A stretch of 64,000 nt of DNA from positions 62,001 through 126,000 of the forward strand of contig NZ_FPAB01000008.1 of the NCBI RefSeq assembly GCF_900116145.1. Reading direction: 5' to 3'. A program made the translations under genes and the position numbers. Positions 1-64,000 of the stretch are shown here, in pieces. The stretch's first letter is position 1. Each line of letters begins with the position of its first letter. The notes below the pieces were generated by a model. The model ran no database searches. It was given only the letters and a program-made list of their open reading frames with translations, and was not told the origin of the DNA. The DNA comes from Streptomyces harbinensis (lineage in GTDB: Bacteria; Actinomycetota; Actinomycetes; Streptomycetales; Streptomycetaceae).

Positions 1-3000
1 CGCCGTTGGTGGGTGGGGCGCGGCTGGTGATGGCTCCGCCGATCTCCTACGGGCCGTCCGACATCGCGCGATGGGTCCAGGAGTACGACGTCACCGTCCT
101 GCACGCCACCGCTTCTCTGTTCACGCTGCTGGTGGACCACGAACCCGCCACCTTCGACCGGCTGCGCCGCTTCCTCACCGGCAGCGAAACCGTCTCACCC
201 CAGCACGCCCGCCGCATCCTCGACCGCTGCCCGGATCTCGAACTCGTCAACTGCTGGGGCCCCACCGAAACCACCACCTTCTCCGTCTGCGGCACCTACA
301 CCCGCGACACACTCCCCGACGGGCCACTCCCCCTCGGCTCCCCGCTGGCCAACACCGAAGTCCACGTTCTGGACGAGGCGGGACTGCCCACCCCCATCGG
401 CACCCCCGGCGAACTCTACGTATCCGGCCCGTGCCTCGCCCGCGGCTACCTCAACAACCCCACCCTCACCGCCGAACGATTCCTCCCCCACCCCCACCAC
501 CCCGGCCGCCGCCTCTACCGCACCGGCGACCGAGGACGCTGGGCCCCCAACGGCACCGTCGAATTCCTCGGCCGCGTCGACCACATGATCAAAATCCGCG
601 GCTACCGCATCGAACTCGGCGAGATCGAGGCCGTCCTGCGCGAGCAGCCGGATGTGCGGGCTTGTGTGGTGACGGCGCGGAGCGCGGAGGGGACGCAGGG
701 CGTCGTCACGGATCTGGTGGCGTACGTGGTGCCCCGGCCGGGCGCGGCGGTGCCGGCCGACCTGCTGCGGGCCTGGCTGTCCGCGCGGCTGCCCGGCTAC
801 ATGGTGCCGCAGCGCTTCGTGACGCTGGACGCGCTGCCGCTCACCCCGAACGCGAAGGTCGACCGGGCCGCCCTGCCGGAGCCGACAGCCGAACGTCCCG
901 TGCTGGGCCAGGCGTTCGACCCGCCGCAGGGCCCGGTCGAGACGCAGCTCGCCGCCATCTGGCAAGACGTCCTCGGCATCGACCGCATCGGCCGCCACGA
1001 CAACTTCTTCGACCTCGGCGGCGACTCCATCCGCAGCATCCAGGTGCTGGGGCACGCCCGGGACGGCGGGGTGGCGTTCGCCCTCCAGGACCTGCTCGAT
1101 CACCCCACCCCGGCCGCTCTCGCCGCCGCTGCCGCCCGGGAGCCGCAGGAGAACACGGCCGCCCTGCCCGCCGAACCGTTCAGCCTGCTGTCGGCCGAGG
1201 ACCGCGCCCTGCTCCCCGGCGGGCTCGCCGACGCCTATCCCATGGCGGAACTCCAGACCGGCATGGTCTACGAGCAGGAACGCTCCCCCGGCCGCAACCC
1301 GTACCACAATGTGGAGACGCTGCGGCTCACCGGACCGTTCGACGAGGCCGCCTTCCGCGCTGCCCTGGCCGCCGTCGTCGCCCGGCACCCCGTCCTGCGC
1401 ACCTCCTTCGACCTCAACCGCTTCTCCGAGCCGGTGCAGTTGGTGCACGTCCAGGCCGAGACGCCACTGACCGTCACCGATCTGCGCGGCCTGGACGCGG
1501 CGGGCCAGGAGGCGGCCCTGGCCGAACTGATCCGGGAGCAGCAGCGGGAGACCCTGCCGCTGGACCGGGCGCCCCTGTGGCGGATGGCCGTGCACCTCCT
1601 CACCGACGACGCGTTCCAGTGGACGATCACCGAACACCACGCCATCCTCGACGGCTGGAGCCTCGCCTCCACCGTCGCCGAGATCAGCGCCGGGTACCGG
1701 GCCCGTCAGGCGGGCCAGGACCTGCGGCCGGAGCCACCGCGCTCCACCTTCCGGGACTTCGTCGCCGCCGAACGCGCGGCGCTCGCCTCCCCGGACAGTG
1801 AAGTGTTCTGGCAGGACCTGCTGGCCGACCGGCCCGACCCGGAGCTGCCCCGGGTGGCTGCGGCCGGCCTTCCGGCAGCGGCGGTGCGGCAGGTGCCGGG
1901 CGAGCGGCACCGCAGCGATGCGGCGGCGGGCCGGGGCGCGCTGGAGACACCGGTGGCGCCGGAGCTGACGGCGGCGCTGGAGGCGTTCGCCCGGGGAGCC
2001 GGGGTGCCGTTCAAGTCGGTGCTGCTGGCGGCCCACCTACGGGTGCTCGGGGTGGCCGGCGGGACGACGGATGTGGTGACCGGGCTGTCCTCGAACGGTC
2101 GGCTGGAGGAGGCCGACGCCACCGAGGCGCGCGGGCTGTTCCTCAACACGCTTCCGTTCCGGATGCGGCTGCCCGGCGGCAGCTGGGCGGACCTGGCGCG
2201 GGCCGTGCACGCGGCGGAGCGGGCGATGCTCCCGCACCGCCGGTACCCGATGGCGGCGATGCGCCGGAAGCTGGGCGGTGGGCCGCTGTTCGCGGCGGGC
2301 TTCGTGCACTATCACTTCCACCAGCTCGACGGTGCGCCGCCGGCCGCCGGGGCGGCGGAGCAGCCGGTGGCCGGGGCGGGCTGGACGACGTTCCCGCTGC
2401 TGGTGTCGCTGAGCCGGGAACCGGGGGCGGCGGGGCTGCGGCTGGTTCTGGAGTACGACGCCACCGAGCTGTCGGCGGAGCAGACCGGGTGGCTGCGGGA
2501 CGCGCATCTGCGGGCGCTGGAGGCGATGGCGGCGGACCCCGAAGCGCCGTACGGTGCGGTGTCCCTGCTGCCGGCCGGTGAGCGGGAGCTGGTGGGCTCG
2601 TGGTCGGGCGACGGGCAGACGTGCGCGTCCGGGCTGCTGCACGAGCGGGTCGCGGAGCGGGCCGCCGAGACACCCGACGCGATCGCCGTGGTGTCCGGGG
2701 ACGATCACCTCACGTACCGGGAACTCGACGGGCGGGCGAACGCCCTGGCGCACGAGCTGCGGGACCGGGGCATCGGCCCGGAGGTACCGGTCGGGCTGCT
2801 CATCGACCGGTCCGCCGAAGCCGTCATCGGTGCCCTCGGGGTGCTCAAGGCGGGCGGTATCTATGTGCCGCTCGACACCACCTTCCCCGGTGAGCGCCTG
2901 CGGCACATGCTCACCGAGACTGGCGCACCGCTCGTTCTCACCCACGGCGCCACCCCGCCCGCCGGCCCCTGGACCACCCTCGACCTGGCCGATTGCCGGG

Positions 3001-6000
3001 AGAGGGCCGACACAGGGCCCGAGGTGACGACCGATCCGGAGAACGCCTGCTATGTGATCTTCACCTCCGGATCGACCGGAAAACCGAAGGGCACCACCGT
3101 CACCCACCGCAACGTCACCCGGCTGTTCACCGCCGCCGAGACCGTCATCACGCCACGCCGCGACGACGTGTGGAGCCAGTTCCACAGCCTCGCCTTCGAC
3201 TTCTCCGTCTGGGAGATCTGGGGCCCCCTCACCACCGGTGCCCGCCTCGTCGTCGTCCCGCACGCCACCGCCCGCGACACCCACGCCTTCCACGCCCTGG
3301 TGCGTGCGGCGGGGGTGACGGTGCTGAGTCTGACGCCGACGGCGTTCCGGGCGTTCGAGGAGGTGGACGCGGCGGGCGGCGGGAACCCGTCCCCGCTGCG
3401 GGCGGTGGTGTTCGGGGGTGAGCCGCTGCACCAGCCGTCCGTCCGCGCCTGGGCGGACCGGCACGGCTACCACTCCCCCGCCCTCATCAACATGTACGGC
3501 ATCACCGAGACCACCGTCCACGTCACCCACCACCGGCTGACGGCGGAGGATCTGGCCGGTGCGACGCCACCGGTGGGCCGGGGGCTGCCGGATCTGCGGC
3601 TGTACGTGCTGGGCCCGAACGGGCTGCCCGCACCGATCGGCGTCACCGGTGAACTGTACGTGGGAGGTGCCGGGGTCGCCCGGGGGTACACCGGACAACC
3701 CGCGCTCACCGCCGACCGCTTCGTCCCCGATCCGTACGGACCCGCCGGCGCCCGCCTCTACCGCACCGGAGACCTCGGATACTGGAACCCTGACGGCACC
3801 CTGCACCACCGGGGCCGCGCCGACCAGCAGATCAAAGTCCGCGGCCACCGCCTCGAACCCGCCGAGATCGAAGCGGCGCTCCACCAGCACCCGGACATCG
3901 CCCAGGCGTACGTCACCCACACCCACCCCGACGCCCTCACGGCCTACCTCACCACCACCTCCCAGCAGCCGCCGAACGCCAGCGAACTCCGCGCCTGGCT
4001 CGCCGCCGTGCTGCCCGAGTTCGCCATCCCGCACCACTTCGTCCACCTCCCCCGTCTCCCGCTCACCTCCCAGGGCAAGATCGACACCCGGAGCCTCCCG
4101 GCACCCGACCGGGAGCGGCCGGAGCTGGCCGTCGGGTACGAGGAGCCGCTGCCGGGGCGGGAGGCGGCGCTGGCCGCCGTGTGGCGGGGTGTGCTGGGCA
4201 CCGAACGGATCGGCCGGCACGACTCCTTCTTCGATCTCGGCGGCGACTCCATCCGCGCCATCAGGCTGCTCGGCCGGGCCCGGGAGGCCGGGCTGCGGTT
4301 CGGGATGCCGGATCTGCTGGAGCGCCCGACCGTCGCGCGGCTGGCGGAAGTGACGGAGGTGGCCGCGCCCACCGACGTACAGGAGCAGGCGGACGACGGT
4401 GCGTTCACGCTGCTGTCGCCCGAGGACCGGGACAGGCTGCCGGACGGACTGGCCGACGCCTACCCCATGGCCGAACTCCAGGTCGGCATGGTCTACGAGA
4501 TGGAGTCGGACCCGGACCGGCTGCCGTATCTGAACGTCGAGACGCTGCGGCTGCCCGGGGAGTTCGACGAGGCGGCCTTCCGGCAGGCCGTCGGGCTGGC
4601 GGTGGCCCGGCATCCCGCGCTGCGGACCTCGTTCGACCTCACCGGGTACAGCGAACCGGTGCAGTTGGTGCACCACGCCGTCGAGGTCCCGCTCACGGTG
4701 ACCGATCTGCGGGAGCTGGACGAGGCCGGCCGGCGGGCCGCCCTGGTGGCGTACATCGAGGGCGAGCGGCAGCGACCGTTCGTACTGGAGTCGGCGCCGC
4801 TGTGGCGGATGGCCGTGCACGTCCTGGGTGACGCCGCGTTCCAGTGGACCATCACCGAGCACCACGCCGTCCTGGACGGCTGGAGTCTGGCCTCCACCCT
4901 CACCGAGATCCACGCCCACTACCGGGAGCTGCGCGCGGGCCGGGCACCCCGTCCGGTACCGCCGCGCTCCCGCTACCGGGACTTCGTGGCCGCCGAGCGT
5001 GCGGCGCTCGCCTCTCCCGTGCACCGGGAGTTCTGGCACCGGCTGCTGGCCGACCGGCCCGGGGCGCGGCTGCCGCGCCGGACGGCCGGGCTGTCGCCGG
5101 TGCCGCTCGGGGAGCACGTGGTGGGCGAGAGCCACGAGCGCGACGCGGCGGCCGGGCACGGGGTGCTGAGCACCCCGCTGCCGGCCGCGGTGTCGGCGGG
5201 GCTGGACGCGGTGGCGCGGCGCTGCGGTGTGCCGTTCAAGTCGGTGGTGCTGGCGGCGCATCTGCGGGCGGTGGGGCTGGCCACCGGGAACCCGGACGTG
5301 CTGGTGGGGCTGACGGCCAACGGCCGGCTGGAGGAGCCGGACGGCGAGGAGGCGCGGGGGCTGTTCCTGAACACCGTGCCGTTCCGGCTGCGGCTGCCCT
5401 CGGGCAGCTGGGCGGATCTGGTGCGGGCAGTGTTCGCGGCCGAACGCGAACTGCTGCCGCACCGGCGGTATCCGATGGCGGCGCTGCGGCGCGAGCTGGG
5501 CTCGGGGTCCTTGTTCGACGCGACGTTCACGTACAACCACTTCCACCAGTTCGGGGCGCTGGCCGAGGAGGTCGCGGACAGCGAGGCGGCGGAGCAGGAC
5601 GTCGCGGGGACGGGGCGCACCGACTTCGTGCTCGGGGTGACGGTCAGCCGGGACACGGGGTCGGACGGGCTGCGGCTGGAGCTGGAGTACGACGCGCGGC
5701 GGCTGACCGCCGATCAGGTGACGGTGGTACGGGACTACCATCTGCGGGCGCTGCGGGCGATGGCCGCCGAGCCGGACGCGCCGCACGGGGTGGCGGTGCT
5801 GCTGGGGGCGGCGGAGCGCGAGTTGCTGGCCGCCTGGAGCGGTGCGGAGGCGGGGCGGGCGGACGCGCCGGTGCCGGTGCCCGCGCTGCTGCGGGACCGG
5901 GCGCTGCGCGATCCGGAGGCGGTCGCGCTGGAGGACGGCGCGCGGCGGGTGACGTACGCCGAGCTGGAGGCGGACAGCGCGCGGCTGGCGCGGCGGCTGC

Positions 6001-9000
6001 GGCGGGCGGGGGTCGGCCGGGGTGATCTGGTGGGGATCTGCCTGCCCGCCGGGCGGGGCGCGGTGACGGCCGTGTGGGCGGTGTGGCGGGCGGGGGCGGC
6101 GTTCGTGCCGCTGGACCCGGAGCTGCCGGCGGGCCGGCTGCGGGTGATGGCGCGGGACGCGGGGCCGGTGGTGCTGGTGGCGGAGGGCGCCGGTACCGGC
6201 GTCGCCGGGCCGGTTCCCGAGGGCTTTCCGGTGCTGCGGTGGGACGGGCCGGAGGGGGACGGCGGGACGACTGCCGGCCTGCGGGAGGACGTGCCAGTCA
6301 CCGGGCGGGATCTGGCCTATGTGATGTACACCTCCGGGACATCGGGTGCGCCCAAGGGGGTGGCCGTGGAGCACGGGTCGCTGGCCCACTACGCGACCGC
6401 GTTGCTGCTGCCCCGGCTGCGGGCGGTGGCGCCGGACGGGGAGCGGCTGCGGGTGGCGCTGGGGACCTCGGCGTTCCTCTCGGACTTCTTCCTGGAGCAG
6501 GTGCTCGCCCTGCTGGACGGTCACACGCTGCTGGTGCTGCCGGGCGCCGAGGGCCGCGATCCGCGGCGGCTGGTGGCGCTGGCGCAGGACGCCGGGCGGG
6601 CGGCCGGGGTGGTGGGGGCCACCACGGCGCAGGTGCAGTTGCTGGTGGAGGCGGGGCTGCTGGACGCGCCGCACCCGCCCCGGCTGGTGACGCTGGGCGG
6701 CGAGGCGTGCCCGCCGGATCTGTGGGCCGAGCTGTCCGTGCGCCCGGGGACCGTGGTGCTCAACACCTACGGTCCGACCGAGGCGACGGTGGATGTGACG
6801 GCGGTGCGGGTGACGGAGCATCCGGTGCCGGTCATCGGCCGCCCGCTGGGCGGGGTGCGGGTGCGGGTGCTGGACGCGGCGCTGGGCGAGGTGCCGCCGG
6901 GCGGCACGGGTGAGCTGTTCCTGGCCGGCCCGGCCGTGGCCCGCGGTTACCGGGGTAGGCCCCGGCTGACGGCCGACGTGTTCCTGCCCGACCCGTGGGG
7001 TCCGCCGGGGGCGAGGATGTACCGGACGGGTGACCTGGTGCGGTTCACCGCGGGGGGTCTGCTGGAGTTCGCGGGCCGGGTGGACGAGCAGCTGAAGATC
7101 TCCGGCCAGCGGGTGGAGCCGGCGGAGATCGAGGCGCTGCTGCGTTCCCATCCGGCGGTCGCGGCGGCGGCGGTCACCGCGCACCGGGACGGTGCGGCGC
7201 CGGGTGCCCGGACGACGCTGGTGGCGCATGTGGTGCCGGCCGGTGCCGGGACGGCCGGGGCGGAGGTCGACGGAGGTGCGCTGACGGCGTTTCTGGCGGA
7301 CCGGCTGCCGGCGCCCGCGGTGCCCGCGGTGGTGCGGACGGTTCCCACGCTGCCGCTGACCCCGGGTGGCAAGCTGGACCGGGCGGCGCTGCGGCGCGCG
7401 GCCGGAACGCCGGAGGCGGCGCGGCTGCGCGGCGGGCCGCCGGTGACCCGGACGCAGCGGCGGGTGGCGGCGGTGTGGTGCGAGGTGCTGGGGCTGCCGG
7501 AGGTCGGGATCGAGGACGACTTCGTGGCGCTGGGCGGGCATTCGCTGCTGGCGGTCCGGCTGGTGATGCGGCTGGGCACGGAGTTCGGGGTCCGGGTGCG
7601 GCTGCACGAGGTGTTCGAGCGGCCGACGGTGGCCGCGATGGCCCGCCGGCTGGACGAACAGGCCGGGGAGGCGGGCGCGGCCGGCGCGGAGGGCACGGCG
7701 GGCGGCCGGATCGTACGGGCCGTGCGGACGCCGGGTGAGCCGCTGCCGGCGTCGTACGCGCAGGAGCGGCTGTGGTTCCTGTGGCAGCTGGCGCCGGACA
7801 GCGCGACGTACCACGTGACGTGGGCGCGTGAGGTGGAGGGCCCGCTGGATGTGGCGCGGCTGGGTGCGGCGGTGGACGCGCTGATCGGGCGGTTCGAGGC
7901 GCTGCGCACCACCGTGGACACGGACGCGGACGGTGCCGTGGTGCAGCGGATCGGTCCGCCCTGGCGGTGCGGTCTGGCCGCCGAGGAGTGCCCGCCCGGT
8001 GAGGTGGCGGGGCGACTGGACGCGCTGGTGGCCGAGCCGTTCGATCTGACCCGGGGTCCGCTGCTGCGGGTGCGGGTGTGGCGGACCGGGCCCGGGCGGC
8101 ACACGCTGGCGTTCGTGGCGCACCATGTGGCGCTGGACGCCTGGTCGCTGGAGGTGTTCGAGCGGGAGCTGTGGGCGCGGTACCGGGCGGGTGGCGCGGC
8201 GGGGGCGGCCGGGCTGCCGGAGCCGGCGGCCGGTTACGCGGACTACGCGGACTACGCGCGCTGGCAGCGGGAGGTGCTGGCCGAGCGGGGCGGCGCGGAG
8301 CGGGAGTACTGGACGCGGGCGCTGGCCGGTGCGGTGCCCACGGTGCCGGAGCCGGACCGGCCGGTCCCCGAGCGGCCGGGCTCCGCTGGTGACCGGCGCG
8401 AGGCGCGGGTACCGGCCGAGACGGTGGAGTGGCTGACGGAGTTGCGCCGCTCCACCGGCAGTACGGCGTTCATGGCGCTGCTGGCGGTGTACGTGCTCCA
8501 TGTGGCCCGGCACGCGGGCAGCCGGGATGTGACGGTGGGGACGCCGGTGTCGGGGCGGTCGCATCCGGATACGGCGCCGATGGTCGGGTTCTTCGTCAAC
8601 ACGCTGGCGCTGCGGGTGCGGATCGATCCGGAGGCGGACTTCGCGGCCCATCTGGCGCGGGTGCGTGCGGTGGTGCTGGAGGCGTTCGCGCACCAGGAGC
8701 TGCCGTTCGAGCAGGTGGTGCGGGCGGTGCGGCCGGAGCGGGAGGCGGGGGGCAATCCGCTGTTCCGGACGATGTTCACGCATGTTCCGGCGGCGGCGCG
8801 GGCCGACGCCGGGGCCCCGCCGGAGCTGCGGCTGACGGACCGGCTGCTGCCGCCGGGCGGCGCCCACTTCGATCTGTCCCTCGAGGTGACCGAGGAAGCG
8901 GCCGGCGGGCTGGGGCTGGCTCTCGCGTTCCGTCCCGAGCTGTACGACGGGGTGAGCGCCGAGCGGTTGCTGGAGTCGTTCGCCGGGCTGCTGGCGGAGC

Positions 9001-11681
9001 TGGGGCGGCGCCCCGGCGCGCCGCTGCGGGAGGTGCTGGCGGCGGACGAGGCGGAGCGGGAGCGGCTGGCGGCGTGGCAGGGACCGGTCGCGGAGGTGCC
9101 GGCGCGGCCGGTGCAGGTGTCGCTGGCGGAGCGGGCCGCCCGTACCCCGGGGGCGGTGGCGGTGCGGGACGCGGCGGGCGAGCTGTCCTTCGCCGGGTTC
9201 GCGGCGGCCGTGGACGGGCTGGCGCGGCGGCTGGTGCGGGCCGGGGTGCGGCGCGGCGACGTGGTGGGGGTGCAACTGCGGCCGGGCCGGTCGGCGCTCG
9301 TCGCGATCTGGGCGGTGTGGCGGGCGGGTGCCGCGTTCGTGGTGCTCGATCCCGAGCTGCCCGCGGCGCGGCAGCGGCTGATGGCCGAGGAGGCGGAGCC
9401 GGTGCTGGTGCTGGCCGGGCCGGACGGGGGCGGGCCGCTGCCGGAGGGCGTTCCGGTACTGGAGGTGGGAGCGGAGACCGGGCCGGTGCGGGACGGGGAC
9501 GCGGAGCCCGTGGTGTTCCCGGCGGTGGGGCCGCGCGATCTGGCGGCGGTGCTGTACACCTCGGGGTCGACGGGCCGCCCCAAGGGCGTGCTGATCGAGC
9601 ACGGCGGGCTGGCGAACTTCGCGGAACGGACGCTGCTCCCCCGGCTGCGGGCGGCGGGCGGCGGCCGGGCGCTGCGGATGGCGGCCGGTACCTCGGCGTT
9701 CGTGTCGGACTTCTTCCTGGCGCAGATCCTGGCGCTGCTGGACGGGCATCCGCTGACGCTGCTGTCGGCGGCGGAGCGGCGCGATCCGCGGCTGCTGGTG
9801 GAGCGGGCGCAGCGGCGCGCGACGGCGGTGGACACGCTGGACATGACGACGGCGCAGGTGCAGTTGCTGGTGGAGGCCGGGCTGCTGGAGGCGCCGTATC
9901 CGCCGCGGGTGATCGTGCTGGGCGGCGAGGCGTGCCCACCGGATCTGTGGGCGGCGCTGCGGGATGACCCGCGGGTGACGGCGTTCAACGCGTACGGGCC
10001 GAGCGAGACCACGGTGGAGGCGACGTACGCGGCGTTCGGGGGCCGGCCGCTGCCGGTGATCGGCCGGCCGGACGCCAACACGGTGGTGCGGGTGCTGGAC
10101 GCGGCGGGCGATCCGGTGCCGCCGGGGACGGTGGGCGAGATCCACATCGGCGGGGCCGGGGTGGGCCGCGGCTATCTGCGGGATCCGGCGCTGACCGCCG
10201 ACCGGTACGTGCCCGATCCGTGGGGGCCGCCGGGGAGCCGGCTGTACCGCAGCGGGGACCTGGGGCGGTACACGGCGGACGGGCTGCTGGAGTTCCGGGG
10301 CCGCACGGACGGGCAGGTGAAGATCACCGGGCAGCGGGTGGAGCCGGCCGAGGTGGAGGCGGCACTCCGCGCCCACCCCGGGGTCTCGACGGCCGTGGTG
10401 ACGGCGCATCAGCATGGCGCGGGCACCCGGCCCCGGCTGGTGGCGCATGTGGTGCCGGCCGGGGAGCGGCTGCCGGAGCCGGGAGAGCTGCGGCGGCATC
10501 TGGCGCGGCTGCTGCCCGAGGCGGCGATCCCCACCGATGTGGTGCGGATCGACGCGCTGCCGCGCACTGCGAGCGGGAAGCTGGACCGGGCCGCGCTGCC
10601 GGCGGCGGCGGACGGCGGGCCGGCGGACGGGCGTACGCCGCGGACCGCGACCGAGCGGCGGCTGGCCGGGGTGTGGGCCGAGCTGCTGGGCCGCCCGGCG
10701 GTCGGGGTGCACGAGGACTTCTTCGCGCTGGGCGGCCACTCGCTGCTCGCGGTGCGGCTGGCGGAGCGGCTGCGGGAACGGTTCGGGGTGCGGGTGCCGC
10801 TGGCCCGGCTGTACGGGGCGCCGACGGTCGCCGCGCAGGCCGCGTACCTGGACGGCGCGGGCGCGGGCAGCGAGCGGGTGGTGCCGCTGGGCGGGACGCC
10901 GGGGGCGGTGCCGCTGGTCCTGGCGCATCCGCTGGGCGGCACGCTCTTCGGATACCGGGAGCTGGTGGCGGAGCTGGGCGGGGAGTTCGAGGTGCTGGGG
11001 CTGCAGGGCGACCCGTCCTCGGGGGCGGCGCCGGGCGAACTGGGCGCGCTGGCGGCCGGGTACGCGCGGGAGCTGGCGCCGCTGCTGGCCGGGCGTGGCC
11101 CGGTGGTGGTGGCGGGCTGGTCGGCGGGCGGCGCGATCGCCCACGAGGTGGCGGTCCGGCTGCGGGAGGCCGGGGTACCGGTGGCGCGCCTGGTCGTCAT
11201 CGACGCCGAGCCGGGCCGGGCTCCGGGGGCGCCGGCTGCGGCGGACGGCGGGCGGCCCGGGCTGACGGTGGGCCGGCTGGAGGAGTTGCGCGCGGCGGTG
11301 CTGCGCGAGGGCCCCGGGGCGCTGCTGGCCGACGCCGCATCCGGCCGGGCGGGCGCCGTGCTGGCGACGCTCGGGGTGGACGCGGCGGCGCTGGCCGAGC
11401 TGGACGGGCCGACCACCGCCACGCTGCTGGCGTACTGGCGGGATCTGCTGGCGGCGCTCGGCCGCTGGCGGCCGGCCCGGTTCGCCGGGGAGGCCCGGCT
11501 GGTGCTGTCGCTGGCCGACGATCCCGCCGAGCGCGAGCGGGCCGCGGCCGGGTGGCGGGAGCTGACGGGGTCGCTGACGGTCGCGTACACGGCGGGCGAC
11601 CACTTCCAGATGCTGCGCCGGCCCCATGTCGGCGCCGTGGCCGACGCGGTGCGCGATCGGACCGAACCGAGGGGAGCCTGA
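1..11681 (+). CDS. Multimodular NRPS, 5'-truncated, ending in thioesterase
   Basis: This is a nonribosomal peptide synthetase whose reading frame is already open at base 3, so the N-terminus lies outside the window. Counting from base 6, the domains are: A1 (only from after core A4), PCP1 (GGDS about residue 340), C1 (HHAILDG about 543), A2 ([10 protein letters not shown] about 1020), PCP2 (about 1409), C2 (HHAVLDG about 1620), A3 (about 2108), PCP3 (GGHS about 2511), C3 (HHVALDA about 2706), A4 (about 3184), PCP4 (about 3576) and a terminal thioesterase (GWSAGG about 3704). Manual pocket codes are: A1 partial H-L-G-C-T-F-K; A2 DFWSVGMVHK, close to the threonine code DFWNIGMVHK; A3 DFEGTGTVDK and A4 DFADVGAVEK, whose acidic positions fit basic amino acids (inference). 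No epimerisation or methylation domain is seen. The stop overlaps the next start (TGATG). The TE makes this the last synthetase of the line. Confidence 0.97.
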
Positions 11682-13471
11682 TGGTGCTCGTACTGGGAAT
11701 CAGCGGACTGGACCGGGCACAGGCGGTGAAGCGCGAGCTGCTGCCCGGACTCGACAGCCGCGAGCTGCGGCTGGTGCAGGGCCTGGACTCGGCCGCCGCG
11801 CTGGTCGGTGAGGACGGGGTGCTGGCCGCCTCCGCCCAGGAGCGGCACGACGGCGACAAGGGCACCGGGGCGTTCCCCGTCGACGCGATCGCGGCCTGTC
11901 TGCGGATGGCGGGGGTGACGCCGGACGAGGTGGACGTGGTGGCGCACGGCTTCCGGTACGAGCCGTCGGCGGCGTTCGAACGGGACGCCCTCACCCGCCG
12001 CTGGTTCCGCGAGGTGTACGCGGAGGAGGTCCAGCGGGAGGTGCTGCGGGAGCACTTCCCGGGCCGGGACTGGGAGCGCAAGCTCGTGCGGGTGCCGCAC
12101 CATCTGGCGCACGCGGCCAGCGCCTACTGGCTGAGCGGCTTCGACGAGGCGACGGTGCTGGTGGCCGACGGCATGGGCGAGACCGAGGCGACCTCGGTGC
12201 ACGCCGGTGCGGGATCCGGGCTGCGGACGCTGCGGCGGTATCCGATCGGCGTCTCGCTGGGCATCCTGTACAGCGTCGTCACCCAGTACCTGGGGTTTCT
12301 GCCCGGGATGGACGAGTACAAGGTGATGGGCCTCGCCCCGTACGGGGACCCGGCGCGGTTCGCGGCGGCGGACGGGGAGCTGATGCGGCGGCTGCCGGAC
12401 GGTGTGCTGCGCTCCCCGCTGCTGGCGCACGACCGCACCCCGCTGGAGCGGGAGACGCACCGGGGGGTGATCCGGCGGCTGGAGGAGCTGTTCGGGCCGG
12501 CCCGGCATCCGCAGGCGCCGCTGGAGCAGCGGCACATGGACGTGGCGGCGACGGTGCAGCGCGCCCTGGAGGAGAGTCTGCTGCATGTGCTGCGCGCGGC
12601 GCGGGAGCTGCCGGGCGGCGGGTCCCGGCGGCTGTGCATGGCGGGCGGGGTGGCGCTGAACTGCACGGCGAACGGGGTGATCGCCCGCAGCGGGCTGGTG
12701 GACGAGATGTTCGTGCAGCCGGCTTCCGGGGACGACGGCAGCGCCCTGGGCGCGGCGCTGTGGGAGCTGCGCCGGCGGCGGCCCGCCGCGCCGCGGGCGA
12801 TGACGATGCCGTACTGGGGTGAGGGGTTCGGCCCCGGGGAGATCGCGGCGGCGCTGGCGGGCCTCGGTCCCGGTTTCGAGGTGCGCTCCGCGCTCGCCCG
12901 GGACGAACTGCTCGCCCGGGTGTCGGCGCTGCTGGGCGGCGGGTCGGTGGTGTCGTGGTTCCAGGGGCGGATGGAGTTCGGGCCGCGGGCGCTGGGGCAC
13001 CGCAGCATCCTGGCCGACCCGCGGGTGCCGGGGATGCGGGCGCATCTGAACGCCGTGGTCAAGCAGCGGGAGGAGTTCCGGCCGTTCGCCCCGGCGGTGA
13101 CGGCGGAGCGGGCCGGGGAGTTCTTCGAGATCGCGCCCGGGCAGGAGGGCCTGTACCGGCACATGCTGTGCGTGGCGCAGGTGCGGGAGAAGTACCGGGA
13201 GGTGCTGCCGTCGATCACGCACGTGGACGGCTCGGCGCGGGTGCAGGTGGTGGACCGGGCGCAGTCGCCGCTGTTCTGGGAGCTGATCCGGCGGTTCGGT
13301 GACGATCACGGCACACCGGTGGTGCTCAACACCTCGTTCAATCTGCGGGGGCAGCCGATCGTCCGCACGCCCCGGGAGGCGGTGGAGACCTTCGCCCGGT
13401 CCCCGCTGGACGCGCTGGCGATCGGGGATGTCCTGGTGACGCGGGCGCGGGCGGAAGGCGGCGGCCGGTGA
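11681..13471 (+). CDS. O-carbamoyltransferase (NodU/CmcH/TobZ family)
   Basis: This 596-residue protein should transfer a carbamoyl group from carbamoyl phosphate, via carbamoyl-AMP, to a hydroxyl of the peptide or a building block. It has the two-part family architecture. An N-terminal ASKHA/Kae1-like half carries the metal-binding segment PHHLAHAASAYW (about residue 140) and VADGMGE. A C-terminal YrdC-like half carries GRMEFGPRALGHRSIL (about residue 429) and ends with the conserved VLNTSFN element. The start is the ATG overlapping the NRPS stop, preceded by GGGGAG. It overlaps the following NRPS by GTGA, so it is translationally coupled between two synthetases. No sugar biosynthesis or glycosyltransferase gene is visible, so the acceptor is more likely a hydroxy amino acid (Ser or Thr type) than a sugar. 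That acceptor is inference. Confidence 0.93.
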   Translation: MVLVLGISGLDRAQAVKRELLPGLDSRELRLVQGLDSAAALVGEDGVLAASAQERHDGDKGTGAFPVDAIAACLRMAGVTPDEVDVVAHGFRYEPSAAFERDALTRRWFREVYAEEVQREVLREHFPGRDWERKLVRVPHHLAHAASAYWLSGFDEATVLVADGMGETEATSVHAGAGSGLRTLRRYPIGVSLGILYSVVTQYLGFLPGMDEYKVMGLAPYGDPARFAAADGELMRRLPDGVLRSPLLAHDRTPLERETHRGVIRRLEELFGPARHPQAPLEQRHMDVAATVQRALEESLLHVLRAARELPGGGSRRLCMAGGVALNCTANGVIARSGLVDEMFVQPASGDDGSALGAALWELRRRRPAAPRAMTMPYWGEGFGPGEIAAALAGLGPGFEVRSALARDELLARVSALLGGGSVVSWFQGRMEFGPRALGHRSILADPRVPGMRAHLNAVVKQREEFRPFAPAVTAERAGEFFEIAPGQEGLYRHMLCVAQVREKYREVLPSITHVDGSARVQVVDRAQSPLFWELIRRFGDDHGTPVVLNTSFNLRGQPIVRTPREAVETFARSPLDALAIGDVLVTRARAEGGGR

Positions 13472-16400
13472 GCGAGGTGCCGGAGGCCGGCGGGGACCGG
13501 CTGCGGGCGGCGGTGGCCGAGGTGTGGCGGCGGGCGGTGGGGGCGGAGCCGGCCGGCGACGACGACCATTTCTTTCTCGCCGGGGGCGATTCGATCGTGG
13601 CGGTGGAGGCGGCGATGAGCCTGCGGTCCGTCACCGGGACCGAGGTCGAGCTGGATCTGCTCTACGAGTACCCGGAGTTCGGCCGGCTGGTGGCGGCGCT
13701 GGCCGGGGAGGGCGGGGCGGCGCGGACCGGCCGGCCGCTGACGCCGGCGGAGGAGCGGCTGTGGGCGTCGGAGCAGCTGTGGCCGGGCACCGCGCGGTAC
13801 CACGTCGGGGCGGTGTACCGGTTCGCCGGGCGGCTGGATGTCGCCGGGCTGCGGGCGGCGCTGGACGGGCTGGCGGCGGCGCATCCGGCGCTGCGGCGCG
13901 GCTTCGCTGCTCCGGGGCTCGCGGTGGAGGCGGACCCGGCGCGGGTGCGGGTGCCGTGCCGCTGGGTGGCGGCGCCGGGTGTCTCGGAAGCGGAGCTGGG
14001 CGCGCTGCTGGACCGGGAGGTGCGGGAGCCGTTCGAGCTGGCCAGGCCGCCGCTGCTGCGGGCGCTGGTGGTGGACCGGGGCGCGGCGGGTGATGTGCTG
14101 CTGCTGACGGTGCACCATCTGGTGTGCGACGGGGCCTCGCTGACGCTGCTGGAGGAGGAACTCGGGCGGCGCTGCGCGGGTGCGGACGATGCGGGGGCGC
14201 CCGGCGCGCCGCCCGTGGTGCCGTCCGGCGGGGCGGTGGTGGACGGGCCGGCGGCACTGGCGTACTGGCGGCGCCGGCTGACCGGGGCGCCGCAGGCGAT
14301 GGCGCTGCCGGCCGATCTGCCCCGGCCGGCGGTGCTAGGCACGGGCGGGGCGGTGCACCGGGCGGCGTTCGCGCCGCGGGCGCTGGCCGCGCTGCGCGCG
14401 GTGGCCGGGCAGGAGCGGCTGAGTCCGTTCATGACCTGGCTGGCCGCGTACGCGGTGGGGCTGGCGGCGGTGACCGGCGACCGCGATCTGGTGGTGGCGG
14501 TGCCTGCCTCGGCGCGGGAGCCGGGTGGCGGTGCGGAGATCGGGATGTTCGTGGACACGCTGCCGCTGCGCCTCACGCTGCCGCCCCGGGTGACGGCGCG
14601 GGAGGTGGCGCGGCGGGTGCGGCGGGCGGTGGCGGAGGCGCTGGCGCACCGCCGGGCGCCGTTGCAGGACATCCTGGCCGGACTGCGGATCGGCGCGGAC
14701 CGCTCGCGCGCGCCGCTGGCGCAGGTGGCGCTGACCCACCGGATGGCGGGCGAGGGCGGGCTGCGGCTGGCGGGCCGGTGGGCGCGGCGGGAGCTGTGGC
14801 CGACCGGCACGGCCAAGTACGAGCTGCTGTGGTCGGTGGTGGACGGCGCCGAACCGGAGCTGGAACTGGAGTACCACACGGAGCTGTTCAGTCCGGCGGC
14901 GGCGGGCGCGCTGCACGAGCGGCTGATCGGGGCGGCAGCGGCGGCGTTCGCGGCGCCCGACGCGCCGCTGCCGGAGGTGGTCCGCGAGCCGTCCGGCGGC
15001 GGCGACGGGCCCGGGTACGAGGCGGTGCACCAGCGGTTCGAGCGGCACGCGGTGCGGCGTCCTGGCGCCGCCGCACTCGTGGACGGAGCGCTGCGGCTGA
15101 CGTACGGCGAACTGGCGGTACGGGCCCGGGCGGTGGCGGCCGGGCTGCGGGCGGCCGGGCTCGGCCGGGGGTCGGTGGTGGCGGTCGTGGCGGAGCGCGG
15201 TGCCGGGTCGGTGACCGGGTTCCTGGGCGCGCTGTACGCGGGCTGCGGCTATCTGCCGGTGGATCCGGGGCAGCCGGCGGCGCGGGCCGTCCGGCTGCTG
15301 GGGGCGGCGGACGCGGTGCTGGTGGCGCGGGCCGCGGTGGATGCGGTGCCGGGGGCGGCCGGCGGCGGGCCGGTGCTGGTGCTGGAGGAGCTGTGGGACC
15401 GGCCGGTGGGCCCGGGCGCGCCGGGTCCCGCCGCGGTGACGGGTGCGGACGTCGCCTATGTGATGTTCACCTCCGGTTCGACCGGGGAGCCGAAGGCGGT
15501 GGTGGTGCCGCACCGGGCGATCAGCCGGCTCGTTCCGGACGCGGACTATCTGAGGATCGGTCCGGAGGATCGGGTGGCGCATCTGTCGCATCCGGCGTTC
15601 GACGCGGCCACGTTCGAGGTGTGGGGCGCGCTGGCGGCCGGTGCGACGCTGGTGGTGGGCGGCCGGGACGTCGCGCTGGCCCCGGCCCGGCTGCGGGAGT
15701 TCGTCGCGGGTGAGCGGATCAGCGTGCTGTGGCTGACGGCCACGCTCTTCCACCAGGTGGTGGACTTCGCGCCGGACGCGCTGGCACCGCTGCGGGTCCT
15801 GCTGGCGGGCGGCGAGCAACTGGACGCCCGGCGGCTGGCGGCGCTGCTGGCCCGCCCCGACCGGCCGGGACGGGTCGTCAACGGCTACGGGCCGACCGAG
15901 AACACCACCTTCAGCACCTGGCACGACATCACGCCCGCGGACGCGGCGGCCGGGACCGTCCCCATCGGCCGGCCGGTCTCCGGCACCACCGCGCACGTCC
16001 TCGACGGCGCGGGCGCCCCGGTGCCGGTGGGCGCGGTCGGTGAACTCGTGGTCGGCGGGGACGGTCTCGCGCACGGCTACCTGGGCGATCCGGCGGCGAC
16101 GGCCGCGGCCTTCGTGCCCGATCCCTTCGATCCGCGCGGCGGGCGGCGGCTGTACCGCACGGGGGATCTGGTGCGGGTGCTGCCGGGCGGGCTGCTGGCG
16201 TTCGAGGGGCGGCGGGACGACCAGGTGAAGATCCGGGGCCACCGGGTGGAGCCGGCCGAGGTGGAACGGGAGCTGTGCGCGCTGCCCGGCGTGGGCCGGG
16301 CGGTGGTGCTGGCGCGCCCCACGGAGCACGGGGCGGAGCTGGTGGCCTGGGTGACGCCGGTGCCGGGCGGCGGCGCCGGGGCGCTGGACGGGGCGGCCCT

Positions 16401-16833
16401 GGCGGCGGCGCTGCGCGAGCGGCTGCCGGACCCGCTGGTGCCGCTCGTGGTGCCGCTGGAGCGGCTGCCGGTGAACGCCAGCGGGAAAACGGACCGGGCC
16501 GCGCTGCTGGCGGGCGCCGGCCCTTCGGTGGCGTCCCCGCCCGAGGCCCCGCCCGCGCCGGAGCCGGCGGACCCCGCCGCCGGATCCGGTGACGCGCTGG
16601 CCGGACGGATCGCGGCGCTGTGGTGCGAGGTGCTCCAGGTGCCGGCGGTGGGGCCCGGGGACAGCTTCCTGGCGCTGGGCGGTCACTCCATCATGGCGCT
16701 GCGGCTGCTGGCGCGGCTGGACGAGGAGTTCGCGGTCACGGTGGAACTCGTGGACTTCTTCGCCGATCCGACGCCGGCCGGGCTCACCGCCCTGGTGCGC
16801 GGGGCGGGGGTGGGCGATGTCCTCGCCGACTGA
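13468..16833 (+). CDS. NRPS PCP-C-A-PCP, A domain predicted for valine
   Basis: This synthetase of 1121 residues begins directly with a carrier domain (GGDS, Ser42). A condensation domain follows (HHLVCDG near residue 216), then an adenylation domain (TSGSTGEPK near 667, RTGD near 900) and a second carrier domain (GGHS near 1073). It has no TE or epimerisation domain. My manual pocket code for the A domain is DAFWLGGTFK, which matches the well-known valine signature DAFWIGGTFK except for Leu in place of Ile. The N-terminal PCP has no cis A domain, so it must be charged in trans, most simply by the stand-alone A protein that follows. The chain would then pass to the TE-bearing synthetase, so gene order is the reverse of biosynthetic order. 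The GTG start overlaps the upstream stop. Confidence 0.95.
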   Translation: MSEVPEAGGDRLRAAVAEVWRRAVGAEPAGDDDHFFLAGGDSIVAVEAAMSLRSVTGTEVELDLLYEYPEFGRLVAALAGEGGAARTGRPLTPAEERLWASEQLWPGTARYHVGAVYRFAGRLDVAGLRAALDGLAAAHPALRRGFAAPGLAVEADPARVRVPCRWVAAPGVSEAELGALLDREVREPFELARPPLLRALVVDRGAAGDVLLLTVHHLVCDGASLTLLEEELGRRCAGADDAGAPGAPPVVPSGGAVVDGPAALAYWRRRLTGAPQAMALPADLPRPAVLGTGGAVHRAAFAPRALAALRAVAGQERLSPFMTWLAAYAVGLAAVTGDRDLVVAVPASAREPGGGAEIGMFVDTLPLRLTLPPRVTAREVARRVRRAVAEALAHRRAPLQDILAGLRIGADRSRAPLAQVALTHRMAGEGGLRLAGRWARRELWPTGTAKYELLWSVVDGAEPELELEYHTELFSPAAAGALHERLIGAAAAAFAAPDAPLPEVVREPSGGGDGPGYEAVHQRFERHAVRRPGAAALVDGALRLTYGELAVRARAVAAGLRAAGLGRGSVVAVVAERGAGSVTGFLGALYAGCGYLPVDPGQPAARAVRLLGAADAVLVARAAVDAVPGAAGGGPVLVLEELWDRPVGPGAPGPAAVTGADVAYVMFTSGSTGEPKAVVVPHRAISRLVPDADYLRIGPEDRVAHLSHPAFDAATFEVWGALAAGATLVVGGRDVALAPARLREFVAGERISVLWLTATLFHQVVDFAPDALAPLRVLLAGGEQLDARRLAALLARPDRPGRVVNGYGPTENTTFSTWHDITPADAAAGTVPIGRPVSGTTAHVLDGAGAPVPVGAVGELVVGGDGLAHGYLGDPAATAAAFVPDPFDPRGGRRLYRTGDLVRVLPGGLLAFEGRRDDQVKIRGHRVEPAEVERELCALPGVGRAVVLARPTEHGAELVAWVTPVPGGGAGALDGAALAAALRERLPDPLVPLVVPLERLPVNASGKTDRAALLAGAGPSVASPPEAPPAPEPADPAAGSGDALAGRIAALWCEVLQVPAVGPGDSFLALGGHSIMALRLLARLDEEFAVTVELVDFFADPTPAGLTALVRGAGVGDVLAD

Positions 16834-18370
16834 CGACGGGGCGGGCACGGTGCTCGGCGCCGTGCTGGCGCAGGCCGGGGCGCGGCCGGCCGCGCCGGCG
16901 GTGGAGAGCGCCGACGGCACGCTCAGCTACGGCGCGCTGGTGGCCGCCGCCCGCGCCGAGGCCCGGCGGCTGTCCGCCGCCGGTGCGGTCCGGGGCAGCC
17001 GGGTGGCGATCGAGTCCGGGTACGGGGCCGGGTATCTGGTGCCGCTGCTGGCCTGCTGGCTGCTGGGGGCCACGGCGGTGCCGCTGGATCCGGCGGCACC
17101 GGGCGAGCGGCGCCGCTACCAGATCCGCCGGGCGGGCTGCGTGGTGGCGGTGCGCGGCCCGGTGGCCGACGGGGTGAGCGCGGGCGCCGCCGCCGAGGTG
17201 GCCCGGGAGCGGGCCGGGGCGGTGCCCGCTCCCGGCGACCCGGCGGCGTACGTCCTGTTCACCTCCGGCTCCACCGGGGTGCCCAAGGGGGTGGAGGTGG
17301 AGCATCCGGCGCTGTTCAATCTGCTGGACCACTTCGTGCGGGCGCTCGGGTTCGGTCCCGGCAGCCGGATGCTGGCGCACAGCAACACCGTCTTCGACAT
17401 GTCGGTTCCGGAGATGCTGATCCCGCTGGTGTGCGGCGGGACGGTGGTGGTGGCGCCGCCGCGCGCGGCCCGCAATCCGGAGCTGTTCGCCCGCTTCCTG
17501 CGCGGGGCGCGGCTGTCGGCGGCCTGGGCGACGCCCAGTCAGCTGCGGCTGCTGCTCCCGTTCCTGGCCGGCGAGCGGGTCTTCGGCACGCTCATCTCCG
17601 GCGGCGAGGCGCTGCCGGCCGCGCTGGCCGAGGCGCTGACGCCGGTCACCGGCGCGCTGTGGAACGCGTACGGCCCCACCGAGATCACGGTCGTCGGTCT
17701 GTGCACCCCGCTGGCGCCGCCGTTCTCCGATCCGCTGCCGATCGGCCGGCCGCTGACCGGGATCGGTGCCCGGGTGCTGGACGAGGCGGGGCGGCCGGTG
17801 CCCGCCGGGACGGTCGGTGAACTGTGGCTCTCCGGCGCCGGGGTGGCGCGGGGCTACACCGGTGAGCCGGGGCTGACCGCGCGCTCGTTCGTGACCGGGC
17901 CCGACGGTGTGCGCAGCTACCGCACCGGCGATCTGGTGCGGGCCGGGGCGGACGGGCAGCACTACTTCCACGGGCGTGCGGACGACCAGGTGAAGATCCG
18001 GGGCCACCGGATCGAGCTGGGCGAGATCGAGGCGGTGGCGCAGCGGCTGCCGCACCTGGCCCAGGCGGTGGCGGTGGACTGCGAGGGCCCCGAGGGCCGC
18101 CCGGAGCTGTATCTCGCCTGTGTGCCGGCCGCCGGATCGCCGCCGTGGCCGCAGGCGCAGCGGGAGGTGCGGGCCGGTCTGCACCGGCTGCTGCCCGCGT
18201 ACATGAGGCCACGTCAGCTGCTGTGCTTCGCGGCGCTGCCGGACACGGCGGCGGGCAAGACCAGCAGGCGGGCCGTGCGGGAGCTGGTGCGCGACCGCCT
18301 GCGCGACGCGGGGCCCCCGGTCGGGGCCCCGTCCATTCCACCCACCGGGCACGAGAGGACCGTCCCATGA
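16817..18370 (+). CDS. Stand-alone NRPS adenylation protein
   Basis: This 517-residue protein is a complete adenylation domain without carrier or condensation partners. Core motifs present are FTSGSTGVPKG, NAYGPTE, SYRTGDLV, KIRGHRIE and the terminal AAGKTSR lysine. I chose the ATG at 16817 because the longer open frame upstream only shadows the end of the previous NRPS. This start gives a 17-base overlap with that gene, and the A-domain homology begins immediately after it. The manual pocket code is DMPWIGAVVK, which I cannot match to a known substrate; the Asp235 equivalent is present, so an alpha-amino acid is expected. The likely role is charging the N-terminal PCP of the preceding synthetase. 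Its stop overlaps the MbtH start (ATGA), which suggests it is an MbtH client. Confidence 0.93.
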   Translation: MSSPTDDGAGTVLGAVLAQAGARPAAPAVESADGTLSYGALVAAARAEARRLSAAGAVRGSRVAIESGYGAGYLVPLLACWLLGATAVPLDPAAPGERRRYQIRRAGCVVAVRGPVADGVSAGAAAEVARERAGAVPAPGDPAAYVLFTSGSTGVPKGVEVEHPALFNLLDHFVRALGFGPGSRMLAHSNTVFDMSVPEMLIPLVCGGTVVVAPPRAARNPELFARFLRGARLSAAWATPSQLRLLLPFLAGERVFGTLISGGEALPAALAEALTPVTGALWNAYGPTEITVVGLCTPLAPPFSDPLPIGRPLTGIGARVLDEAGRPVPAGTVGELWLSGAGVARGYTGEPGLTARSFVTGPDGVRSYRTGDLVRAGADGQHYFHGRADDQVKIRGHRIELGEIEAVAQRLPHLAQAVAVDCEGPEGRPELYLACVPAAGSPPWPQAQREVRAGLHRLLPAYMRPRQLLCFAALPDTAAGKTSRRAVRELVRDRLRDAGPPVGAPSIPPTGHERTVP

Positions 18371-18582
18371 CCGCAGAGGCAAACGACACCGGCGAGCAGC
18401 AGTTCGTGGTCGTCGTCAACGACGAGGAGCAGTACTCCGTCTGGGCCGCCGACCGTCCGGTGCCGGCCGGCTGGCGGGCGCCGGGGCCGCGTGGCACGCG
18501 TCAGGAGTGTCTTGACCACATCGGCCGGGTGTGGACCGACATGCGCCCCCGCAGCCTGCGGATCGCGATGGGCGAGGACTGA
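18367..18582 (+). CDS. MbtH-family NRPS accessory protein
   Basis: This 71-residue protein has the MbtH signature: a conserved Trp-rich core with SVW, RPVPAGW, CLDHIG, VWTDMRP and the closing SLR. MbtH proteins bind the large N-terminal subdomain of adenylation domains and are often needed for folding or activity. The ATG overlaps the stop of the stand-alone A gene by four bases, so production is coupled to it. This is the only MbtH in the window and it probably serves all the A domains of the locus. Confidence 0.96.
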   Translation: MTAEANDTGEQQFVVVVNDEEQYSVWAADRPVPAGWRAPGPRGTRQECLDHIGRVWTDMRPRSLRIAMGED

Positions 18583-18651
18583 CCGCCCCGTATCCGATCC
18601 CCGGCGGCGGGCGCACCGTCCGCCGCCGTTCCTTTCCCGGAGGTCCGCTCG

Positions 18652-19950
18652 ATGTGGAAACTGTTACGCACCGACAAACGCTTCAGACGGCTGTTCATCG
18701 GTGAGAGTTTCTCCAGTTTCGGGGACAGCGCGGTCTATCTCTCCCTCGCCATCTGGATCAAGGATCTGACGGGGTCCGACGCGGCGGCCGGGGTGGTGTT
18801 CCTCATCATCACCGCGCCCGGTCTGGCCGCCCCGCTGCTGGGGCACTGGGTGGACCGGGTGCGCCGCCGGCCGCTGCTGCTGCGGATGTACGCGGTGATG
18901 GCGGTGCTGGTGCTGTCGCTGCTGTTCGTCGACGGCTCGGGGGACGTGTGGATCATCTATCTGGTGACGCTGGCGTACGGGGTGCTGTTCGCCACCCCGG
19001 CCCGGCCGGCGCTGCTGAAGGATCTGCTGGCGTCCGAGAACGCCGCCGAGGCGCGGTCGCTGCTCATCACGGTGCGCGAGGGGGTGCGAATCGTCTCGCC
19101 GGTGGCCGGCGCCGGGGTGTACACGGCGTTCGGCGGCGGTGCGCTGGCCGTGCTCGGGTCGGCCACGTTCGTGGTCGCCGCGCTGGTGCTGTGGTCGATC
19201 CAGGTGGTGGAGTCGGAGCCGGAGCCGGCCGGTGAACCGTTCGCGCGGTCGGTCACGGCGGGCTTCCGCTTCGTGCGGACGGTCCCGTTCCTGCTGCGGC
19301 TGACGCTGGCGATGGTGGGTTTCCTGGCGGTGGTGGGGCTGCTGGAGACGGCGGTGTTCGCCGCGGTGGACCAGGGGCTCGGCCAGGGCGCGGCGTTCGT
19401 GGGGGTGATCGCCTCGCTCCAGGGCGCCGGTTCGGTGCTGGGCGGCATTCTCGCCGGGCTGCTGGTGAAGCGGGTCGGGGAGTTCCGGGGCAGCGCGGCC
19501 GGTTACGGGCTGATCGCGGTCGGCCTGGTGCTGTGCGTGTGGCGGGAGCTGCCGCTGTTCGTGCTGGGTTCGATGCTGGTCGGGGTCGGGCTGCCGTTCC
19601 TGATGGTGGCGCTGAGCACGGCGCTGCATCTGTACGCGCCGGCGCGGATGCAGGGCCGGGTGAACGCGGCGGTCAGCTCGGTGTGCGATCTGTTCCAGAC
19701 GCTCTCCATCGCGGCGGGCGCGGCGCTGATCGGGCTGATCGACTACCGGATCATGTACGCGCTGATGGGGGTGGCGGCCCTGATGTGCGCGATGTCCCTG
19801 CTGATGCGGCGGATCGCCGCGCCGCAGGTGTCGCACTCGGTGGCCGACGCGCCGGACGCGCCGGACGCACCCGAGGCGCCGGCCGGTGGCGCCGGTGCGC
19901 CGCCGGACCCGTCCGGCCCGGCGGACGAGGAACTGCGCCCGGCCCGCTGA
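18652..19950 (+). CDS. MFS exporter, EntS-like, with TTA codon
   Basis: This 432-residue integral membrane protein belongs to the major facilitator superfamily (MFS_3 / EntS-like exporters). It starts with a short basic N-terminus and FGDSAVYLSLAIW. The inter-helix motif GHWVDRVRRRP follows helix 2, and many hydrophobic segments extend to about residue 390. The C-terminus is a hydrophilic tail rich in Asp, Ala and Pro. It lies 69 bp after mbtH in the same direction, with GGAGG upstream, and probably exports the peptide. Codon 5 is TTA (18664-18666), the rare leucine codon whose translation in Streptomyces depends on the bldA tRNA, so export may be restricted to late growth. The EntS similarity is to the family that exports enterobactin, but the substrate here is unknown. 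Confidence 0.9.
   Translation: MWKLLRTDKRFRRLFIGESFSSFGDSAVYLSLAIWIKDLTGSDAAAGVVFLIITAPGLAAPLLGHWVDRVRRRPLLLRMYAVMAVLVLSLLFVDGSGDVWIIYLVTLAYGVLFATPARPALLKDLLASENAAEARSLLITVREGVRIVSPVAGAGVYTAFGGGALAVLGSATFVVAALVLWSIQVVESEPEPAGEPFARSVTAGFRFVRTVPFLLRLTLAMVGFLAVVGLLETAVFAAVDQGLGQGAAFVGVIASLQGAGSVLGGILAGLLVKRVGEFRGSAAGYGLIAVGLVLCVWRELPLFVLGSMLVGVGLPFLMVALSTALHLYAPARMQGRVNAAVSSVCDLFQTLSIAAGAALIGLIDYRIMYALMGVAALMCAMSLLMRRIAAPQVSHSVADAPDAPDAPEAPAGGAGAPPDPSGPADEELRPAR
18664..18666 (+). promoter_or_regulatory. TTA codon in MFS exporter (bldA checkpoint)
   Basis: The fifth codon of the MFS gene (ATG TGG AAA CTG TTA) is TTA. By established Streptomyces biology such codons make translation depend on the late-expressed bldA leucyl-tRNA. 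A codon this close to the start should be especially effective. Confidence 0.85.
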
Positions 19951-19964
19951 CCCCGGCCGCCGCG

Positions 19965-20001
19965 GTCCGTCCCGTCCCCGGTGGCCGGGGGCGGGACGGA
20001 C
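19965..20001. terminator. Bidirectional hairpin terminator
   Basis: A strong inverted repeat lies between the convergent MFS and ferredoxin genes. The outer arms GTCCGTCCCG and CGGGACGGAC pair perfectly, and inner arms CCCCGG and CCGGGG continue the stem around a short loop. It can terminate both transcripts. Confidence 0.75.
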
Positions 20002-20007
20002 GGTGGG

Positions 20008-20208
20008 TCAGGACGGTTCGCGCACGGTGATGGCGGCGCCCGGGCAGACGGCGGCGGCCTCCCGGACGGCGGGGTGCAGCGCCTCGCCGGGGGTGGCGTC
20101 GAGCAGTTCCACGATGCCGTCCTCCTCACGCTGGTCGAAGACGTCCGGTGCGATCAGGACGCACTGGCCCGCCCCGCAGCAACGGGTGGTGTCCACGCCG
20201 ATGTTCAT
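20008..20208 (-). CDS. Ferredoxin, P450 redox partner
   Basis: This 66-residue ferredoxin is of the small actinobacterial single-cluster type. It has CCGAGQC near the N-terminus and CP near the C-terminus, the spacing expected for a [3Fe-4S] cluster, with the APDVFDQ segment typical of P450-associated ferredoxins. I chose the ATG at 20208 because it overlaps the stop of the upstream P450 by ATGA; the longer open frame is a shadow of the P450. It should shuttle electrons to that P450. No ferredoxin reductase lies beside it, so it must use one encoded elsewhere. Confidence 0.93.
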   Translation of the reverse strand: MNIGVDTTRCCGAGQCVLIAPDVFDQREEDGIVELLDATPGEALHPAVREAAAVCPGAAITVREPS

Positions 20209-21446
20209 GCCGCGCTCTCCTCCCACACCACCGGGACCTCGCGCAGCCCGCCCACCAGCAGGCCCTCCAGCCGGTGCAGTTCGCCCGCCGGCACGGCGAG
20301 CCGCAGCGTGGGCAGTCTGCGCAGCAGGACCTCCAGGGCGACCTGGAGTTCGGTGCGGGCCAGGGCCTGGCCGAGGCAGGCGTGCGGTCCCGCGCCGAAG
20401 GCGAGATGGGGGTTGGGGCTGCGGGTCAGGTCCATGGACGCGGCGTCGGGGAACATCCGCTCGTCGCGGTTGGCGGCGGGCATCGCGCACACGACGGTGG
20501 TGCCGCTCGGCAGCGGCCGGCCGTCGATCTCGATGTCCTCGGTGAGGTAGCGGCGGATGCCGAACCCGGAGTTGGCGTCGAACCGCAGCGCCTCGTCCAC
20601 GGCGGTGCGCACCAGTGCGGGGTCGGCGACCAGCCGTTCCCAGCGGCTGCGGTCGGCGAGGAGCAGGGCGGTCATCTTGCCGATCATGTTCGCGGTGGTC
20701 TCGTGGCCGGCGACCAGCAGCCCCATGCCGGTGGCGGCCAGTTCCTCGTCGGAGGGCCCGCCGTCCTCCTCGGCGCCGCCGTCGCGGACCAGCATGCCGA
20801 GCAGGTCGTCGCCCGGGTCGGCGCGGACGGCCGCGACGTGCGCCTCCATGTAGCGGGTGAACTCGGCCTGGGCGGTGCGGGTCTGTTCTGCGGTGAAACG
20901 GGTGACGTTGAGGAAGGCGTCCGACCAGTGGGAGAAGCGTTCGCGGTGCTCCGCCGGCACACCGAGGATCTCGCAGATCACGAAGACCGGCAGCGGGAAG
21001 CCGAGGGACGCCTTGAGGTCGGCGGGGCCGCCGCGTTCGACCATGGCGTCCACGAGCGATTCGGCCATGGCGGTCATGCCGGGGCGCAGCGCCGTCATGC
21101 GTTTGGCGGTGAAGTACTTGCCGACCCGGCGCCGCCAGCGCTGGTGGCCCTCGCCGCGATCGGGGATGGCCACCGATCCGTCCGCGTCGGCGGCGGGGCC
21201 GCCGGCGCCGTCGGGGGCGACCCGGGCGGCGCCGGGGTCGGTGGCGGCGGGGCGGGCGAAGCGGGGGTCCGCCAGGACGTTCTTGACGTCCGCGTAGCGG
21301 GTGAGGTAGGCGGCCGTGTCGCCGCTGGGGAGTTCGGCGGTGGCGACCGGACAGCCGCTGCGCAGGGTCTCCCAGGCGGCGGGTGCCTCCAGTGGGCTGT
21401 CGCCGGTGAGCGGCAGCCGTACGGTCTGTTCCTGACGTGGCGTCAT
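20205..21446 (-). CDS. Cytochrome P450
   Basis: This 413-residue soluble bacterial P450 carries the I-helix oxygen-activation motif AGHETT, the K-helix ExxR (EALR) and the heme-thiolate loop FGAGPHACLG. The start at 21446 is preceded by GGAGGAG; the open frame extends further upstream, but only through the operator region. It forms a two-gene unit with the ferredoxin. Its position beside the NRPS genes suggests that it hydroxylates the peptide or an amino-acid building block, for example to create the hydroxyl that the carbamoyltransferase would use. That role is inference. Transcription appears to be controlled by the divergent MarR gene, whose operator-like repeats overlap its promoter. Confidence 0.94.
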   Translation of the reverse strand: MTPRQEQTVRLPLTGDSPLEAPAAWETLRSGCPVATAELPSGDTAAYLTRYADVKNVLADPRFARPAATDPGAARVAPDGAGGPAADADGSVAIPDRGEGHQRWRRRVGKYFTAKRMTALRPGMTAMAESLVDAMVERGGPADLKASLGFPLPVFVICEILGVPAEHRERFSHWSDAFLNVTRFTAEQTRTAQAEFTRYMEAHVAAVRADPGDDLLGMLVRDGGAEEDGGPSDEELAATGMGLLVAGHETTANMIGKMTALLLADRSRWERLVADPALVRTAVDEALRFDANSGFGIRRYLTEDIEIDGRPLPSGTTVVCAMPAANRDERMFPDAASMDLTRSPNPHLAFGAGPHACLGQALARTELQVALEVLLRRLPTLRLAVPAGELHRLEGLLVGGLREVPVVWEESAA

Positions 21447-21510
21447 GGGCTCCTCCGGGTGTGCTGGGGAGCGAACGCGGTACGGCCCGGGCAGGCGTTC
21501 ACGGTACGCA

Positions 21511-21554
21511 ACGCTACCGACACTGTGCATGATGCATCAAGAGTGCATGATGCA
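21511..21554 (-). promoter_or_regulatory. P450 promoter with two TGCAT-N-ATGCA operators
   Basis: On the minus strand, TTGATG (21540-21535) and TAGCGT (21516-21511) are spaced by 18 bp and form a plausible -35/-10 pair for the P450. Two identical inverted repeats TGCATGATGCA lie at 21526-21536, inside the promoter spacer, and at 21544-21554, 18 bp apart centre to centre. The arrangement is typical of a MarR-family operator in a divergent promoter region. Confidence 0.7.
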
Positions 21555-21625
21555 CTTCGGGCGCATGGCGCAATCCCGCCGTAGGGTGGTACCCCACAGC
21601 TGTTCGGACCACGGGGGGAGCCGGA

Positions 21626-22108
21626 GTGGAGGCCCGTCGGGCGGGAGAAGAGATCGAACGCGAGCTGCTCATCCTCACCCGGCACCGGGAGCTGGGCACC
21701 CCGCGCGGGGTCCGGGCCGGCGCGGCGCTGGACCGCAGCGCCTATGTGCTGCTGAGCCGGCTGGAGGCGCAGGGGCCCATGTCGATACCGGAGTTCGTGG
21801 AGGCGTTCGGGCTGGCCGCCTCCACCTTCACCCGGCAGACCTCGGCCCTGCTCGACAGCGGTCTGGTGGAACGCGCCCTGGACCCGGCCGGCGGGACGGC
21901 CAGGAAGTTCCGGGTGACGGAGGAGGGCCGGGCGCGGCTGGCGGCGCAGCGGGCCGGGATCGTCGACGGGCTGACGGCGGTGCTGGCCGACTGGCCGGCG
22001 GACCGGCTGGTCCGGTTCATCGAGGATCTGCGCCGGTTCAACACGGACATCGAGCGGCTCAGCGGCCGGCCCTGGCCGCGCAACGGGCCCCCGCCCGCCG
22101 CGCCCTGA
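21626..22108 (+). CDS. MarR-family transcriptional regulator
   Basis: This 160-residue winged-helix regulator of the MarR family has its recognition region around SIPEFVEAFGLAASTFTRQTSAL. The wing is GGTARKFRVTEEG, and helices for dimerisation lie at both ends. The GTG start is preceded by GGGGGGAG. The gene is divergent from the P450-ferredoxin pair and the two repeats between them are its likely binding sites. It probably represses the P450 operon and itself, and releases on binding a ligand, perhaps the peptide product or an intermediate. Its stop lies 12 bp from the convergent permease stop. Confidence 0.9.
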   Translation: MEARRAGEEIERELLILTRHRELGTPRGVRAGAALDRSAYVLLSRLEAQGPMSIPEFVEAFGLAASTFTRQTSALLDSGLVERALDPAGGTARKFRVTEEGRARLAAQRAGIVDGLTAVLADWPADRLVRFIEDLRRFNTDIERLSGRPWPRNGPPPAAP

Positions 22109-22120
22109 GCGCGCGCCGGC

Positions 22121-23146
22121 TCACAGCGAGCCGCCCGCGCGGTGCGTCCTGATGATCAGGTAGACGAGGTAGGGGGCGCCGAGCACGCCGGTGATCACCC
22201 CGACCGGGTAGCGGGTGCCGAAGGCGAACTGGCCGCAGAAGTCGGCGGCCAGCACCAGCAGCGCGCCCACCAGGGCGGAGGCCAGCAGCAGGGAGTGGCC
22301 GGGGCCCACCAGGCGGGCGGCGATGGGCCCGGAGAGGAAGGCCACGAAGGCGATCGGCCCGGCGGCGGCGGTGGCGAACGCGATCAGGCCGACGGCCGCG
22401 ACGATGGCCACGATCCTGGTGCGCTCCACGCGGACGCCCAGCGCGGCGGCGGTGTCGTCGCCCAGTTGCAGATGGCCCAGGGCGCGGGTGTGCCCCAGCA
22501 GGACGGGGCCGAGGACGGCCAGGGCGATCAGCACCGGCGTCACCTCCGTCCAGCTGGAGCCGTTCAGGCTGCCGGTGAGCCAGCGCATGGCTTCCTGGAG
22601 GTCCCACTCCCCCGCCTGCGAGAGGATGTAGGCGGTCATGCTCTCCAGCATCGCGGCGATCCCGATGCCGATGAGGATGAGCCGGGAGCCGGCCACCCCG
22701 TCCTTGAAGGACAGGGTGTAGACGGCGAGGGCGACCACGAGGCCGCCGGTGATGGCGAAGACGGAGACGCCCACCTCGCTCAGGCCGAGCACCACGATGG
22801 CGAAGGCGGCGGCGGCCCCGGCGCCGGAGCTGATGCCGATGATGTCGGGGCTGGCCAGCGGGTTGCGCAGCATGGTCTGGAAGGTGACGCCGGCCAGGCC
22901 GAAGCAGAGTCCGACGAGGACGGCGAGCACCGCGCGCGGCAGCCGCAGCCGGCCGACGGTGAAGGAGGCGCCCGGTACCTGTTCGCCGAGGACGACGCGG
23001 ACGACCTGGCCCGGTGGGTAGAAGGTCTGCCCGAACATCAGGGTGCCGGCGAAGGCGGCCAGGAGCAGGGCCGCCAGGGTGCCGATGACGACGCGCCGCC
23101 GGCGGATCCGGCGGGTCCGGCCCTCGGCCATGGCCTGAAGGGTCAC
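22121..23146 (-). CDS. FecCD-family siderophore ABC permease (second)
   Basis: This 341-residue polytopic membrane protein is a BtuC/FecCD-type iron-siderophore permease. Family landmarks include RLPRAVLAVLVG, the TMLRNPLASPDIIGISSGAG segment near the first cytoplasmic loop, and the coupling-helix region GPIAFVAFLSGPIAARL. I chose the GTG at 23146, which overlaps the stop of the preceding permease (GTGA). An internal ATG at 23131 is an alternative. It pairs with the neighbouring permease as a heterodimeric importer for the upstream binding lipoprotein. No ATPase gene follows, so a shared FecE-type ATPase must come from elsewhere. Confidence 0.94.
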   Translation of the reverse strand: MTLQAMAEGRTRRIRRRRVVIGTLAALLLAAFAGTLMFGQTFYPPGQVVRVVLGEQVPGASFTVGRLRLPRAVLAVLVGLCFGLAGVTFQTMLRNPLASPDIIGISSGAGAAAAFAIVVLGLSEVGVSVFAITGGLVVALAVYTLSFKDGVAGSRLILIGIGIAAMLESMTAYILSQAGEWDLQEAMRWLTGSLNGSSWTEVTPVLIALAVLGPVLLGHTRALGHLQLGDDTAAALGVRVERTRIVAIVAAVGLIAFATAAAGPIAFVAFLSGPIAARLVGPGHSLLLASALVGALLVLAADFCGQFAFGTRYPVGVITGVLGAPYLVYLIIRTHRAGGSL

Positions 23147-24186
23147 AGGGCTCGTACTTTCTGTCGGCGGACGATGTAGATGAAGAACGGGGCGCCGATC
23201 AGGGCGGTGATGATGCCGACGTCGATCTCGGAGGGGCGGTTCACGACGCGGCCCACGACGTCGGCGGCGGTCAGCAGGGCCGCGCCGAGCACGGCGGCCA
23301 GCGGCAGCAGCCAGCGGTGGTCGGGGCCGATCACGAGCCGGCACAGGTGGGGCACGACCAGGCCGACGAAGCCGATGGGGCCGGCGACCGCGGTGGCGGC
23401 CCCGCACAGCAGGACGGCCCCGAGCGCGGCGGCGGCGCGGGTCACCACGACCTTCTCGCCGAGGCCGGCGGCCAGTTCGTCGCCGAGCGCCAGGGAGTTC
23501 AGGCCCCGGGCGGACAGCAGGCAGAGCAGGAAGCCGACCGCGAGGAAGGGCAGGATGTGGCCGATCTTCTCGAACGAGGCGCCGCCGACCCCGCCGATCT
23601 GCCACATGCGGAAGGTGCCGGCGATGTCGTTGCGCGGCAGCATCACGGCGGTGACCAGGGAGGCGAGCGCGGCGGAGACGGCGGCGCCGGAGAGCGCGAG
23701 CTTGAGCGGGGTGGCCCCGCCGCGTCCCAGGGAGCCGATGGTGTAGACGAACAGGGCGGTGGCGGCGGCTCCTGCGGTGGCGATCCAGATGTAGCTGGTG
23801 GGCGAGGTGAGCCCGAAGTAGGCGATGCCGGTGACCACGGCGAGCGAGGCGCCCATGTTCACGCCGAGGATGCCGGGGTCGGCCAGCGGGTTGCGGGTGA
23901 CGCCCTGCATCACGGCGCCGGCCGTCGCGAGGGCGGCGCCGACCGTCATGGCCAGCAGGGTGCGCGGCACCCGTTTCTTGACGGCGGCCTCGCCGAGGGT
24001 GCTCTCGGCGCCGCCGAGGCCGGCGACGATGTCGGAGAGGCCGACGTCGCGCGCGCCGAGGGCCACCGAGGCGGCCATGACGACCGCCAGGGCGGCCAGG
24101 GTGCCGGCGATCCACAGGGTACGGACGTGCGCCGGACGCCGCGCGAGGTCGGCGTCCGGCGTGGTCCGGGTGTCGGTCGCGGTCAT
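23143..24186 (-). CDS. FecCD-family siderophore ABC permease (first)
   Basis: This 347-residue permease belongs to the same FecCD family as its downstream neighbour. It has a short hydrophilic N-terminus, RVPRTLLAMTVGAALA, GVTRNPLADPGILGVNMGAS and the coupling segment AGPIGFVGLVVPHLCRL. The ATG at 24186 overlaps the stop of the binding-protein gene (ATGA), giving a tightly coupled three-gene operon. It is expected to form one half of the membrane channel for ferric siderophore. Confidence 0.95.
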   Translation of the reverse strand: MTATDTRTTPDADLARRPAHVRTLWIAGTLAALAVVMAASVALGARDVGLSDIVAGLGGAESTLGEAAVKKRVPRTLLAMTVGAALATAGAVMQGVTRNPLADPGILGVNMGASLAVVTGIAYFGLTSPTSYIWIATAGAAATALFVYTIGSLGRGGATPLKLALSGAAVSAALASLVTAVMLPRNDIAGTFRMWQIGGVGGASFEKIGHILPFLAVGFLLCLLSARGLNSLALGDELAAGLGEKVVVTRAAAALGAVLLCGAATAVAGPIGFVGLVVPHLCRLVIGPDHRWLLPLAAVLGAALLTAADVVGRVVNRPSEIDVGIITALIGAPFFIYIVRRQKVRAL

Positions 24187-25235
24187 TCCACCTTGTCCGC
24201 GGCCTCGGCGAGCAGGGCGACGTAGTCCTCCAGGACCCACCCGATGGACAGCGGGGTGGGGTTGGCGGCGGTGGCCAGCGGGCTGCTGCCGGGGAGGAAG
24301 GCCACCGAGCCGCGCTCGACGGCGGGGATCTTCGACAGCAGCGGGTCGGACTGGAGGATCTGGAAGAGTTCGCCGTCCTCGTCGCCGTAACCGGTGATGA
24401 TGTCGACGTCGTCGAAGAGTTCGGCCTGTTCGGCGCTCTGGGTGAGGGCGAACTGGTCGGTCCCCTCGGATGCCTCGGCGATGCTGGCGGGGATGGTGAG
24501 GCCGAGGTCCTCGAAGAAGAGGGTGCGGGTGTCGTGCGCGGTGTAGAAGCCGACCTGGCTCACATCGGTCGGGTCGATGTGGGTCATGAACATCACCGTC
24601 TTGTCGGTCAGCTGCGGGTAGCCGGCGACGGTGGCGGCGATCTCCTCCTCCAGGTCGGCGATGAGGGCCTCGCCCTCGGCCCCCAGGCCGATCGCCTCGC
24701 TGTTGAGCTTGATGATGTCCCGCCAGGAGGTGGCCCAGGGCGCTTCCGGGTAGGCGACGACGGGGGCGATGTCGCTGAGCGTGTCGTAGTCCCGCTGGGT
24801 GAGGCCGGAGTAGGACGCGAGGATCACGTCCGGCTGGGTGTCGGCGACGGCCTCGAAGTCGATGCCGTCGTTCTCGTCGAAGAGCACCGGAGTCTCGGCG
24901 CCGAGTTCGTCCAGCTTCTCGGTGACCCAGGGCAGTACCCCGTCGCCGTCGTCGTCGCCGAAGTTGGCGGCGGCCATGCCGACCGGGACGACTCCGAGGG
25001 CCAGCGGCACCTCGTGGTTGGCCCAGGCGACGGTGGCGACCCGCTCCGGCTGCTCCGGGATGGTGGTGGTGCCGAGGGCGTGCTCGATGGTGAGCGGGAA
25101 GGTGCCCGGCTCCTGGCTCTCGCTGCCCCGGTCGGCGTTGCCGGCGCTGTCGCCGTCCGGGGAGGAACCGCAGGCGCTGAGGGTCAGCGCGGTGGCCGCC
25201 GCCACGGCGAGAGCCCACCGTCGATATGAACGCAT
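24183..25235 (-). CDS. Iron-siderophore-binding lipoprotein
   Basis: This 350-residue lipoprotein has a type II signal peptide with the lipobox LSAC (Cys22), a Gly/Ser/Asp-rich tether and a FepB/FecB-type periplasmic-binding fold. Its mature domain begins with the family element IEHALGTTTIPEQPERVATVAW. It would be anchored outside the membrane and deliver ferric siderophore to the two FecCD permeases encoded just downstream. A good ribosome site and an IdeR/DmdR-like box precede it, so the operon should be repressed by iron. Specificity (hydroxamate, catecholate or other) cannot be read from the sequence. Confidence 0.94.
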   Translation of the reverse strand: MRSYRRWALAVAAATALTLSACGSSPDGDSAGNADRGSESQEPGTFPLTIEHALGTTTIPEQPERVATVAWANHEVPLALGVVPVGMAAANFGDDDGDGVLPWVTEKLDELGAETPVLFDENDGIDFEAVADTQPDVILASYSGLTQRDYDTLSDIAPVVAYPEAPWATSWRDIIKLNSEAIGLGAEGEALIADLEEEIAATVAGYPQLTDKTVMFMTHIDPTDVSQVGFYTAHDTRTLFFEDLGLTIPASIAEASEGTDQFALTQSAEQAELFDDVDIITGYGDEDGELFQILQSDPLLSKIPAVERGSVAFLPGSSPLATAANPTPLSIGWVLEDYVALLAEAADKVE

Positions 25236-25260
25236 GGCAAAGACACTCCGCTCCGGAAAC

Positions 25261-25279
25261 TTAGGTATGCCTTACCTAT
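25261..25279. promoter_or_regulatory. IdeR/DmdR-type iron box
   Basis: The 19-mer TTAGGTATGCCTTACCTAT lies 26 bp upstream of the binding-protein start. It matches the actinobacterial iron-box consensus TTAGGTTAGGCTAACCTAA at 14 of 19 positions by my count, including both conserved half-site cores. It should bind the Fe(II)-loaded DtxR-family repressor. Confidence 0.85.
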
Positions 25280-25308
25280 GTTACGTGAGTGTCGGGTGGG
25301 CACGACCG

Positions 25309-25341
25309 CGGGGTCGGCCGCCGTCCTGGCAGCCGACCCCG
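25309..25341 (-). terminator. Hairpin terminator after DUF1080 gene
   Basis: Ten-base arms CGGGGTCGGC and GCCGACCCCG flank a 13-base loop, about 20 bp beyond the DUF1080 stop codon on the minus strand. This separates that gene from the siderophore operon promoter. Confidence 0.65.
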
Positions 25342-25360
25342 GGCCCGTTCACCGTGCTGT

Positions 25361-27586
25361 TCACAGCTCCTTGATGCGGATGTCCCGGTAGGAGATCACA
25401 TCGCTGGCGCCGTGCACCTGAAGTCCCAGATAGCCGGAGGCGTTGCGCCGCCCGTCGCTGCCCGGGTCACCGCCGCGCGGCGGCTCGAAGGCCAGCCCGC
25501 GGACGTTCTCGAACTCGTTGATGAGAACACCGTTGCGGTAGATCTCGTAGGACTGGCCGATCACCCGGATCTCGTAGTCGTTCCAGGTGCCCTTCGGGGT
25601 CACCCCGGCACCGCCGAGGCCGACCCGGTCGAAGCCGTAGACCGAACCGGTCTTGTAGAGGTCCCCGGTGGGACGGTCGTAGATTTGGATCTCATGGCCG
25701 TAGTTGATGGCCACCCACTCCGGGCGGCTCTCCTCCGGGTGGTCGTGCACGTCCGGGAACCGGACGAACACCCCGCCATTGGTGAGCAGTCCGTCGGGGG
25801 CGTCGTCGCGCCACTGGAGCTTCAGCGAGAAGTTCTCGTACTGCCGCTCGGGGAACCACAGCATGCCCATGCCGCCGACCTCGGAGCTGGAGGTCATCGC
25901 GTCGCCCTCGGAGAGCCCGAAGGCCCCGCCGCCGACGTGCTGCCAGCGCTCGAAGCTCTCCGGCGTCCCGTCGAACAGGCTGCGGTAGCCCTCGGTGTTG
26001 CCCGGGGTGCCGATACCGGAGTCCCGGGCCGCCTGCTTGATCAGCCCGGCCTCGCGCTCGTCGATGACGCCCTCGGTCAGCAGCTGACCGGTGACGGTGT
26101 CCACGTGCTTGAGGAACAGCGCGTGCGAGGACCAGTCCTTCTCGTCCTCGATCCGCTCGTTGATGCGGCACCGGTTCTCGGTGATCCGGTTCGGGATGCC
26201 GGTGTCCACCTCGCCGACGAACACCGTGCGGCGCTCGTCGAACTCGGCGCAGCTGGGGGCCGGTACCCCGCCGCCGCGCGCGACGGTGAAGGTGAGCTGC
26301 TGGGCCTGCGCGGTGTTGCCCGCCTCGTCGGTGGCCCGGTAGGAGACGGTGCGCCGGCCGATGGTGTCCACGATCACCGGCTTCGTGTACTCGAGGAAGG
26401 GGCCGTCGTCCAGGGAGTACTCCACCAGGGCCACGCCGGATTCCTCGTCGGTGGCCTCGACACTCACCTGCGCGTACCCGATGTACGCGCCGGAGGAGTT
26501 GAGGTTGCCGGACACGCTCGCCGAGACCTCGGGGGCGGTGGTGTCCTCCTCGACGACCTCCACCACCGTGAACTCGACGCTCTGCTCCTCGGACACGTTC
26601 CCGGCGCGGTCGGTGGCCCGGTAGCGCAGCACATGGGTGCCGAGCTCGTGGACCTCCACCGGACCGGTGTACTCCTGCCAGTCGCCGCCGGTGCCCAGGG
26701 CGTACTCGATGGAGTTGACGCCCGAGCCGGTGTCGGACGCGGTGACGGTGACGGTGGCCGAGCCGAGGTAGTTGCCGTCCTCGTCCTGCTCACCGGCGAC
26801 CGTCGCCGAGGTCTCGGGCGGTTCGGTGTCGTCGGTCGGGGGTTCGACCACCGTGAACTCCACGGTGCCCGGCTCCGAGACGTTGCCGGCCACGTCGGTG
26901 GCGCGGTAGCGCAGCAGATGGTCGCCGACCCGGTCCACCACGATCGGGTCGCCGTAGGGCTGCCACTCGCCGTCGGTGCCCTCGGCGAACTCGACGCTCG
27001 CCACACCGGATCCGGTGTCGGTCGCCTCCAGGGTGACGGTGGCGGAGCCGAAGTAGGCCCCGTCGTCGTTCCGCACCCCGTCCACGGTGGCGCTGACCTC
27101 GGGCGCGGTGGTGTCCTCGCCGTCGTCCTCGGTCACCACCAGGATGCCCTGCATGGCACCGTGGCCCGGGATCGCGCAGTAGTAGCGGTAGACACCGGGG
27201 GTGAGGACCACCTCGGCGGTGTGCAGACCGCCGTTGCTGTCGGTGGGGTTGGCCAGGATGTTGAGGGTGACGTCGCTGTTGAACTCGGGGTTGCCGGTGT
27301 CGAAGGTGAGGGTGTGCGGCATCGCGACGGTGTTGCCGGTCGCCTCACTGTTCTCGAAGACGATGGTCGCCGGTCCGGCGACGGCGGTCTGCGGCGCCTC
27401 GGTGTAGGCGTCCATCCCGTCGTCGGAGGCCCAGCGCAGTGTCTGCTGCTCGGCCGCCGCCTCCGGCTGCCGGTTCTCTCCGCCGCCGCCGAGCGCGGCG
27501 GCGGAGGTGAGCCCGAGCAGCAGGGCCATGGAGGTCAGCAGTGCGGTCCACAGGGTGCGGCGTTGCAGGGCCGCTGTGCGTCTCAT
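25361..27586 (-). CDS. Secreted cupredoxin / Ig-repeat / DUF1080 protein
   Basis: This 741-residue exported protein has several domains. A signal segment (residues 1-32) is followed by a plastocyanin-like domain with a plausible type-1 copper set of His91, Cys137, His142 and Met145. Three homologous OmpL47/Ig-like repeats of about 92 residues follow (about 155-435), each containing a variant of YRATDxAGN. A Cys-containing linker comes next, and the C-terminal domain of about 200 residues is DUF1080 (3-keto-disaccharide hydrolase/LamG-like), with SLFDGTPESFERW and YEIRVIGQSYEIYRNG. It directly abuts the upstream ThuA/PQQ dehydrogenase gene, with AAAGGGCG as ribosome site inside that gene's end. 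The pair probably forms an extracellular sugar-oxidising and sugar-cleaving system; the copper domain may accept electrons. That last step is inference. Confidence 0.88.
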   Translation of the reverse strand: MRRTAALQRRTLWTALLTSMALLLGLTSAAALGGGGENRQPEAAAEQQTLRWASDDGMDAYTEAPQTAVAGPATIVFENSEATGNTVAMPHTLTFDTGNPEFNSDVTLNILANPTDSNGGLHTAEVVLTPGVYRYYCAIPGHGAMQGILVVTEDDGEDTTAPEVSATVDGVRNDDGAYFGSATVTLEATDTGSGVASVEFAEGTDGEWQPYGDPIVVDRVGDHLLRYRATDVAGNVSEPGTVEFTVVEPPTDDTEPPETSATVAGEQDEDGNYLGSATVTVTASDTGSGVNSIEYALGTGGDWQEYTGPVEVHELGTHVLRYRATDRAGNVSEEQSVEFTVVEVVEEDTTAPEVSASVSGNLNSSGAYIGYAQVSVEATDEESGVALVEYSLDDGPFLEYTKPVIVDTIGRRTVSYRATDEAGNTAQAQQLTFTVARGGGVPAPSCAEFDERRTVFVGEVDTGIPNRITENRCRINERIEDEKDWSSHALFLKHVDTVTGQLLTEGVIDEREAGLIKQAARDSGIGTPGNTEGYRSLFDGTPESFERWQHVGGGAFGLSEGDAMTSSSEVGGMGMLWFPERQYENFSLKLQWRDDAPDGLLTNGGVFVRFPDVHDHPEESRPEWVAINYGHEIQIYDRPTGDLYKTGSVYGFDRVGLGGAGVTPKGTWNDYEIRVIGQSYEIYRNGVLINEFENVRGLAFEPPRGGDPGSDGRRNASGYLGLQVHGASDVISYRDIRIKEL

Positions 27587-30127
27587 CTAGTCGCCCTTTC
27601 TGACCAGGTCGGAGGCGGCCGGGGTGGGCGCGCCGCCGGAGTAGGTCACCCGCCACAGGGCGGATTCGCCGTCGGAGTTGAAGAAGCCGCGGCCGTAGTC
27701 GAGGACGTAGAGCGCGCCGTCGGGGCCGAACTTCCAGTCCATGAGGTTGCGGATGCCGCCCTGGCCGACCGGGATGATCTCCTTCAGCGGCTCGGCGTGG
27801 GTGGGCGGGGTGCCCGATCCGGTGGTGGCGGGATCCAGCAGCACCGCGTGGCGCGGCTGGACTCCGTCGTAGAAGTCGCCGATGAACCACTTGCCGTCCC
27901 AGTACTGTGGCCACTTGATGTCACTGGCCCGGTTCTCGTCGTACCGGTAGACGGGTCCGGTCATGGCCGCCTGGCCGCCGCCCCTGGCCCACGGCAGCCG
28001 GTAGAACTCCTCGTCCGCGTCGTAGGAGGGGATGCCGTTGGCATCGCGCGGGTAGTCGGGGCCGCCGCCGTTGGGGGCGTACCAGATGGAGACGGGGGTG
28101 ACCGGGGGAAGCTTCACCAGACCGTCGTTGTGCGGGGACTCGTTGCGCGGGGCGTCGCAGTCGTACCAGTCCAGCGGCTGGTCGGGGTCGGGCAGGTTGC
28201 GGTCCCGGTAGGGCTGCTTGTTGCCCATGCAGAACGGCCAGCCGAAGTTGCCCGGCTTCGTGATCGCGGTGAACGACTCGTACTTGGCCGGGCCCCAGGT
28301 GGTGCTGGGCTGCGAGGCGTCGGGGCCGACCCAGCCCGCGTAGAGCACGTCGGTCTGCCGGTCGACGAAGATCCGGGACGGGTTGCGGACGCCCATGGCG
28401 TAGATCTCGCCGCGGGTCTTGCCGCCGCCCTCGGCGGTCTCCTCGCCGGTGAACAGATTGCCCTCGGGGAGGGTGTACGTGCCGTCCTGCTCGGGGTGGA
28501 TGCGCAGGATCTTGCCGTTGAGGTTGTTGGTGTTGCCGGAGGTGCGGCGGGCGTCGGCGAAGGAGGTGCCGGCGAAGACCGGTTCGGGGTTGTTGCCGGA
28601 GTACCCGTCGGTGAAACCGGAGGAGTTGGTGTCGCCGGTGGCGATGTACAGGTTCTCCTTCGAGTCCCACGCCATGCCGCCGCCGGCGTGGCAGCAGCTG
28701 TGGATCTGCACCGGCCAGGACAGCAGGACCTTCTCCGAGGACAGGTCCAGCCTGCCGGTGGAGCGGTTGACGGTGAAGCGGGAGACCCGGCGCTCGGCGG
28801 TCCGCGTCTCGCGGTCGATCTCCGAGTGCGGTGTCCAGTGCAGGTAGATCCAGCCGTTGGTGGCGAACCGCGGGTCCAGCTCGATGCCGAGCAGGCCCTC
28901 CTCGGTCTTGATCAGTTCGCCGCCGCCGCCCTTGTTGCCGAAGACGGTGAGCGAGCCGACCAGCGAGGCCTCGCCGGTGCGCGGGTCCCAGACGTGGATC
29001 TCGCCCTCGCCCTTGCCGATGTCCGGGTCGTTCCAGTCGGTGACGACCGGGGCGCCGGCCGGGCCGCCGCCGCGTCCGATGTAGAAGACCCGGCCGTCGG
29101 GCGCGGTCACCAGGCCGTGCGGTTCGCCGATCTGGTCGTGCTGCCCCTGCTGGTTGGGCGGGGTCAGCCGCTCGGCGGCGTAGTTGGCGGTGACGGTCGC
29201 CTGGCAGTCGGCGCGGGCGACGCGGTTGGTCCAGCTGAGCGCGCCGCGCAGATGGTCGCGGAAGTCGGCCTCGCCCCAGGAGGCGACGGTGCCGCCCATG
29301 GCGGTGTAGAACGAGCGACCGCCCGCGTAGTCCTGGCACCAGGAGATGGGGTGGTCCGGGCCGTTGGCCGACTCGCCCGGCTTGTAGTCGAGTTCGCGGA
29401 CCCGGGCGACGGTGTGCACGTCACCGGTGGGGTTGGTCTCCCAGTTGAACCACCGGTCCAGGCGGCTCCACTCCTGCGGGAGCGAGGCGGTCGCCGGGTG
29501 CACCCGGTCACCGACCTCGACGGTGGCGCGCTGGGCGGCGGCGCCGCTGCCCTCGGCGGGCCGGGCGCCGATCAGGGCGCCGTACCAGTCCGAGTACGGC
29601 TCGGTGCGGGCCGCGTCGTGCACGCCGAGGAAGCCGCCGCCGGCGGCGAGGTAGGCCTGGAGGCCCAGTTCCTGCTCGGCGTCGAGCACGTCGCCCGGCC
29701 CGGTCAGGAAGACGACGGAGTTGAAGGTGCCCAGCCGGCGGCCGTCGGTGAACACCGAGGCGTCGGCCGTGGCTTCGACGGAGAACCGCTGTTGCGCCGG
29801 GCCGCTGCGCCCGATCGATTCGAGCGCGGCGATACCGGCGTCGACGGTCGGGGATTCGGCGCCGGCCGAGGCGTGGAAGATCAGCACCCGGACGTCGTCG
29901 CCGCCCGGTGGCTGCGGGAGATCGAGTGCCCGGGCCACGGATTCGGCGGAGGGCTGTGCGCTGGCCGGTCCGGCCTGCACGGCGCCGGCGGCCAGGACGC
30001 CGGACAGCAGGGCCGCCGCCCACATGCGCAGCCGGCGCGGGCGACCGGGCCGGCGGAGCCGGTCGCCCAGGGTGGATCTGTGCACCTGCTCCGAGTTTCT
30101 GGGACTGATATGCGGTGGTCGCCGCAT
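27587..30127 (-). CDS. Secreted ThuA-domain / PQQ-type sugar dehydrogenase fusion
   Basis: This exported protein of up to 846 residues has an Arg-rich signal peptide ending near ASAQ. An N-terminal ThuA-like domain follows (about 78-300; [19 protein letters not shown]). The C-terminal part is a soluble aldose/PQQ-dependent glucose dehydrogenase-type beta-propeller (about 330-840), with [39 protein letters not shown] and [12 protein letters not shown]. ThuA proteins act in disaccharide (trehalose) utilisation, and the propeller domain oxidises sugars. I took the ATG at 30127; a GTG at 30085 with CGGAG five bases upstream is a credible alternative. The gene is divergent from the small laccase and contiguous with the DUF1080 gene. 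Confidence 0.9.
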
Positions 30128-30309
30128 GTGCCACCCACTCTCACTGGTTCGGGATCAGCGAGCAAGGTAGACGCTTGTTCCTGTACCGCCAAGACCTTTG
30201 GACCAATCTCGCGAAACTTTGTCATGATCTGGATAAAGTCCCCGTGGACGGCTATGTTGTGCGGCGGCTCGTGCTCGAACTGGTGTCACAGTTGCAAGGA
30301 GTTGTGCCG
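30128..30309. promoter_or_regulatory. Divergent promoter region, laccase / ThuA gene
   Basis: This 182-bp stretch between two divergent secreted-protein genes is visibly richer in A and T than the flanking coding sequence, as expected for promoters. I see no confident -35/-10 pair and no clear operator. Confidence 0.45.
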
Positions 30310-31386
30310 ATGGATGCCGTGGCGGTCGGTAACGGAAGCAATGGGGCGAGTGAATCCGGGGAACCGGCCGGAGGGGGACGCGGCCCGGGCCGGCGGTCGG
30401 TCTTCTGGGGAGCGGCGGCACTGGCCGGCGCCGCCTCCCTGACGGCGGCCACCGCATCGGCGGGCTCGGCGGCCACCGGGTCGGTGACGGCCCGTACGGC
30501 ACAGGCGACCAAGCAGGTGCGGAACCTGAAGCTGTACATGGAGCGGCTGCCGGACGGCCGGATGGGCTACGGCACCGCGCCGGGCAAGGCGACGGTGCCC
30601 GGTCCGCTGATCGAGATGGTCGAGGGCGACACCCTGCACATCGAGGTCGAGAACCTCATGGACGTGGACGCGAGTTTGCATGTGCACGGGGTGGACTACG
30701 AGATATCGAGCGACGGGACCCGGATGACCCGCTCCCACGTTCCGCCGGGCGGCAAACGCACGTACACCTGGCGCTCGCACGCGCCGGGCCGGCGCGCGGA
30801 CGGCACCTGGCGCTCGGGCAGCGCCGGCTACTGGCAGTACCACGACCACGCGGTGGGCACCGACCACGGAACGGCCGGGGTGCGCAACGGGCTCTACGGG
30901 GCGCTGGTGGTGCGGCGCGCGGGCGATGTGCTGCCGGACCGGACGATCACCATCGTCTTCAACGACATGCTCACCAACAACCAGCGCAACGGCCCCGACT
31001 TCGAGGTGACGATGGGCGACCGGGTGGAGATCATCTCGATCACCCACGGCGAGTTGTACCACACCTTCCACATCCACGGGCACCGCTGGGCGGAGAACCG
31101 CACCGGGCTGCTGGAGGGACCGGACGACACCAGCCGCATCGTCGACAACAAGATCACCGGCCCGGGCGACTCCTTCGGCTTCCAGATCATCGCGGGCGAG
31201 GGCGTCGGACCGGGCGCGTGGATGTACCACTGCCATGTGCAGAGCCATTCGGACATGGGCATGGCCGGCCTGCTGCTGGTGAAGCGGCCGGACGGCACCA
31301 TCCCCGACTACCAGCACCACCATGCGGCCACCGGAGCGGACGGGGACCACGCGCCGTCCGATCACTCCGATCACTCCGGCCACTGA
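30310..31386 (+). CDS. Two-domain small laccase (multicopper oxidase), Tat-exported
   Basis: This 358-residue protein is a small, two-cupredoxin-domain laccase of the Streptomyces SLAC type, active as a trimer outside the cell. Copper ligands are visible in [20 protein letters not shown] and the type-1/trinuclear loop [16 protein letters not shown] twin-arginine motif RRSVFWG at residues 28-34 precedes a hydrophobic Ala-rich stretch, pointing to Tat export of folded, copper-loaded enzyme. The C-terminus is His/Asp-rich. The ATG at 30310 has AAGGAG at optimal spacing. The open frame continues upstream, but only across the promoter region and the divergent gene. It oxidises phenols with oxygen as acceptor. 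Confidence 0.94.
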
Positions 31387-31397
31387 CGGTCCGCGCC

Positions 31398-31433
31398 CCG
31401 GGCCCGGCCCGCCGCGCGGCGGGCCGGGCCCGG
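31398..31433. terminator. 36-bp perfect palindrome, terminator
   Basis: Two 17-base arms, beginning CCGGGCCCGG and ending CCGGGCCCGG, pair perfectly around a central CG, 12 bp after the laccase stop. This is a very stable GC hairpin that should end laccase transcription before the TetR promoter. Confidence 0.75.
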
Positions 31434-31502
31434 AAGCAGCACGGGGCAGGAGCAGCGACGGACGCGGCGCCGCCCGGCGCGGGACCGGGCTTCCCTGTTT
31501 TC

Positions 31503-31520
31503 GTCCGATCGGACTAGAAT
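31503..31520 (+). promoter_or_regulatory. TetR-gene promoter and palindromic operator
   Basis: The perfect 12-bp palindrome GTCCGATCGGAC (31503-31514) directly abuts TAGAAT (31515-31520), a near-ideal Streptomyces -10 hexamer. The ATG follows six bases later, so the transcript is probably leaderless. The palindrome occupies the promoter spacer, consistent with autorepression by the TetR product. Confidence 0.65.
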
Positions 31521-31526
31521 CTGTCC

Positions 31527-32153
31527 ATGCAGTCCAATCCTGAGCCGGCCGGACGGAAGAAGCCGTCGTTCATCGAGCAGGCGCGCCGTACCCAGATCGT
31601 GGACGCCGCCGCCGAGGTGGTGGCGGAAGTGGGGTACGCGCGCACCTCGTTCGCACGGATCGCGGAGAAGGCCGGCATCAGCAAGGGGGTGATCACCTAC
31701 CACTTCGACAGCAAGGACGAGATCCTCCGGCAGGTCGTGACCCGGTTCTTCGACCAGGGCTGGCAGCACATGGAGGACCGGATCTCGGCGGCGGAGAGCG
31801 CCGCCGGGCAGGTGCGGGCGTGGATCGGCTCCCAGCTGGAGTTCTTCGGGGCCCATCGCACCCAGTTCCTCGCCATGAGCGACATCATGGCCAACCACCG
31901 CACCGAGGACGGCTCCCACGCCTACGCGAGCGAACTGGCCGAGGAAGTGAGCGCGCTCGCCGAGATCCTCGCCCGGGGCCAGCGCGACGGCGAGATGCGG
32001 CCGTTCGACCCGCACAGCTTCGCCACCATGATCCTGCACTGCACCAATGGCGTCCTGGAGTCCTGGGCCATGGACCCCGGCATCGATCTGGCCACCGAAT
32101 CCGCCGCGCTCCTGGACTTCATCGGCCACGCCATCGGCAGGGAGCCGTCATGA
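31527..32153 (+). CDS. TetR-family transcriptional regulator
   Basis: This 208-residue regulator has an N-terminal TetR helix-turn-helix with RRTQIVDAAAEVVAEVGYARTS, IAEKAGISKGVITYHF and the start of the ligand domain at SKDEILRQVV. The C-terminal helices resemble the common TetR ligand-binding core. It heads an operon with two PH-domain membrane proteins; its stop overlaps the next start (ATGA). It probably represses its own operon through the palindrome in its promoter. The ligand is unknown; a membrane-stress or lipophilic inducer would fit the partners but is inference. Confidence 0.93.
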   Translation: MQSNPEPAGRKKPSFIEQARRTQIVDAAAEVVAEVGYARTSFARIAEKAGISKGVITYHFDSKDEILRQVVTRFFDQGWQHMEDRISAAESAAGQVRAWIGSQLEFFGAHRTQFLAMSDIMANHRTEDGSHAYASELAEEVSALAEILARGQRDGEMRPFDPHSFATMILHCTNGVLESWAMDPGIDLATESAALLDFIGHAIGREPS

Positions 32154-32662
32154 GCCCTTCGCCGGACGACCGCGCCTCCCGCACCCTCCGGCCGCCCGAG
32201 CACCGGGTCGAGCGGCGGGCCATCGGCTGGTGGATGTTGCAATCGCTGCTGCTCACCGGCCCGCTCCTGGCCGCCTCCGTGCTCGCCCTCCTGTGGTGGG
32301 AAGGGGCACGCCCCTGGCCGGCGGTTGCCGTCGCGCTCTCGGCGGTGCTGCTGGTCGTGGGCGCGGTGATCGAGCCGCTGTGGCGGTACCGGGTCCATCG
32401 CTGGGAGACCACCGACACGGCCGTCTACGCGCGCACCGGATGGCTGGTGCGCGAGTGGCGGGCCGCACCGCTGTCCCGGGTGCAGACGGTGGACGCCGTC
32501 CAGGGACCACTCGAACAGTTCCTGGGTCTGTCGACGCTGCGGGTGACCACCGCGTCGTCGCGGGGGGCCATCGACATCGGCGGGCTGGACAAGCGGACGG
32601 CGGCCCGGGTGGCCGACGAACTCACCCGCGTCGCCGAACTGGTCCCCGGTGATGCCACATGA
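32150..32662 (+). CDS. Bacterial PH-domain membrane protein (YdbS-like)
   Basis: This 170-residue protein has two hydrophobic segments near the N-terminus (about residues 28-70). A single bacterial PH domain (DUF304/bPH_2) follows, with WETTDTAVYARTGWLVREWR, PLSRVQTVDAVQGPLEQFLGL and LRVTTASS. It overlaps the upstream tetR by ATGA and the downstream bPH protein by ATGA. Family members act in pairs at the membrane; the biochemical role is not well defined. Confidence 0.88.
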   Translation: MSPSPDDRASRTLRPPEHRVERRAIGWWMLQSLLLTGPLLAASVLALLWWEGARPWPAVAVALSAVLLVVGAVIEPLWRYRVHRWETTDTAVYARTGWLVREWRAAPLSRVQTVDAVQGPLEQFLGLSTLRVTTASSRGAIDIGGLDKRTAARVADELTRVAELVPGDAT

Positions 32663-34338
32663 GGCCGCCCGAGCAGGCGCCGCGCAGACCGCCGTCCGGG
32701 GCCGGCACCCCCGGCGCGCCGTGGCAGCGGCTCAGCACCCGGGTGATCTGGGTGGACCTCGTGCAGAGCGTCGCGTCACTGCTGCCCGCCGTGGTGGCCC
32801 TCGCGGTGTTCGGCGTCGCGCCCGGCAGCGGGCAGCTGTGGCCCCTGATCGGGTTCGCCGCCTTCGGCGTCCTCGGGGCGATCGCCGACGCGCTCCGCTG
32901 GGCTTTCACCCGGTACCGGATCACCGCCTCGCACGTCGAGGTGAAGACCGGCGTGTTCCTCCGCGTGGAGCGGTCGATCCGGCGCGACCGCATCCGCAAC
33001 GTGGACATCGAGGCCAGACCGCGGCACCGCCTCTTCGGGCTGCGCGTGGTGAACATCGGCGCCGGACAGCAAGCCGCCGAGGGCGAGTCCGCACTGGCGC
33101 TCGACGCCGTGAGCACGGCGGACGCCCGGGCGCTCCAGGACCGCCTGCTGCGGATGACCGACGCGACCGCCGAGCCGGACGGTGCGGCGCCCGCGGGCGA
33201 GGAGGCGACCCGGACGGAGGGGACGGCACCCCTGGCGGTGCTCGCGCGGTTCCGTCCCGGCTGGGTCGTGTACCACATGATGAGTGTCTGGGCGTACGTT
33301 CTCGCTCTCGGGTTCGGCTGGGGGATCTTCTGGCTGCTGGGCAGTTCCGGGGTGGACGTCACCGGCTTCGTCGCCGGGCTGCTGGACTGGGAGGCCATCG
33401 GCTGGGCCGGCACCGTCGCCATCGCCTTCCTCGCGGTCACCCTCTTCGGCGTCATCGGTCTGGCGGTGAACTACTTCGCCGAGTACGGGAACTTCGAGCT
33501 GGCGAGGGTCCGAGGCACGGAGGGCACGCTGTTGCGGACCCGTCAGGGACTGTTCACGACGCGGGAGGTGAACCGCGACGAGAGCCGCATCCGGGGGGTG
33601 CAGCTCTCCGAACCGCTCCTGTGGCGCTGGCTGCGCGCATGCGACACCAGCGTGATCACCACCGGGCTCAGCATGTGGTCGATGGCCCGGCCCGCCGCCG
33701 TCCTGCCGCGCGGTCCGGTGACCGTGGCGCGGCGCGTCGCGGCCGAGGTGCTGGGCGGCGAGAGCCCCTGGGCCGTCTCACCGAAAGCGCACCCGGCGGC
33801 GGCCCTGCGGCGCCGCCTGTGGTGGGCCACCCTCTTCACCGCCGCCGTCGGGCTGGCGCTGCTGGGCACGGCCGCGGCCGGGCTCCTGCCGTACACGGCG
33901 CTCTGGGCGGCAGCCGCGCTGTGGCCGTGCGCGCTGGGCGCGGCGTTCGTCGCCTACCGTGCGCTCGGCCACGCGGTCACCGGGCCCTATCTCGTCATGA
34001 GGTCCGGTCTGGTCCATCGCTCCACCACCGTGCTGCGCCGCTCGGCGGTGAGCACCATCGTGATCCGCGAGTCGCTCCTGCAACGCCGGCTCGGGCTGCG
34101 GAGCGTCTCGGCGATGACGGCCGCGGGGTACGGCGGCTACGACCTCCCCGACCTGGACGCGGACGAGAGTGTGGCCTTCGCCGTCCACGCCGCCCCGGGG
34201 GTGCTCGATCCCTTTCTCGTCCGCCCCCGCGACGGCGCGCCCCCGGAGGACGAACGCCCACCCGGTGCCGGCGGTGCGCGACCGGCCCCGCGCTCCGGCG
34301 TCAGCGGCCCAGCCGCGGCTCCGCCCGGGAACACCTGA
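32659..34338 (+). CDS. Bacterial PH-domain membrane protein (YdbT-like)
   Basis: This 559-residue membrane protein is the larger partner of a YdbS/YdbT pair, with several hydrophobic helices (near residues 38-80, 205-270 and 390-440). It contains repeated bPH_2 domains; examples are YRITASHVEVKTGVFLRVER, GLFTTREVNRDESRIRGVQL and VMRSGLVHRSTTVLRRSAVS. The C-terminal 45 residues are Pro/Gly-rich and probably disordered. It is translationally coupled to the YdbS-like gene and lies in the TetR-headed operon. A membrane-organising role is plausible but not shown by the sequence. Confidence 0.87.
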   Translation: MRPPEQAPRRPPSGAGTPGAPWQRLSTRVIWVDLVQSVASLLPAVVALAVFGVAPGSGQLWPLIGFAAFGVLGAIADALRWAFTRYRITASHVEVKTGVFLRVERSIRRDRIRNVDIEARPRHRLFGLRVVNIGAGQQAAEGESALALDAVSTADARALQDRLLRMTDATAEPDGAAPAGEEATRTEGTAPLAVLARFRPGWVVYHMMSVWAYVLALGFGWGIFWLLGSSGVDVTGFVAGLLDWEAIGWAGTVAIAFLAVTLFGVIGLAVNYFAEYGNFELARVRGTEGTLLRTRQGLFTTREVNRDESRIRGVQLSEPLLWRWLRACDTSVITTGLSMWSMARPAAVLPRGPVTVARRVAAEVLGGESPWAVSPKAHPAAALRRRLWWATLFTAAVGLALLGTAAAGLLPYTALWAAAALWPCALGAAFVAYRALGHAVTGPYLVMRSGLVHRSTTVLRRSAVSTIVIRESLLQRRLGLRSVSAMTAAGYGGYDLPDLDADESVAFAVHAAPGVLDPFLVRPRDGAPPEDERPPGAGGARPAPRSGVSGPAAAPPGNT

Positions 34339-34492
34339 CCGATCCGTGCCGCGCGGGCCGTCCCGGCCGGGCGCGTGCGGCGCGGGAGCGCCGAAGCGGG
34401 ACCCGTGGCCCGCTCCCCCGGCTACGGTCGTCCGGGGGCCGGCCGGCGGGCGGGGCCCCGGACGACACGGACGAGGAAGGGATCCGGAGATC

Positions 34493-34828
34493 GTGACCTA
34501 CTGCGAGCGCCACGAGATCAGCTACTGCGCCGACTGCGAACCCGACGGCCGGTTGCGGCGGGCCGGGGAGCGGCACTCCGGTGCGCCCGGCGACTGGAGC
34601 AGATGGCCGGCCGGCACGATCATCGTCCACCGGAGCCGCAAGGCCCATCTGCCCGGCTGCCAGCACCTGAACGACCAGGACGTCCGGGAGCCGGTCTACG
34701 GCTGGGTCACCGACCCCCCGGCCGGCGCCTGGCGGCGGATCTCGCCCGCCGGCCCGCTCCGGGCGGTCGAGGGGAACACCGGGCTCAGTGCGGTCAGCCG
34801 CTGTCAGGACTGTGACGCGACGCAGTGA
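34493..34828 (+). CDS. Small Cys/His-rich protein of unknown function
   Basis: I do not recognise this 111-residue protein. It has metal-ligand-like spacing: Cys4, His7, Cys12 and Cys15 in CERHEISYCADC, then HLPGCQH in the middle and CQDC at the C-terminus. A zinc ribbon or zinc finger is therefore plausible. The GTG start at 34493 is preceded by CGGAG; the frame extends upstream but without protein-like character. It sits alone, 154 bp after the PH-domain genes and convergent with matB, with a shared hairpin between the two stops. Codon use is typical for the region. Confidence 0.7.
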   Translation: MTYCERHEISYCADCEPDGRLRRAGERHSGAPGDWSRWPAGTIIVHRSRKAHLPGCQHLNDQDVREPVYGWVTDPPAGAWRRISPAGPLRAVEGNTGLSAVSRCQDCDATQ

Positions 34829-34836
34829 CGGCGGCC

Positions 34837-34870
34837 CCCGGACGGGCGGCGCGGGCGCCGTCCGTCCGGG
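34837..34870. terminator. Bidirectional hairpin terminator
   Basis: Fifteen-base arms (34837-34851 and 34856-34870), with 14 Watson-Crick pairs and one G-T wobble, enclose a CGGG loop. The hairpin sits between the convergent small Cys-rich gene and matB and touches the matB stop codon. Confidence 0.72.
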
Positions 34871-36394
34871 TCAGGCGTCCGACCCGGTGAACAGGTCCCG
34901 GTAGCGCTCGCGCAGCGCGGCCTTCTGCACCTTGCCCATGACGTTGCGCGGCAGCCTGTCGAGCAGCCGGATCGCGCGCGGGTGTTTGAAGCGGGCGAGG
35001 TCACCGGCGACGGCCTCCAGCAGTTCGCGCTCGGTGGGCTCCTCCCCCGGTGCCGGGACGACGACGGCGACCACCGTCTCGCCGAAGTCGGGATGGGGTA
35101 CGCCGATCACGGCGGACTCCGCCACCTTGGGGTGGGCGTCCAGCAGTTCCTCGATCTCCTTGGGGTAGACGTTGTAGCCGCCGGAGATCACCAGGTCCTT
35201 CGCCCGGCCGACGATGCTCAGATAGCCGTCCTCGTCGAAGCGGCCCAGGTCACCGGTGATGAAGAAGCCGTCCGGCCGGAACTCGGCCGCGGTCTTCCCG
35301 GGCATCCGCCAGTAGCCGGAGAAGACGTTGGGCCCGCGCACCTCGATGCTGCCGGCCTCGCCGTCCGCAAGCCGTTCCCCGGTGTCGGCGTCCACCACCC
35401 GGACCTCGGTGCCGGGCAGCGGTTTCCCGACGGTGCCGGGCTTGCGGGGTCCGCCGGTGAGGGGGTTGGTGGTGTTCATGTTCGTCTCGGTCATCCCGTA
35501 GCGCTCCACGATGGCGTGGCCGGTCCTGGCTTCGAACGCCCTGTGGTCGTGCGCGAGCAGCGGTGCCGAGCCGGAGACGAACAGCCGCATGCCGGCGCAG
35601 CTCTCCCGGGTGAGTCCTCCGCTCCTCAGCAGCCGGGTGTAGAAGGTGGGGACGCCCATGAGGACGGTGGCCCGGGGCAGCAGTGCGGTGATCGCCGCGG
35701 CGTCGAAGGACGGCAGGTAGTACATCGAGGCTCCGGCCACCAGCGTCATGTTGACGGCGACGAAGAGACCGTGGACGTGGAAGATGGGCAGGGCGTGGAT
35801 CAGCCGGTCCTCGGCGGTGTACTGCCAGGCGTCCAGCAGCGCCCGGCAGTTGGAGGTCAGATTGCCGTGGGTGAGCACCGCGCCCTTGGAACGTCCGGTG
35901 GTCCCGGAGGTGTAGAGGATCGCCGCCGGGTCCCCGTCCGCCACCGGGTGGACGGCCTCGTGGCGGTCCGTGCCGGACAGCAGCGTGCCGTCGCCCTCGG
36001 TGCCCAGGGTTTCCACCACGAGGCCCGCGGTGCGGCGGGCCGGGTACCGCTGCTCCCCGCCGGGCGCCAGGACGAGGACGCGTGGCTCGGCGTCGTCGAG
36101 GAAGTAGTCCGTCTCGGCGCCGGTGTAGGCGGTGTTGAGCGGCAGGAAGACGCCGCCGAGCTGGAGCGTCGCCAGATACAGGGCGACGGCCTCGGGTGAC
36201 TTCCCGACCTGCGCGGCCACCCGGTCCCCCGGTGTGACGCCGGCGGCGACCAGCCGGGCGGCGATCCGCTGGACGGTCAGCCCGGTCTCGCGGTAGGTGA
36301 TCCGCCGGCCGCCGGGCAGGTCGAAGAGCGTCTTCTCCGGTGCCCGCGCCGCCTGTTCGGCGAAGGATCGGTGGATGGTCGGGCAGCGGGCCAT
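34871..36394 (-). CDS. matB: Malonyl-CoA synthetase (MatB-type acyl-CoA ligase)
   Basis: This 507-residue ANL-superfamily ligase has the phosphate loop YTSGTTGRSKG, the MatB-type substrate/ATP region YGMTETNMNT followed by RKPGTVGKPLPG, the hinge TGDLG and the catalytic lysine in NVMGKVQK. MatB activates free malonate (and often methylmalonate) to the CoA thioester with ATP. The ATG at 36394 has GAGAGGA upstream. An IclR regulator lies directly upstream in the same direction. It could recycle malonate or supply extender units; no polyketide synthase is in the window, so a link to the neighbouring clusters is speculative. Confidence 0.92.
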   Translation of the reverse strand: MARCPTIHRSFAEQAARAPEKTLFDLPGGRRITYRETGLTVQRIAARLVAAGVTPGDRVAAQVGKSPEAVALYLATLQLGGVFLPLNTAYTGAETDYFLDDAEPRVLVLAPGGEQRYPARRTAGLVVETLGTEGDGTLLSGTDRHEAVHPVADGDPAAILYTSGTTGRSKGAVLTHGNLTSNCRALLDAWQYTAEDRLIHALPIFHVHGLFVAVNMTLVAGASMYYLPSFDAAAITALLPRATVLMGVPTFYTRLLRSGGLTRESCAGMRLFVSGSAPLLAHDHRAFEARTGHAIVERYGMTETNMNTTNPLTGGPRKPGTVGKPLPGTEVRVVDADTGERLADGEAGSIEVRGPNVFSGYWRMPGKTAAEFRPDGFFITGDLGRFDEDGYLSIVGRAKDLVISGGYNVYPKEIEELLDAHPKVAESAVIGVPHPDFGETVVAVVVPAPGEEPTERELLEAVAGDLARFKHPRAIRLLDRLPRNVMGKVQKAALRERYRDLFTGSDA

Positions 36395-36426
36395 CGGGGA
36401 CGTTCCTCTCGTGTCGTGCGGGCGGC

Positions 36427-36441
36427 GCACCGTGCCGGTGC
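36427..36441. promoter_or_regulatory. Inverted repeat upstream of matB (possible IclR operator)
   Basis: GCACCG and CGGTGC are separated by three bases, 33 bp upstream of the matB start and just beyond the iclR stop. The position suits an operator, but the assignment rests on symmetry alone. Confidence 0.35.
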
Positions 36442-36520
36442 GGACGGCCCGTACCTCCCTCGTGCCCCACCTTGGTATGCCGCACGGGCCCCGATGTCCA
36501 CCACGCCGGGCGGCCGGTGG

Positions 36521-37324
36521 TCAGGGCGGCTGCAGCAGGCTCTCCTCGATGGCGCCCACGGTGTCCAGCAGGACACGGCCCGCGCTGCGCAGATCCCGGT
36601 TGTGCACCGTGTCGCCGACCACCAGCGCGGCGACCGGACCGCCCCGGCCGAGGGTGACCGGGGCGGCGAGTTCGACCAGGCCGGGGATGTGCTGGCTGGG
36701 CGCGTAGGACAGGCCGGTACGCCGGATCCGTTCGAGCTCGCGGCGCATGGCGTCCGCCCTGGCCGCCTCCCGGCGGGTGCCGCCCCCGCCGCCCTCGCCG
36801 AGGTCCGCCGGGACGTCCGGGTTCTTCGCCAGCAGCAGCTTGCCGGCCGCGGAGGCGTGGGCCGGGAAGGGGCGGCGCAGTGCGGTGGCGAGCGGGATGT
36901 GTTCCTGGCCGTAGAGGGTGCCGACGTGCTGGATGCGGGTTCCGGACAGCAGGCCGAGGCTGACGATCTTGCGGGTGAGCTGGAAGAGCTCGATCAGGTA
37001 GGGGGTCACCTTGTGGCCGAGGCTGTGCAGCCGGGCCGGGCCGCTGGTGGCGGCGAGGTGGAAGAGATAGGTGCCCAGTTGGTAGGACTTGGACTCCATG
37101 CGGATGACCAGGCCGAGTTCGGTGAGGATCCGCAGCTGCCGGTGCAGGGTCGACTTCGGCTGGCCGGTCCGGCGGGAGAGGTCGGAGAGGGTCAGCGGTC
37201 GCGGGGCCTCGGCCAGTGCTTCCAGCACGGCGAGCGATTTGCGCAGCGGCCCGCCGCCGGGGGCGGGGTCCGTTCCGGGCCGTTCCGCCGGGCGGACCGC
37301 CCGGAGATTCTGTCCGCCGACCAC
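36521..37324 (-). CDS. IclR-family transcriptional regulator
   Basis: This 267-residue protein has an N-terminal IclR winged helix (LRKSLAVLEALAEAPRPLTLSDLSRRTG, PKSTLHRQLRIL). The C-terminal GAF-like effector domain contains PAHASAAGKLLLA and the late AAPV segment. The start is GTG with GGGAG eight bases before it. It lies upstream of matB in the same direction and divergent from ispH. The natural proposal is control of matB, perhaps in response to malonate or a related acid; that is inference from position. Confidence 0.9.
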   Translation of the reverse strand: MVGGQNLRAVRPAERPGTDPAPGGGPLRKSLAVLEALAEAPRPLTLSDLSRRTGQPKSTLHRQLRILTELGLVIRMESKSYQLGTYLFHLAATSGPARLHSLGHKVTPYLIELFQLTRKIVSLGLLSGTRIQHVGTLYGQEHIPLATALRRPFPAHASAAGKLLLAKNPDVPADLGEGGGGGTRREAARADAMRRELERIRRTGLSYAPSQHIPGLVELAAPVTLGRGGPVAALVVGDTVHNRDLRSAGRVLLDTVGAIEESLLQPP

Positions 37325-37493
37325 CGCGATGCTCCCGTCGCCGAAGCGCGTCCCATGGGCTCATTGCTACCGGAGTCCGGCCGGCACGCTCAAGATCGCC
37401 GCGGGGTGCTGGCCCGTCGTGCCGCGCGATCGGTCCCTTTGTGACAGATCCGGGCGGTGGGCCGGCGGCCGTTCGGGAAAGTGGAATCGGCCG

Positions 37494-37523
37494 TTGAGCG
37501 GCTCGCGGCGGCGTTCCTACGCT
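37494..37523 (+). promoter_or_regulatory. Putative ispH promoter, leaderless
   Basis: TTGAGC (37494-37499) and TACGCT (37518-37523) are spaced by 18 bp, and the ATG begins seven bases after the -10. No Shine-Dalgarno is seen before ispH, so transcription probably starts at or very near the ATG. Confidence 0.5.
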
Positions 37524-37530
37524 GCCGGAC

Positions 37531-38532
37531 ATGGCTGATGTGAACTCGGACGCGCACGTGCCGGACGGCACCGCCCGTCGCATTCTGCTGGCCGGTCCAC
37601 GGTCCTTCTGCGCCGGGGTCGAGCGGGCCATCGAGATCGTCGAGCGGGCCCTGGATTCCCGTGGGGCCCCTGTCTATGTCCGCAAGCAGATCGTGCACAA
37701 CGTCTCGGTCGTCGGTGATCTGGCGGCGCGCGGTGCGGTCTTCGTCGAGGAACTGGACGAGGTGCCGGACGGCGCGACGGTGGTGTTCTCCGCGCACGGG
37801 GTCTCCCCCGCCGTCCGCGAGGAGGCGGAGCGGCGCCGGCTCGACGTCATCGACGGCACCTGCCCGCTGGTGGCCAAGGTGCACGCCAAGGCCCGGCGTT
37901 ACGCGGCGCGCGGCGACACCGTGGTGCTGGTCGGGCACGCCGGGCACGAGGAGGTGGAGGGCACGCTCGGGGAGGCGCCGGAGTCGATGGTGCTGGTCTC
38001 CACCCCCGAGGAGGTCCGCGCGCTGCCGGCGGACGCGGCGCCCCAGGTCTCCTACCTCACCCAGACCACGCTCGGGGTGGACGACACCGCCGAGGTCCTC
38101 GGCGCGCTGCGGGAGCGGTTCCCGCTGCTGTACGAGCCGCCGTCCGAGGACATCTGCTACGCGACCACCAACCGGCAGAACGCCCTCAAGGCGATCATCC
38201 CGGAGGCCGATCTGGTGCTGGTCGTGGGCTCCGCCAACTCCTCCAACTCGGTACGGCTGGTGGAGCTCTCCCGCGCCCAGGGCACTCCGGCGGAGCTGAT
38301 CGACACGGCGGCGGACATCCGCCCCGAGTGGCTGACCTCGGTCCGCACCATCGGGCTGACCGGCGGCGCCTCGGCGCCGCCCGCCCTGGTCGAGGAGGTG
38401 GTGACCGCGCTGTCCGGGTACGGGCCGGTGTCCGTCGAGGAGCGCGAGATCACCCGCGAAACCGTGCACTTCGAACTCCCCTCGGCCGTGCGCGGCTCAG
38501 CGCAGCAGCCGGCGGGTGGCCCATCCAGCTGA
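37531..38532 (+). CDS. ispH: 4-hydroxy-3-methylbut-2-enyl diphosphate reductase
   Basis: This 333-residue enzyme performs the last MEP-pathway step, reducing HMBPP to IPP and DMAPP. The three cysteines that bind the [4Fe-4S] cluster are in [19 protein letters not shown] and [12 protein letters not shown]. The catalytic-loop histidines are in VRKQIVHN and [10 protein letters not shown], and the catalytic Glu region is TQTTLGVDD. It is followed 11 bp later by dxs and then ispG, in one operon. In Streptomyces, such clustered extra copies of MEP genes typically accompany terpenoid pathways and raise precursor supply; housekeeping copies would be elsewhere. Confidence 0.97.
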
Positions 38533-38543
38533 GTGGGAGAGAC

Positions 38544-40358
38544 GTGTCCCCAAGTGTGCTCAAGCGTGTAAGCAGTCCCCGGCGGCTGAAGGAGCTGGCG
38601 CCCCATCAGCTGCCCGTGCTGGCCCGGGAGATCAGGGAGTTCCTGGTCGAGCGGGTGTCCGCGGCCGGCGGGCATCTGGGGCCGAACCTGGGCGTGGTCG
38701 AGCTGACGATCGCGCTGCACCGGGTGTTCGACTCGCCGGCCGACCGCATCGTCTTCGACACCGGCCACCAGTCCTATGTGCACAAGATGCTCACCGGCCG
38801 GCAGGACGGCTTCGCCACGCTGCGCGCGGCGGGCGGGCTGTCCGGCTATCCGACGCGCCGGGAGTCGCCGCACGACCTGGTGGAGAACTCGCACGCCTCC
38901 ACCGCGCTGTCCTGGGCGGACGGTCTGCTGCGGGCGCAGCGGCTGCGCGGCGGGGAGGAGCGCCGGGTGGTGGCGGTGATCGGTGACGGCGCGCTCACCG
39001 GCGGGCTGGCGTGGGAGGCGCTGAACAACCTCGGTGGCGGCAGGGAGCCGGTGGTGGTCGTGCTCAACGACAACGGCCGGTCCTACGACCCCACGGTGGG
39101 CGGGCTGGCCGCGCATCTGGCGGCGCTGCGCGGCGGGCGGTGCGCAGGGCCGAACCTGTTCGAGCAGCTGGGGTTCGGCTATCTGGGTCCGGTGGACGGG
39201 CACGACATCACGGCGGTGGAGGAGGCGTGCCGCCGGGCGGTGGCGCTGGGGCGCCCGGTGGTGGTCCACTGCGTCACCGAGAAGGGCCGCGGCTATCCGC
39301 CGGCGGAGCGCGACGAGGCCGACCGGATGCACGGGATCGGGGTCATCGACCCGGCCACCGGTCGGCCGCGTCCGGGTGGTTCGTCCGCGGTGAGCTGGAC
39401 GAAGGCGTTCGGCGCGGAGCTGGAGCGGGTGGCGGCCGAACGTCCCGAGGTGGTGGCGCTGACCGCGGCGATGCTGCGGCCGGTGGGGCTGCACGGGTTC
39501 GCCCGGCGCTTTCCCGGCCGGGTGTTCGACGTGGGGATCGCCGAGCAGCACGCGGCGACCACCGCCGCCGGGCTGGCCATGGGCGGGCTGCATCCGGTGG
39601 TGTGTCTGTACGCGACGTTCCTGAACCGGGCGCTGGACCAGATCCTGATGGATGTGGCTCTGCACGGCCTGCCGGTCACCTTCGTACTGGACCGGGCGGG
39701 GATCACCGGGCCCGACGGTGCCAGCCACCACGGCATGTGGGACCTGGCGCTGCTGGGCGCGGTACCGGGCATGCGGGTGGCGGCGCCGCGGGACGCACCG
39801 CGGCTGGCGGAGCTGCTGCGCGAGGCGGTGGCCGTCACGGACGGGCCGACCGCGCTGCGGTTCCCCAAGGGCCATCCGGGGCCGGCGATCGAGGCCCTGA
39901 CCCGGATGGAGGGTCTGGACATCCTGCACCGCACCCGGTCGCTGCCGCTGGACGTGCTGCTGGTGAGCGCGGGCGCGCTGGCCGGCCCGGCGGTGCGGGC
40001 GGCGGAGATCCTCTCCCGCTCCGGTGTCGGGGTCACCGTCGTCGATCCCCGCTGGCTGCTGCCGGTCGGCCCGGCCCTGGTCCACCTCGCCTCCCGGCAC
40101 CGGCTGGTGCTGTCCGTCGAGGACGGACTGCGGGCCGGCGGGGCGGGTGCGGCGCTCGCCCAGGCGTGCGCCGACGCCGGGGTCCGTACCCCGGTGCACG
40201 CGCTGGGGCTGCCGCGGGAGTTCCTTCCGCACGGGGAGCGGTCCCAGTTGCTCGCCGCGGCCGGCCTGAGCGCGGAGGCGGTCGCCGCCACCGCCCTGTC
40301 CCTGCACGGTGCCCTCGCGGTGCCGGATGTTCCCTCTCTGGAAAGGACCCCGCGGTGA
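38544..40358 (+). CDS. dxs: 1-deoxy-D-xylulose-5-phosphate synthase
   Basis: This 604-residue thiamine-diphosphate enzyme catalyses the first and usually limiting MEP step, condensing pyruvate with glyceraldehyde 3-phosphate. Diagnostic segments are [31 protein letters not shown], the TPP-binding [30 protein letters not shown] and [10 protein letters not shown]. The GTG at 38544 has GGGAGA upstream; the longer open frame overlaps ispH and is not used. It is slightly shorter than typical housekeeping Dxs. Its stop overlaps the ispG start by GTGA. Confidence 0.96.
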
Positions 40359-41506
40359 CCCAGGTCGCGCTCGGTATGCCCGCTCCGCCCCCCGTCACGC
40401 TCGCCGCCCGCCGCCCCACCCGCCAGCTGCGGGTGGGTGCGGTCGGGGTCGGCAGCGACCACCCGATCTCGGTGCAGTCGATGACCACGACGGTCACGGC
40501 CGATGTGAACGCCACGCTCCAGCAGATCGCCGAACTCACGGCGGCCGGCTGCGACATCGTCCGGGTGGCCTGTCCGAGCGCCGACGACGCGGCGGCGCTG
40601 CCGGAGATCGCCCGCAAGTCCAAGATCCCGGTGATCGCGGACATCCACTTCCAGCCCAAGTACGTGTTCGCGGCGATCGAGGCCGGCTGCGCGGCGGTGC
40701 GGGTCAACCCCGGCAACATCAAGAAGTTCGACGACCGGATCGCGGAGATCGCCCAGGCCGCCACCGAGCGCGGCACCCCGATCCGGATCGGGGTCAACGC
40801 CGGGTCGCTGGACCCCCGGCTGATGGCCAAGCACGGCCGGGCCACTCCGGAGGCGCTGGCCGAGTCGGCGCTGTGGGAGGCGTCGCTCTTCGCCGAGCAC
40901 GGCTTCCACGATCTGAAGATCTCGGTCAAGCACAACGACCCGGTGGTCATGGTGCGGGCGTACGAGATCCTCGCCGAGAGCTGCGACTACCCGCTGCACC
41001 TGGGCGTCACCGAGGCGGGCCCCGCGTTCCAGGGCACCATCAAGTCGGCGGTCGCGTTCGGGGCGCTGCTGCGCCAGGGCATCGGTGACACCATCCGGGT
41101 GTCGCTGTCGGCTCCGCCGGTGGAGGAGGCCAAGGTGGGCGGGCAGATCCTCCAGTCGCTGAATCTGCGTCCCCGCAAGCTGGAGATCGTCTCCTGCCCG
41201 TCCTGCGGGCGGGCGCAGGTGGATGTGTACAAGCTCGCCGACGAGGTCACCGCGGGTCTTGAGGGCATGGAGGTGCCGCTGCGGGTCGCGGTGATGGGGT
41301 GCGTGGTGAACGGCCCCGGTGAGGCCCGCGAGGCGGATCTGGGGGTGGCGTCCGGCAATGGGAAGGGGCAGATCTTCGTCAAGGGAGAAGTGGTCAAAAC
41401 CGTCCCCGAACACCGCATCGTGGAAACTCTCATCGAGGAGGCTCTGCGGATCGCCGAGGAGCTGGAGCCGGCCGAGGAGGGGTCTCCCACGGTCGTCGTC
41501 GGCTGA
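40355..41506 (+). CDS. ispG: 4-hydroxy-3-methylbut-2-en-1-yl diphosphate synthase
   Basis: This 383-residue bacterial-type IspG (GcpE) carries out reductive ring opening of MEcPP to HMBPP. It has the TIM-barrel N-terminal half ([36 protein letters not shown]). Iron-sulfur cluster ligands lie in SCPSCGR and in [10 protein letters not shown]. The GTG start is coupled to the dxs stop. Together with ispH and dxs it forms a compact MEP-boosting module, facing the terpenoid operon. Confidence 0.97.
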
Positions 41507-41896
41507 ATGAGGGATTCCCCTGGAGGAAACAGGAACAGCGCGATCACCCCGGCTCTCCGAAGTCGGCCACAGTATGGTTCTTGAGTCGTCTTTACGACTG
41601 CCAATGACCAGCATGGCCTGCTCTCGGGGAGTTCTGACGTGGTGGTGAGAAGAGGTGCACGAAGATGACCATGCGGTGATCTGCCGTACTTCTGCGCATC
41701 TTCTTCACCGGCCGCCCACTGTCGTGCGGCACGTCCACCCCTGAGCGCGGCCACGGAAACAGCGCTGCGTCGTGTGGGAAACAACGGGGAAACGGGGGAG
41801 AGATCCCGCTTTCTCAGACCATGGCGCTCTTTGCTCCTGCCATGGCTCCACCGGAATGTTACGGCGAACGTCCTGTGAATTCTTGGAGGCCCTCCT
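41507..41896 (+). promoter_or_regulatory. 390-bp noncoding region, ispG to luxR
   Basis: This is the longest gene-free stretch in the window and is visibly lower in GC than its surroundings. It contains a small hairpin (AGTCGT-CTTT-ACGACT, 41584-41599) and, near its right end, the ribosome site TTGGAGG for the LuxR gene. I see no convincing protein-coding frame. It probably carries the regulator's promoter and a long 5' leader. Confidence 0.55.
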
Positions 41897-42538
41897 GTGA
41901 CCACCGACACTACGGTACGCGTGGTGAAAGCAATAGTGCGCGCACCGGATCCGCTCACGTATACGGCTGTCAGTAATCATCTGAACTCAACGGCCGCCGT
42001 CGAGGTGGCCGCCCGGCCCCATCAGGGGCCGGTCGACGTCGCCGTGTTCGTCGCCGAACGGCTGACGGTGGAGGTGATGTCGGCGCTGCGCAGACTCAAG
42101 GAGGCGCTCGGGGTGCCGGTGGTGCTGATCCCCTCGGAGATCGACCGCGCCGATCTGTTCACGGCCGTGGAGTGCAATGTCGTCGCGGTGCTGCCGCGTG
42201 CCGCGGCCACCCACGCCCGGATCGAGGAGGCGGTGCTGACGGCCGCGGCCGGCGGCGGCGTGCTGCCCTCCCGGCTGCTCGGTGAACTGCTGCGCCAGAT
42301 CGAGCGGATGCAGCGCGAGATCCTGTCCCCGTCCGGTCTGCACGCCTCCGGGCTCACGCCCCGCGAGATCGGGGTGCTGCGGCTGATGTCGGAGGGTCTG
42401 GACACCGCCGAGATCGCGGAGCAGATGTGCCTGTCGGAGCGGGCGGTCAAGCGGGTCGTCTTCGGCGTCACCCGGCGACTGAACCTGCGCAACCGCCCGC
42501 ACGCGGTGGCCTACGCGTTACGCAGTGGCGTCATCTGA
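41897..42538 (+). CDS. LuxR-family regulator with degenerate receiver, TTA codon
   Basis: This 213-residue protein has a receiver-like N-terminus and a C-terminal LuxR/NarL helix-turn-helix (LTPREIGVLRLMSEGLDTAEIAEQ, LSERAVKRVV). The receiver is degenerate: the usual phospho-acceptor Asp after the DVxxx strand is Val52, and the late Lys is replaced by LPR. It therefore probably acts as a phosphorylation-independent orphan regulator. The GTG start has TTGGAGG. A TTA codon near the end (42518-42520) makes full-length synthesis depend on bldA. Its 3' end overlaps the convergent terpene cyclase gene by 21 bp. It is a good candidate for a pathway-specific activator of the terpenoid locus. Confidence 0.88.
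   Translation: MTTDTTVRVVKAIVRAPDPLTYTAVSNHLNSTAAVEVAARPHQGPVDVAVFVAERLTVEVMSALRRLKEALGVPVVLIPSEIDRADLFTAVECNVVAVLPRAAATHARIEEAVLTAAAGGGVLPSRLLGELLRQIERMQREILSPSGLHASGLTPREIGVLRLMSEGLDTAEIAEQMCLSERAVKRVVFGVTRRLNLRNRPHAVAYALRSGVI
42518..42520. promoter_or_regulatory. TTA codon of luxR = antisense of cyclase TAA stop
   Basis: On the plus strand these bases are the leucine codon TTA in the LuxR gene, six codons before its stop. On the minus strand the same bases are the TAA stop of the membrane terpene cyclase. Both readings were checked in frame. Confidence 0.85.
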
Positions 42539-43327
42539 CCGCACCCCGGCGGTCGCACGCGAGGCGGGCAACGGCGCCGGCCCGGCACCGGTTCGCGGGA
42601 CACCGGTGCCGGGCGCCGGCGCGCCGAGTGACCACAGCGGCCTGCCCTCCCGGCGCATCGTCCGGCGCAGCAGCACGATGTAGGCGATGTCGAGGGCGAT
42701 GTAGGTCGGCACCAGCACCTGGAGCAGGTGGTGGGAGGGGTAGACGATGACGGCCGTCGCCCCGGCGGCCAGCGACCCGGCGCACTTGACGACGGCGATG
42801 TGCATCGACTGGCCGGCGCTGGAGCCGCGCCGCTTGAGGAGCAGCAGGAACGAGGCGCTCAGCGGCACCTGGATGATCATGCCGGTGTACATGCCGTCGC
42901 GGTCGTGGAGTTCGTTGGCGCCGACGACCACGAGGACCGCCGCCCACACCAGGACGCCGGCCAGCGCCCGGCGGACGGTGCGCGCCGGCAGGGCCGGGTA
43001 GTCGCGCGGCCCGTACCGCATCGCCAGATACAGCAGCGCGAGGTTGAAGACGAACCAGACGAAGTTGATCTGCCGCTGGGTCTCGGTCTGTTCCAGCACG
43101 AAGGTGAGGCTGAACTCCCAGGCGAAGTTCACCGCCACCATCGGGGCGGGGATGGCGGTCAGCCGGTCGCGCAGGGCCACCCGGATGGCCAGGATGTAGG
43201 TGGCCATCCAGCCCAGTGCGGTGGGTCCCGCGACCGACCAGAAGAGCAGGTCGGGGACGTCGGCCGCCCCCTCCGTGACCGGTGCGACCTGCGACATCGG
43301 GATGAGGAAGGGGGGAAGCCAGTCCAT
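42518..43327 (-). CDS. Pyr4/PaxB-family membrane terpene cyclase
   Basis: This 269-residue polytopic membrane protein has about seven hydrophobic segments and a short Pro/Ala-rich tail. It fits the Pyr4/PaxB/DmtA-type transmembrane terpene cyclases. NFAWEF places a Glu at residue 71 and PTYIALDIAYI places an Asp at residue 213, closely matching the catalytic Glu63 and Asp218 described for Pyr4. Other conserved-looking features are GWMATYILAIR and the WFVFNLALLYLAMR helix. Such enzymes cyclise prenyl chains by protonating an alkene or epoxide. It is the last gene of the operon. The ATG has AAGGAC upstream. Assignment rests on motif spacing, hydrophobicity and context. Confidence 0.8.
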   Translation of the reverse strand: MDWLPPFLIPMSQVAPVTEGAADVPDLLFWSVAGPTALGWMATYILAIRVALRDRLTAIPAPMVAVNFAWEFSLTFVLEQTETQRQINFVWFVFNLALLYLAMRYGPRDYPALPARTVRRALAGVLVWAAVLVVVGANELHDRDGMYTGMIIQVPLSASFLLLLKRRGSSAGQSMHIAVVKCAGSLAAGATAVIVYPSHHLLQVLVPTYIALDIAYIVLLRRTMRREGRPLWSLGAPAPGTGVPRTGAGPAPLPASRATAGVRSDDATA

Positions 43328-43372
43328 GGATGTCCTTGTGAGGCGGGGCGGGGAAGCGGATCGTGGGTGTCC

Positions 43373-44566
43373 TCAGAGGCTGGGCACGATGGAGTCGAGC
43401 CCGAAGAACGAGCCGCCGTACAGTTCGTGGCCGACCTGCACGCTGAGCGTGGCGTGCCGGGCCGCGGTGTTGGCGTCGCGCCAGTACTGCTGGAGCGGGT
43501 TGGCCTCGGCGAAGGCGGAGGCGCCGTGCGCCCACATGAGTTCGTCCAGCGCGACGGTCACCAGGTTGGCGGCCTGGGCGACATCGCCGCGGATGCGCCG
43601 CAGTTCGCGGTCCGGGAGGGCGACGGCAGCGGCGGCTGCCGCGTCGATGGTGGCCGCGGCGCGGTGGACGTGCATCTCGGCGGCGTCCAGGGTCAGCGCG
43701 GTGCGGCCCAGGGCTGCGACGAAGGCCCCGGAGTCCGGCTGGCTGCGGTAGAGGGTGGGGGTGACCCCCCGGTGCGGGGCCCGCTGTTCGACGACGGCGC
43801 GGGCCGCCTGGCCGGCGCCGACGACCACCGAGGCGCAGATGACGGCCATGGCCGCCACGGCCGGCGAGCGCAGCAGCGGCGGCAGGCCGACGTCGGTGAC
43901 GTGGGCGCGTCCCAGCTGGGTCTCCAGCGGGATGACCCGGTGAGCGGGGACGAACACCTCCCGGGCGACGGCGGTGTGGCTGCCGGTGGCGCGCATACCG
44001 ACCGTGGACCAGGTGTCCTCGACCGTCAGATGGTCGACGGGTACCAGGACGGACACCGCGCGGGCGCTCTCCCCGTCGGGGGCGCTCTCGCGGGCGCTGA
44101 AGATCGCCCAGTCGTCGTGCAGGATTCCGGAGGCGTACGGCCAGGCGCCGGTGAGCAGATATCCGCCGTCGGTGGCGACCACCTGCCCCGGCGCGACGAA
44201 GACCGAGGCGAGTCTGGCCCCGGGCCGGGCGCCGAACACCTCGTCCCGCGCCTCGCGGGGGAAGCGGGTGGCGAGCAGGTTGGAGCCGTTGATGTTGTTG
44301 ACCACCCAGGAGGTGGAGGGGCAGTAGTGGGAGAGCGTCTTGGTGACCTCGCTGAGAGTGCGGACGTCGCCCTCCAGGCCGCCGTACTCCTTCGCGGTCC
44401 ACACCATGCCCACCTGGGAGGTGTCGATGGCGCGCACCGAGGCGTCGGGGAGCCGGCGTTCGCGATCGCCCTCGGCGACGCCGTCGGCCAGCACCGGCCC
44501 GATGGCGTGCACCCGCTCGACGAGTTCCGCGCACAGATCCTTGGTGTCCGCTCGTGCGATCGTCAT
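43373..44566 (-). CDS. Class D flavin-dependent monooxygenase (HsaA/HpaB-like)
   Basis: This 397-residue protein has the acyl-CoA dehydrogenase fold but the features of group D two-component monooxygenases. These include CPSTSWVVNNINGSNLLATRFP, TGAWPYASGILHDDWAIFSA and the C-terminal helix WAHGASAFAEANPLQQYWRDANTAARH. Such oxygenases use FMNH2 or FADH2 from a separate reductase to hydroxylate phenols or similar substrates. No flavin reductase gene is in the operon. It lies between the epoxide-hydrolase-like gene and the cyclase, in the same direction. Confidence 0.87.
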   Translation of the reverse strand: MTIARADTKDLCAELVERVHAIGPVLADGVAEGDRERRLPDASVRAIDTSQVGMVWTAKEYGGLEGDVRTLSEVTKTLSHYCPSTSWVVNNINGSNLLATRFPREARDEVFGARPGARLASVFVAPGQVVATDGGYLLTGAWPYASGILHDDWAIFSARESAPDGESARAVSVLVPVDHLTVEDTWSTVGMRATGSHTAVAREVFVPAHRVIPLETQLGRAHVTDVGLPPLLRSPAVAAMAVICASVVVGAGQAARAVVEQRAPHRGVTPTLYRSQPDSGAFVAALGRTALTLDAAEMHVHRAAATIDAAAAAAVALPDRELRRIRGDVAQAANLVTVALDELMWAHGASAFAEANPLQQYWRDANTAARHATLSVQVGHELYGGSFFGLDSIVPSL

Positions 44567-44576
44567 GAGGTCGCGT

Positions 44577-44969
44577 TCACCGTTCCTCCCGGTCCGAGAT
44601 GAGGCGGGTGATGTCGAAGTAGTCGCGCCAGGCGGCGATCCGGCCGTCCCGCACCTCGAAGGCGGCCATCACCTTGAGGTTGCGGGCGATGGGGGTGCCG
44701 TCGGTGCGCAGCATGTTCTCCGTGCGCTCCATCAGCACGGTGTCGCCTGCGGCGGCGACATGCCGGACGCGCGCCTCCAGGCGGGCGAAGTCGGCCGGCA
44801 TGAGCGCCATGATCTGCTCCTTGCCCACGCACACCGGCGATCCCGGGTTCTCCCACACGCAGTCGTCGGTCAGGTACCGGTCCACGGCCGCCCGGACGCC
44901 CTCCGGGGTGGGGCCCATCGCGGCCAGGAACGCGCGGACGACGCCCTCGCCGTCGCCGGCCCCGCTCAC
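44577..44969 (-). CDS. Limonene-1,2-epoxide-hydrolase-like / SnoaL-fold protein
   Basis: This 130-residue protein has the NTF2-like cone fold. Its C-terminal half (IARNLKVMAAFEVRDGRIAAWRDYFD) is characteristic of limonene-1,2-epoxide hydrolases. In that family an Arg-x-Asp pair plus the Asp of WRDYFD activates water. Here the pair is Arg82-x-Glu84, a conservative Asp-to-Glu change, and WRDYFD is intact (113-119). It may hydrolyse a terpene epoxide or act as a SnoaL-type cyclase/isomerase. The GTG start overlaps the stop of the preceding monooxygenase (GTGA). Confidence 0.83.
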   Translation of the reverse strand: MSGAGDGEGVVRAFLAAMGPTPEGVRAAVDRYLTDDCVWENPGSPVCVGKEQIMALMPADFARLEARVRHVAAAGDTVLMERTENMLRTDGTPIARNLKVMAAFEVRDGRIAAWRDYFDITRLISDREER

Positions 44970-46774
44970 GCCGTCGCCCCGGCGGCGGGGGCGGGGTCCG
45001 GGTGGCCCAGGGCGCGGCGGACGGCGGCGGCCAGCTCGCGTTCGGGGTGCGCGCCGGCCCGGGTGGCGCGCCAGGCGATGTGCTGGTCGGGGCGGACCAG
45101 TACGGCTCCGTCGTCGCCGGTGCCGCGCACCGCCGACCAGGTGCCGTCCTCGTCGCGGAAGCCCGCCGGCTCGTCGGCGGTGCCGACGGCCACCACCTCC
45201 AGCGGTACGCCGTACGCCTCGGCGGTCTCCTTGGCGGCCAGCCGCCAGGCGTCGCCGTCGGGGCCGGTGATCAGGACGAAGCCGCCGGAGCGGCCCACCA
45301 GGTCCTGGGTGCTGAGCCGTTCGGCGCCCCGGGTCAGCCAGGCGTGCGGCAGCCGGTGGCCGGGCCGGGTGACGGGGTGGTGGACGCTGCCCATCGGATC
45401 CAGCGGCGGGCGCGGGGTGCCGTCCGGCACCAGGGCGCCCCTGTCGTAGTGGAAGCCGATCTCGATGTCGTGCGCCTGGTACTCCACCCGCTGGGTGGCG
45501 AAGACCTCCGCCGTTCTGGCCCGCAGGGTGTCACCCATCGGGGTGTCGGCGAACAGCGCGCGGAAGTTGGCCCGGGTGGTCTCGGGCGGCGCGCCGGGCA
45601 TCAGGCCGAGTCCCGCGTGCAGGACGCCGTGGTTGCGGAAGGCGAACATGGCCCATTCCATGGAGCGGCGGGCGACCGGCAGCCGCTCCGACTCGTAGGA
45701 GTCCAGCAGTTCCTCGCCCGCGGTGCCGCCGAGCACGGCTGCCAGTTTCCAGGCGGCGTTGTGCGCGTCCTGCACGGCGGTGTTCAGACCGAGTCCGGTG
45801 GCGGGCGGCTGGCGGTGCGCCGCGTCGCCGGCCAGCAGGACGCGACCCACCCGGAAGGTCCGGGCGATGACGGCCTCGGGCGTGTAGCGGCTGACCTGGT
45901 GCACGGTGACGTCCAGCTCGGGCAGTTTGAGCAGTTCCCTGACCCGGGCGACGGTGGCCTCCTCCCCCAGGTCGAGTTCGATGCCGGCGGGCAGGTGGAA
46001 GTGCAGCGCCCACTCCTGCGAGGCCAGTCCCCAGCCGGGGCCCATGGCGACCATGCCGTAGCGGGAGACGAGGCCGCCGTCCGGGCTGACGAAGTTGGTG
46101 ATGAGCACCTTGTCGCCGCTCCACCACCGGGACAGGTCGGCGCTGAAGTGCACGGAGATGACGTTCCAGGAGCCGCCGTCGCCGTCCATGGTCACGCCGA
46201 GGGTGTCGCCGATGCCGCGTCCGCCGTCCGCGCCCAGCAGATAGCGGGCGCGTACGGTGCGGGTGGTGCCGGTGGCGCGGTCGGTGATCCGGGCGGTGAC
46301 CCCGTCGGCGTCCTGGGTGAACTCCTCCATCAGGTGGTGGAAGCGCACCATGCCGGGGGCCCGCTCCTCGGCGTGCCGGCGCAGCAGCGGTTCCAGGCGG
46401 TGCTGGGGGAGGTTGGTGGAGGGGCACGGGCTGTCGGCCGCGTACGGGGCGGCGGTGCTGCCGCCGCCGAAGGAGTCCATGCGGTGCAGGTCGCGTGCGT
46501 CCAGTTCGCCGTCGCCGGCCAGGGAGGTGCGCCAGGCGACCTCGCTCATGTGGGCCAGCGGGGCGCTGAGCGCGTACACGTCCTCGGCCACGCCGTGCTG
46601 GCGGAAGATCTCCATGGTCCGCTGGTTGAGGTAGTGCGCGCGGGGCAGCACGGAGGTGGACTCGCGCCGTTCGACCAGCAGGTGCCGTACCCCCAGGTCG
46701 GACAGGAAGAGCGAGGCGGTGAGCCCGCAGCCGCCTCCTCCGACGATGAGCACCGGGACTTCTTCGTCAATCAT
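44966..46774 (-). CDS. Class A FAD aromatic hydroxylase (TfdB/MhpA-like)
   Basis: This 602-residue single-component flavin monooxygenase of the PHBH superfamily has the N-terminal FAD motif IVGGGGCGLTASLFL, the NADPH/FAD motif LLGADGGRG and GDAAHRQPPATGLGLNTAVQDAHNAAWKLA. A C-terminal thioredoxin-like extension of about 170 residues is typical of the phenol-hydroxylase branch (dichlorophenol hydroxylase-like). It would hydroxylate an aromatic ring, or perform a Baeyer-Villiger-like or epoxidation step, using NAD(P)H and O2. It lies between the ferredoxin reductase and the epoxide-hydrolase-like gene. Confidence 0.92.
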   Translation of the reverse strand: MIDEEVPVLIVGGGGCGLTASLFLSDLGVRHLLVERRESTSVLPRAHYLNQRTMEIFRQHGVAEDVYALSAPLAHMSEVAWRTSLAGDGELDARDLHRMDSFGGGSTAAPYAADSPCPSTNLPQHRLEPLLRRHAEERAPGMVRFHHLMEEFTQDADGVTARITDRATGTTRTVRARYLLGADGGRGIGDTLGVTMDGDGGSWNVISVHFSADLSRWWSGDKVLITNFVSPDGGLVSRYGMVAMGPGWGLASQEWALHFHLPAGIELDLGEEATVARVRELLKLPELDVTVHQVSRYTPEAVIARTFRVGRVLLAGDAAHRQPPATGLGLNTAVQDAHNAAWKLAAVLGGTAGEELLDSYESERLPVARRSMEWAMFAFRNHGVLHAGLGLMPGAPPETTRANFRALFADTPMGDTLRARTAEVFATQRVEYQAHDIEIGFHYDRGALVPDGTPRPPLDPMGSVHHPVTRPGHRLPHAWLTRGAERLSTQDLVGRSGGFVLITGPDGDAWRLAAKETAEAYGVPLEVVAVGTADEPAGFRDEDGTWSAVRGTGDDGAVLVRPDQHIAWRATRAGAHPERELAAAVRRALGHPDPAPAAGATA

Positions 46775-46847
46775 GGTTCTCTCTCCGCGGTCGGGCCGGG
46801 TGTGGCCGGGGATGGAGCGGGGTGGTGGTGCGGCGCCGGGGCGCCGG

Positions 46848-48002
46848 TCAGGGCGGGGTCAGGAGTGCGCGGGCGCCGCGCACGCCGTGCGGGCTGTTCC
46901 AGCCGACGACGCCGACGGGGCGTCCGGCGGTCTCGGCCACCGCGGCGAAGGTCCGGGTGGCCGGGTCGCCCTCGGTCACCCGGAGGCGGTCGCCGGCCGC
47001 CGGATCGCCGAAGACCTGGATCCGTACGCCGTGCTGGTCGGTCCAGAAGTACGGGACGGGGCGGTGCGGGCGGTCGGCGCCGAGGATGTTGCCGGCGACG
47101 GCCAGGGCGCTCTCGGTGGCGTGGGAGCGGTTCTCCAGGCGCAGGGCGCGGCCCTGGCCCTCGTGCCACCAGCGCGCGACGTCCCCGACCGCCCAGACGT
47201 GCGCGGCGGCGCGGCACCGGGCGTCGCACAGCACGCCGTCGTCCAGGGTCAGTCCGCTGCCGTGCAGCCAGCCGGTGGCGGGGACCGAGCCCACGGCGAG
47301 GACCAGGGCGTCGGCGGCGACGGGGCCCTGCGAGGTGAGGACGCCGGTGATCCGTCCGCCGCCGTCGGTGACCGGGGCCTCGGCCTTGGTGCCGGTGAGC
47401 AGGGTGATGCCGTGGTCGCGGTGGAGGCCGGCCAGCAGCCGGGCGACGGGGGGGCCCAGCCGGTCGGCCATCGGGAGCGGCGCCGGGTCGATCAGGGTGA
47501 CTTCGAGGCCGAGGGTCCGGGCGGTGGCGGCGATCTCGCAGCCCAGGACGCCGGCGCCGATCACGGCGAGGCGGCGGGCGGTGCGCAGGTCCGCGCGCAG
47601 CCGCCGGGCGTCCTCCAGGGTGCGCAGGGTGTGCACGCCGGCCGGTCCGTCGAAGGCCGGCAGCCGGCGCGGGGTCAGCCCGGTGGCGAGGACCAGGTCG
47701 TCGTAGCGCAGGCGTTCCCCGTCGGCGAGGGTGATCTCGCGGGCGCCGGTGTCCAGGGCGACGGCCCGCCGGCCGGGCAGCAGTTCGATCCCGAGGGCGG
47801 CCAGGTCGGCGGGCGCGCGCAGGACGGTCCGCTCCGTGCCCCAGGCGCCGGAGAGCACCTGCTTGGACAGCGGGGGCCGGTCGTACGGCGGGTGCGGCTC
47901 CTCCCCCACCAGCCGGACCGGGCCCCGGTAGCCGCGGGCGCGCAGCGCCTGCGCGGTGGCGAGACCGGCCGCGGAGGCGCCGACGACCAGGACACCGTTC
48001 AT
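46848..48002 (-). CDS. NAD(P)H-dependent ferredoxin reductase
   Basis: This 384-residue FAD reductase resembles putidaredoxin/rhodocoxin reductase. It has the N-terminal FAD dinucleotide fold (VLVVGASAAGLATAQALR), PPYDRPPLSKQVL, the NADH-binding fold (RLAVIGAGVLGCEIAA) and the VWAVGDVARW motif. The ATG at 48002 overlaps the ferredoxin stop by ATGA. It should pass electrons from NAD(P)H to the adjacent ferredoxin and on to the P450, giving a complete three-component system within the operon. Confidence 0.95.
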   Translation of the reverse strand: MNGVLVVGASAAGLATAQALRARGYRGPVRLVGEEPHPPYDRPPLSKQVLSGAWGTERTVLRAPADLAALGIELLPGRRAVALDTGAREITLADGERLRYDDLVLATGLTPRRLPAFDGPAGVHTLRTLEDARRLRADLRTARRLAVIGAGVLGCEIAATARTLGLEVTLIDPAPLPMADRLGPPVARLLAGLHRDHGITLLTGTKAEAPVTDGGGRITGVLTSQGPVAADALVLAVGSVPATGWLHGSGLTLDDGVLCDARCRAAAHVWAVGDVARWWHEGQGRALRLENRSHATESALAVAGNILGADRPHRPVPYFWTDQHGVRIQVFGDPAAGDRLRVTEGDPATRTFAAVAETAGRPVGVVGWNSPHGVRGARALLTPP

Positions 48003-48214
48003 GCGGAACCGTCGCGTTCGCGCAGCAGGATGGCGGCGGCCGGGCACAGCAGCGCCGCCTCGCGGACGTGGGCGTACGCGCCGGGCGGCGGGGCGGCGTC
48101 CAGCAGGACGACGACGCCGTCCGTCTCGCGCTGGTCGAACACCTCCGGTGCGGCGGTGACGCAGTGTCCGGCGGCGACGCAGCGTGGTTCCTCGATCTCG
48201 ACCTTGAGGACCAT
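47999..48214 (-). CDS. Ferredoxin, P450 redox partner
   Basis: This 71-residue small ferredoxin has CVAAGHC and a late CP, the ligand spacing of a [3Fe-4S] protein, plus the AAPEVFDQR element seen in P450 partners. It sits between the P450 (20 bp upstream) and the ferredoxin reductase (4-base overlap). It is similar in layout to the ferredoxin at 20,008 but is not identical. Confidence 0.94.
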   Translation of the reverse strand: MVLKVEIEEPRCVAAGHCVTAAPEVFDQRETDGVVVLLDAAPPPGAYAHVREAALLCPAAAILLRERDGSA

Positions 48215-48233
48215 CGTGTTCTCCCGAGTGTGG

Positions 48234-49427
48234 TTACCAGGTCACCGGCAGGGTGTTGACGCTGAAGACGAGCGCCGTGGTGCGGTAGTCGATGGCGTCC
48301 GGCTCGACGGCCAGCCGCAGCGTCGGGAACCGGTTGAACAGGGCGGGCAGGGCGGTGCGCAGTTCGGCGCGGGCCAGTTGCTGGCCCAGGCACTGGTGGA
48401 CGCCGTAGCCGAAGGTGATGTGCGGCTGGGGTGCGCGGCGGACGTCCAGGGTGTCGAGGTCGGTGTCGGCCAGGGCGCGGTCGCGGTTGGCGACCAGGAC
48501 CGAGAGCACGACGCGTTCGCCGCGCCGGATCCGCCGGCCGCGGAGCTCGATGTCCTCGGCGGCCTCGCGGGGCATGGTGATGGCGGGCGAGCAGTAGCGC
48601 AGCAGTTCCTCGACGGCGCCGTCGAGGGCGGCGGGTTCGTCGCGGACCACGGCGAGCTGGTCGGGGTGTCGCAGCAGCAGGGTGCTGGAGCAGGCGAGCA
48701 TGCTGGCGGTGGTCTCGTGGCCGGCGACCAGCAGCATGTTGCCGATGCCGATGAGTTCGTCCTCGGTGAGCCGGTCTCCGTGGTCGCGCACGATGGCGCC
48801 CAGCAGGTTGTCGCCGGGGCTGCGCCGGTGGGCGGCGACCAGTTCGCCCATGTAGGCGTCCATCTCGACGAGGTTGGTGATGTGTTCCTCGCGGGTGGCG
48901 TTGACGTCCAGGCCGACCTGGGCGCGGCGCTGGAAGTCCGCGCGGTCGGCGTAGGGGACGCCGAGGAGTTCGCAGATGACGAGGGTGGGGATGGGGGTGC
49001 AGAAGGTGCTGATGAGGTCGGCGCCGGGTCCGGCGGCCGCCAGGGCGTCCAGCCGGCCGGCGACGATCTCCTCGATGACCGGCTGCAGGGCGCGGATGCG
49101 TTTGACGGTGAAGGCGCCGGTGAGCATGCGGCGCAGCCGGGTGTGGTCGGCGCCGTTGTAGTTGAGCAGATTGCCGGGCTGGTTGAGCATGCTGCGCGGT
49201 GCGTCGGGGTCGAAGACGAAGCCCATTTGGAGGCGTTCGTCGCTCAGCAGCGCCCTGGCGTCCTCGTAGCGGGTGACGGCGACGGCCTCGAAGGTGTCGA
49301 GGATGGGGCTGGGGACGTCGACGCGGGAGAGTTCCTCCTCCTTCTGCATCGCGTACAGCTCGGGCGCGGGGGTGAAGGGGCATCCGGCGGCGCGGGCCGC
49401 GAAGGGCAGCACCTGGGGTTCGGGCAT
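48234..49427 (-). CDS. Cytochrome P450
   Basis: This 397-residue bacterial P450 has LLVAGHETTASM in the I helix, EELLRY for the K-helix ExxR, and the heme loop FGYGVHQCLGQQLARAEL. The N-terminus contains the common actinobacterial segment CPFTPAPEL. Stop codon TAA. With the adjacent ferredoxin and reductase it forms a self-sufficient electron-transfer set that should oxidise the terpenoid skeleton. It lies 69 bp after a polyprenyl synthase gene. Confidence 0.95.
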   Translation of the reverse strand: MPEPQVLPFAARAAGCPFTPAPELYAMQKEEELSRVDVPSPILDTFEAVAVTRYEDARALLSDERLQMGFVFDPDAPRSMLNQPGNLLNYNGADHTRLRRMLTGAFTVKRIRALQPVIEEIVAGRLDALAAAGPGADLISTFCTPIPTLVICELLGVPYADRADFQRRAQVGLDVNATREEHITNLVEMDAYMGELVAAHRRSPGDNLLGAIVRDHGDRLTEDELIGIGNMLLVAGHETTASMLACSSTLLLRHPDQLAVVRDEPAALDGAVEELLRYCSPAITMPREAAEDIELRGRRIRRGERVVLSVLVANRDRALADTDLDTLDVRRAPQPHITFGYGVHQCLGQQLARAELRTALPALFNRFPTLRLAVEPDAIDYRTTALVFSVNTLPVTW

Positions 49428-49496
49428 GGCGCGGGGCCTTCCTGTCCGGTCGTTGCGGTGGGGCGCGGGGGCGGGGCGGGCGGGGCGGGCGGGGGC

Positions 49497-50528
49497 TCAG
49501 AAGCGGCGGCCGACGACGAACCGGGCGAGTTCCAGGAATTCCTCGCGCGGCGCGTCGGCGATGCCGGCTCCGTCCAGGCACTCCCGGGCCGCCGTGATCC
49601 GGCGGTCCGCCTCCGTGCGGGCCCAGTCCCGGCCGCCGGCCCGCTCCACGAGGTCGGCGACGCGCCGGACCTCGGGCTCGGTCAGGGGCGCGGAGCGCAG
49701 GTACAGGGCGCGCAGTTCGTCGCTTCCGGGTGCGTTCAGGGCCGCCACCACGGGCAGGGACTTCTTGCGGACCCGCAGGTCGGCGCCGACCTGTTTGCCG
49801 GTGCGGTCCGGGTCGCCCCAGATGCCCAGCAGGTCGTCGACGAGCTGGAAGGCGAGGCCGATGTGTTCGCCGAAGGCGGCCAGCCGCTCGACGCGGGCGG
49901 GTGCGGCTCCCACCAGGGCGGCGCCCAGGGAGCAGGCGCAGCCGAGCAGGGCGCCAGTCTTGTCCCCGGCCATCCGCACGCATTCGGGGAGCGTGACGTC
50001 GTCGCGCCGTTCGAAGGCGACGTCGGCGCTCTGGCCGCTGATCATCCGCTGGGTGGCGGTGGTCAGCCGGGTGGCGGCCGGGCGGGCGCCGGGCAGCGGG
50101 GCGTCCAGCAGGGCGCTGGTGGCGGCGGCTGCCATCGCGTCGCCGGCCAGGATGGTGTGCGGGACGCCGAAGACGGTCCAGGCGGTGGGGCGTCCGCGCC
50201 GGGTGGTGTCGCCGTCCATGATGTCGTCGTGGAGCAGTGAGAAGTTGTGGACGAGTTCGATGGCGACGGCGGCCGGCAGACCGTCGGCCACGGTGCCGCC
50301 CGCCGCCCGGGCGGAGAGCAGGGCGAGGGTGGGGCGGAGCAGTTTGCCGCCCCGGGTGCCGGTGGGCCGGCCCTCGGCGTCCGCCCATCCCAGGTGGTAG
50401 TGGGCGATGTGCCGCAGGTGGGGGTGCAGTTGGCGCTGTACGGTCTCGCGCAGGGCTGCTTCGAGCCCGGCCCGCTCGGTGTCCGGGCGCGCCGGGGCGG
50501 GGGCGGTGGAGGCGGGGGTGGCCGTCAT
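49497..50528 (-). CDS. Polyprenyl diphosphate synthase (probable GGPP-type)
   Basis: This 343-residue trans-polyprenyl synthase has both aspartate-rich motifs: FARM LLHDDIMDGDTTRRG and SARM FQLVDDLLGIWGD, followed by GK and the KKSLPV lysine. The fifth residue before the first DD is Phe, with no FARM insertion, a pattern associated with short-chain (C15-C20) products of archaeal-type GGPP synthases. Product length is inference. The ATG at 50528 is chosen because the frame further upstream is a shadow of the fusion gene. Substrates IPP and DMAPP would come from the ispH-dxs-ispG module. Confidence 0.92.
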   Translation of the reverse strand: MTATPASTAPAPARPDTERAGLEAALRETVQRQLHPHLRHIAHYHLGWADAEGRPTGTRGGKLLRPTLALLSARAAGGTVADGLPAAVAIELVHNFSLLHDDIMDGDTTRRGRPTAWTVFGVPHTILAGDAMAAAATSALLDAPLPGARPAATRLTTATQRMISGQSADVAFERRDDVTLPECVRMAGDKTGALLGCACSLGAALVGAAPARVERLAAFGEHIGLAFQLVDDLLGIWGDPDRTGKQVGADLRVRKKSLPVVAALNAPGSDELRALYLRSAPLTEPEVRRVADLVERAGGRDWARTEADRRITAARECLDGAGIADAPREEFLELARFVVGRRF

Positions 50529-50595
50529 GGGGCCGGCCGGCTGACGGGTGACGCGCTGGAGTGGGGCATGGTGCACCTTCGCTGTCGGCGGGTGG

Positions 50596-52599
50596 TCAGG
50601 GCGTGGGCAGGTCGCGCGGGGTGGGCACGGGGGTGCCCAGCAAGGTGCGGCGCAGCACCCGGGGTGAGGTGAGCAGGGTGCGGGGCGGGGCCAGCAGGAA
50701 GAGCACGTCCCGGTTGGCGGTGCACACCACCGGGTCGCCGGGGACGTGGGCGCGCACCCGGTCCAGGTAGCGGGTGAGCAGCCGGGCGGTGGGGCCGGTG
50801 CGGACCGCGTTGCCGGTGGCGCCGGGCATGGGGCTGTCGGCGCCGGTGGCGACGTCCCAGGCGGGGGCGGCGGCGCGCAGGGCGGCCCGCTGGAGGGTGT
50901 GCGCGGTGGGCGTGCGCGGGGCGGCCAGGGCGCGGGAGAGGGCGAGGGCGGTGAGCGCGGCGACGGACAGGCCCTGTCCGTAGACGGGGTTGAGGGCGCA
51001 GGCCGCGTCGCCGACGACCAGGAGGCCGCCGTGGTCCCGGCCGAGCCGGTCGTAGCGGCGGCGCCGGTTGGCGGTGTGCCGGTAGCCGACGGGGCGGCCG
51101 GCCGGGTGGGCCGTACTGAGCCAGGTGTGCGGGGCGGGGTGCGGCAGCCGGTGGGCGAACTCGACGAACGCCTCCGGGTCATTGGGCGGGGCCATGTCCC
51201 GGGGGCCGGAGAGGGTGACCGTCCAGCGGCCGTCCTCGACGGGCATGACGATCGCCCCGAGCGGTGCGGTCGCCTCGGGGACGATGTAGAAGCCTCGGAG
51301 GCCGCGGGGCGGCGCGTCGCCGTCGAACAGGCAGCTGGCGTAGGCGCGTCCGGTCTCCAGGACCTCCTCGGCGGGCGGGGTACCGCCCAGTGCGGCCAGC
51401 CACTGGGGGGTGCGGCTGGCGCGTCCGGTGGCGTCCACCACGAGGTCGGCGGCGAGTTCGCGCGGGGCGGGATCGCCCGTTCCCCGCTCGCGCAGGGTCA
51501 CGCCGGTGATGTGTCCTGGCCGGCCGAGCAGCCCGGTGGCCTCGGTCCCGGGGCGCAGCCCGATCGCGGGGTGGGCGAGGACGAGCCGGCGGATGTGGTG
51601 TTCGAGGACGGGGCGGGTGGGGCTGAGGATGGGGGCGGACGGGTTGCGGCGGGAGATCCACTGCCCGCCCTGCCAGACGCCGACGTCGCCGGGGACCGCG
51701 AGCCGGGGGGCGCCGGCCGCCGCGAGTTCGGGGGCGAGGCCGGGGAGCAGCCGGGTGAGCGCGTCGATGCCGCTGGCCAGCAGGATGTGGGTGTGACGGG
51801 ACTGCGGGACCCCGGGGCGGGGGGCGGGGTGGTCCTCGATCCGGTCGCGTTCCAGGATCGTCACCCGGTCCGCGTGGTCGGCGAGGACGTACGCGGTCAG
51901 CAGTCCGGCCACGCTGCCGCCCAGGACCACGACGTGGCCCAGCCGGGCGGCGGGCGCGGTGGCCGGGCCGGACGGCGCGGGGCGCGGCGGCGCGGCGTGC
52001 GGCGTGGTGTCCGGCGTGGTTCCCGGTGCGGCGTGCGGGGTGGCGGCCGGTACGGCGTCCGGCGGGTTCTCCAGCCGGGAGGCGAGGAAGCGCCGGCCGG
52101 AGGTGGCGCCGGTGCCGGGCTCGTCACCGAGCATGTGCGCGACCAGGTCCAGATGGGTCGCGCGCCAGCGCCGTACGGCCGCGTCCAGCGCGCCGGACCG
52201 GTCGCCGTCCGGGTTCCCGGTGAGCCGCGCGGTGAGCGCGAACAGTTCGCGGAACTGCTCGGACTGGAGCCCGCTCGCGGTGCCGAAGCGGTCCCGGAAG
52301 GCGAGGAAGTCCTCCCGCCGCAGGGTGCGGCGCAGCAGGGTCAGCTGGCCCTCCAGCGCGCCGATCAGCCGGACGGCCCGGTCGGTGCGGTGGGCCCGGC
52401 AGGCCGGTCCGCAGGGGCCGGCGTCGAGGTGCCGCAGGTCGACGAGGACCTGGCTGAGCAGGGTCTCGGACGCCTGGTGGACGACGATGAACAGCCGCTC
52501 GCTGTCGCTGAGGTCCCGCTGCTCCCGGGGGGTGAGGGGGACCTGGAGCGCGAGGAGTTCGTCCAGGCGCAGGTACGTCGCGTAGGTGGGGGAGGTCAT
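50596..52599 (-). CDS. Fusion: trimmed tryptophan 2,3-dioxygenase + FAD monooxygenase
   Basis: This 667-residue protein joins two oxygenase families. Residues 5-176 resemble heme-dependent tryptophan 2,3-dioxygenase: TYATYLRLDELLALQ, FIVVHQASE (His41, equivalent of distal His55), FRDRFGTASGLQS (Arg102, equivalent of the carboxylate-binding Arg117) and WRATH with PGTGATSG (His149, equivalent of the proximal heme ligand His240). Roughly 75 residues found between the last two motifs in normal TDO are missing. A Pro/Ala/Thr-rich linker (about 178-218) leads to an FAD monooxygenase/epoxidase domain: VVVLGGSVAGLL, VVDATGRASRTP, VVGDAACALNPVYGQGL. The ATG has GAGGAG upstream. Neighbours suggest a terpene epoxidase role for the FAD half; the heme half implies an indole substrate or heme-peroxo chemistry. 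Confidence 0.85.
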   Translation of the reverse strand: MTSPTYATYLRLDELLALQVPLTPREQRDLSDSERLFIVVHQASETLLSQVLVDLRHLDAGPCGPACRAHRTDRAVRLIGALEGQLTLLRRTLRREDFLAFRDRFGTASGLQSEQFRELFALTARLTGNPDGDRSGALDAAVRRWRATHLDLVAHMLGDEPGTGATSGRRFLASRLENPPDAVPAATPHAAPGTTPDTTPHAAPPRPAPSGPATAPAARLGHVVVLGGSVAGLLTAYVLADHADRVTILERDRIEDHPAPRPGVPQSRHTHILLASGIDALTRLLPGLAPELAAAGAPRLAVPGDVGVWQGGQWISRRNPSAPILSPTRPVLEHHIRRLVLAHPAIGLRPGTEATGLLGRPGHITGVTLRERGTGDPAPRELAADLVVDATGRASRTPQWLAALGGTPPAEEVLETGRAYASCLFDGDAPPRGLRGFYIVPEATAPLGAIVMPVEDGRWTVTLSGPRDMAPPNDPEAFVEFAHRLPHPAPHTWLSTAHPAGRPVGYRHTANRRRRYDRLGRDHGGLLVVGDAACALNPVYGQGLSVAALTALALSRALAAPRTPTAHTLQRAALRAAAPAWDVATGADSPMPGATGNAVRTGPTARLLTRYLDRVRAHVPGDPVVCTANRDVLFLLAPPRTLLTSPRVLRRTLLGTPVPTPRDLPTP

Positions 52600-52628
52600 C
52601 GGGCCAGCTCCTCGGGGGTGGGTCCGCG

Positions 52629-53618
52629 TCACACCAGGCGACCCGGCACGGTGAGGTCCTCCAGGGCGTCGCGGTGCGGGCCGGGCGGCAGGGTCTCCAG
52701 GGCCGCCGTGGCCTGCTGGACGTGACGGTGGGACACCTCCCGTGCCGCCTGCACCCCGTCGTGGGCGTGCACCAGGTCCGACATGGCGGCGTAGCGCTCG
52801 GCGGCGGGTGCGGCGGTGTCGGCGAGCAGTCGTTCGATGTGCTGTTGTTCGGCACGGGGGGCGCGGGCGTGGGCGAGCAGCACCGGGAGGGTGGGGCGCC
52901 CGTTGCGGACGTCGGAGATGTTGGGTTTTCCGGCCCGGGTGCCGTCGTAGGGCATCAGGTCGTCGCGGATCTGGTAGGCGATGCCCAGCTGGTCGCTGTA
53001 CCGGCTGAGCGCCTGCAGCGCGGTGTCGTCGGCGCCGCCGAGGGCGCCGCCCACGCCGCAGGCCATCCACAGCAGGGCACCGCTCTTGTCCGCGATCATG
53101 TCGAGGTAGGAGGGGACGGGGCAGATCTCGCGGCTCATCCGGATCTCCCGGATGGCCGCGTCGCCGATGCGCAGGCCGGCCCGGGAGAGGATGGCCAGGG
53201 CCTGGGCGACGCGGTCGGCGGGGGCGCCGGCCTGCCGGCACTCCGAGAGGGCCGCGAAGCCGTGGAAGAACAGTCCGTCGCCGCCGACGATGGCGCTCTG
53301 CCGGCCGAACACCGAGTGGGCGGCGGGTTTGCCGCGCCGCTGGGTGTCGCTGTCGATGATGTCGTCGTGCATCATCGCGCCGACCTGGACGCACTCCAGG
53401 GCCACGGCGGCGGGCAGGGCGGTCGCCAGATCGCCGCCGACCGCGAGGCTGGAGCGGATCAGCAGCCAGGGGCCCATCATCTTGCCGAAGGGCACCAGTC
53501 CGTACCGCACCACTTCGTCGAGGCCCGAAACGCCGAGCGGCCAGCGGCCCTCCACCTCGGCTCTCACCATGGCGGCCACCTCGGGATCGGCGACCTGGGG
53601 CACATCGATGTCGGTCAT
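52629..53618 (-). CDS. Polyprenyl diphosphate synthase (second)
   Basis: This 329-residue protein is the first gene of the minus-strand operon. It has the FARM AMMHDDIIDSDTQRRGKP and the SARM YQIRDDLMPYDG, with the KSGALLW lysine segment between them. The residue five before the first DD is Gly rather than an aromatic. That loosens the chain-length floor, so its product may be longer than that of the other synthase, or the two may act as partners. The ATG at 53618 follows a 17-bp direct repeat region. Both catalytic Asp motifs look intact. Confidence 0.9.
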   Translation of the reverse strand: MTDIDVPQVADPEVAAMVRAEVEGRWPLGVSGLDEVVRYGLVPFGKMMGPWLLIRSSLAVGGDLATALPAAVALECVQVGAMMHDDIIDSDTQRRGKPAAHSVFGRQSAIVGGDGLFFHGFAALSECRQAGAPADRVAQALAILSRAGLRIGDAAIREIRMSREICPVPSYLDMIADKSGALLWMACGVGGALGGADDTALQALSRYSDQLGIAYQIRDDLMPYDGTRAGKPNISDVRNGRPTLPVLLAHARAPRAEQQHIERLLADTAAPAAERYAAMSDLVHAHDGVQAAREVSHRHVQQATAALETLPPGPHRDALEDLTVPGRLV

Positions 53619-53701
53619 GGATTCGACGGTAGGGAGCCCGCCGGGGGGTGTCCGCACCCGCGAGGGACCTGGGCCCGAGAGGGACCAGGGGTTGGCATCT
53701 T
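53619..53701 (-). promoter_or_regulatory. Terpenoid operon promoter region with direct repeat
   Basis: The region upstream of the ten-gene operon contains two copies of GGTCCCTC (minus strand) at 53679-53686 and 53662-53669, spaced 17 bp start to start and lying about 44-68 bp before the ATG. Direct repeats in this position resemble activator sites of pathway regulators. The operon runs through to the cyclase at 42,518 with only short gaps or overlaps. Confidence 0.5.
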
Positions 53702-53745
53702 TGATCCGGCGGCCCGGCCGGGCCCGTGGGCGGTGCGCCGGATCA
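53702..53745 (-). terminator. Hairpin terminator after LAL regulator
   Basis: Arms TGATCCGGCG and CGCCGGATCA pair perfectly and enclose a second 12-bp palindrome GCCCGGCCGGGC. The hairpin begins within the regulator's stop codon and separates it from the terpenoid operon promoter. Confidence 0.65.
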
Positions 53746-56487
53746 GGCGGTGGTCAGCCGTCCGCTGAGGCTGGCGGCGGCGAGTTCGACCCGGGAGCGG
53801 CAGCCGGTGCGGGCGAAGAGCCTGGTCAGATAGTGCTCGACGGTCTTCTCGCTGAGGGCGAGCCGCTGCGCGATCTGACGGTTCGTCAGTCCGGCGCCGA
53901 TCAGTTCGACGATGCGCCGCTCCGTGTCGCCGGCCGCCCGGCGCCGTGCCCGGGCGCGCGGGGCCGGTACCCCGCGCTCGCGGGTCACCGCGCGGATGCG
54001 CTCCAGCAGCACGGCGGCGCCGCAGCCGGTCGCCAGGTCGTGGGCCTCGCGCAGCCAGGGCCCGGGGTCGTCCGCGAACCGGGCCACCACCGGCGCGGAT
54101 TCCAGCAGCAGGGACCGGTCCCCGCGCTCCCGGGCGAGATCGGCGGCCACCCGGGCGTGCACCACGTCCCGGCCGGCCAGGGCGCGCGCCAGATGGACGC
54201 TCTCGGTCAGCCGGGGACGGCCGTCCTGGCGGTGCAGCCGCTCGGTCTGCTCCAGCAGCTGACCGGCGGCCTCCGGGTCCTCGGCGTACGCGGCGATCCC
54301 CACCGCCCGTGTCAGCAGCCGGTCGAGGCAGGCGTGCCGGCCGGCCCGCTGCAGTCGCCGGGAGACGTGCCGGGCGTGCCGGATCGCGCGCCGGTGCTGG
54401 CCCATGTGGTGGTACAGGCCGGTCCTCGCCCAGGCGCGCAGGCCGGCGAGCCGGGGGGCGGGTGCGGCGGCGGCCAGCCACTCGGCGGCCTGCCGGAACT
54501 CGCCCCGGGCGGCGCAGATGTCGGCGGCGAACAGCCGGGCGGCATGGTGCACCAGGGTGTCGGCGGGCCCGGACAGCTCCAGTTCGCGGACCGCGGACAT
54601 GGCCCGGGACCAGTCGGCGGCCCGGTGGCTTCCGACCACCCGGCGGTAGGCGCCCAGCACGCCGGTGTCCGGGAGCCGGTAGCGGGCGCCGAGGACGATG
54701 TGGAACACCGTGGCCACATCGACCACCGCCGCCGCCGCGCACAGCCGGTCGAGGTCGGCGCACGGCGCGGGACGGCCGGTGGCGCGCCAGGCGCGGGCGC
54801 AGGCGTCGGCGTCACCGGACAGCGCGGCCTGCACCACCTCCATCTCGTCCGCCGCCAGGAACCCCGGCACGCCGATCCAGCGCGAGGGCGCGGAGCCCCG
54901 CGGCACGCCGGGGCCCGACTGCCGGGCGCCGAACCACCACTCGGAGAAGCCGGTCCTGCCGGGTCCGGGCAACTCCTCGTCCAGCAGCGCCCGGACGCTC
55001 TGCCCCACGGGCGGCTCCCCGGTGTGCAGTGCCACGAGCATCGCGGCGGCCCGGGTCTGGGCGCGCGGGTCGAGGGCCCCGGGGGACCCGTCCGGCTCGG
55101 TGGCGCCGGCGATCGCCTCCCGCAGCAGTTCGTACTGCCCGGTGCGCAGCACCAGGGTGAGCAGCCGGTTGAGGACCCGGGTGTGCTCCGCCCCGCCGGG
55201 CGGCAGCCGGTGCAGGACGGCGGCGCACAGCAGGGCGGCCCGCCGCGGTTCCTCGCGGGCGGCGGCGCCCGCCAGGTCGAGCAGCCGCGCGGTCATGTCC
55301 GCGCCGGGCGCCAGCGCCGTGCTGCCCCGGGCGATGTGGTCCGCGAGGGCCACCGAGTCCACCGCGGCGTCGCGCCGCTGACGGGCCAGCAGCCGTTCGG
55401 CGATCGCGGCGTGCAGCCCCGCTCCCCGGAACACCTTGGTGCGGTCGACCGCGGCGGCGGCCAGGGCGGGACAGCGGCAGTGCACCCGGCCCGCCGGGTC
55501 GGCCACCAGTACGCCCGCCTCGATCAGCCGGTCCAGGGTCCGGCCACAGGCGGTGAGTTCGGCGCCGGCCGTCTCGGCGAGCAGCGGCAGATCGTCCACG
55601 CTGACCCCGTCCCAGGCGGCCACCGAGGACAGCAGCCAGGGCGCGAGCGGGCCGGCCTCGGCCACCCGCGCCAGCAGCGGATGGCCGGCGGGCAGCGCGA
55701 TCGCCTCGGCGGGCGCGCGCAGACACAGCCGGCCCCGGAAGACGGTCAGCCGGTCGCCGCGCTGGAGGTCGGCGAGCGTGCCCAGCAGGGTGCCGGGATC
55801 GGTGAACAGCGGCCCCAGCGCGGCACGGAGCGCGGCCTCCGCCGCCTCGTCCAGCCGGGTTCCGGCCGCCCGGCGCAGCAGCGCGAGGGCGTCCCCCTCG
55901 GCGAGCGGGCCCAGGGTGAGCACCCGGTCGGCGGCGGTGCGCAGTTCGGCGGTCCCGGGATCGGGCCCGGTGTCCTGCCGGCAGGTGGCCAGCACCGGGA
56001 AACCGCAGCGGCGGGCCGCGGTGAGCAGCGGTGCGGGCTCGGCCACCAGGTGCGCGTCGTCGGCCAGCAGCGCGGTACGCCCGCCCCGGGCGAGCCGGTC
56101 GAACAGCACACCGAGTTCGGTGACCATGGACGGCGTCCAGCCACCGGCGTCGCCGCCCCCGGCCTGGGCCAGCCGCGCCACCGGGGTGAGCGAGTCGGCC
56201 AGCCCCGCGTCGGCGAACGCCTCGAACCGGTCGCGCACACTGTGCACCAGCGAGGCGATGCCGTACCGGTCGGCACCCGGCTCCACGGGGGCTGCCCCGA
56301 ACCGTACCGGCAGCACCCGCAGCCCCTCCGCCCGCAGCGAGCGCCCCACCGCGTCCAGGACGGCGGATCTGCCGATACCGGCGGGGCCGCGCAGGACCAG
56401 CAGGGAGCCCCGGCCGGTCATCAGCGCCGTACGCAGCGCGGCCACGTCACGGTCCCTGCCCTGCAAACGGCTACGGTCTCGGGCCAC
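53743..56487 (-). CDS. LAL-type LuxR regulator with altered Walker A
   Basis: This 914-residue large ATP-binding LuxR (MalT/LAL) regulator has an N-terminal NTPase-like domain, a long helical middle part and a C-terminal LuxR helix-turn-helix (TERRIVELIGAGLTNRQIAQRL, LSEKTVEHYLTRLF). The P-loop reads GPAGIGRS, with Arg where the Walker A lysine belongs, and the Walker B region is LLADDAH. The GTG at 56487 has AGGAGG upstream; the longer open frame is not protein-like. It lies immediately upstream of the terpenoid operon and is divergent from a paralogue, so it is a likely activator. Confidence 0.9.
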   Translation of the reverse strand: MARDRSRLQGRDRDVAALRTALMTGRGSLLVLRGPAGIGRSAVLDAVGRSLRAEGLRVLPVRFGAAPVEPGADRYGIASLVHSVRDRFEAFADAGLADSLTPVARLAQAGGGDAGGWTPSMVTELGVLFDRLARGGRTALLADDAHLVAEPAPLLTAARRCGFPVLATCRQDTGPDPGTAELRTAADRVLTLGPLAEGDALALLRRAAGTRLDEAAEAALRAALGPLFTDPGTLLGTLADLQRGDRLTVFRGRLCLRAPAEAIALPAGHPLLARVAEAGPLAPWLLSSVAAWDGVSVDDLPLLAETAGAELTACGRTLDRLIEAGVLVADPAGRVHCRCPALAAAAVDRTKVFRGAGLHAAIAERLLARQRRDAAVDSVALADHIARGSTALAPGADMTARLLDLAGAAAREEPRRAALLCAAVLHRLPPGGAEHTRVLNRLLTLVLRTGQYELLREAIAGATEPDGSPGALDPRAQTRAAAMLVALHTGEPPVGQSVRALLDEELPGPGRTGFSEWWFGARQSGPGVPRGSAPSRWIGVPGFLAADEMEVVQAALSGDADACARAWRATGRPAPCADLDRLCAAAAVVDVATVFHIVLGARYRLPDTGVLGAYRRVVGSHRAADWSRAMSAVRELELSGPADTLVHHAARLFAADICAARGEFRQAAEWLAAAAPAPRLAGLRAWARTGLYHHMGQHRRAIRHARHVSRRLQRAGRHACLDRLLTRAVGIAAYAEDPEAAGQLLEQTERLHRQDGRPRLTESVHLARALAGRDVVHARVAADLARERGDRSLLLESAPVVARFADDPGPWLREAHDLATGCGAAVLLERIRAVTRERGVPAPRARARRRAAGDTERRIVELIGAGLTNRQIAQRLALSEKTVEHYLTRLFARTGCRSRVELAAASLSGRLTTA

Positions 56488-56673
56488 GGCCCGCCTCCTC
56501 CTGAGGTGTGCCGGGCGGCGGTGCTCGGGGGCCGTGGCCCCTCCCCCGCGCCCGGGCGATCGCTCCGCGAGACCCGCCAGGACCTGCCCTTTCGGGTCAA
56601 CTCCCATTCTGCACAGGCGATTCGGCATTCCCGGTGTGTGTCTGCGAGGCAAAGCTGTGGGCATACTGCCTGG
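56488..56673. promoter_or_regulatory. Divergent promoter region of two LAL regulators
   Basis: These 186 bp separate the two divergent regulator genes. CATACT (56662-56667) lies seven bases before the plus-strand GTG and could be a -10 for a leaderless transcript, since no ribosome site precedes that GTG. The matching -35 is not clear. I see no strong operator symmetry. Confidence 0.4.
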
Positions 56674-59457
56674 GTGCTCAGCACCTCCGGGGACACGGAC
56701 GGATCGCCCCGGCCACGGCGGGTTCTCCCGGGCCGGGCCGGCACGGTCGCGCGGCTCGCCGCCGACGCCACCTCGGCGCGTACCCCGCCGTTGCTCCTGG
56801 TCACCGGCCCGGGCGGTATCGGCCGCAGCGCGCTGCTCGCCGCCGTGCGGGAGACGCTGACCGAACGGGGCGTGCGCGTCCTCGACCTGCGCCTGGCCCG
56901 CAACGAGCGTGACCGTCACCATGCGCTGGCCGCCCGTTTGGCGGCCGAACTGGGCACGCTGCACCGGGCGGAGGACGGCCGGCGGCCGGCGCACACCGCC
57001 CCCGTGGCGCCGCAGCCGGAGGCCGGCCGCGATCTGACGGCCGCCCTGCGCTCGGCGGTCGCCTCCGGCGAGACGCTCGTGGTGCTGATCGACGACCTCC
57101 AGTGGGCCGACGCGGCCTCCCGCGGCACGCTGCTGGCGAGGATCCGCTCGCTCACCGGCGGCCCGGTCACCTTCGTGTGCGGCTACCGCACGACCCCGGG
57201 CGGCACCGCCCGGGACCGGGCCGCGCTGGACCGGCTGCGGGCGGCCGGCCTGGTCCGGGTGGTGCCGCTGCGCCCTCTGTGCTCCGCCGAGGTGGACACC
57301 CTGGTCGCCCACACGGTACGGGCCAGGCCCTCGGCCGCACTGGCCGCGCGGCTGCGCCGCGACTGCCGGGGCGTACCCGCCGCCGTGCTCGCCGCGGTCG
57401 CCGGCTACCGGCGGGAGGGGGCACTGCGCGTGCTCCAGCGGCACGCCTGCCTCACGTCACCGGAGCGCCCGCCCGCGGTCCCGGACGATCTGCCGCTGGT
57501 CGAACACCTCCGGCACCTGGGCGACCGCCCCTGGTCGGTCGCCAAGGCCCTGGCGGTACTGCACCCGCTGGGCCCGCCGGCGGTGGGGCTGATCGCCCGC
57601 GCCCTGGAGACGGACGAGGAGGAGGTGCGCGAGCAGCTGGAACTGCTCCGCGCCGAGGGGGTGTTGTGGTGCGCCGGCGGACGGTGGCGGTTCCGGCTGC
57701 CGCTGCTCGGGTACGCGCTCGCCGGCTGCCTCGGCCAGTTCGAGCGGCGCCGGCTCTCCCAGCTCGCCGTCACCGCCGTGTGGGCGGGCGAGGCGGTGGC
57801 CGACGACCACGTCCTGGCCGAACACCTGGTCACGGCGGGCCGGTTCGTCGACTCCCGGCGGGCCGCCGGGGAACTGGTGACCCGGGGCCGGGCGGCCCTG
57901 CTGCACGACGGCCACCACGCGGTGCGCTGGCTGCGGGCCGCACTCGACCTGACCACCGAACCGGAGCAGCGGGCCGCCGCACTCCTCCTCCACGCGACCG
58001 CCTGCTGCATCCATCTGCGGCACGCCGAGGCCATGGAGAGCGCCTGGACGGTGCTGTCCCGGTACACCGGACTGGTCACCTCCGAGGACCTGTTCGACAT
58101 GGAGGCGATCTGGGTGGTCTCGGCGGCCGGCGTCTCCGACACGACGGCGCTCGCCGCGCTCGCCGAAGAGCGCTGGCGCACGCTGCCGGGCGGCGAGGGA
58201 CACCGGATCGTCGCCCGCTGTCTGGCCCTGTGCCATCTGGAACGCTGGCGGGAGGCGGTGGACCACCTAACCGCCACCCGGGAGATCTGGAGCCGGGAGA
58301 ACGACCTGGTCGCCGCCGTCGGGCAGGTGGTGAGCGAGACCGGGGCCGCCCTCCTCGGCCGCACCGCGGCACTGGACCGCTCCGTCGACGACCCGACCCG
58401 CTATCCGCTGTGGCACCGGGGCGGCCGGCACCGCTTCCAGCGGCTGACGAGCCTGGCCAGGGTGCTCATGCAGTTCAACGAACTGGACCGGGCCGAAGCA
58501 CTGCTGGCCGGCCACCACCTGCCCTCCGGCTACCGGCCGATCCCCGACCGGGTGGTCGCGGACAGCCACGCCGGGCACTGGGACCGGGCCCTGGACCTGG
58601 CCAGGACGGCACTGGCCGCCGACACCTGGGTCGGCGAACTGACCAGTCACACCATGGCCTCCCGCGAACTGAGCACCATCCTCGCCGCCCGGGGCCGGCT
58701 GACCGAGGCCCGGGCGGTGATCGAGCAGGCCAAGAGCGTGCACTCGCTGCTGCTCCATCTGCTGGCCGTGCCCGAGTCCGAGTGGGAGCAGATACTGGGC
58801 GGGCGCGAGCGGTCCCTGCAGGTGATCACCGAGGCGCTGGCCCTCGCCGGGGAACGCGGCCTGGTCGTGGGCACCGACGAACTGTGGCTGCGGCGCGCCG
58901 AGGCGGAACTGGTGACCGGCGACCCGGCGGCGGCCCGGCGCAGCGTGGCCGAGGTGATCCGGGTGGCGGAGCTGACCGGCACCAGCCGCGCCCAGCTGTG
59001 CCGGCACATCGGCGTCGCCATGATGGAGGGGGACCGCACGGCGTCCGCCGAGGCGGTCCGGCTGGCCCGCCGCCGCAACCAGCCGCTGGAACTCGCCGAC
59101 ACCCTGCAGACCGTCGTCCGCCTCGGCCAGGCCGACCCGGCGCTGCTGCGGGAAGCCTACGGCCTGTACGGGGACCTCGACGCGCTCATGCGCAAGGCAC
59201 AGCTGCGGAACCTGATGCGCGAGCAGAACATCTCCGTCCCGGACCGCAGCGCCACCACCTCGGAGAACGAACGGCTGCTGGCGGTGCTGGTGACGGAGGG
59301 CCTGACCAACCGGGAGATGTCGATCGCGCTCGGGTGCAGCGAGAAGAGCGTGGAGAGCCGGCTGACCCGCCTCTTCAAACGCGCCGGCTACCGCTCCCGG
59401 GTGGAACTGGCCTCGGCCATCCTGACCGGCGACTACCCGGTCGGCCGGCCGGGCTGA
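56674..59457 (+). CDS. LAL-type LuxR regulator (paralogue)
   Basis: This 927-residue LAL-family regulator has the P-loop GPGGIGRS (again Arg in place of Lys), a clear Walker B VVLIDDLQWAD and a helical repeat region. The C-terminal LuxR helix-turn-helix is LAVLVTEGLTNREMSIAL, CSEKSVESRLTRLFKRAG, YRSRVELASAIL. Its C-terminal 50 residues are closely similar to those of the divergent neighbour, so the two arose by duplication. The start is the first GTG after the intergenic region, with no ribosome site, so probably leaderless. Its stop is seven bases from the convergent cas6e stop. Which promoters it controls is unknown; the terpenoid operon is the obvious candidate. Confidence 0.88.
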   Translation: MLSTSGDTDGSPRPRRVLPGRAGTVARLAADATSARTPPLLLVTGPGGIGRSALLAAVRETLTERGVRVLDLRLARNERDRHHALAARLAAELGTLHRAEDGRRPAHTAPVAPQPEAGRDLTAALRSAVASGETLVVLIDDLQWADAASRGTLLARIRSLTGGPVTFVCGYRTTPGGTARDRAALDRLRAAGLVRVVPLRPLCSAEVDTLVAHTVRARPSAALAARLRRDCRGVPAAVLAAVAGYRREGALRVLQRHACLTSPERPPAVPDDLPLVEHLRHLGDRPWSVAKALAVLHPLGPPAVGLIARALETDEEEVREQLELLRAEGVLWCAGGRWRFRLPLLGYALAGCLGQFERRRLSQLAVTAVWAGEAVADDHVLAEHLVTAGRFVDSRRAAGELVTRGRAALLHDGHHAVRWLRAALDLTTEPEQRAAALLLHATACCIHLRHAEAMESAWTVLSRYTGLVTSEDLFDMEAIWVVSAAGVSDTTALAALAEERWRTLPGGEGHRIVARCLALCHLERWREAVDHLTATREIWSRENDLVAAVGQVVSETGAALLGRTAALDRSVDDPTRYPLWHRGGRHRFQRLTSLARVLMQFNELDRAEALLAGHHLPSGYRPIPDRVVADSHAGHWDRALDLARTALAADTWVGELTSHTMASRELSTILAARGRLTEARAVIEQAKSVHSLLLHLLAVPESEWEQILGGRERSLQVITEALALAGERGLVVGTDELWLRRAEAELVTGDPAAARRSVAEVIRVAELTGTSRAQLCRHIGVAMMEGDRTASAEAVRLARRRNQPLELADTLQTVVRLGQADPALLREAYGLYGDLDALMRKAQLRNLMREQNISVPDRSATTSENERLLAVLVTEGLTNREMSIALGCSEKSVESRLTRLFKRAGYRSRVELASAILTGDYPVGRPG

Positions 59458-59464
59458 CACCGGA

Positions 59465-64000
<4,536 letters not shown>

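Follow-up and report, generated by a model that had tools for sequence, protein, structure and literature searches.

A minimal HDAO domain fused to the predicted epoxidase of a xiamycin-type gene cluster in Streptomyces harbinensis

Gene content of the locus

The window, that is, the whole 64,000-nt stretch of Streptomyces harbinensis DNA analyzed here, carries a minus-strand gene group that is identified by its XiaF ortholog, Pyr4-like cyclase, and K-L-M core as a xiamycin-type indolosesquiterpene cluster (Table 1). The terpene operon with a Pyr4-like cyclase described in the original prediction was confirmed by the PF25129 match. In the parts of the published accounts that were available, the xia cluster (Streptomyces sp. 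HKI0576 / SCSIO 02999) shares with the window the XiaF ortholog, Pyr4-like cyclase, LEH-like protein, FAD hydroxylase, and P450, and also the gene order of the K-L-M core block. The pathway is already known: it is of the xiamycin type, with the fusion gene at the published xiaL position, and from this position we infer that the fusion is the xiaL counterpart.

Published roles in the xia cluster include those of xiaE (cyclase), xiaF, xiaG (LEH-like), xiaH (flavoenzyme), and xiaJ (P450), with xiaE, xiaK, xiaL, and xiaM as the scaffold genes (PMC5481743, in part). XiaE is a membrane cyclase, and epoxide protonation takes place in xiamycin biosynthesis (PMC6173783, in part). In the portion of a review that was available (PMC10884874), indole-3-glycerol phosphate and a prenyl diphosphate yield 3-farnesylindole, then epoxy-3-farnesylindole, and then preindosespene, and a TDO-type step goes unmentioned in this early-step scheme. 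XiaH is another strain's name for the xiamycin cyclase, which falls in one of the two largest bacterial Pyr4-like cyclase groups (PMC13307353, 2026); that paper reports a different, TPP-dependent indole rearrangement, and its main text has no mention of a TDO-fused epoxidase. Unlike the window, with its fusion, the available parts of the xia cluster accounts leave a TDO-like domain unmentioned, and no job for one in the xiamycin pathway was given in the literature searched, to which the original XiaL/XiaO papers did not belong.

Elsewhere in the window, large plus-strand ORFs at 6-18370 resembled NRPS genes, as judged by eye from their translations, and CRISPR-associated genes on the minus strand at 59465-62965 (CRISPR_assoc, Cas5, CT1975-like, and Cse2) suggested a type I-E system.

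Table 1 Features of the fusion gene and of the surrounding cluster, in window positions
Feature	Position	Strand	Basis
Fused HDAO-like / FAD epoxidase protein, 667 aa	50596..52599	-	xiaL counterpart by gene order
Minimal HDAO (TDO-like) domain, residues 1-180	52060..52599	-	PF03301; AlphaFold2; TDO/MarE fold
His41 codon (XcTDO His55, distal)	52477..52479	-	H in 19/19 xia-type rows
Arg102 codon (XcTDO Arg117)	52294..52296	-	R in 19/19 xia-type rows
His149 codon (XcTDO His240, proximal heme ligand)	52153..52155	-	H in 19/19 xia-type rows
Pro/Ala/Thr-rich linker, residues 181-218	51946..52059	-	Low confidence in structure model
FAD monooxygenase domain, Lsd18/MonCI epoxidase type, residues 219-667	50599..51945	-	PF01494; PDB sequence search; motifs
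Polyprenyl-synthase-fold protein, presumed indole prenyltransferase (xiaM position)	52629..53618	-	PF00348; directly upstream in 18/18 xia-type loci
Prenyl diphosphate synthase (xiaK position)	49497..50528	-	PF00348; directly downstream in 18/18
Cytochrome P450 (xiaJ position)	48234..49427	-	PF00067
Ferredoxin	47999..48214	-	PF13370
Ferredoxin reductase	46848..48002	-	PF07992, PF14759; NCBIfam under cut-off
FAD aromatic hydroxylase (xiaH position)	44966..46774	-	PF01494 (E 4.9e-98), PF21274
Limonene-epoxide-hydrolase/SnoaL-like protein (xiaG position)	44577..44969	-	PF07858 (E 1.9e-19)
XiaF ortholog (flavin indole hydroxylase / terpenoid cyclase)	43373..44566	-	PDB 5lvu (E 5.2e-184 over 397 aa)
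Pyr4-like transmembrane terpene cyclase (XiaE type)	42518..43327	-	PF25129 (E 3.3e-27)
IspH, DXS, and IspG genes beside the cluster (isoprenoid precursor supply)	37540..41506	+	PF02401, PF13292, PF04551
Large LuxR-type (LAL-like) regulator, upstream of operon, start uncertain	53743..56466	-	PF00196, PF13191

Architecture of the fusion protein

The fusion ORF is complete, with 667 open codons from the ATG at 52599 to the stop at 50596 and a GAGGAG 8 bases 5′ of the ATG; the plus strand has a stop in the same frame. The predicted union of a heme-dioxygenase domain and an FAD monooxygenase domain across a Pro/Ala/Thr-rich linker was borne out. At the N-terminus, PF03301 (Trp_dioxygenase, Pfam) matched in two stretches, residues 5-119 and one further C-terminal stretch (E 1.9e-23, 83.8 bits against a cut-off of 34.9), and residues 4-119 matched TDO in a PDB sequence search (best E 5.7e-12). 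At the C-terminus, PF01494 (FAD_binding_3) covered residues 223-566 (E 2.1e-9), and the closest PDB relatives were the polyether epoxidases Lsd18/LasC (residues 223-665, E 3.5e-64) and MonCI (residues 218-643, E 3.7e-64). The FAD motifs GD, D-A-[TS]-G-R (DATGR), and NPVYGQG, held in common with Lsd18/LasC and MonCI, were present in all 19 xia-type rows save for single substitutions. By this homology and these motifs, the C-terminal domain is classed as an Lsd18/MonCI-type FAD epoxidase. Lsd18/LasC and MonCI resemble only the C-terminal part of the fusion (218-665, E about 1e-64), so that the HDAO domain is an addition in the window; these relatives function without such a domain, and the presumed substrate in the window, a farnesyl chain on indole, differs from those of the polyether epoxidases.

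The full-length AlphaFold model had a pTM of 0.60, with low confidence in the mutual placement of the two domains, and the linker varied from 30 to 106 aa across nine fused proteins. A frameshift, an assembly join, or a pseudogene is an unlikely source of the fusion, the two halves lying in one frame in 8 of 18 other clusters and in neighboring genes in the remaining 10. No plasmid record covered 80% of the fusion protein, and a promoter/terminator scan returned nothing useful. A defense role was rejected because PADLOC gave zero matches.

The HDAO domain

Residues 1-180 were modeled by AlphaFold2 as a helical domain (pLDDT 85.9, pTM 0.81) with helices at 28-60, 65-92, 95-105 (lid), 114-127, and 135-157. 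The model was closest to human TDO (VIA-align Z 15.9, rmsd 2.7 over 175), Xanthomonas TDO (Z 15.8, rmsd 2.2 over 170), and MarE (Z 15.0, rmsd 3.0 over 173), with IDO at a Z of about 12-13; the predicted TDO/MarE fold included the heme-pocket residues.

A residue-by-residue alignment to XcTDO (2nw7) equated H41, R102, and H149 with XcTDO H55, R117, and H240, the three key TDO positions that had been proposed. This alignment identifies R102 as the equivalent of XcTDO R117; window residue 117 was rejected as the conserved Arg, being variable (R in 5, K in 5, H in 5, Q in 2, S in 1, and one other). The distal His of TDO and MarE contacts the indole N, and the Arg of TDO binds the substrate carboxylate. 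Invariant in the 19 xia-type sequences were Y6, Y9, F37, H41, F101, R102, S109, W145, R146, and H149, and position 163 was T or S throughout. The window domain thus resembles XcTDO and human TDO in heme ligand, distal His, Arg, both N-terminal Tyr, and fold, but differs from TDO in its Arg-to-His spacing, its GTGG loop, and the changed Trp 47 and Glu 120.

Between R102 and H149 lie 47 residues, as compared with 123 in XcTDO and 94-120 in 24 other TDO-like rows; the shortfall of 76 relative to XcTDO agrees with the roughly 75 residues first estimated. The missing stretch falls in the αF/αG region, which is absent from the window domain. MarE is also reported to lack αF and αG, and the element common to the HDAO superfamily is a four-helix core with a lid (PMC11904535, in part). 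In the predicted structure, this core and its lid helix were kept. Because the missing stretch is the region that MarE also lacks and the core with lid is retained, the N-terminal domain is, on the model, a minimal HDAO and not a damaged TDO. The earlier view of it as minimal rather than decayed was upheld. MarE, a 2-oxindole-forming HDAO, shares with the window domain the fold, the core with lid, and the shortened αF/αG region; MarE differs in being a protein in its own right, roughly 280 aa long and with β-methyl-tryptophan as substrate, whereas the window domain is fused to an epoxidase.

The name TDO proved too narrow, and only the wider assignment to an HDAO/TDO-type domain stood. Against TIGR03036, the NCBIfam TDO equivalog, the fusion scored 70.7 bits, well under the cut-off of 390.7. 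The loss of αF/αG sets it apart from TDO sensu stricto, as does the substrate loop, which is GTGG[ST] in TDO sensu stricto and GTGAT in the window. The ELW(F/L)K motif was altered in the xia-type domain, and the positions at which it differed consistently from 24 other TDO-like proteins included 47 (W to L), 48 (F to L), and 120 (E to F). The last G of GTGG was replaced by E, D, Q, A, or N in all 19 xia-type sequences, giving GTG[E/D/Q/A/N]T as opposed to SLGGR in MarE (PMC11904535, in part). The fourth residue was therefore kept in 0/19 xia-type sequences vs. 24/24 other rows, and GTGG was kept in all 54 readable sequences among 56 further TDO-like proteins. This comparison marks the loop change as a trait of the xia-type group. 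Among 17 Streptomyces cluster HDAOs, the loop was readable by script in only 4; by eye, it was GTGAT in L052 and GTGGT in L039. With the fourth GTGG residue lost throughout the xia-type set, free tryptophan is an unlikely ligand. The domain was also rejected as a housekeeping TDO, a separate full-length TDO being encoded in the same genome (contig C15).

Distribution and conservation of the HDAO-epoxidase pair

The N-terminal 180 residues were searched against one genome per species (84,980 species), and the best 80 of 193 relatives were kept. Neighborhoods were examined for the best 24 loci (L056-L079; L080-L135 were left out), with genes called by a home-made GC-frame script that gives approximate starts; L079 had no predicted genes. 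Eighteen of these loci were xia-type, with 53-74% identity to the window in the HDAO domain, and the loci that followed among the 24 held TDO-like genes of 30-41% identity in other settings. The order prenyltransferase, HDAO, epoxidase, prenyl diphosphate synthase was found in all 18 xia-type loci, even where other cluster genes lay elsewhere or on the opposite strand. A search for homologs with the same domain order had been proposed as a check, and these 18 clusters supply fusions (8/18) or adjacent pairs (10/18). At four split junctions, the stop of one gene and the ATG of the following one were 11-14 bases apart.

The TDO domain was itself the query that brought up the 18 clusters, and its presence in them is partly by construction; two of them lie on contigs that also belong to genomes G288 and G133, which were covered in the whole-genome searches. 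A co-occurrence test free of that bias comes from XiaF, which was not searched for via the TDO domain. XiaF (E ≤ 1e-90) occurred in 3 of 392 Streptomyces genomes, and the same three genomes were the carriers of an epoxidase of >53% identity and of the TDO-epoxidase pair. Epoxidase relatives of up to 53% identity were widespread, with matches at E ≤ 1e-60 in 284 of the 392 genomes. No TDO-like neighbor was present at 51 non-xia epoxidase loci from the Streptomyces and class samples (L139-L189, with L190 left out; flanks of at most approximately 1.5 kb each).

Of 171 pairs, the 12 with the least divergence gave dN/dS values of 0.23-0.58 (HDAO domain) and 0.27-0.44 (epoxidase). The HDAO domain evolved faster (median pN 0.282 vs. 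0.193), and these values indicate purifying selection on it, with less constraint than on the epoxidase. The fused state required two changes on the epoxidase tree, in which the window epoxidase grouped weakly (88/82) with split Streptomyces genes. This pattern may have arisen by one fusion followed by a split or by two fusions, and the tree fits both.

Role of the HDAO domain

That the fusion is the epoxidase of a xiamycin-type pathway is highly probable. From its family, its gene order, and the published scheme, the FAD domain would epoxidize the terminal alkene of 3-farnesylindole, and ring closure by the Pyr4-like cyclase would follow. The HDAO domain, a TDO core without αF/αG, probably binds heme, given the kept ligand. 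Its fixed place between prenyltransferase and epoxidase, its fusion in half of the clusters, and its kept indole site make a part in the early indole and epoxide steps reasonably likely. The domain would take hold of the prenylated substrate, or of its precursor, by the indole and present the terpene tail to the FAD domain, a hand-over in cis in the window fusion and in trans where the HDAO is a separate adjacent gene. We tentatively favor this overall reading, a heme-binding, indole-holding partner of the epoxidase, at a little short of even confidence. Its weakest part is the preference for mainly holding over oxygenating, which is possible but not quite probable; it rests with modest confidence on the published intermediates, in which the indole stays intact. 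The holding role is weakened by the faster evolution of the HDAO domain, the variable linker, and the uncertain domain placement. Arg102 is invariant although 3-farnesylindole has no carboxylate, which also counts against it, and the surprising retention of the full active-site set, with every tested heme-site residue invariant, disfavors a pure holder. One bold possibility is that an acidic loop residue (E or D in 14 of 19 xia-type sequences) pairs with Arg102, which would suit a carboxylate-free ligand; the window has Ala in this position, which argues against such pairing as a general rule.

An active heme oxygenase on the indole ring, by MarE-like monooxygenation or TDO-like cleavage, seems unlikely. 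Tryptophan, indole, or a prenylindole would be the substrate, in a side branch or a xiamycin step so far unseen. The tested heme and indole residues are all kept (19/19), the domain is under purifying selection, and MarE is active despite its missing αF/αG (PMC11904535, in part); however, the indole remains intact through epoxy-farnesylindole and preindosespene (PMC10884874 and PMC5481743, both in part), its later hydroxylation is performed by a separate flavin enzyme, XiaF, in the published portion available, and the GTGG loop is altered in 19/19. The original suggestion that indole oxidation is coupled to terpene epoxidation keeps the support of the 19/19 residues and fits poorly with the intact-indole scheme (PMC10884874, in part).

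Somewhat less likely again is a mainly structural domain that uses TDO-type dimer or tetramer contacts to assemble the epoxidase, or to tie it to the neighboring prenyltransferase and synthase, with heme and indole binding as relics. TDO and MarE are tetramers whose N-terminal tyrosines reach the neighboring subunit (PMC11904535, in part), and Y6 and Y9 are invariant here; drift would be expected at a relic site, yet the residues at H149, H41, and R102 do not vary in 19/19. Equally doubtful is a two-cofactor (heme and FAD) oxygenase, in which the HDAO heme site would oxygenate or activate the indole and the FAD site would epoxidize the tail of the same molecule, and it is kept alive by the invariance of every tested heme-site residue. 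If true, it would mean a hidden heme-dependent step or branch in xiamycin-type pathways, overlooked because its product was never sought. A domain that helps make the prenyl acceptor, with tryptophan or an indole precursor as its substrate ahead of prenylation, would suit the gene position between prenyltransferase and epoxidase (18/18) and the kept Arg102 (carboxylate-binding in TDO) but is very improbable, since the proposed acceptor, indole-3-glycerol phosphate, needs no oxygenase (PMC10884874, in part).

What is new is a conserved, unexplained HDAO module in a known pathway, apparently unremarked; it would be ordinary if the original xiamycin papers already describe it. Xiamycins serve as a well-studied model for the indole-terpene chemistry of bacteria. 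If the xiamycin epoxidase is always paired with an HDAO-type domain, the early pathway is short of one component and reconstitutions that omit the domain may be incomplete. The pairing would show an HDAO core reused as a flavoenzyme partner, and with it either a heme oxygenase put to use without oxygenation or a novel oxidation of indole.

Other HDAO-family genes

Stand-alone minimal HDAOs of 194 aa, 46% identical to the window domain, were found outside xia clusters in two Streptomyces genomes (L038:18945-19529 and L039:9485-10069), so the fusion is not alone in having a domain this small. GTGG was kept in both, in one as read by script and in the other by eye. Neighbors in L038 included a methyltransferase gene, and those in L039 included genes for a periplasmic binding protein and a molybdopterin oxidase. 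Three further TDO-like matches, 43-44% identical, came from 394 genomes of the class. HDAO genes also occurred in clusters different from xia at L052:9319-10044 (241 aa) and L054:9339-10046 (235 aa), beside a halogenase-like gene, P450s, a UbiA-like gene, and a prenyl synthase (partly named by eye); L054 additionally held copies of IspG, DXS, and IspH. The genome of the window carries a third HDAO-family gene on the minus strand near a contig end (C12:249154-250236, equal to L045:9154-10236; 360 aa, PF03301 over residues 162-253). It adjoins O-methyltransferase and P450 genes and might, as a guess on our part, belong to a tyrosine-type HDAO pathway of the SfmD-like kind.
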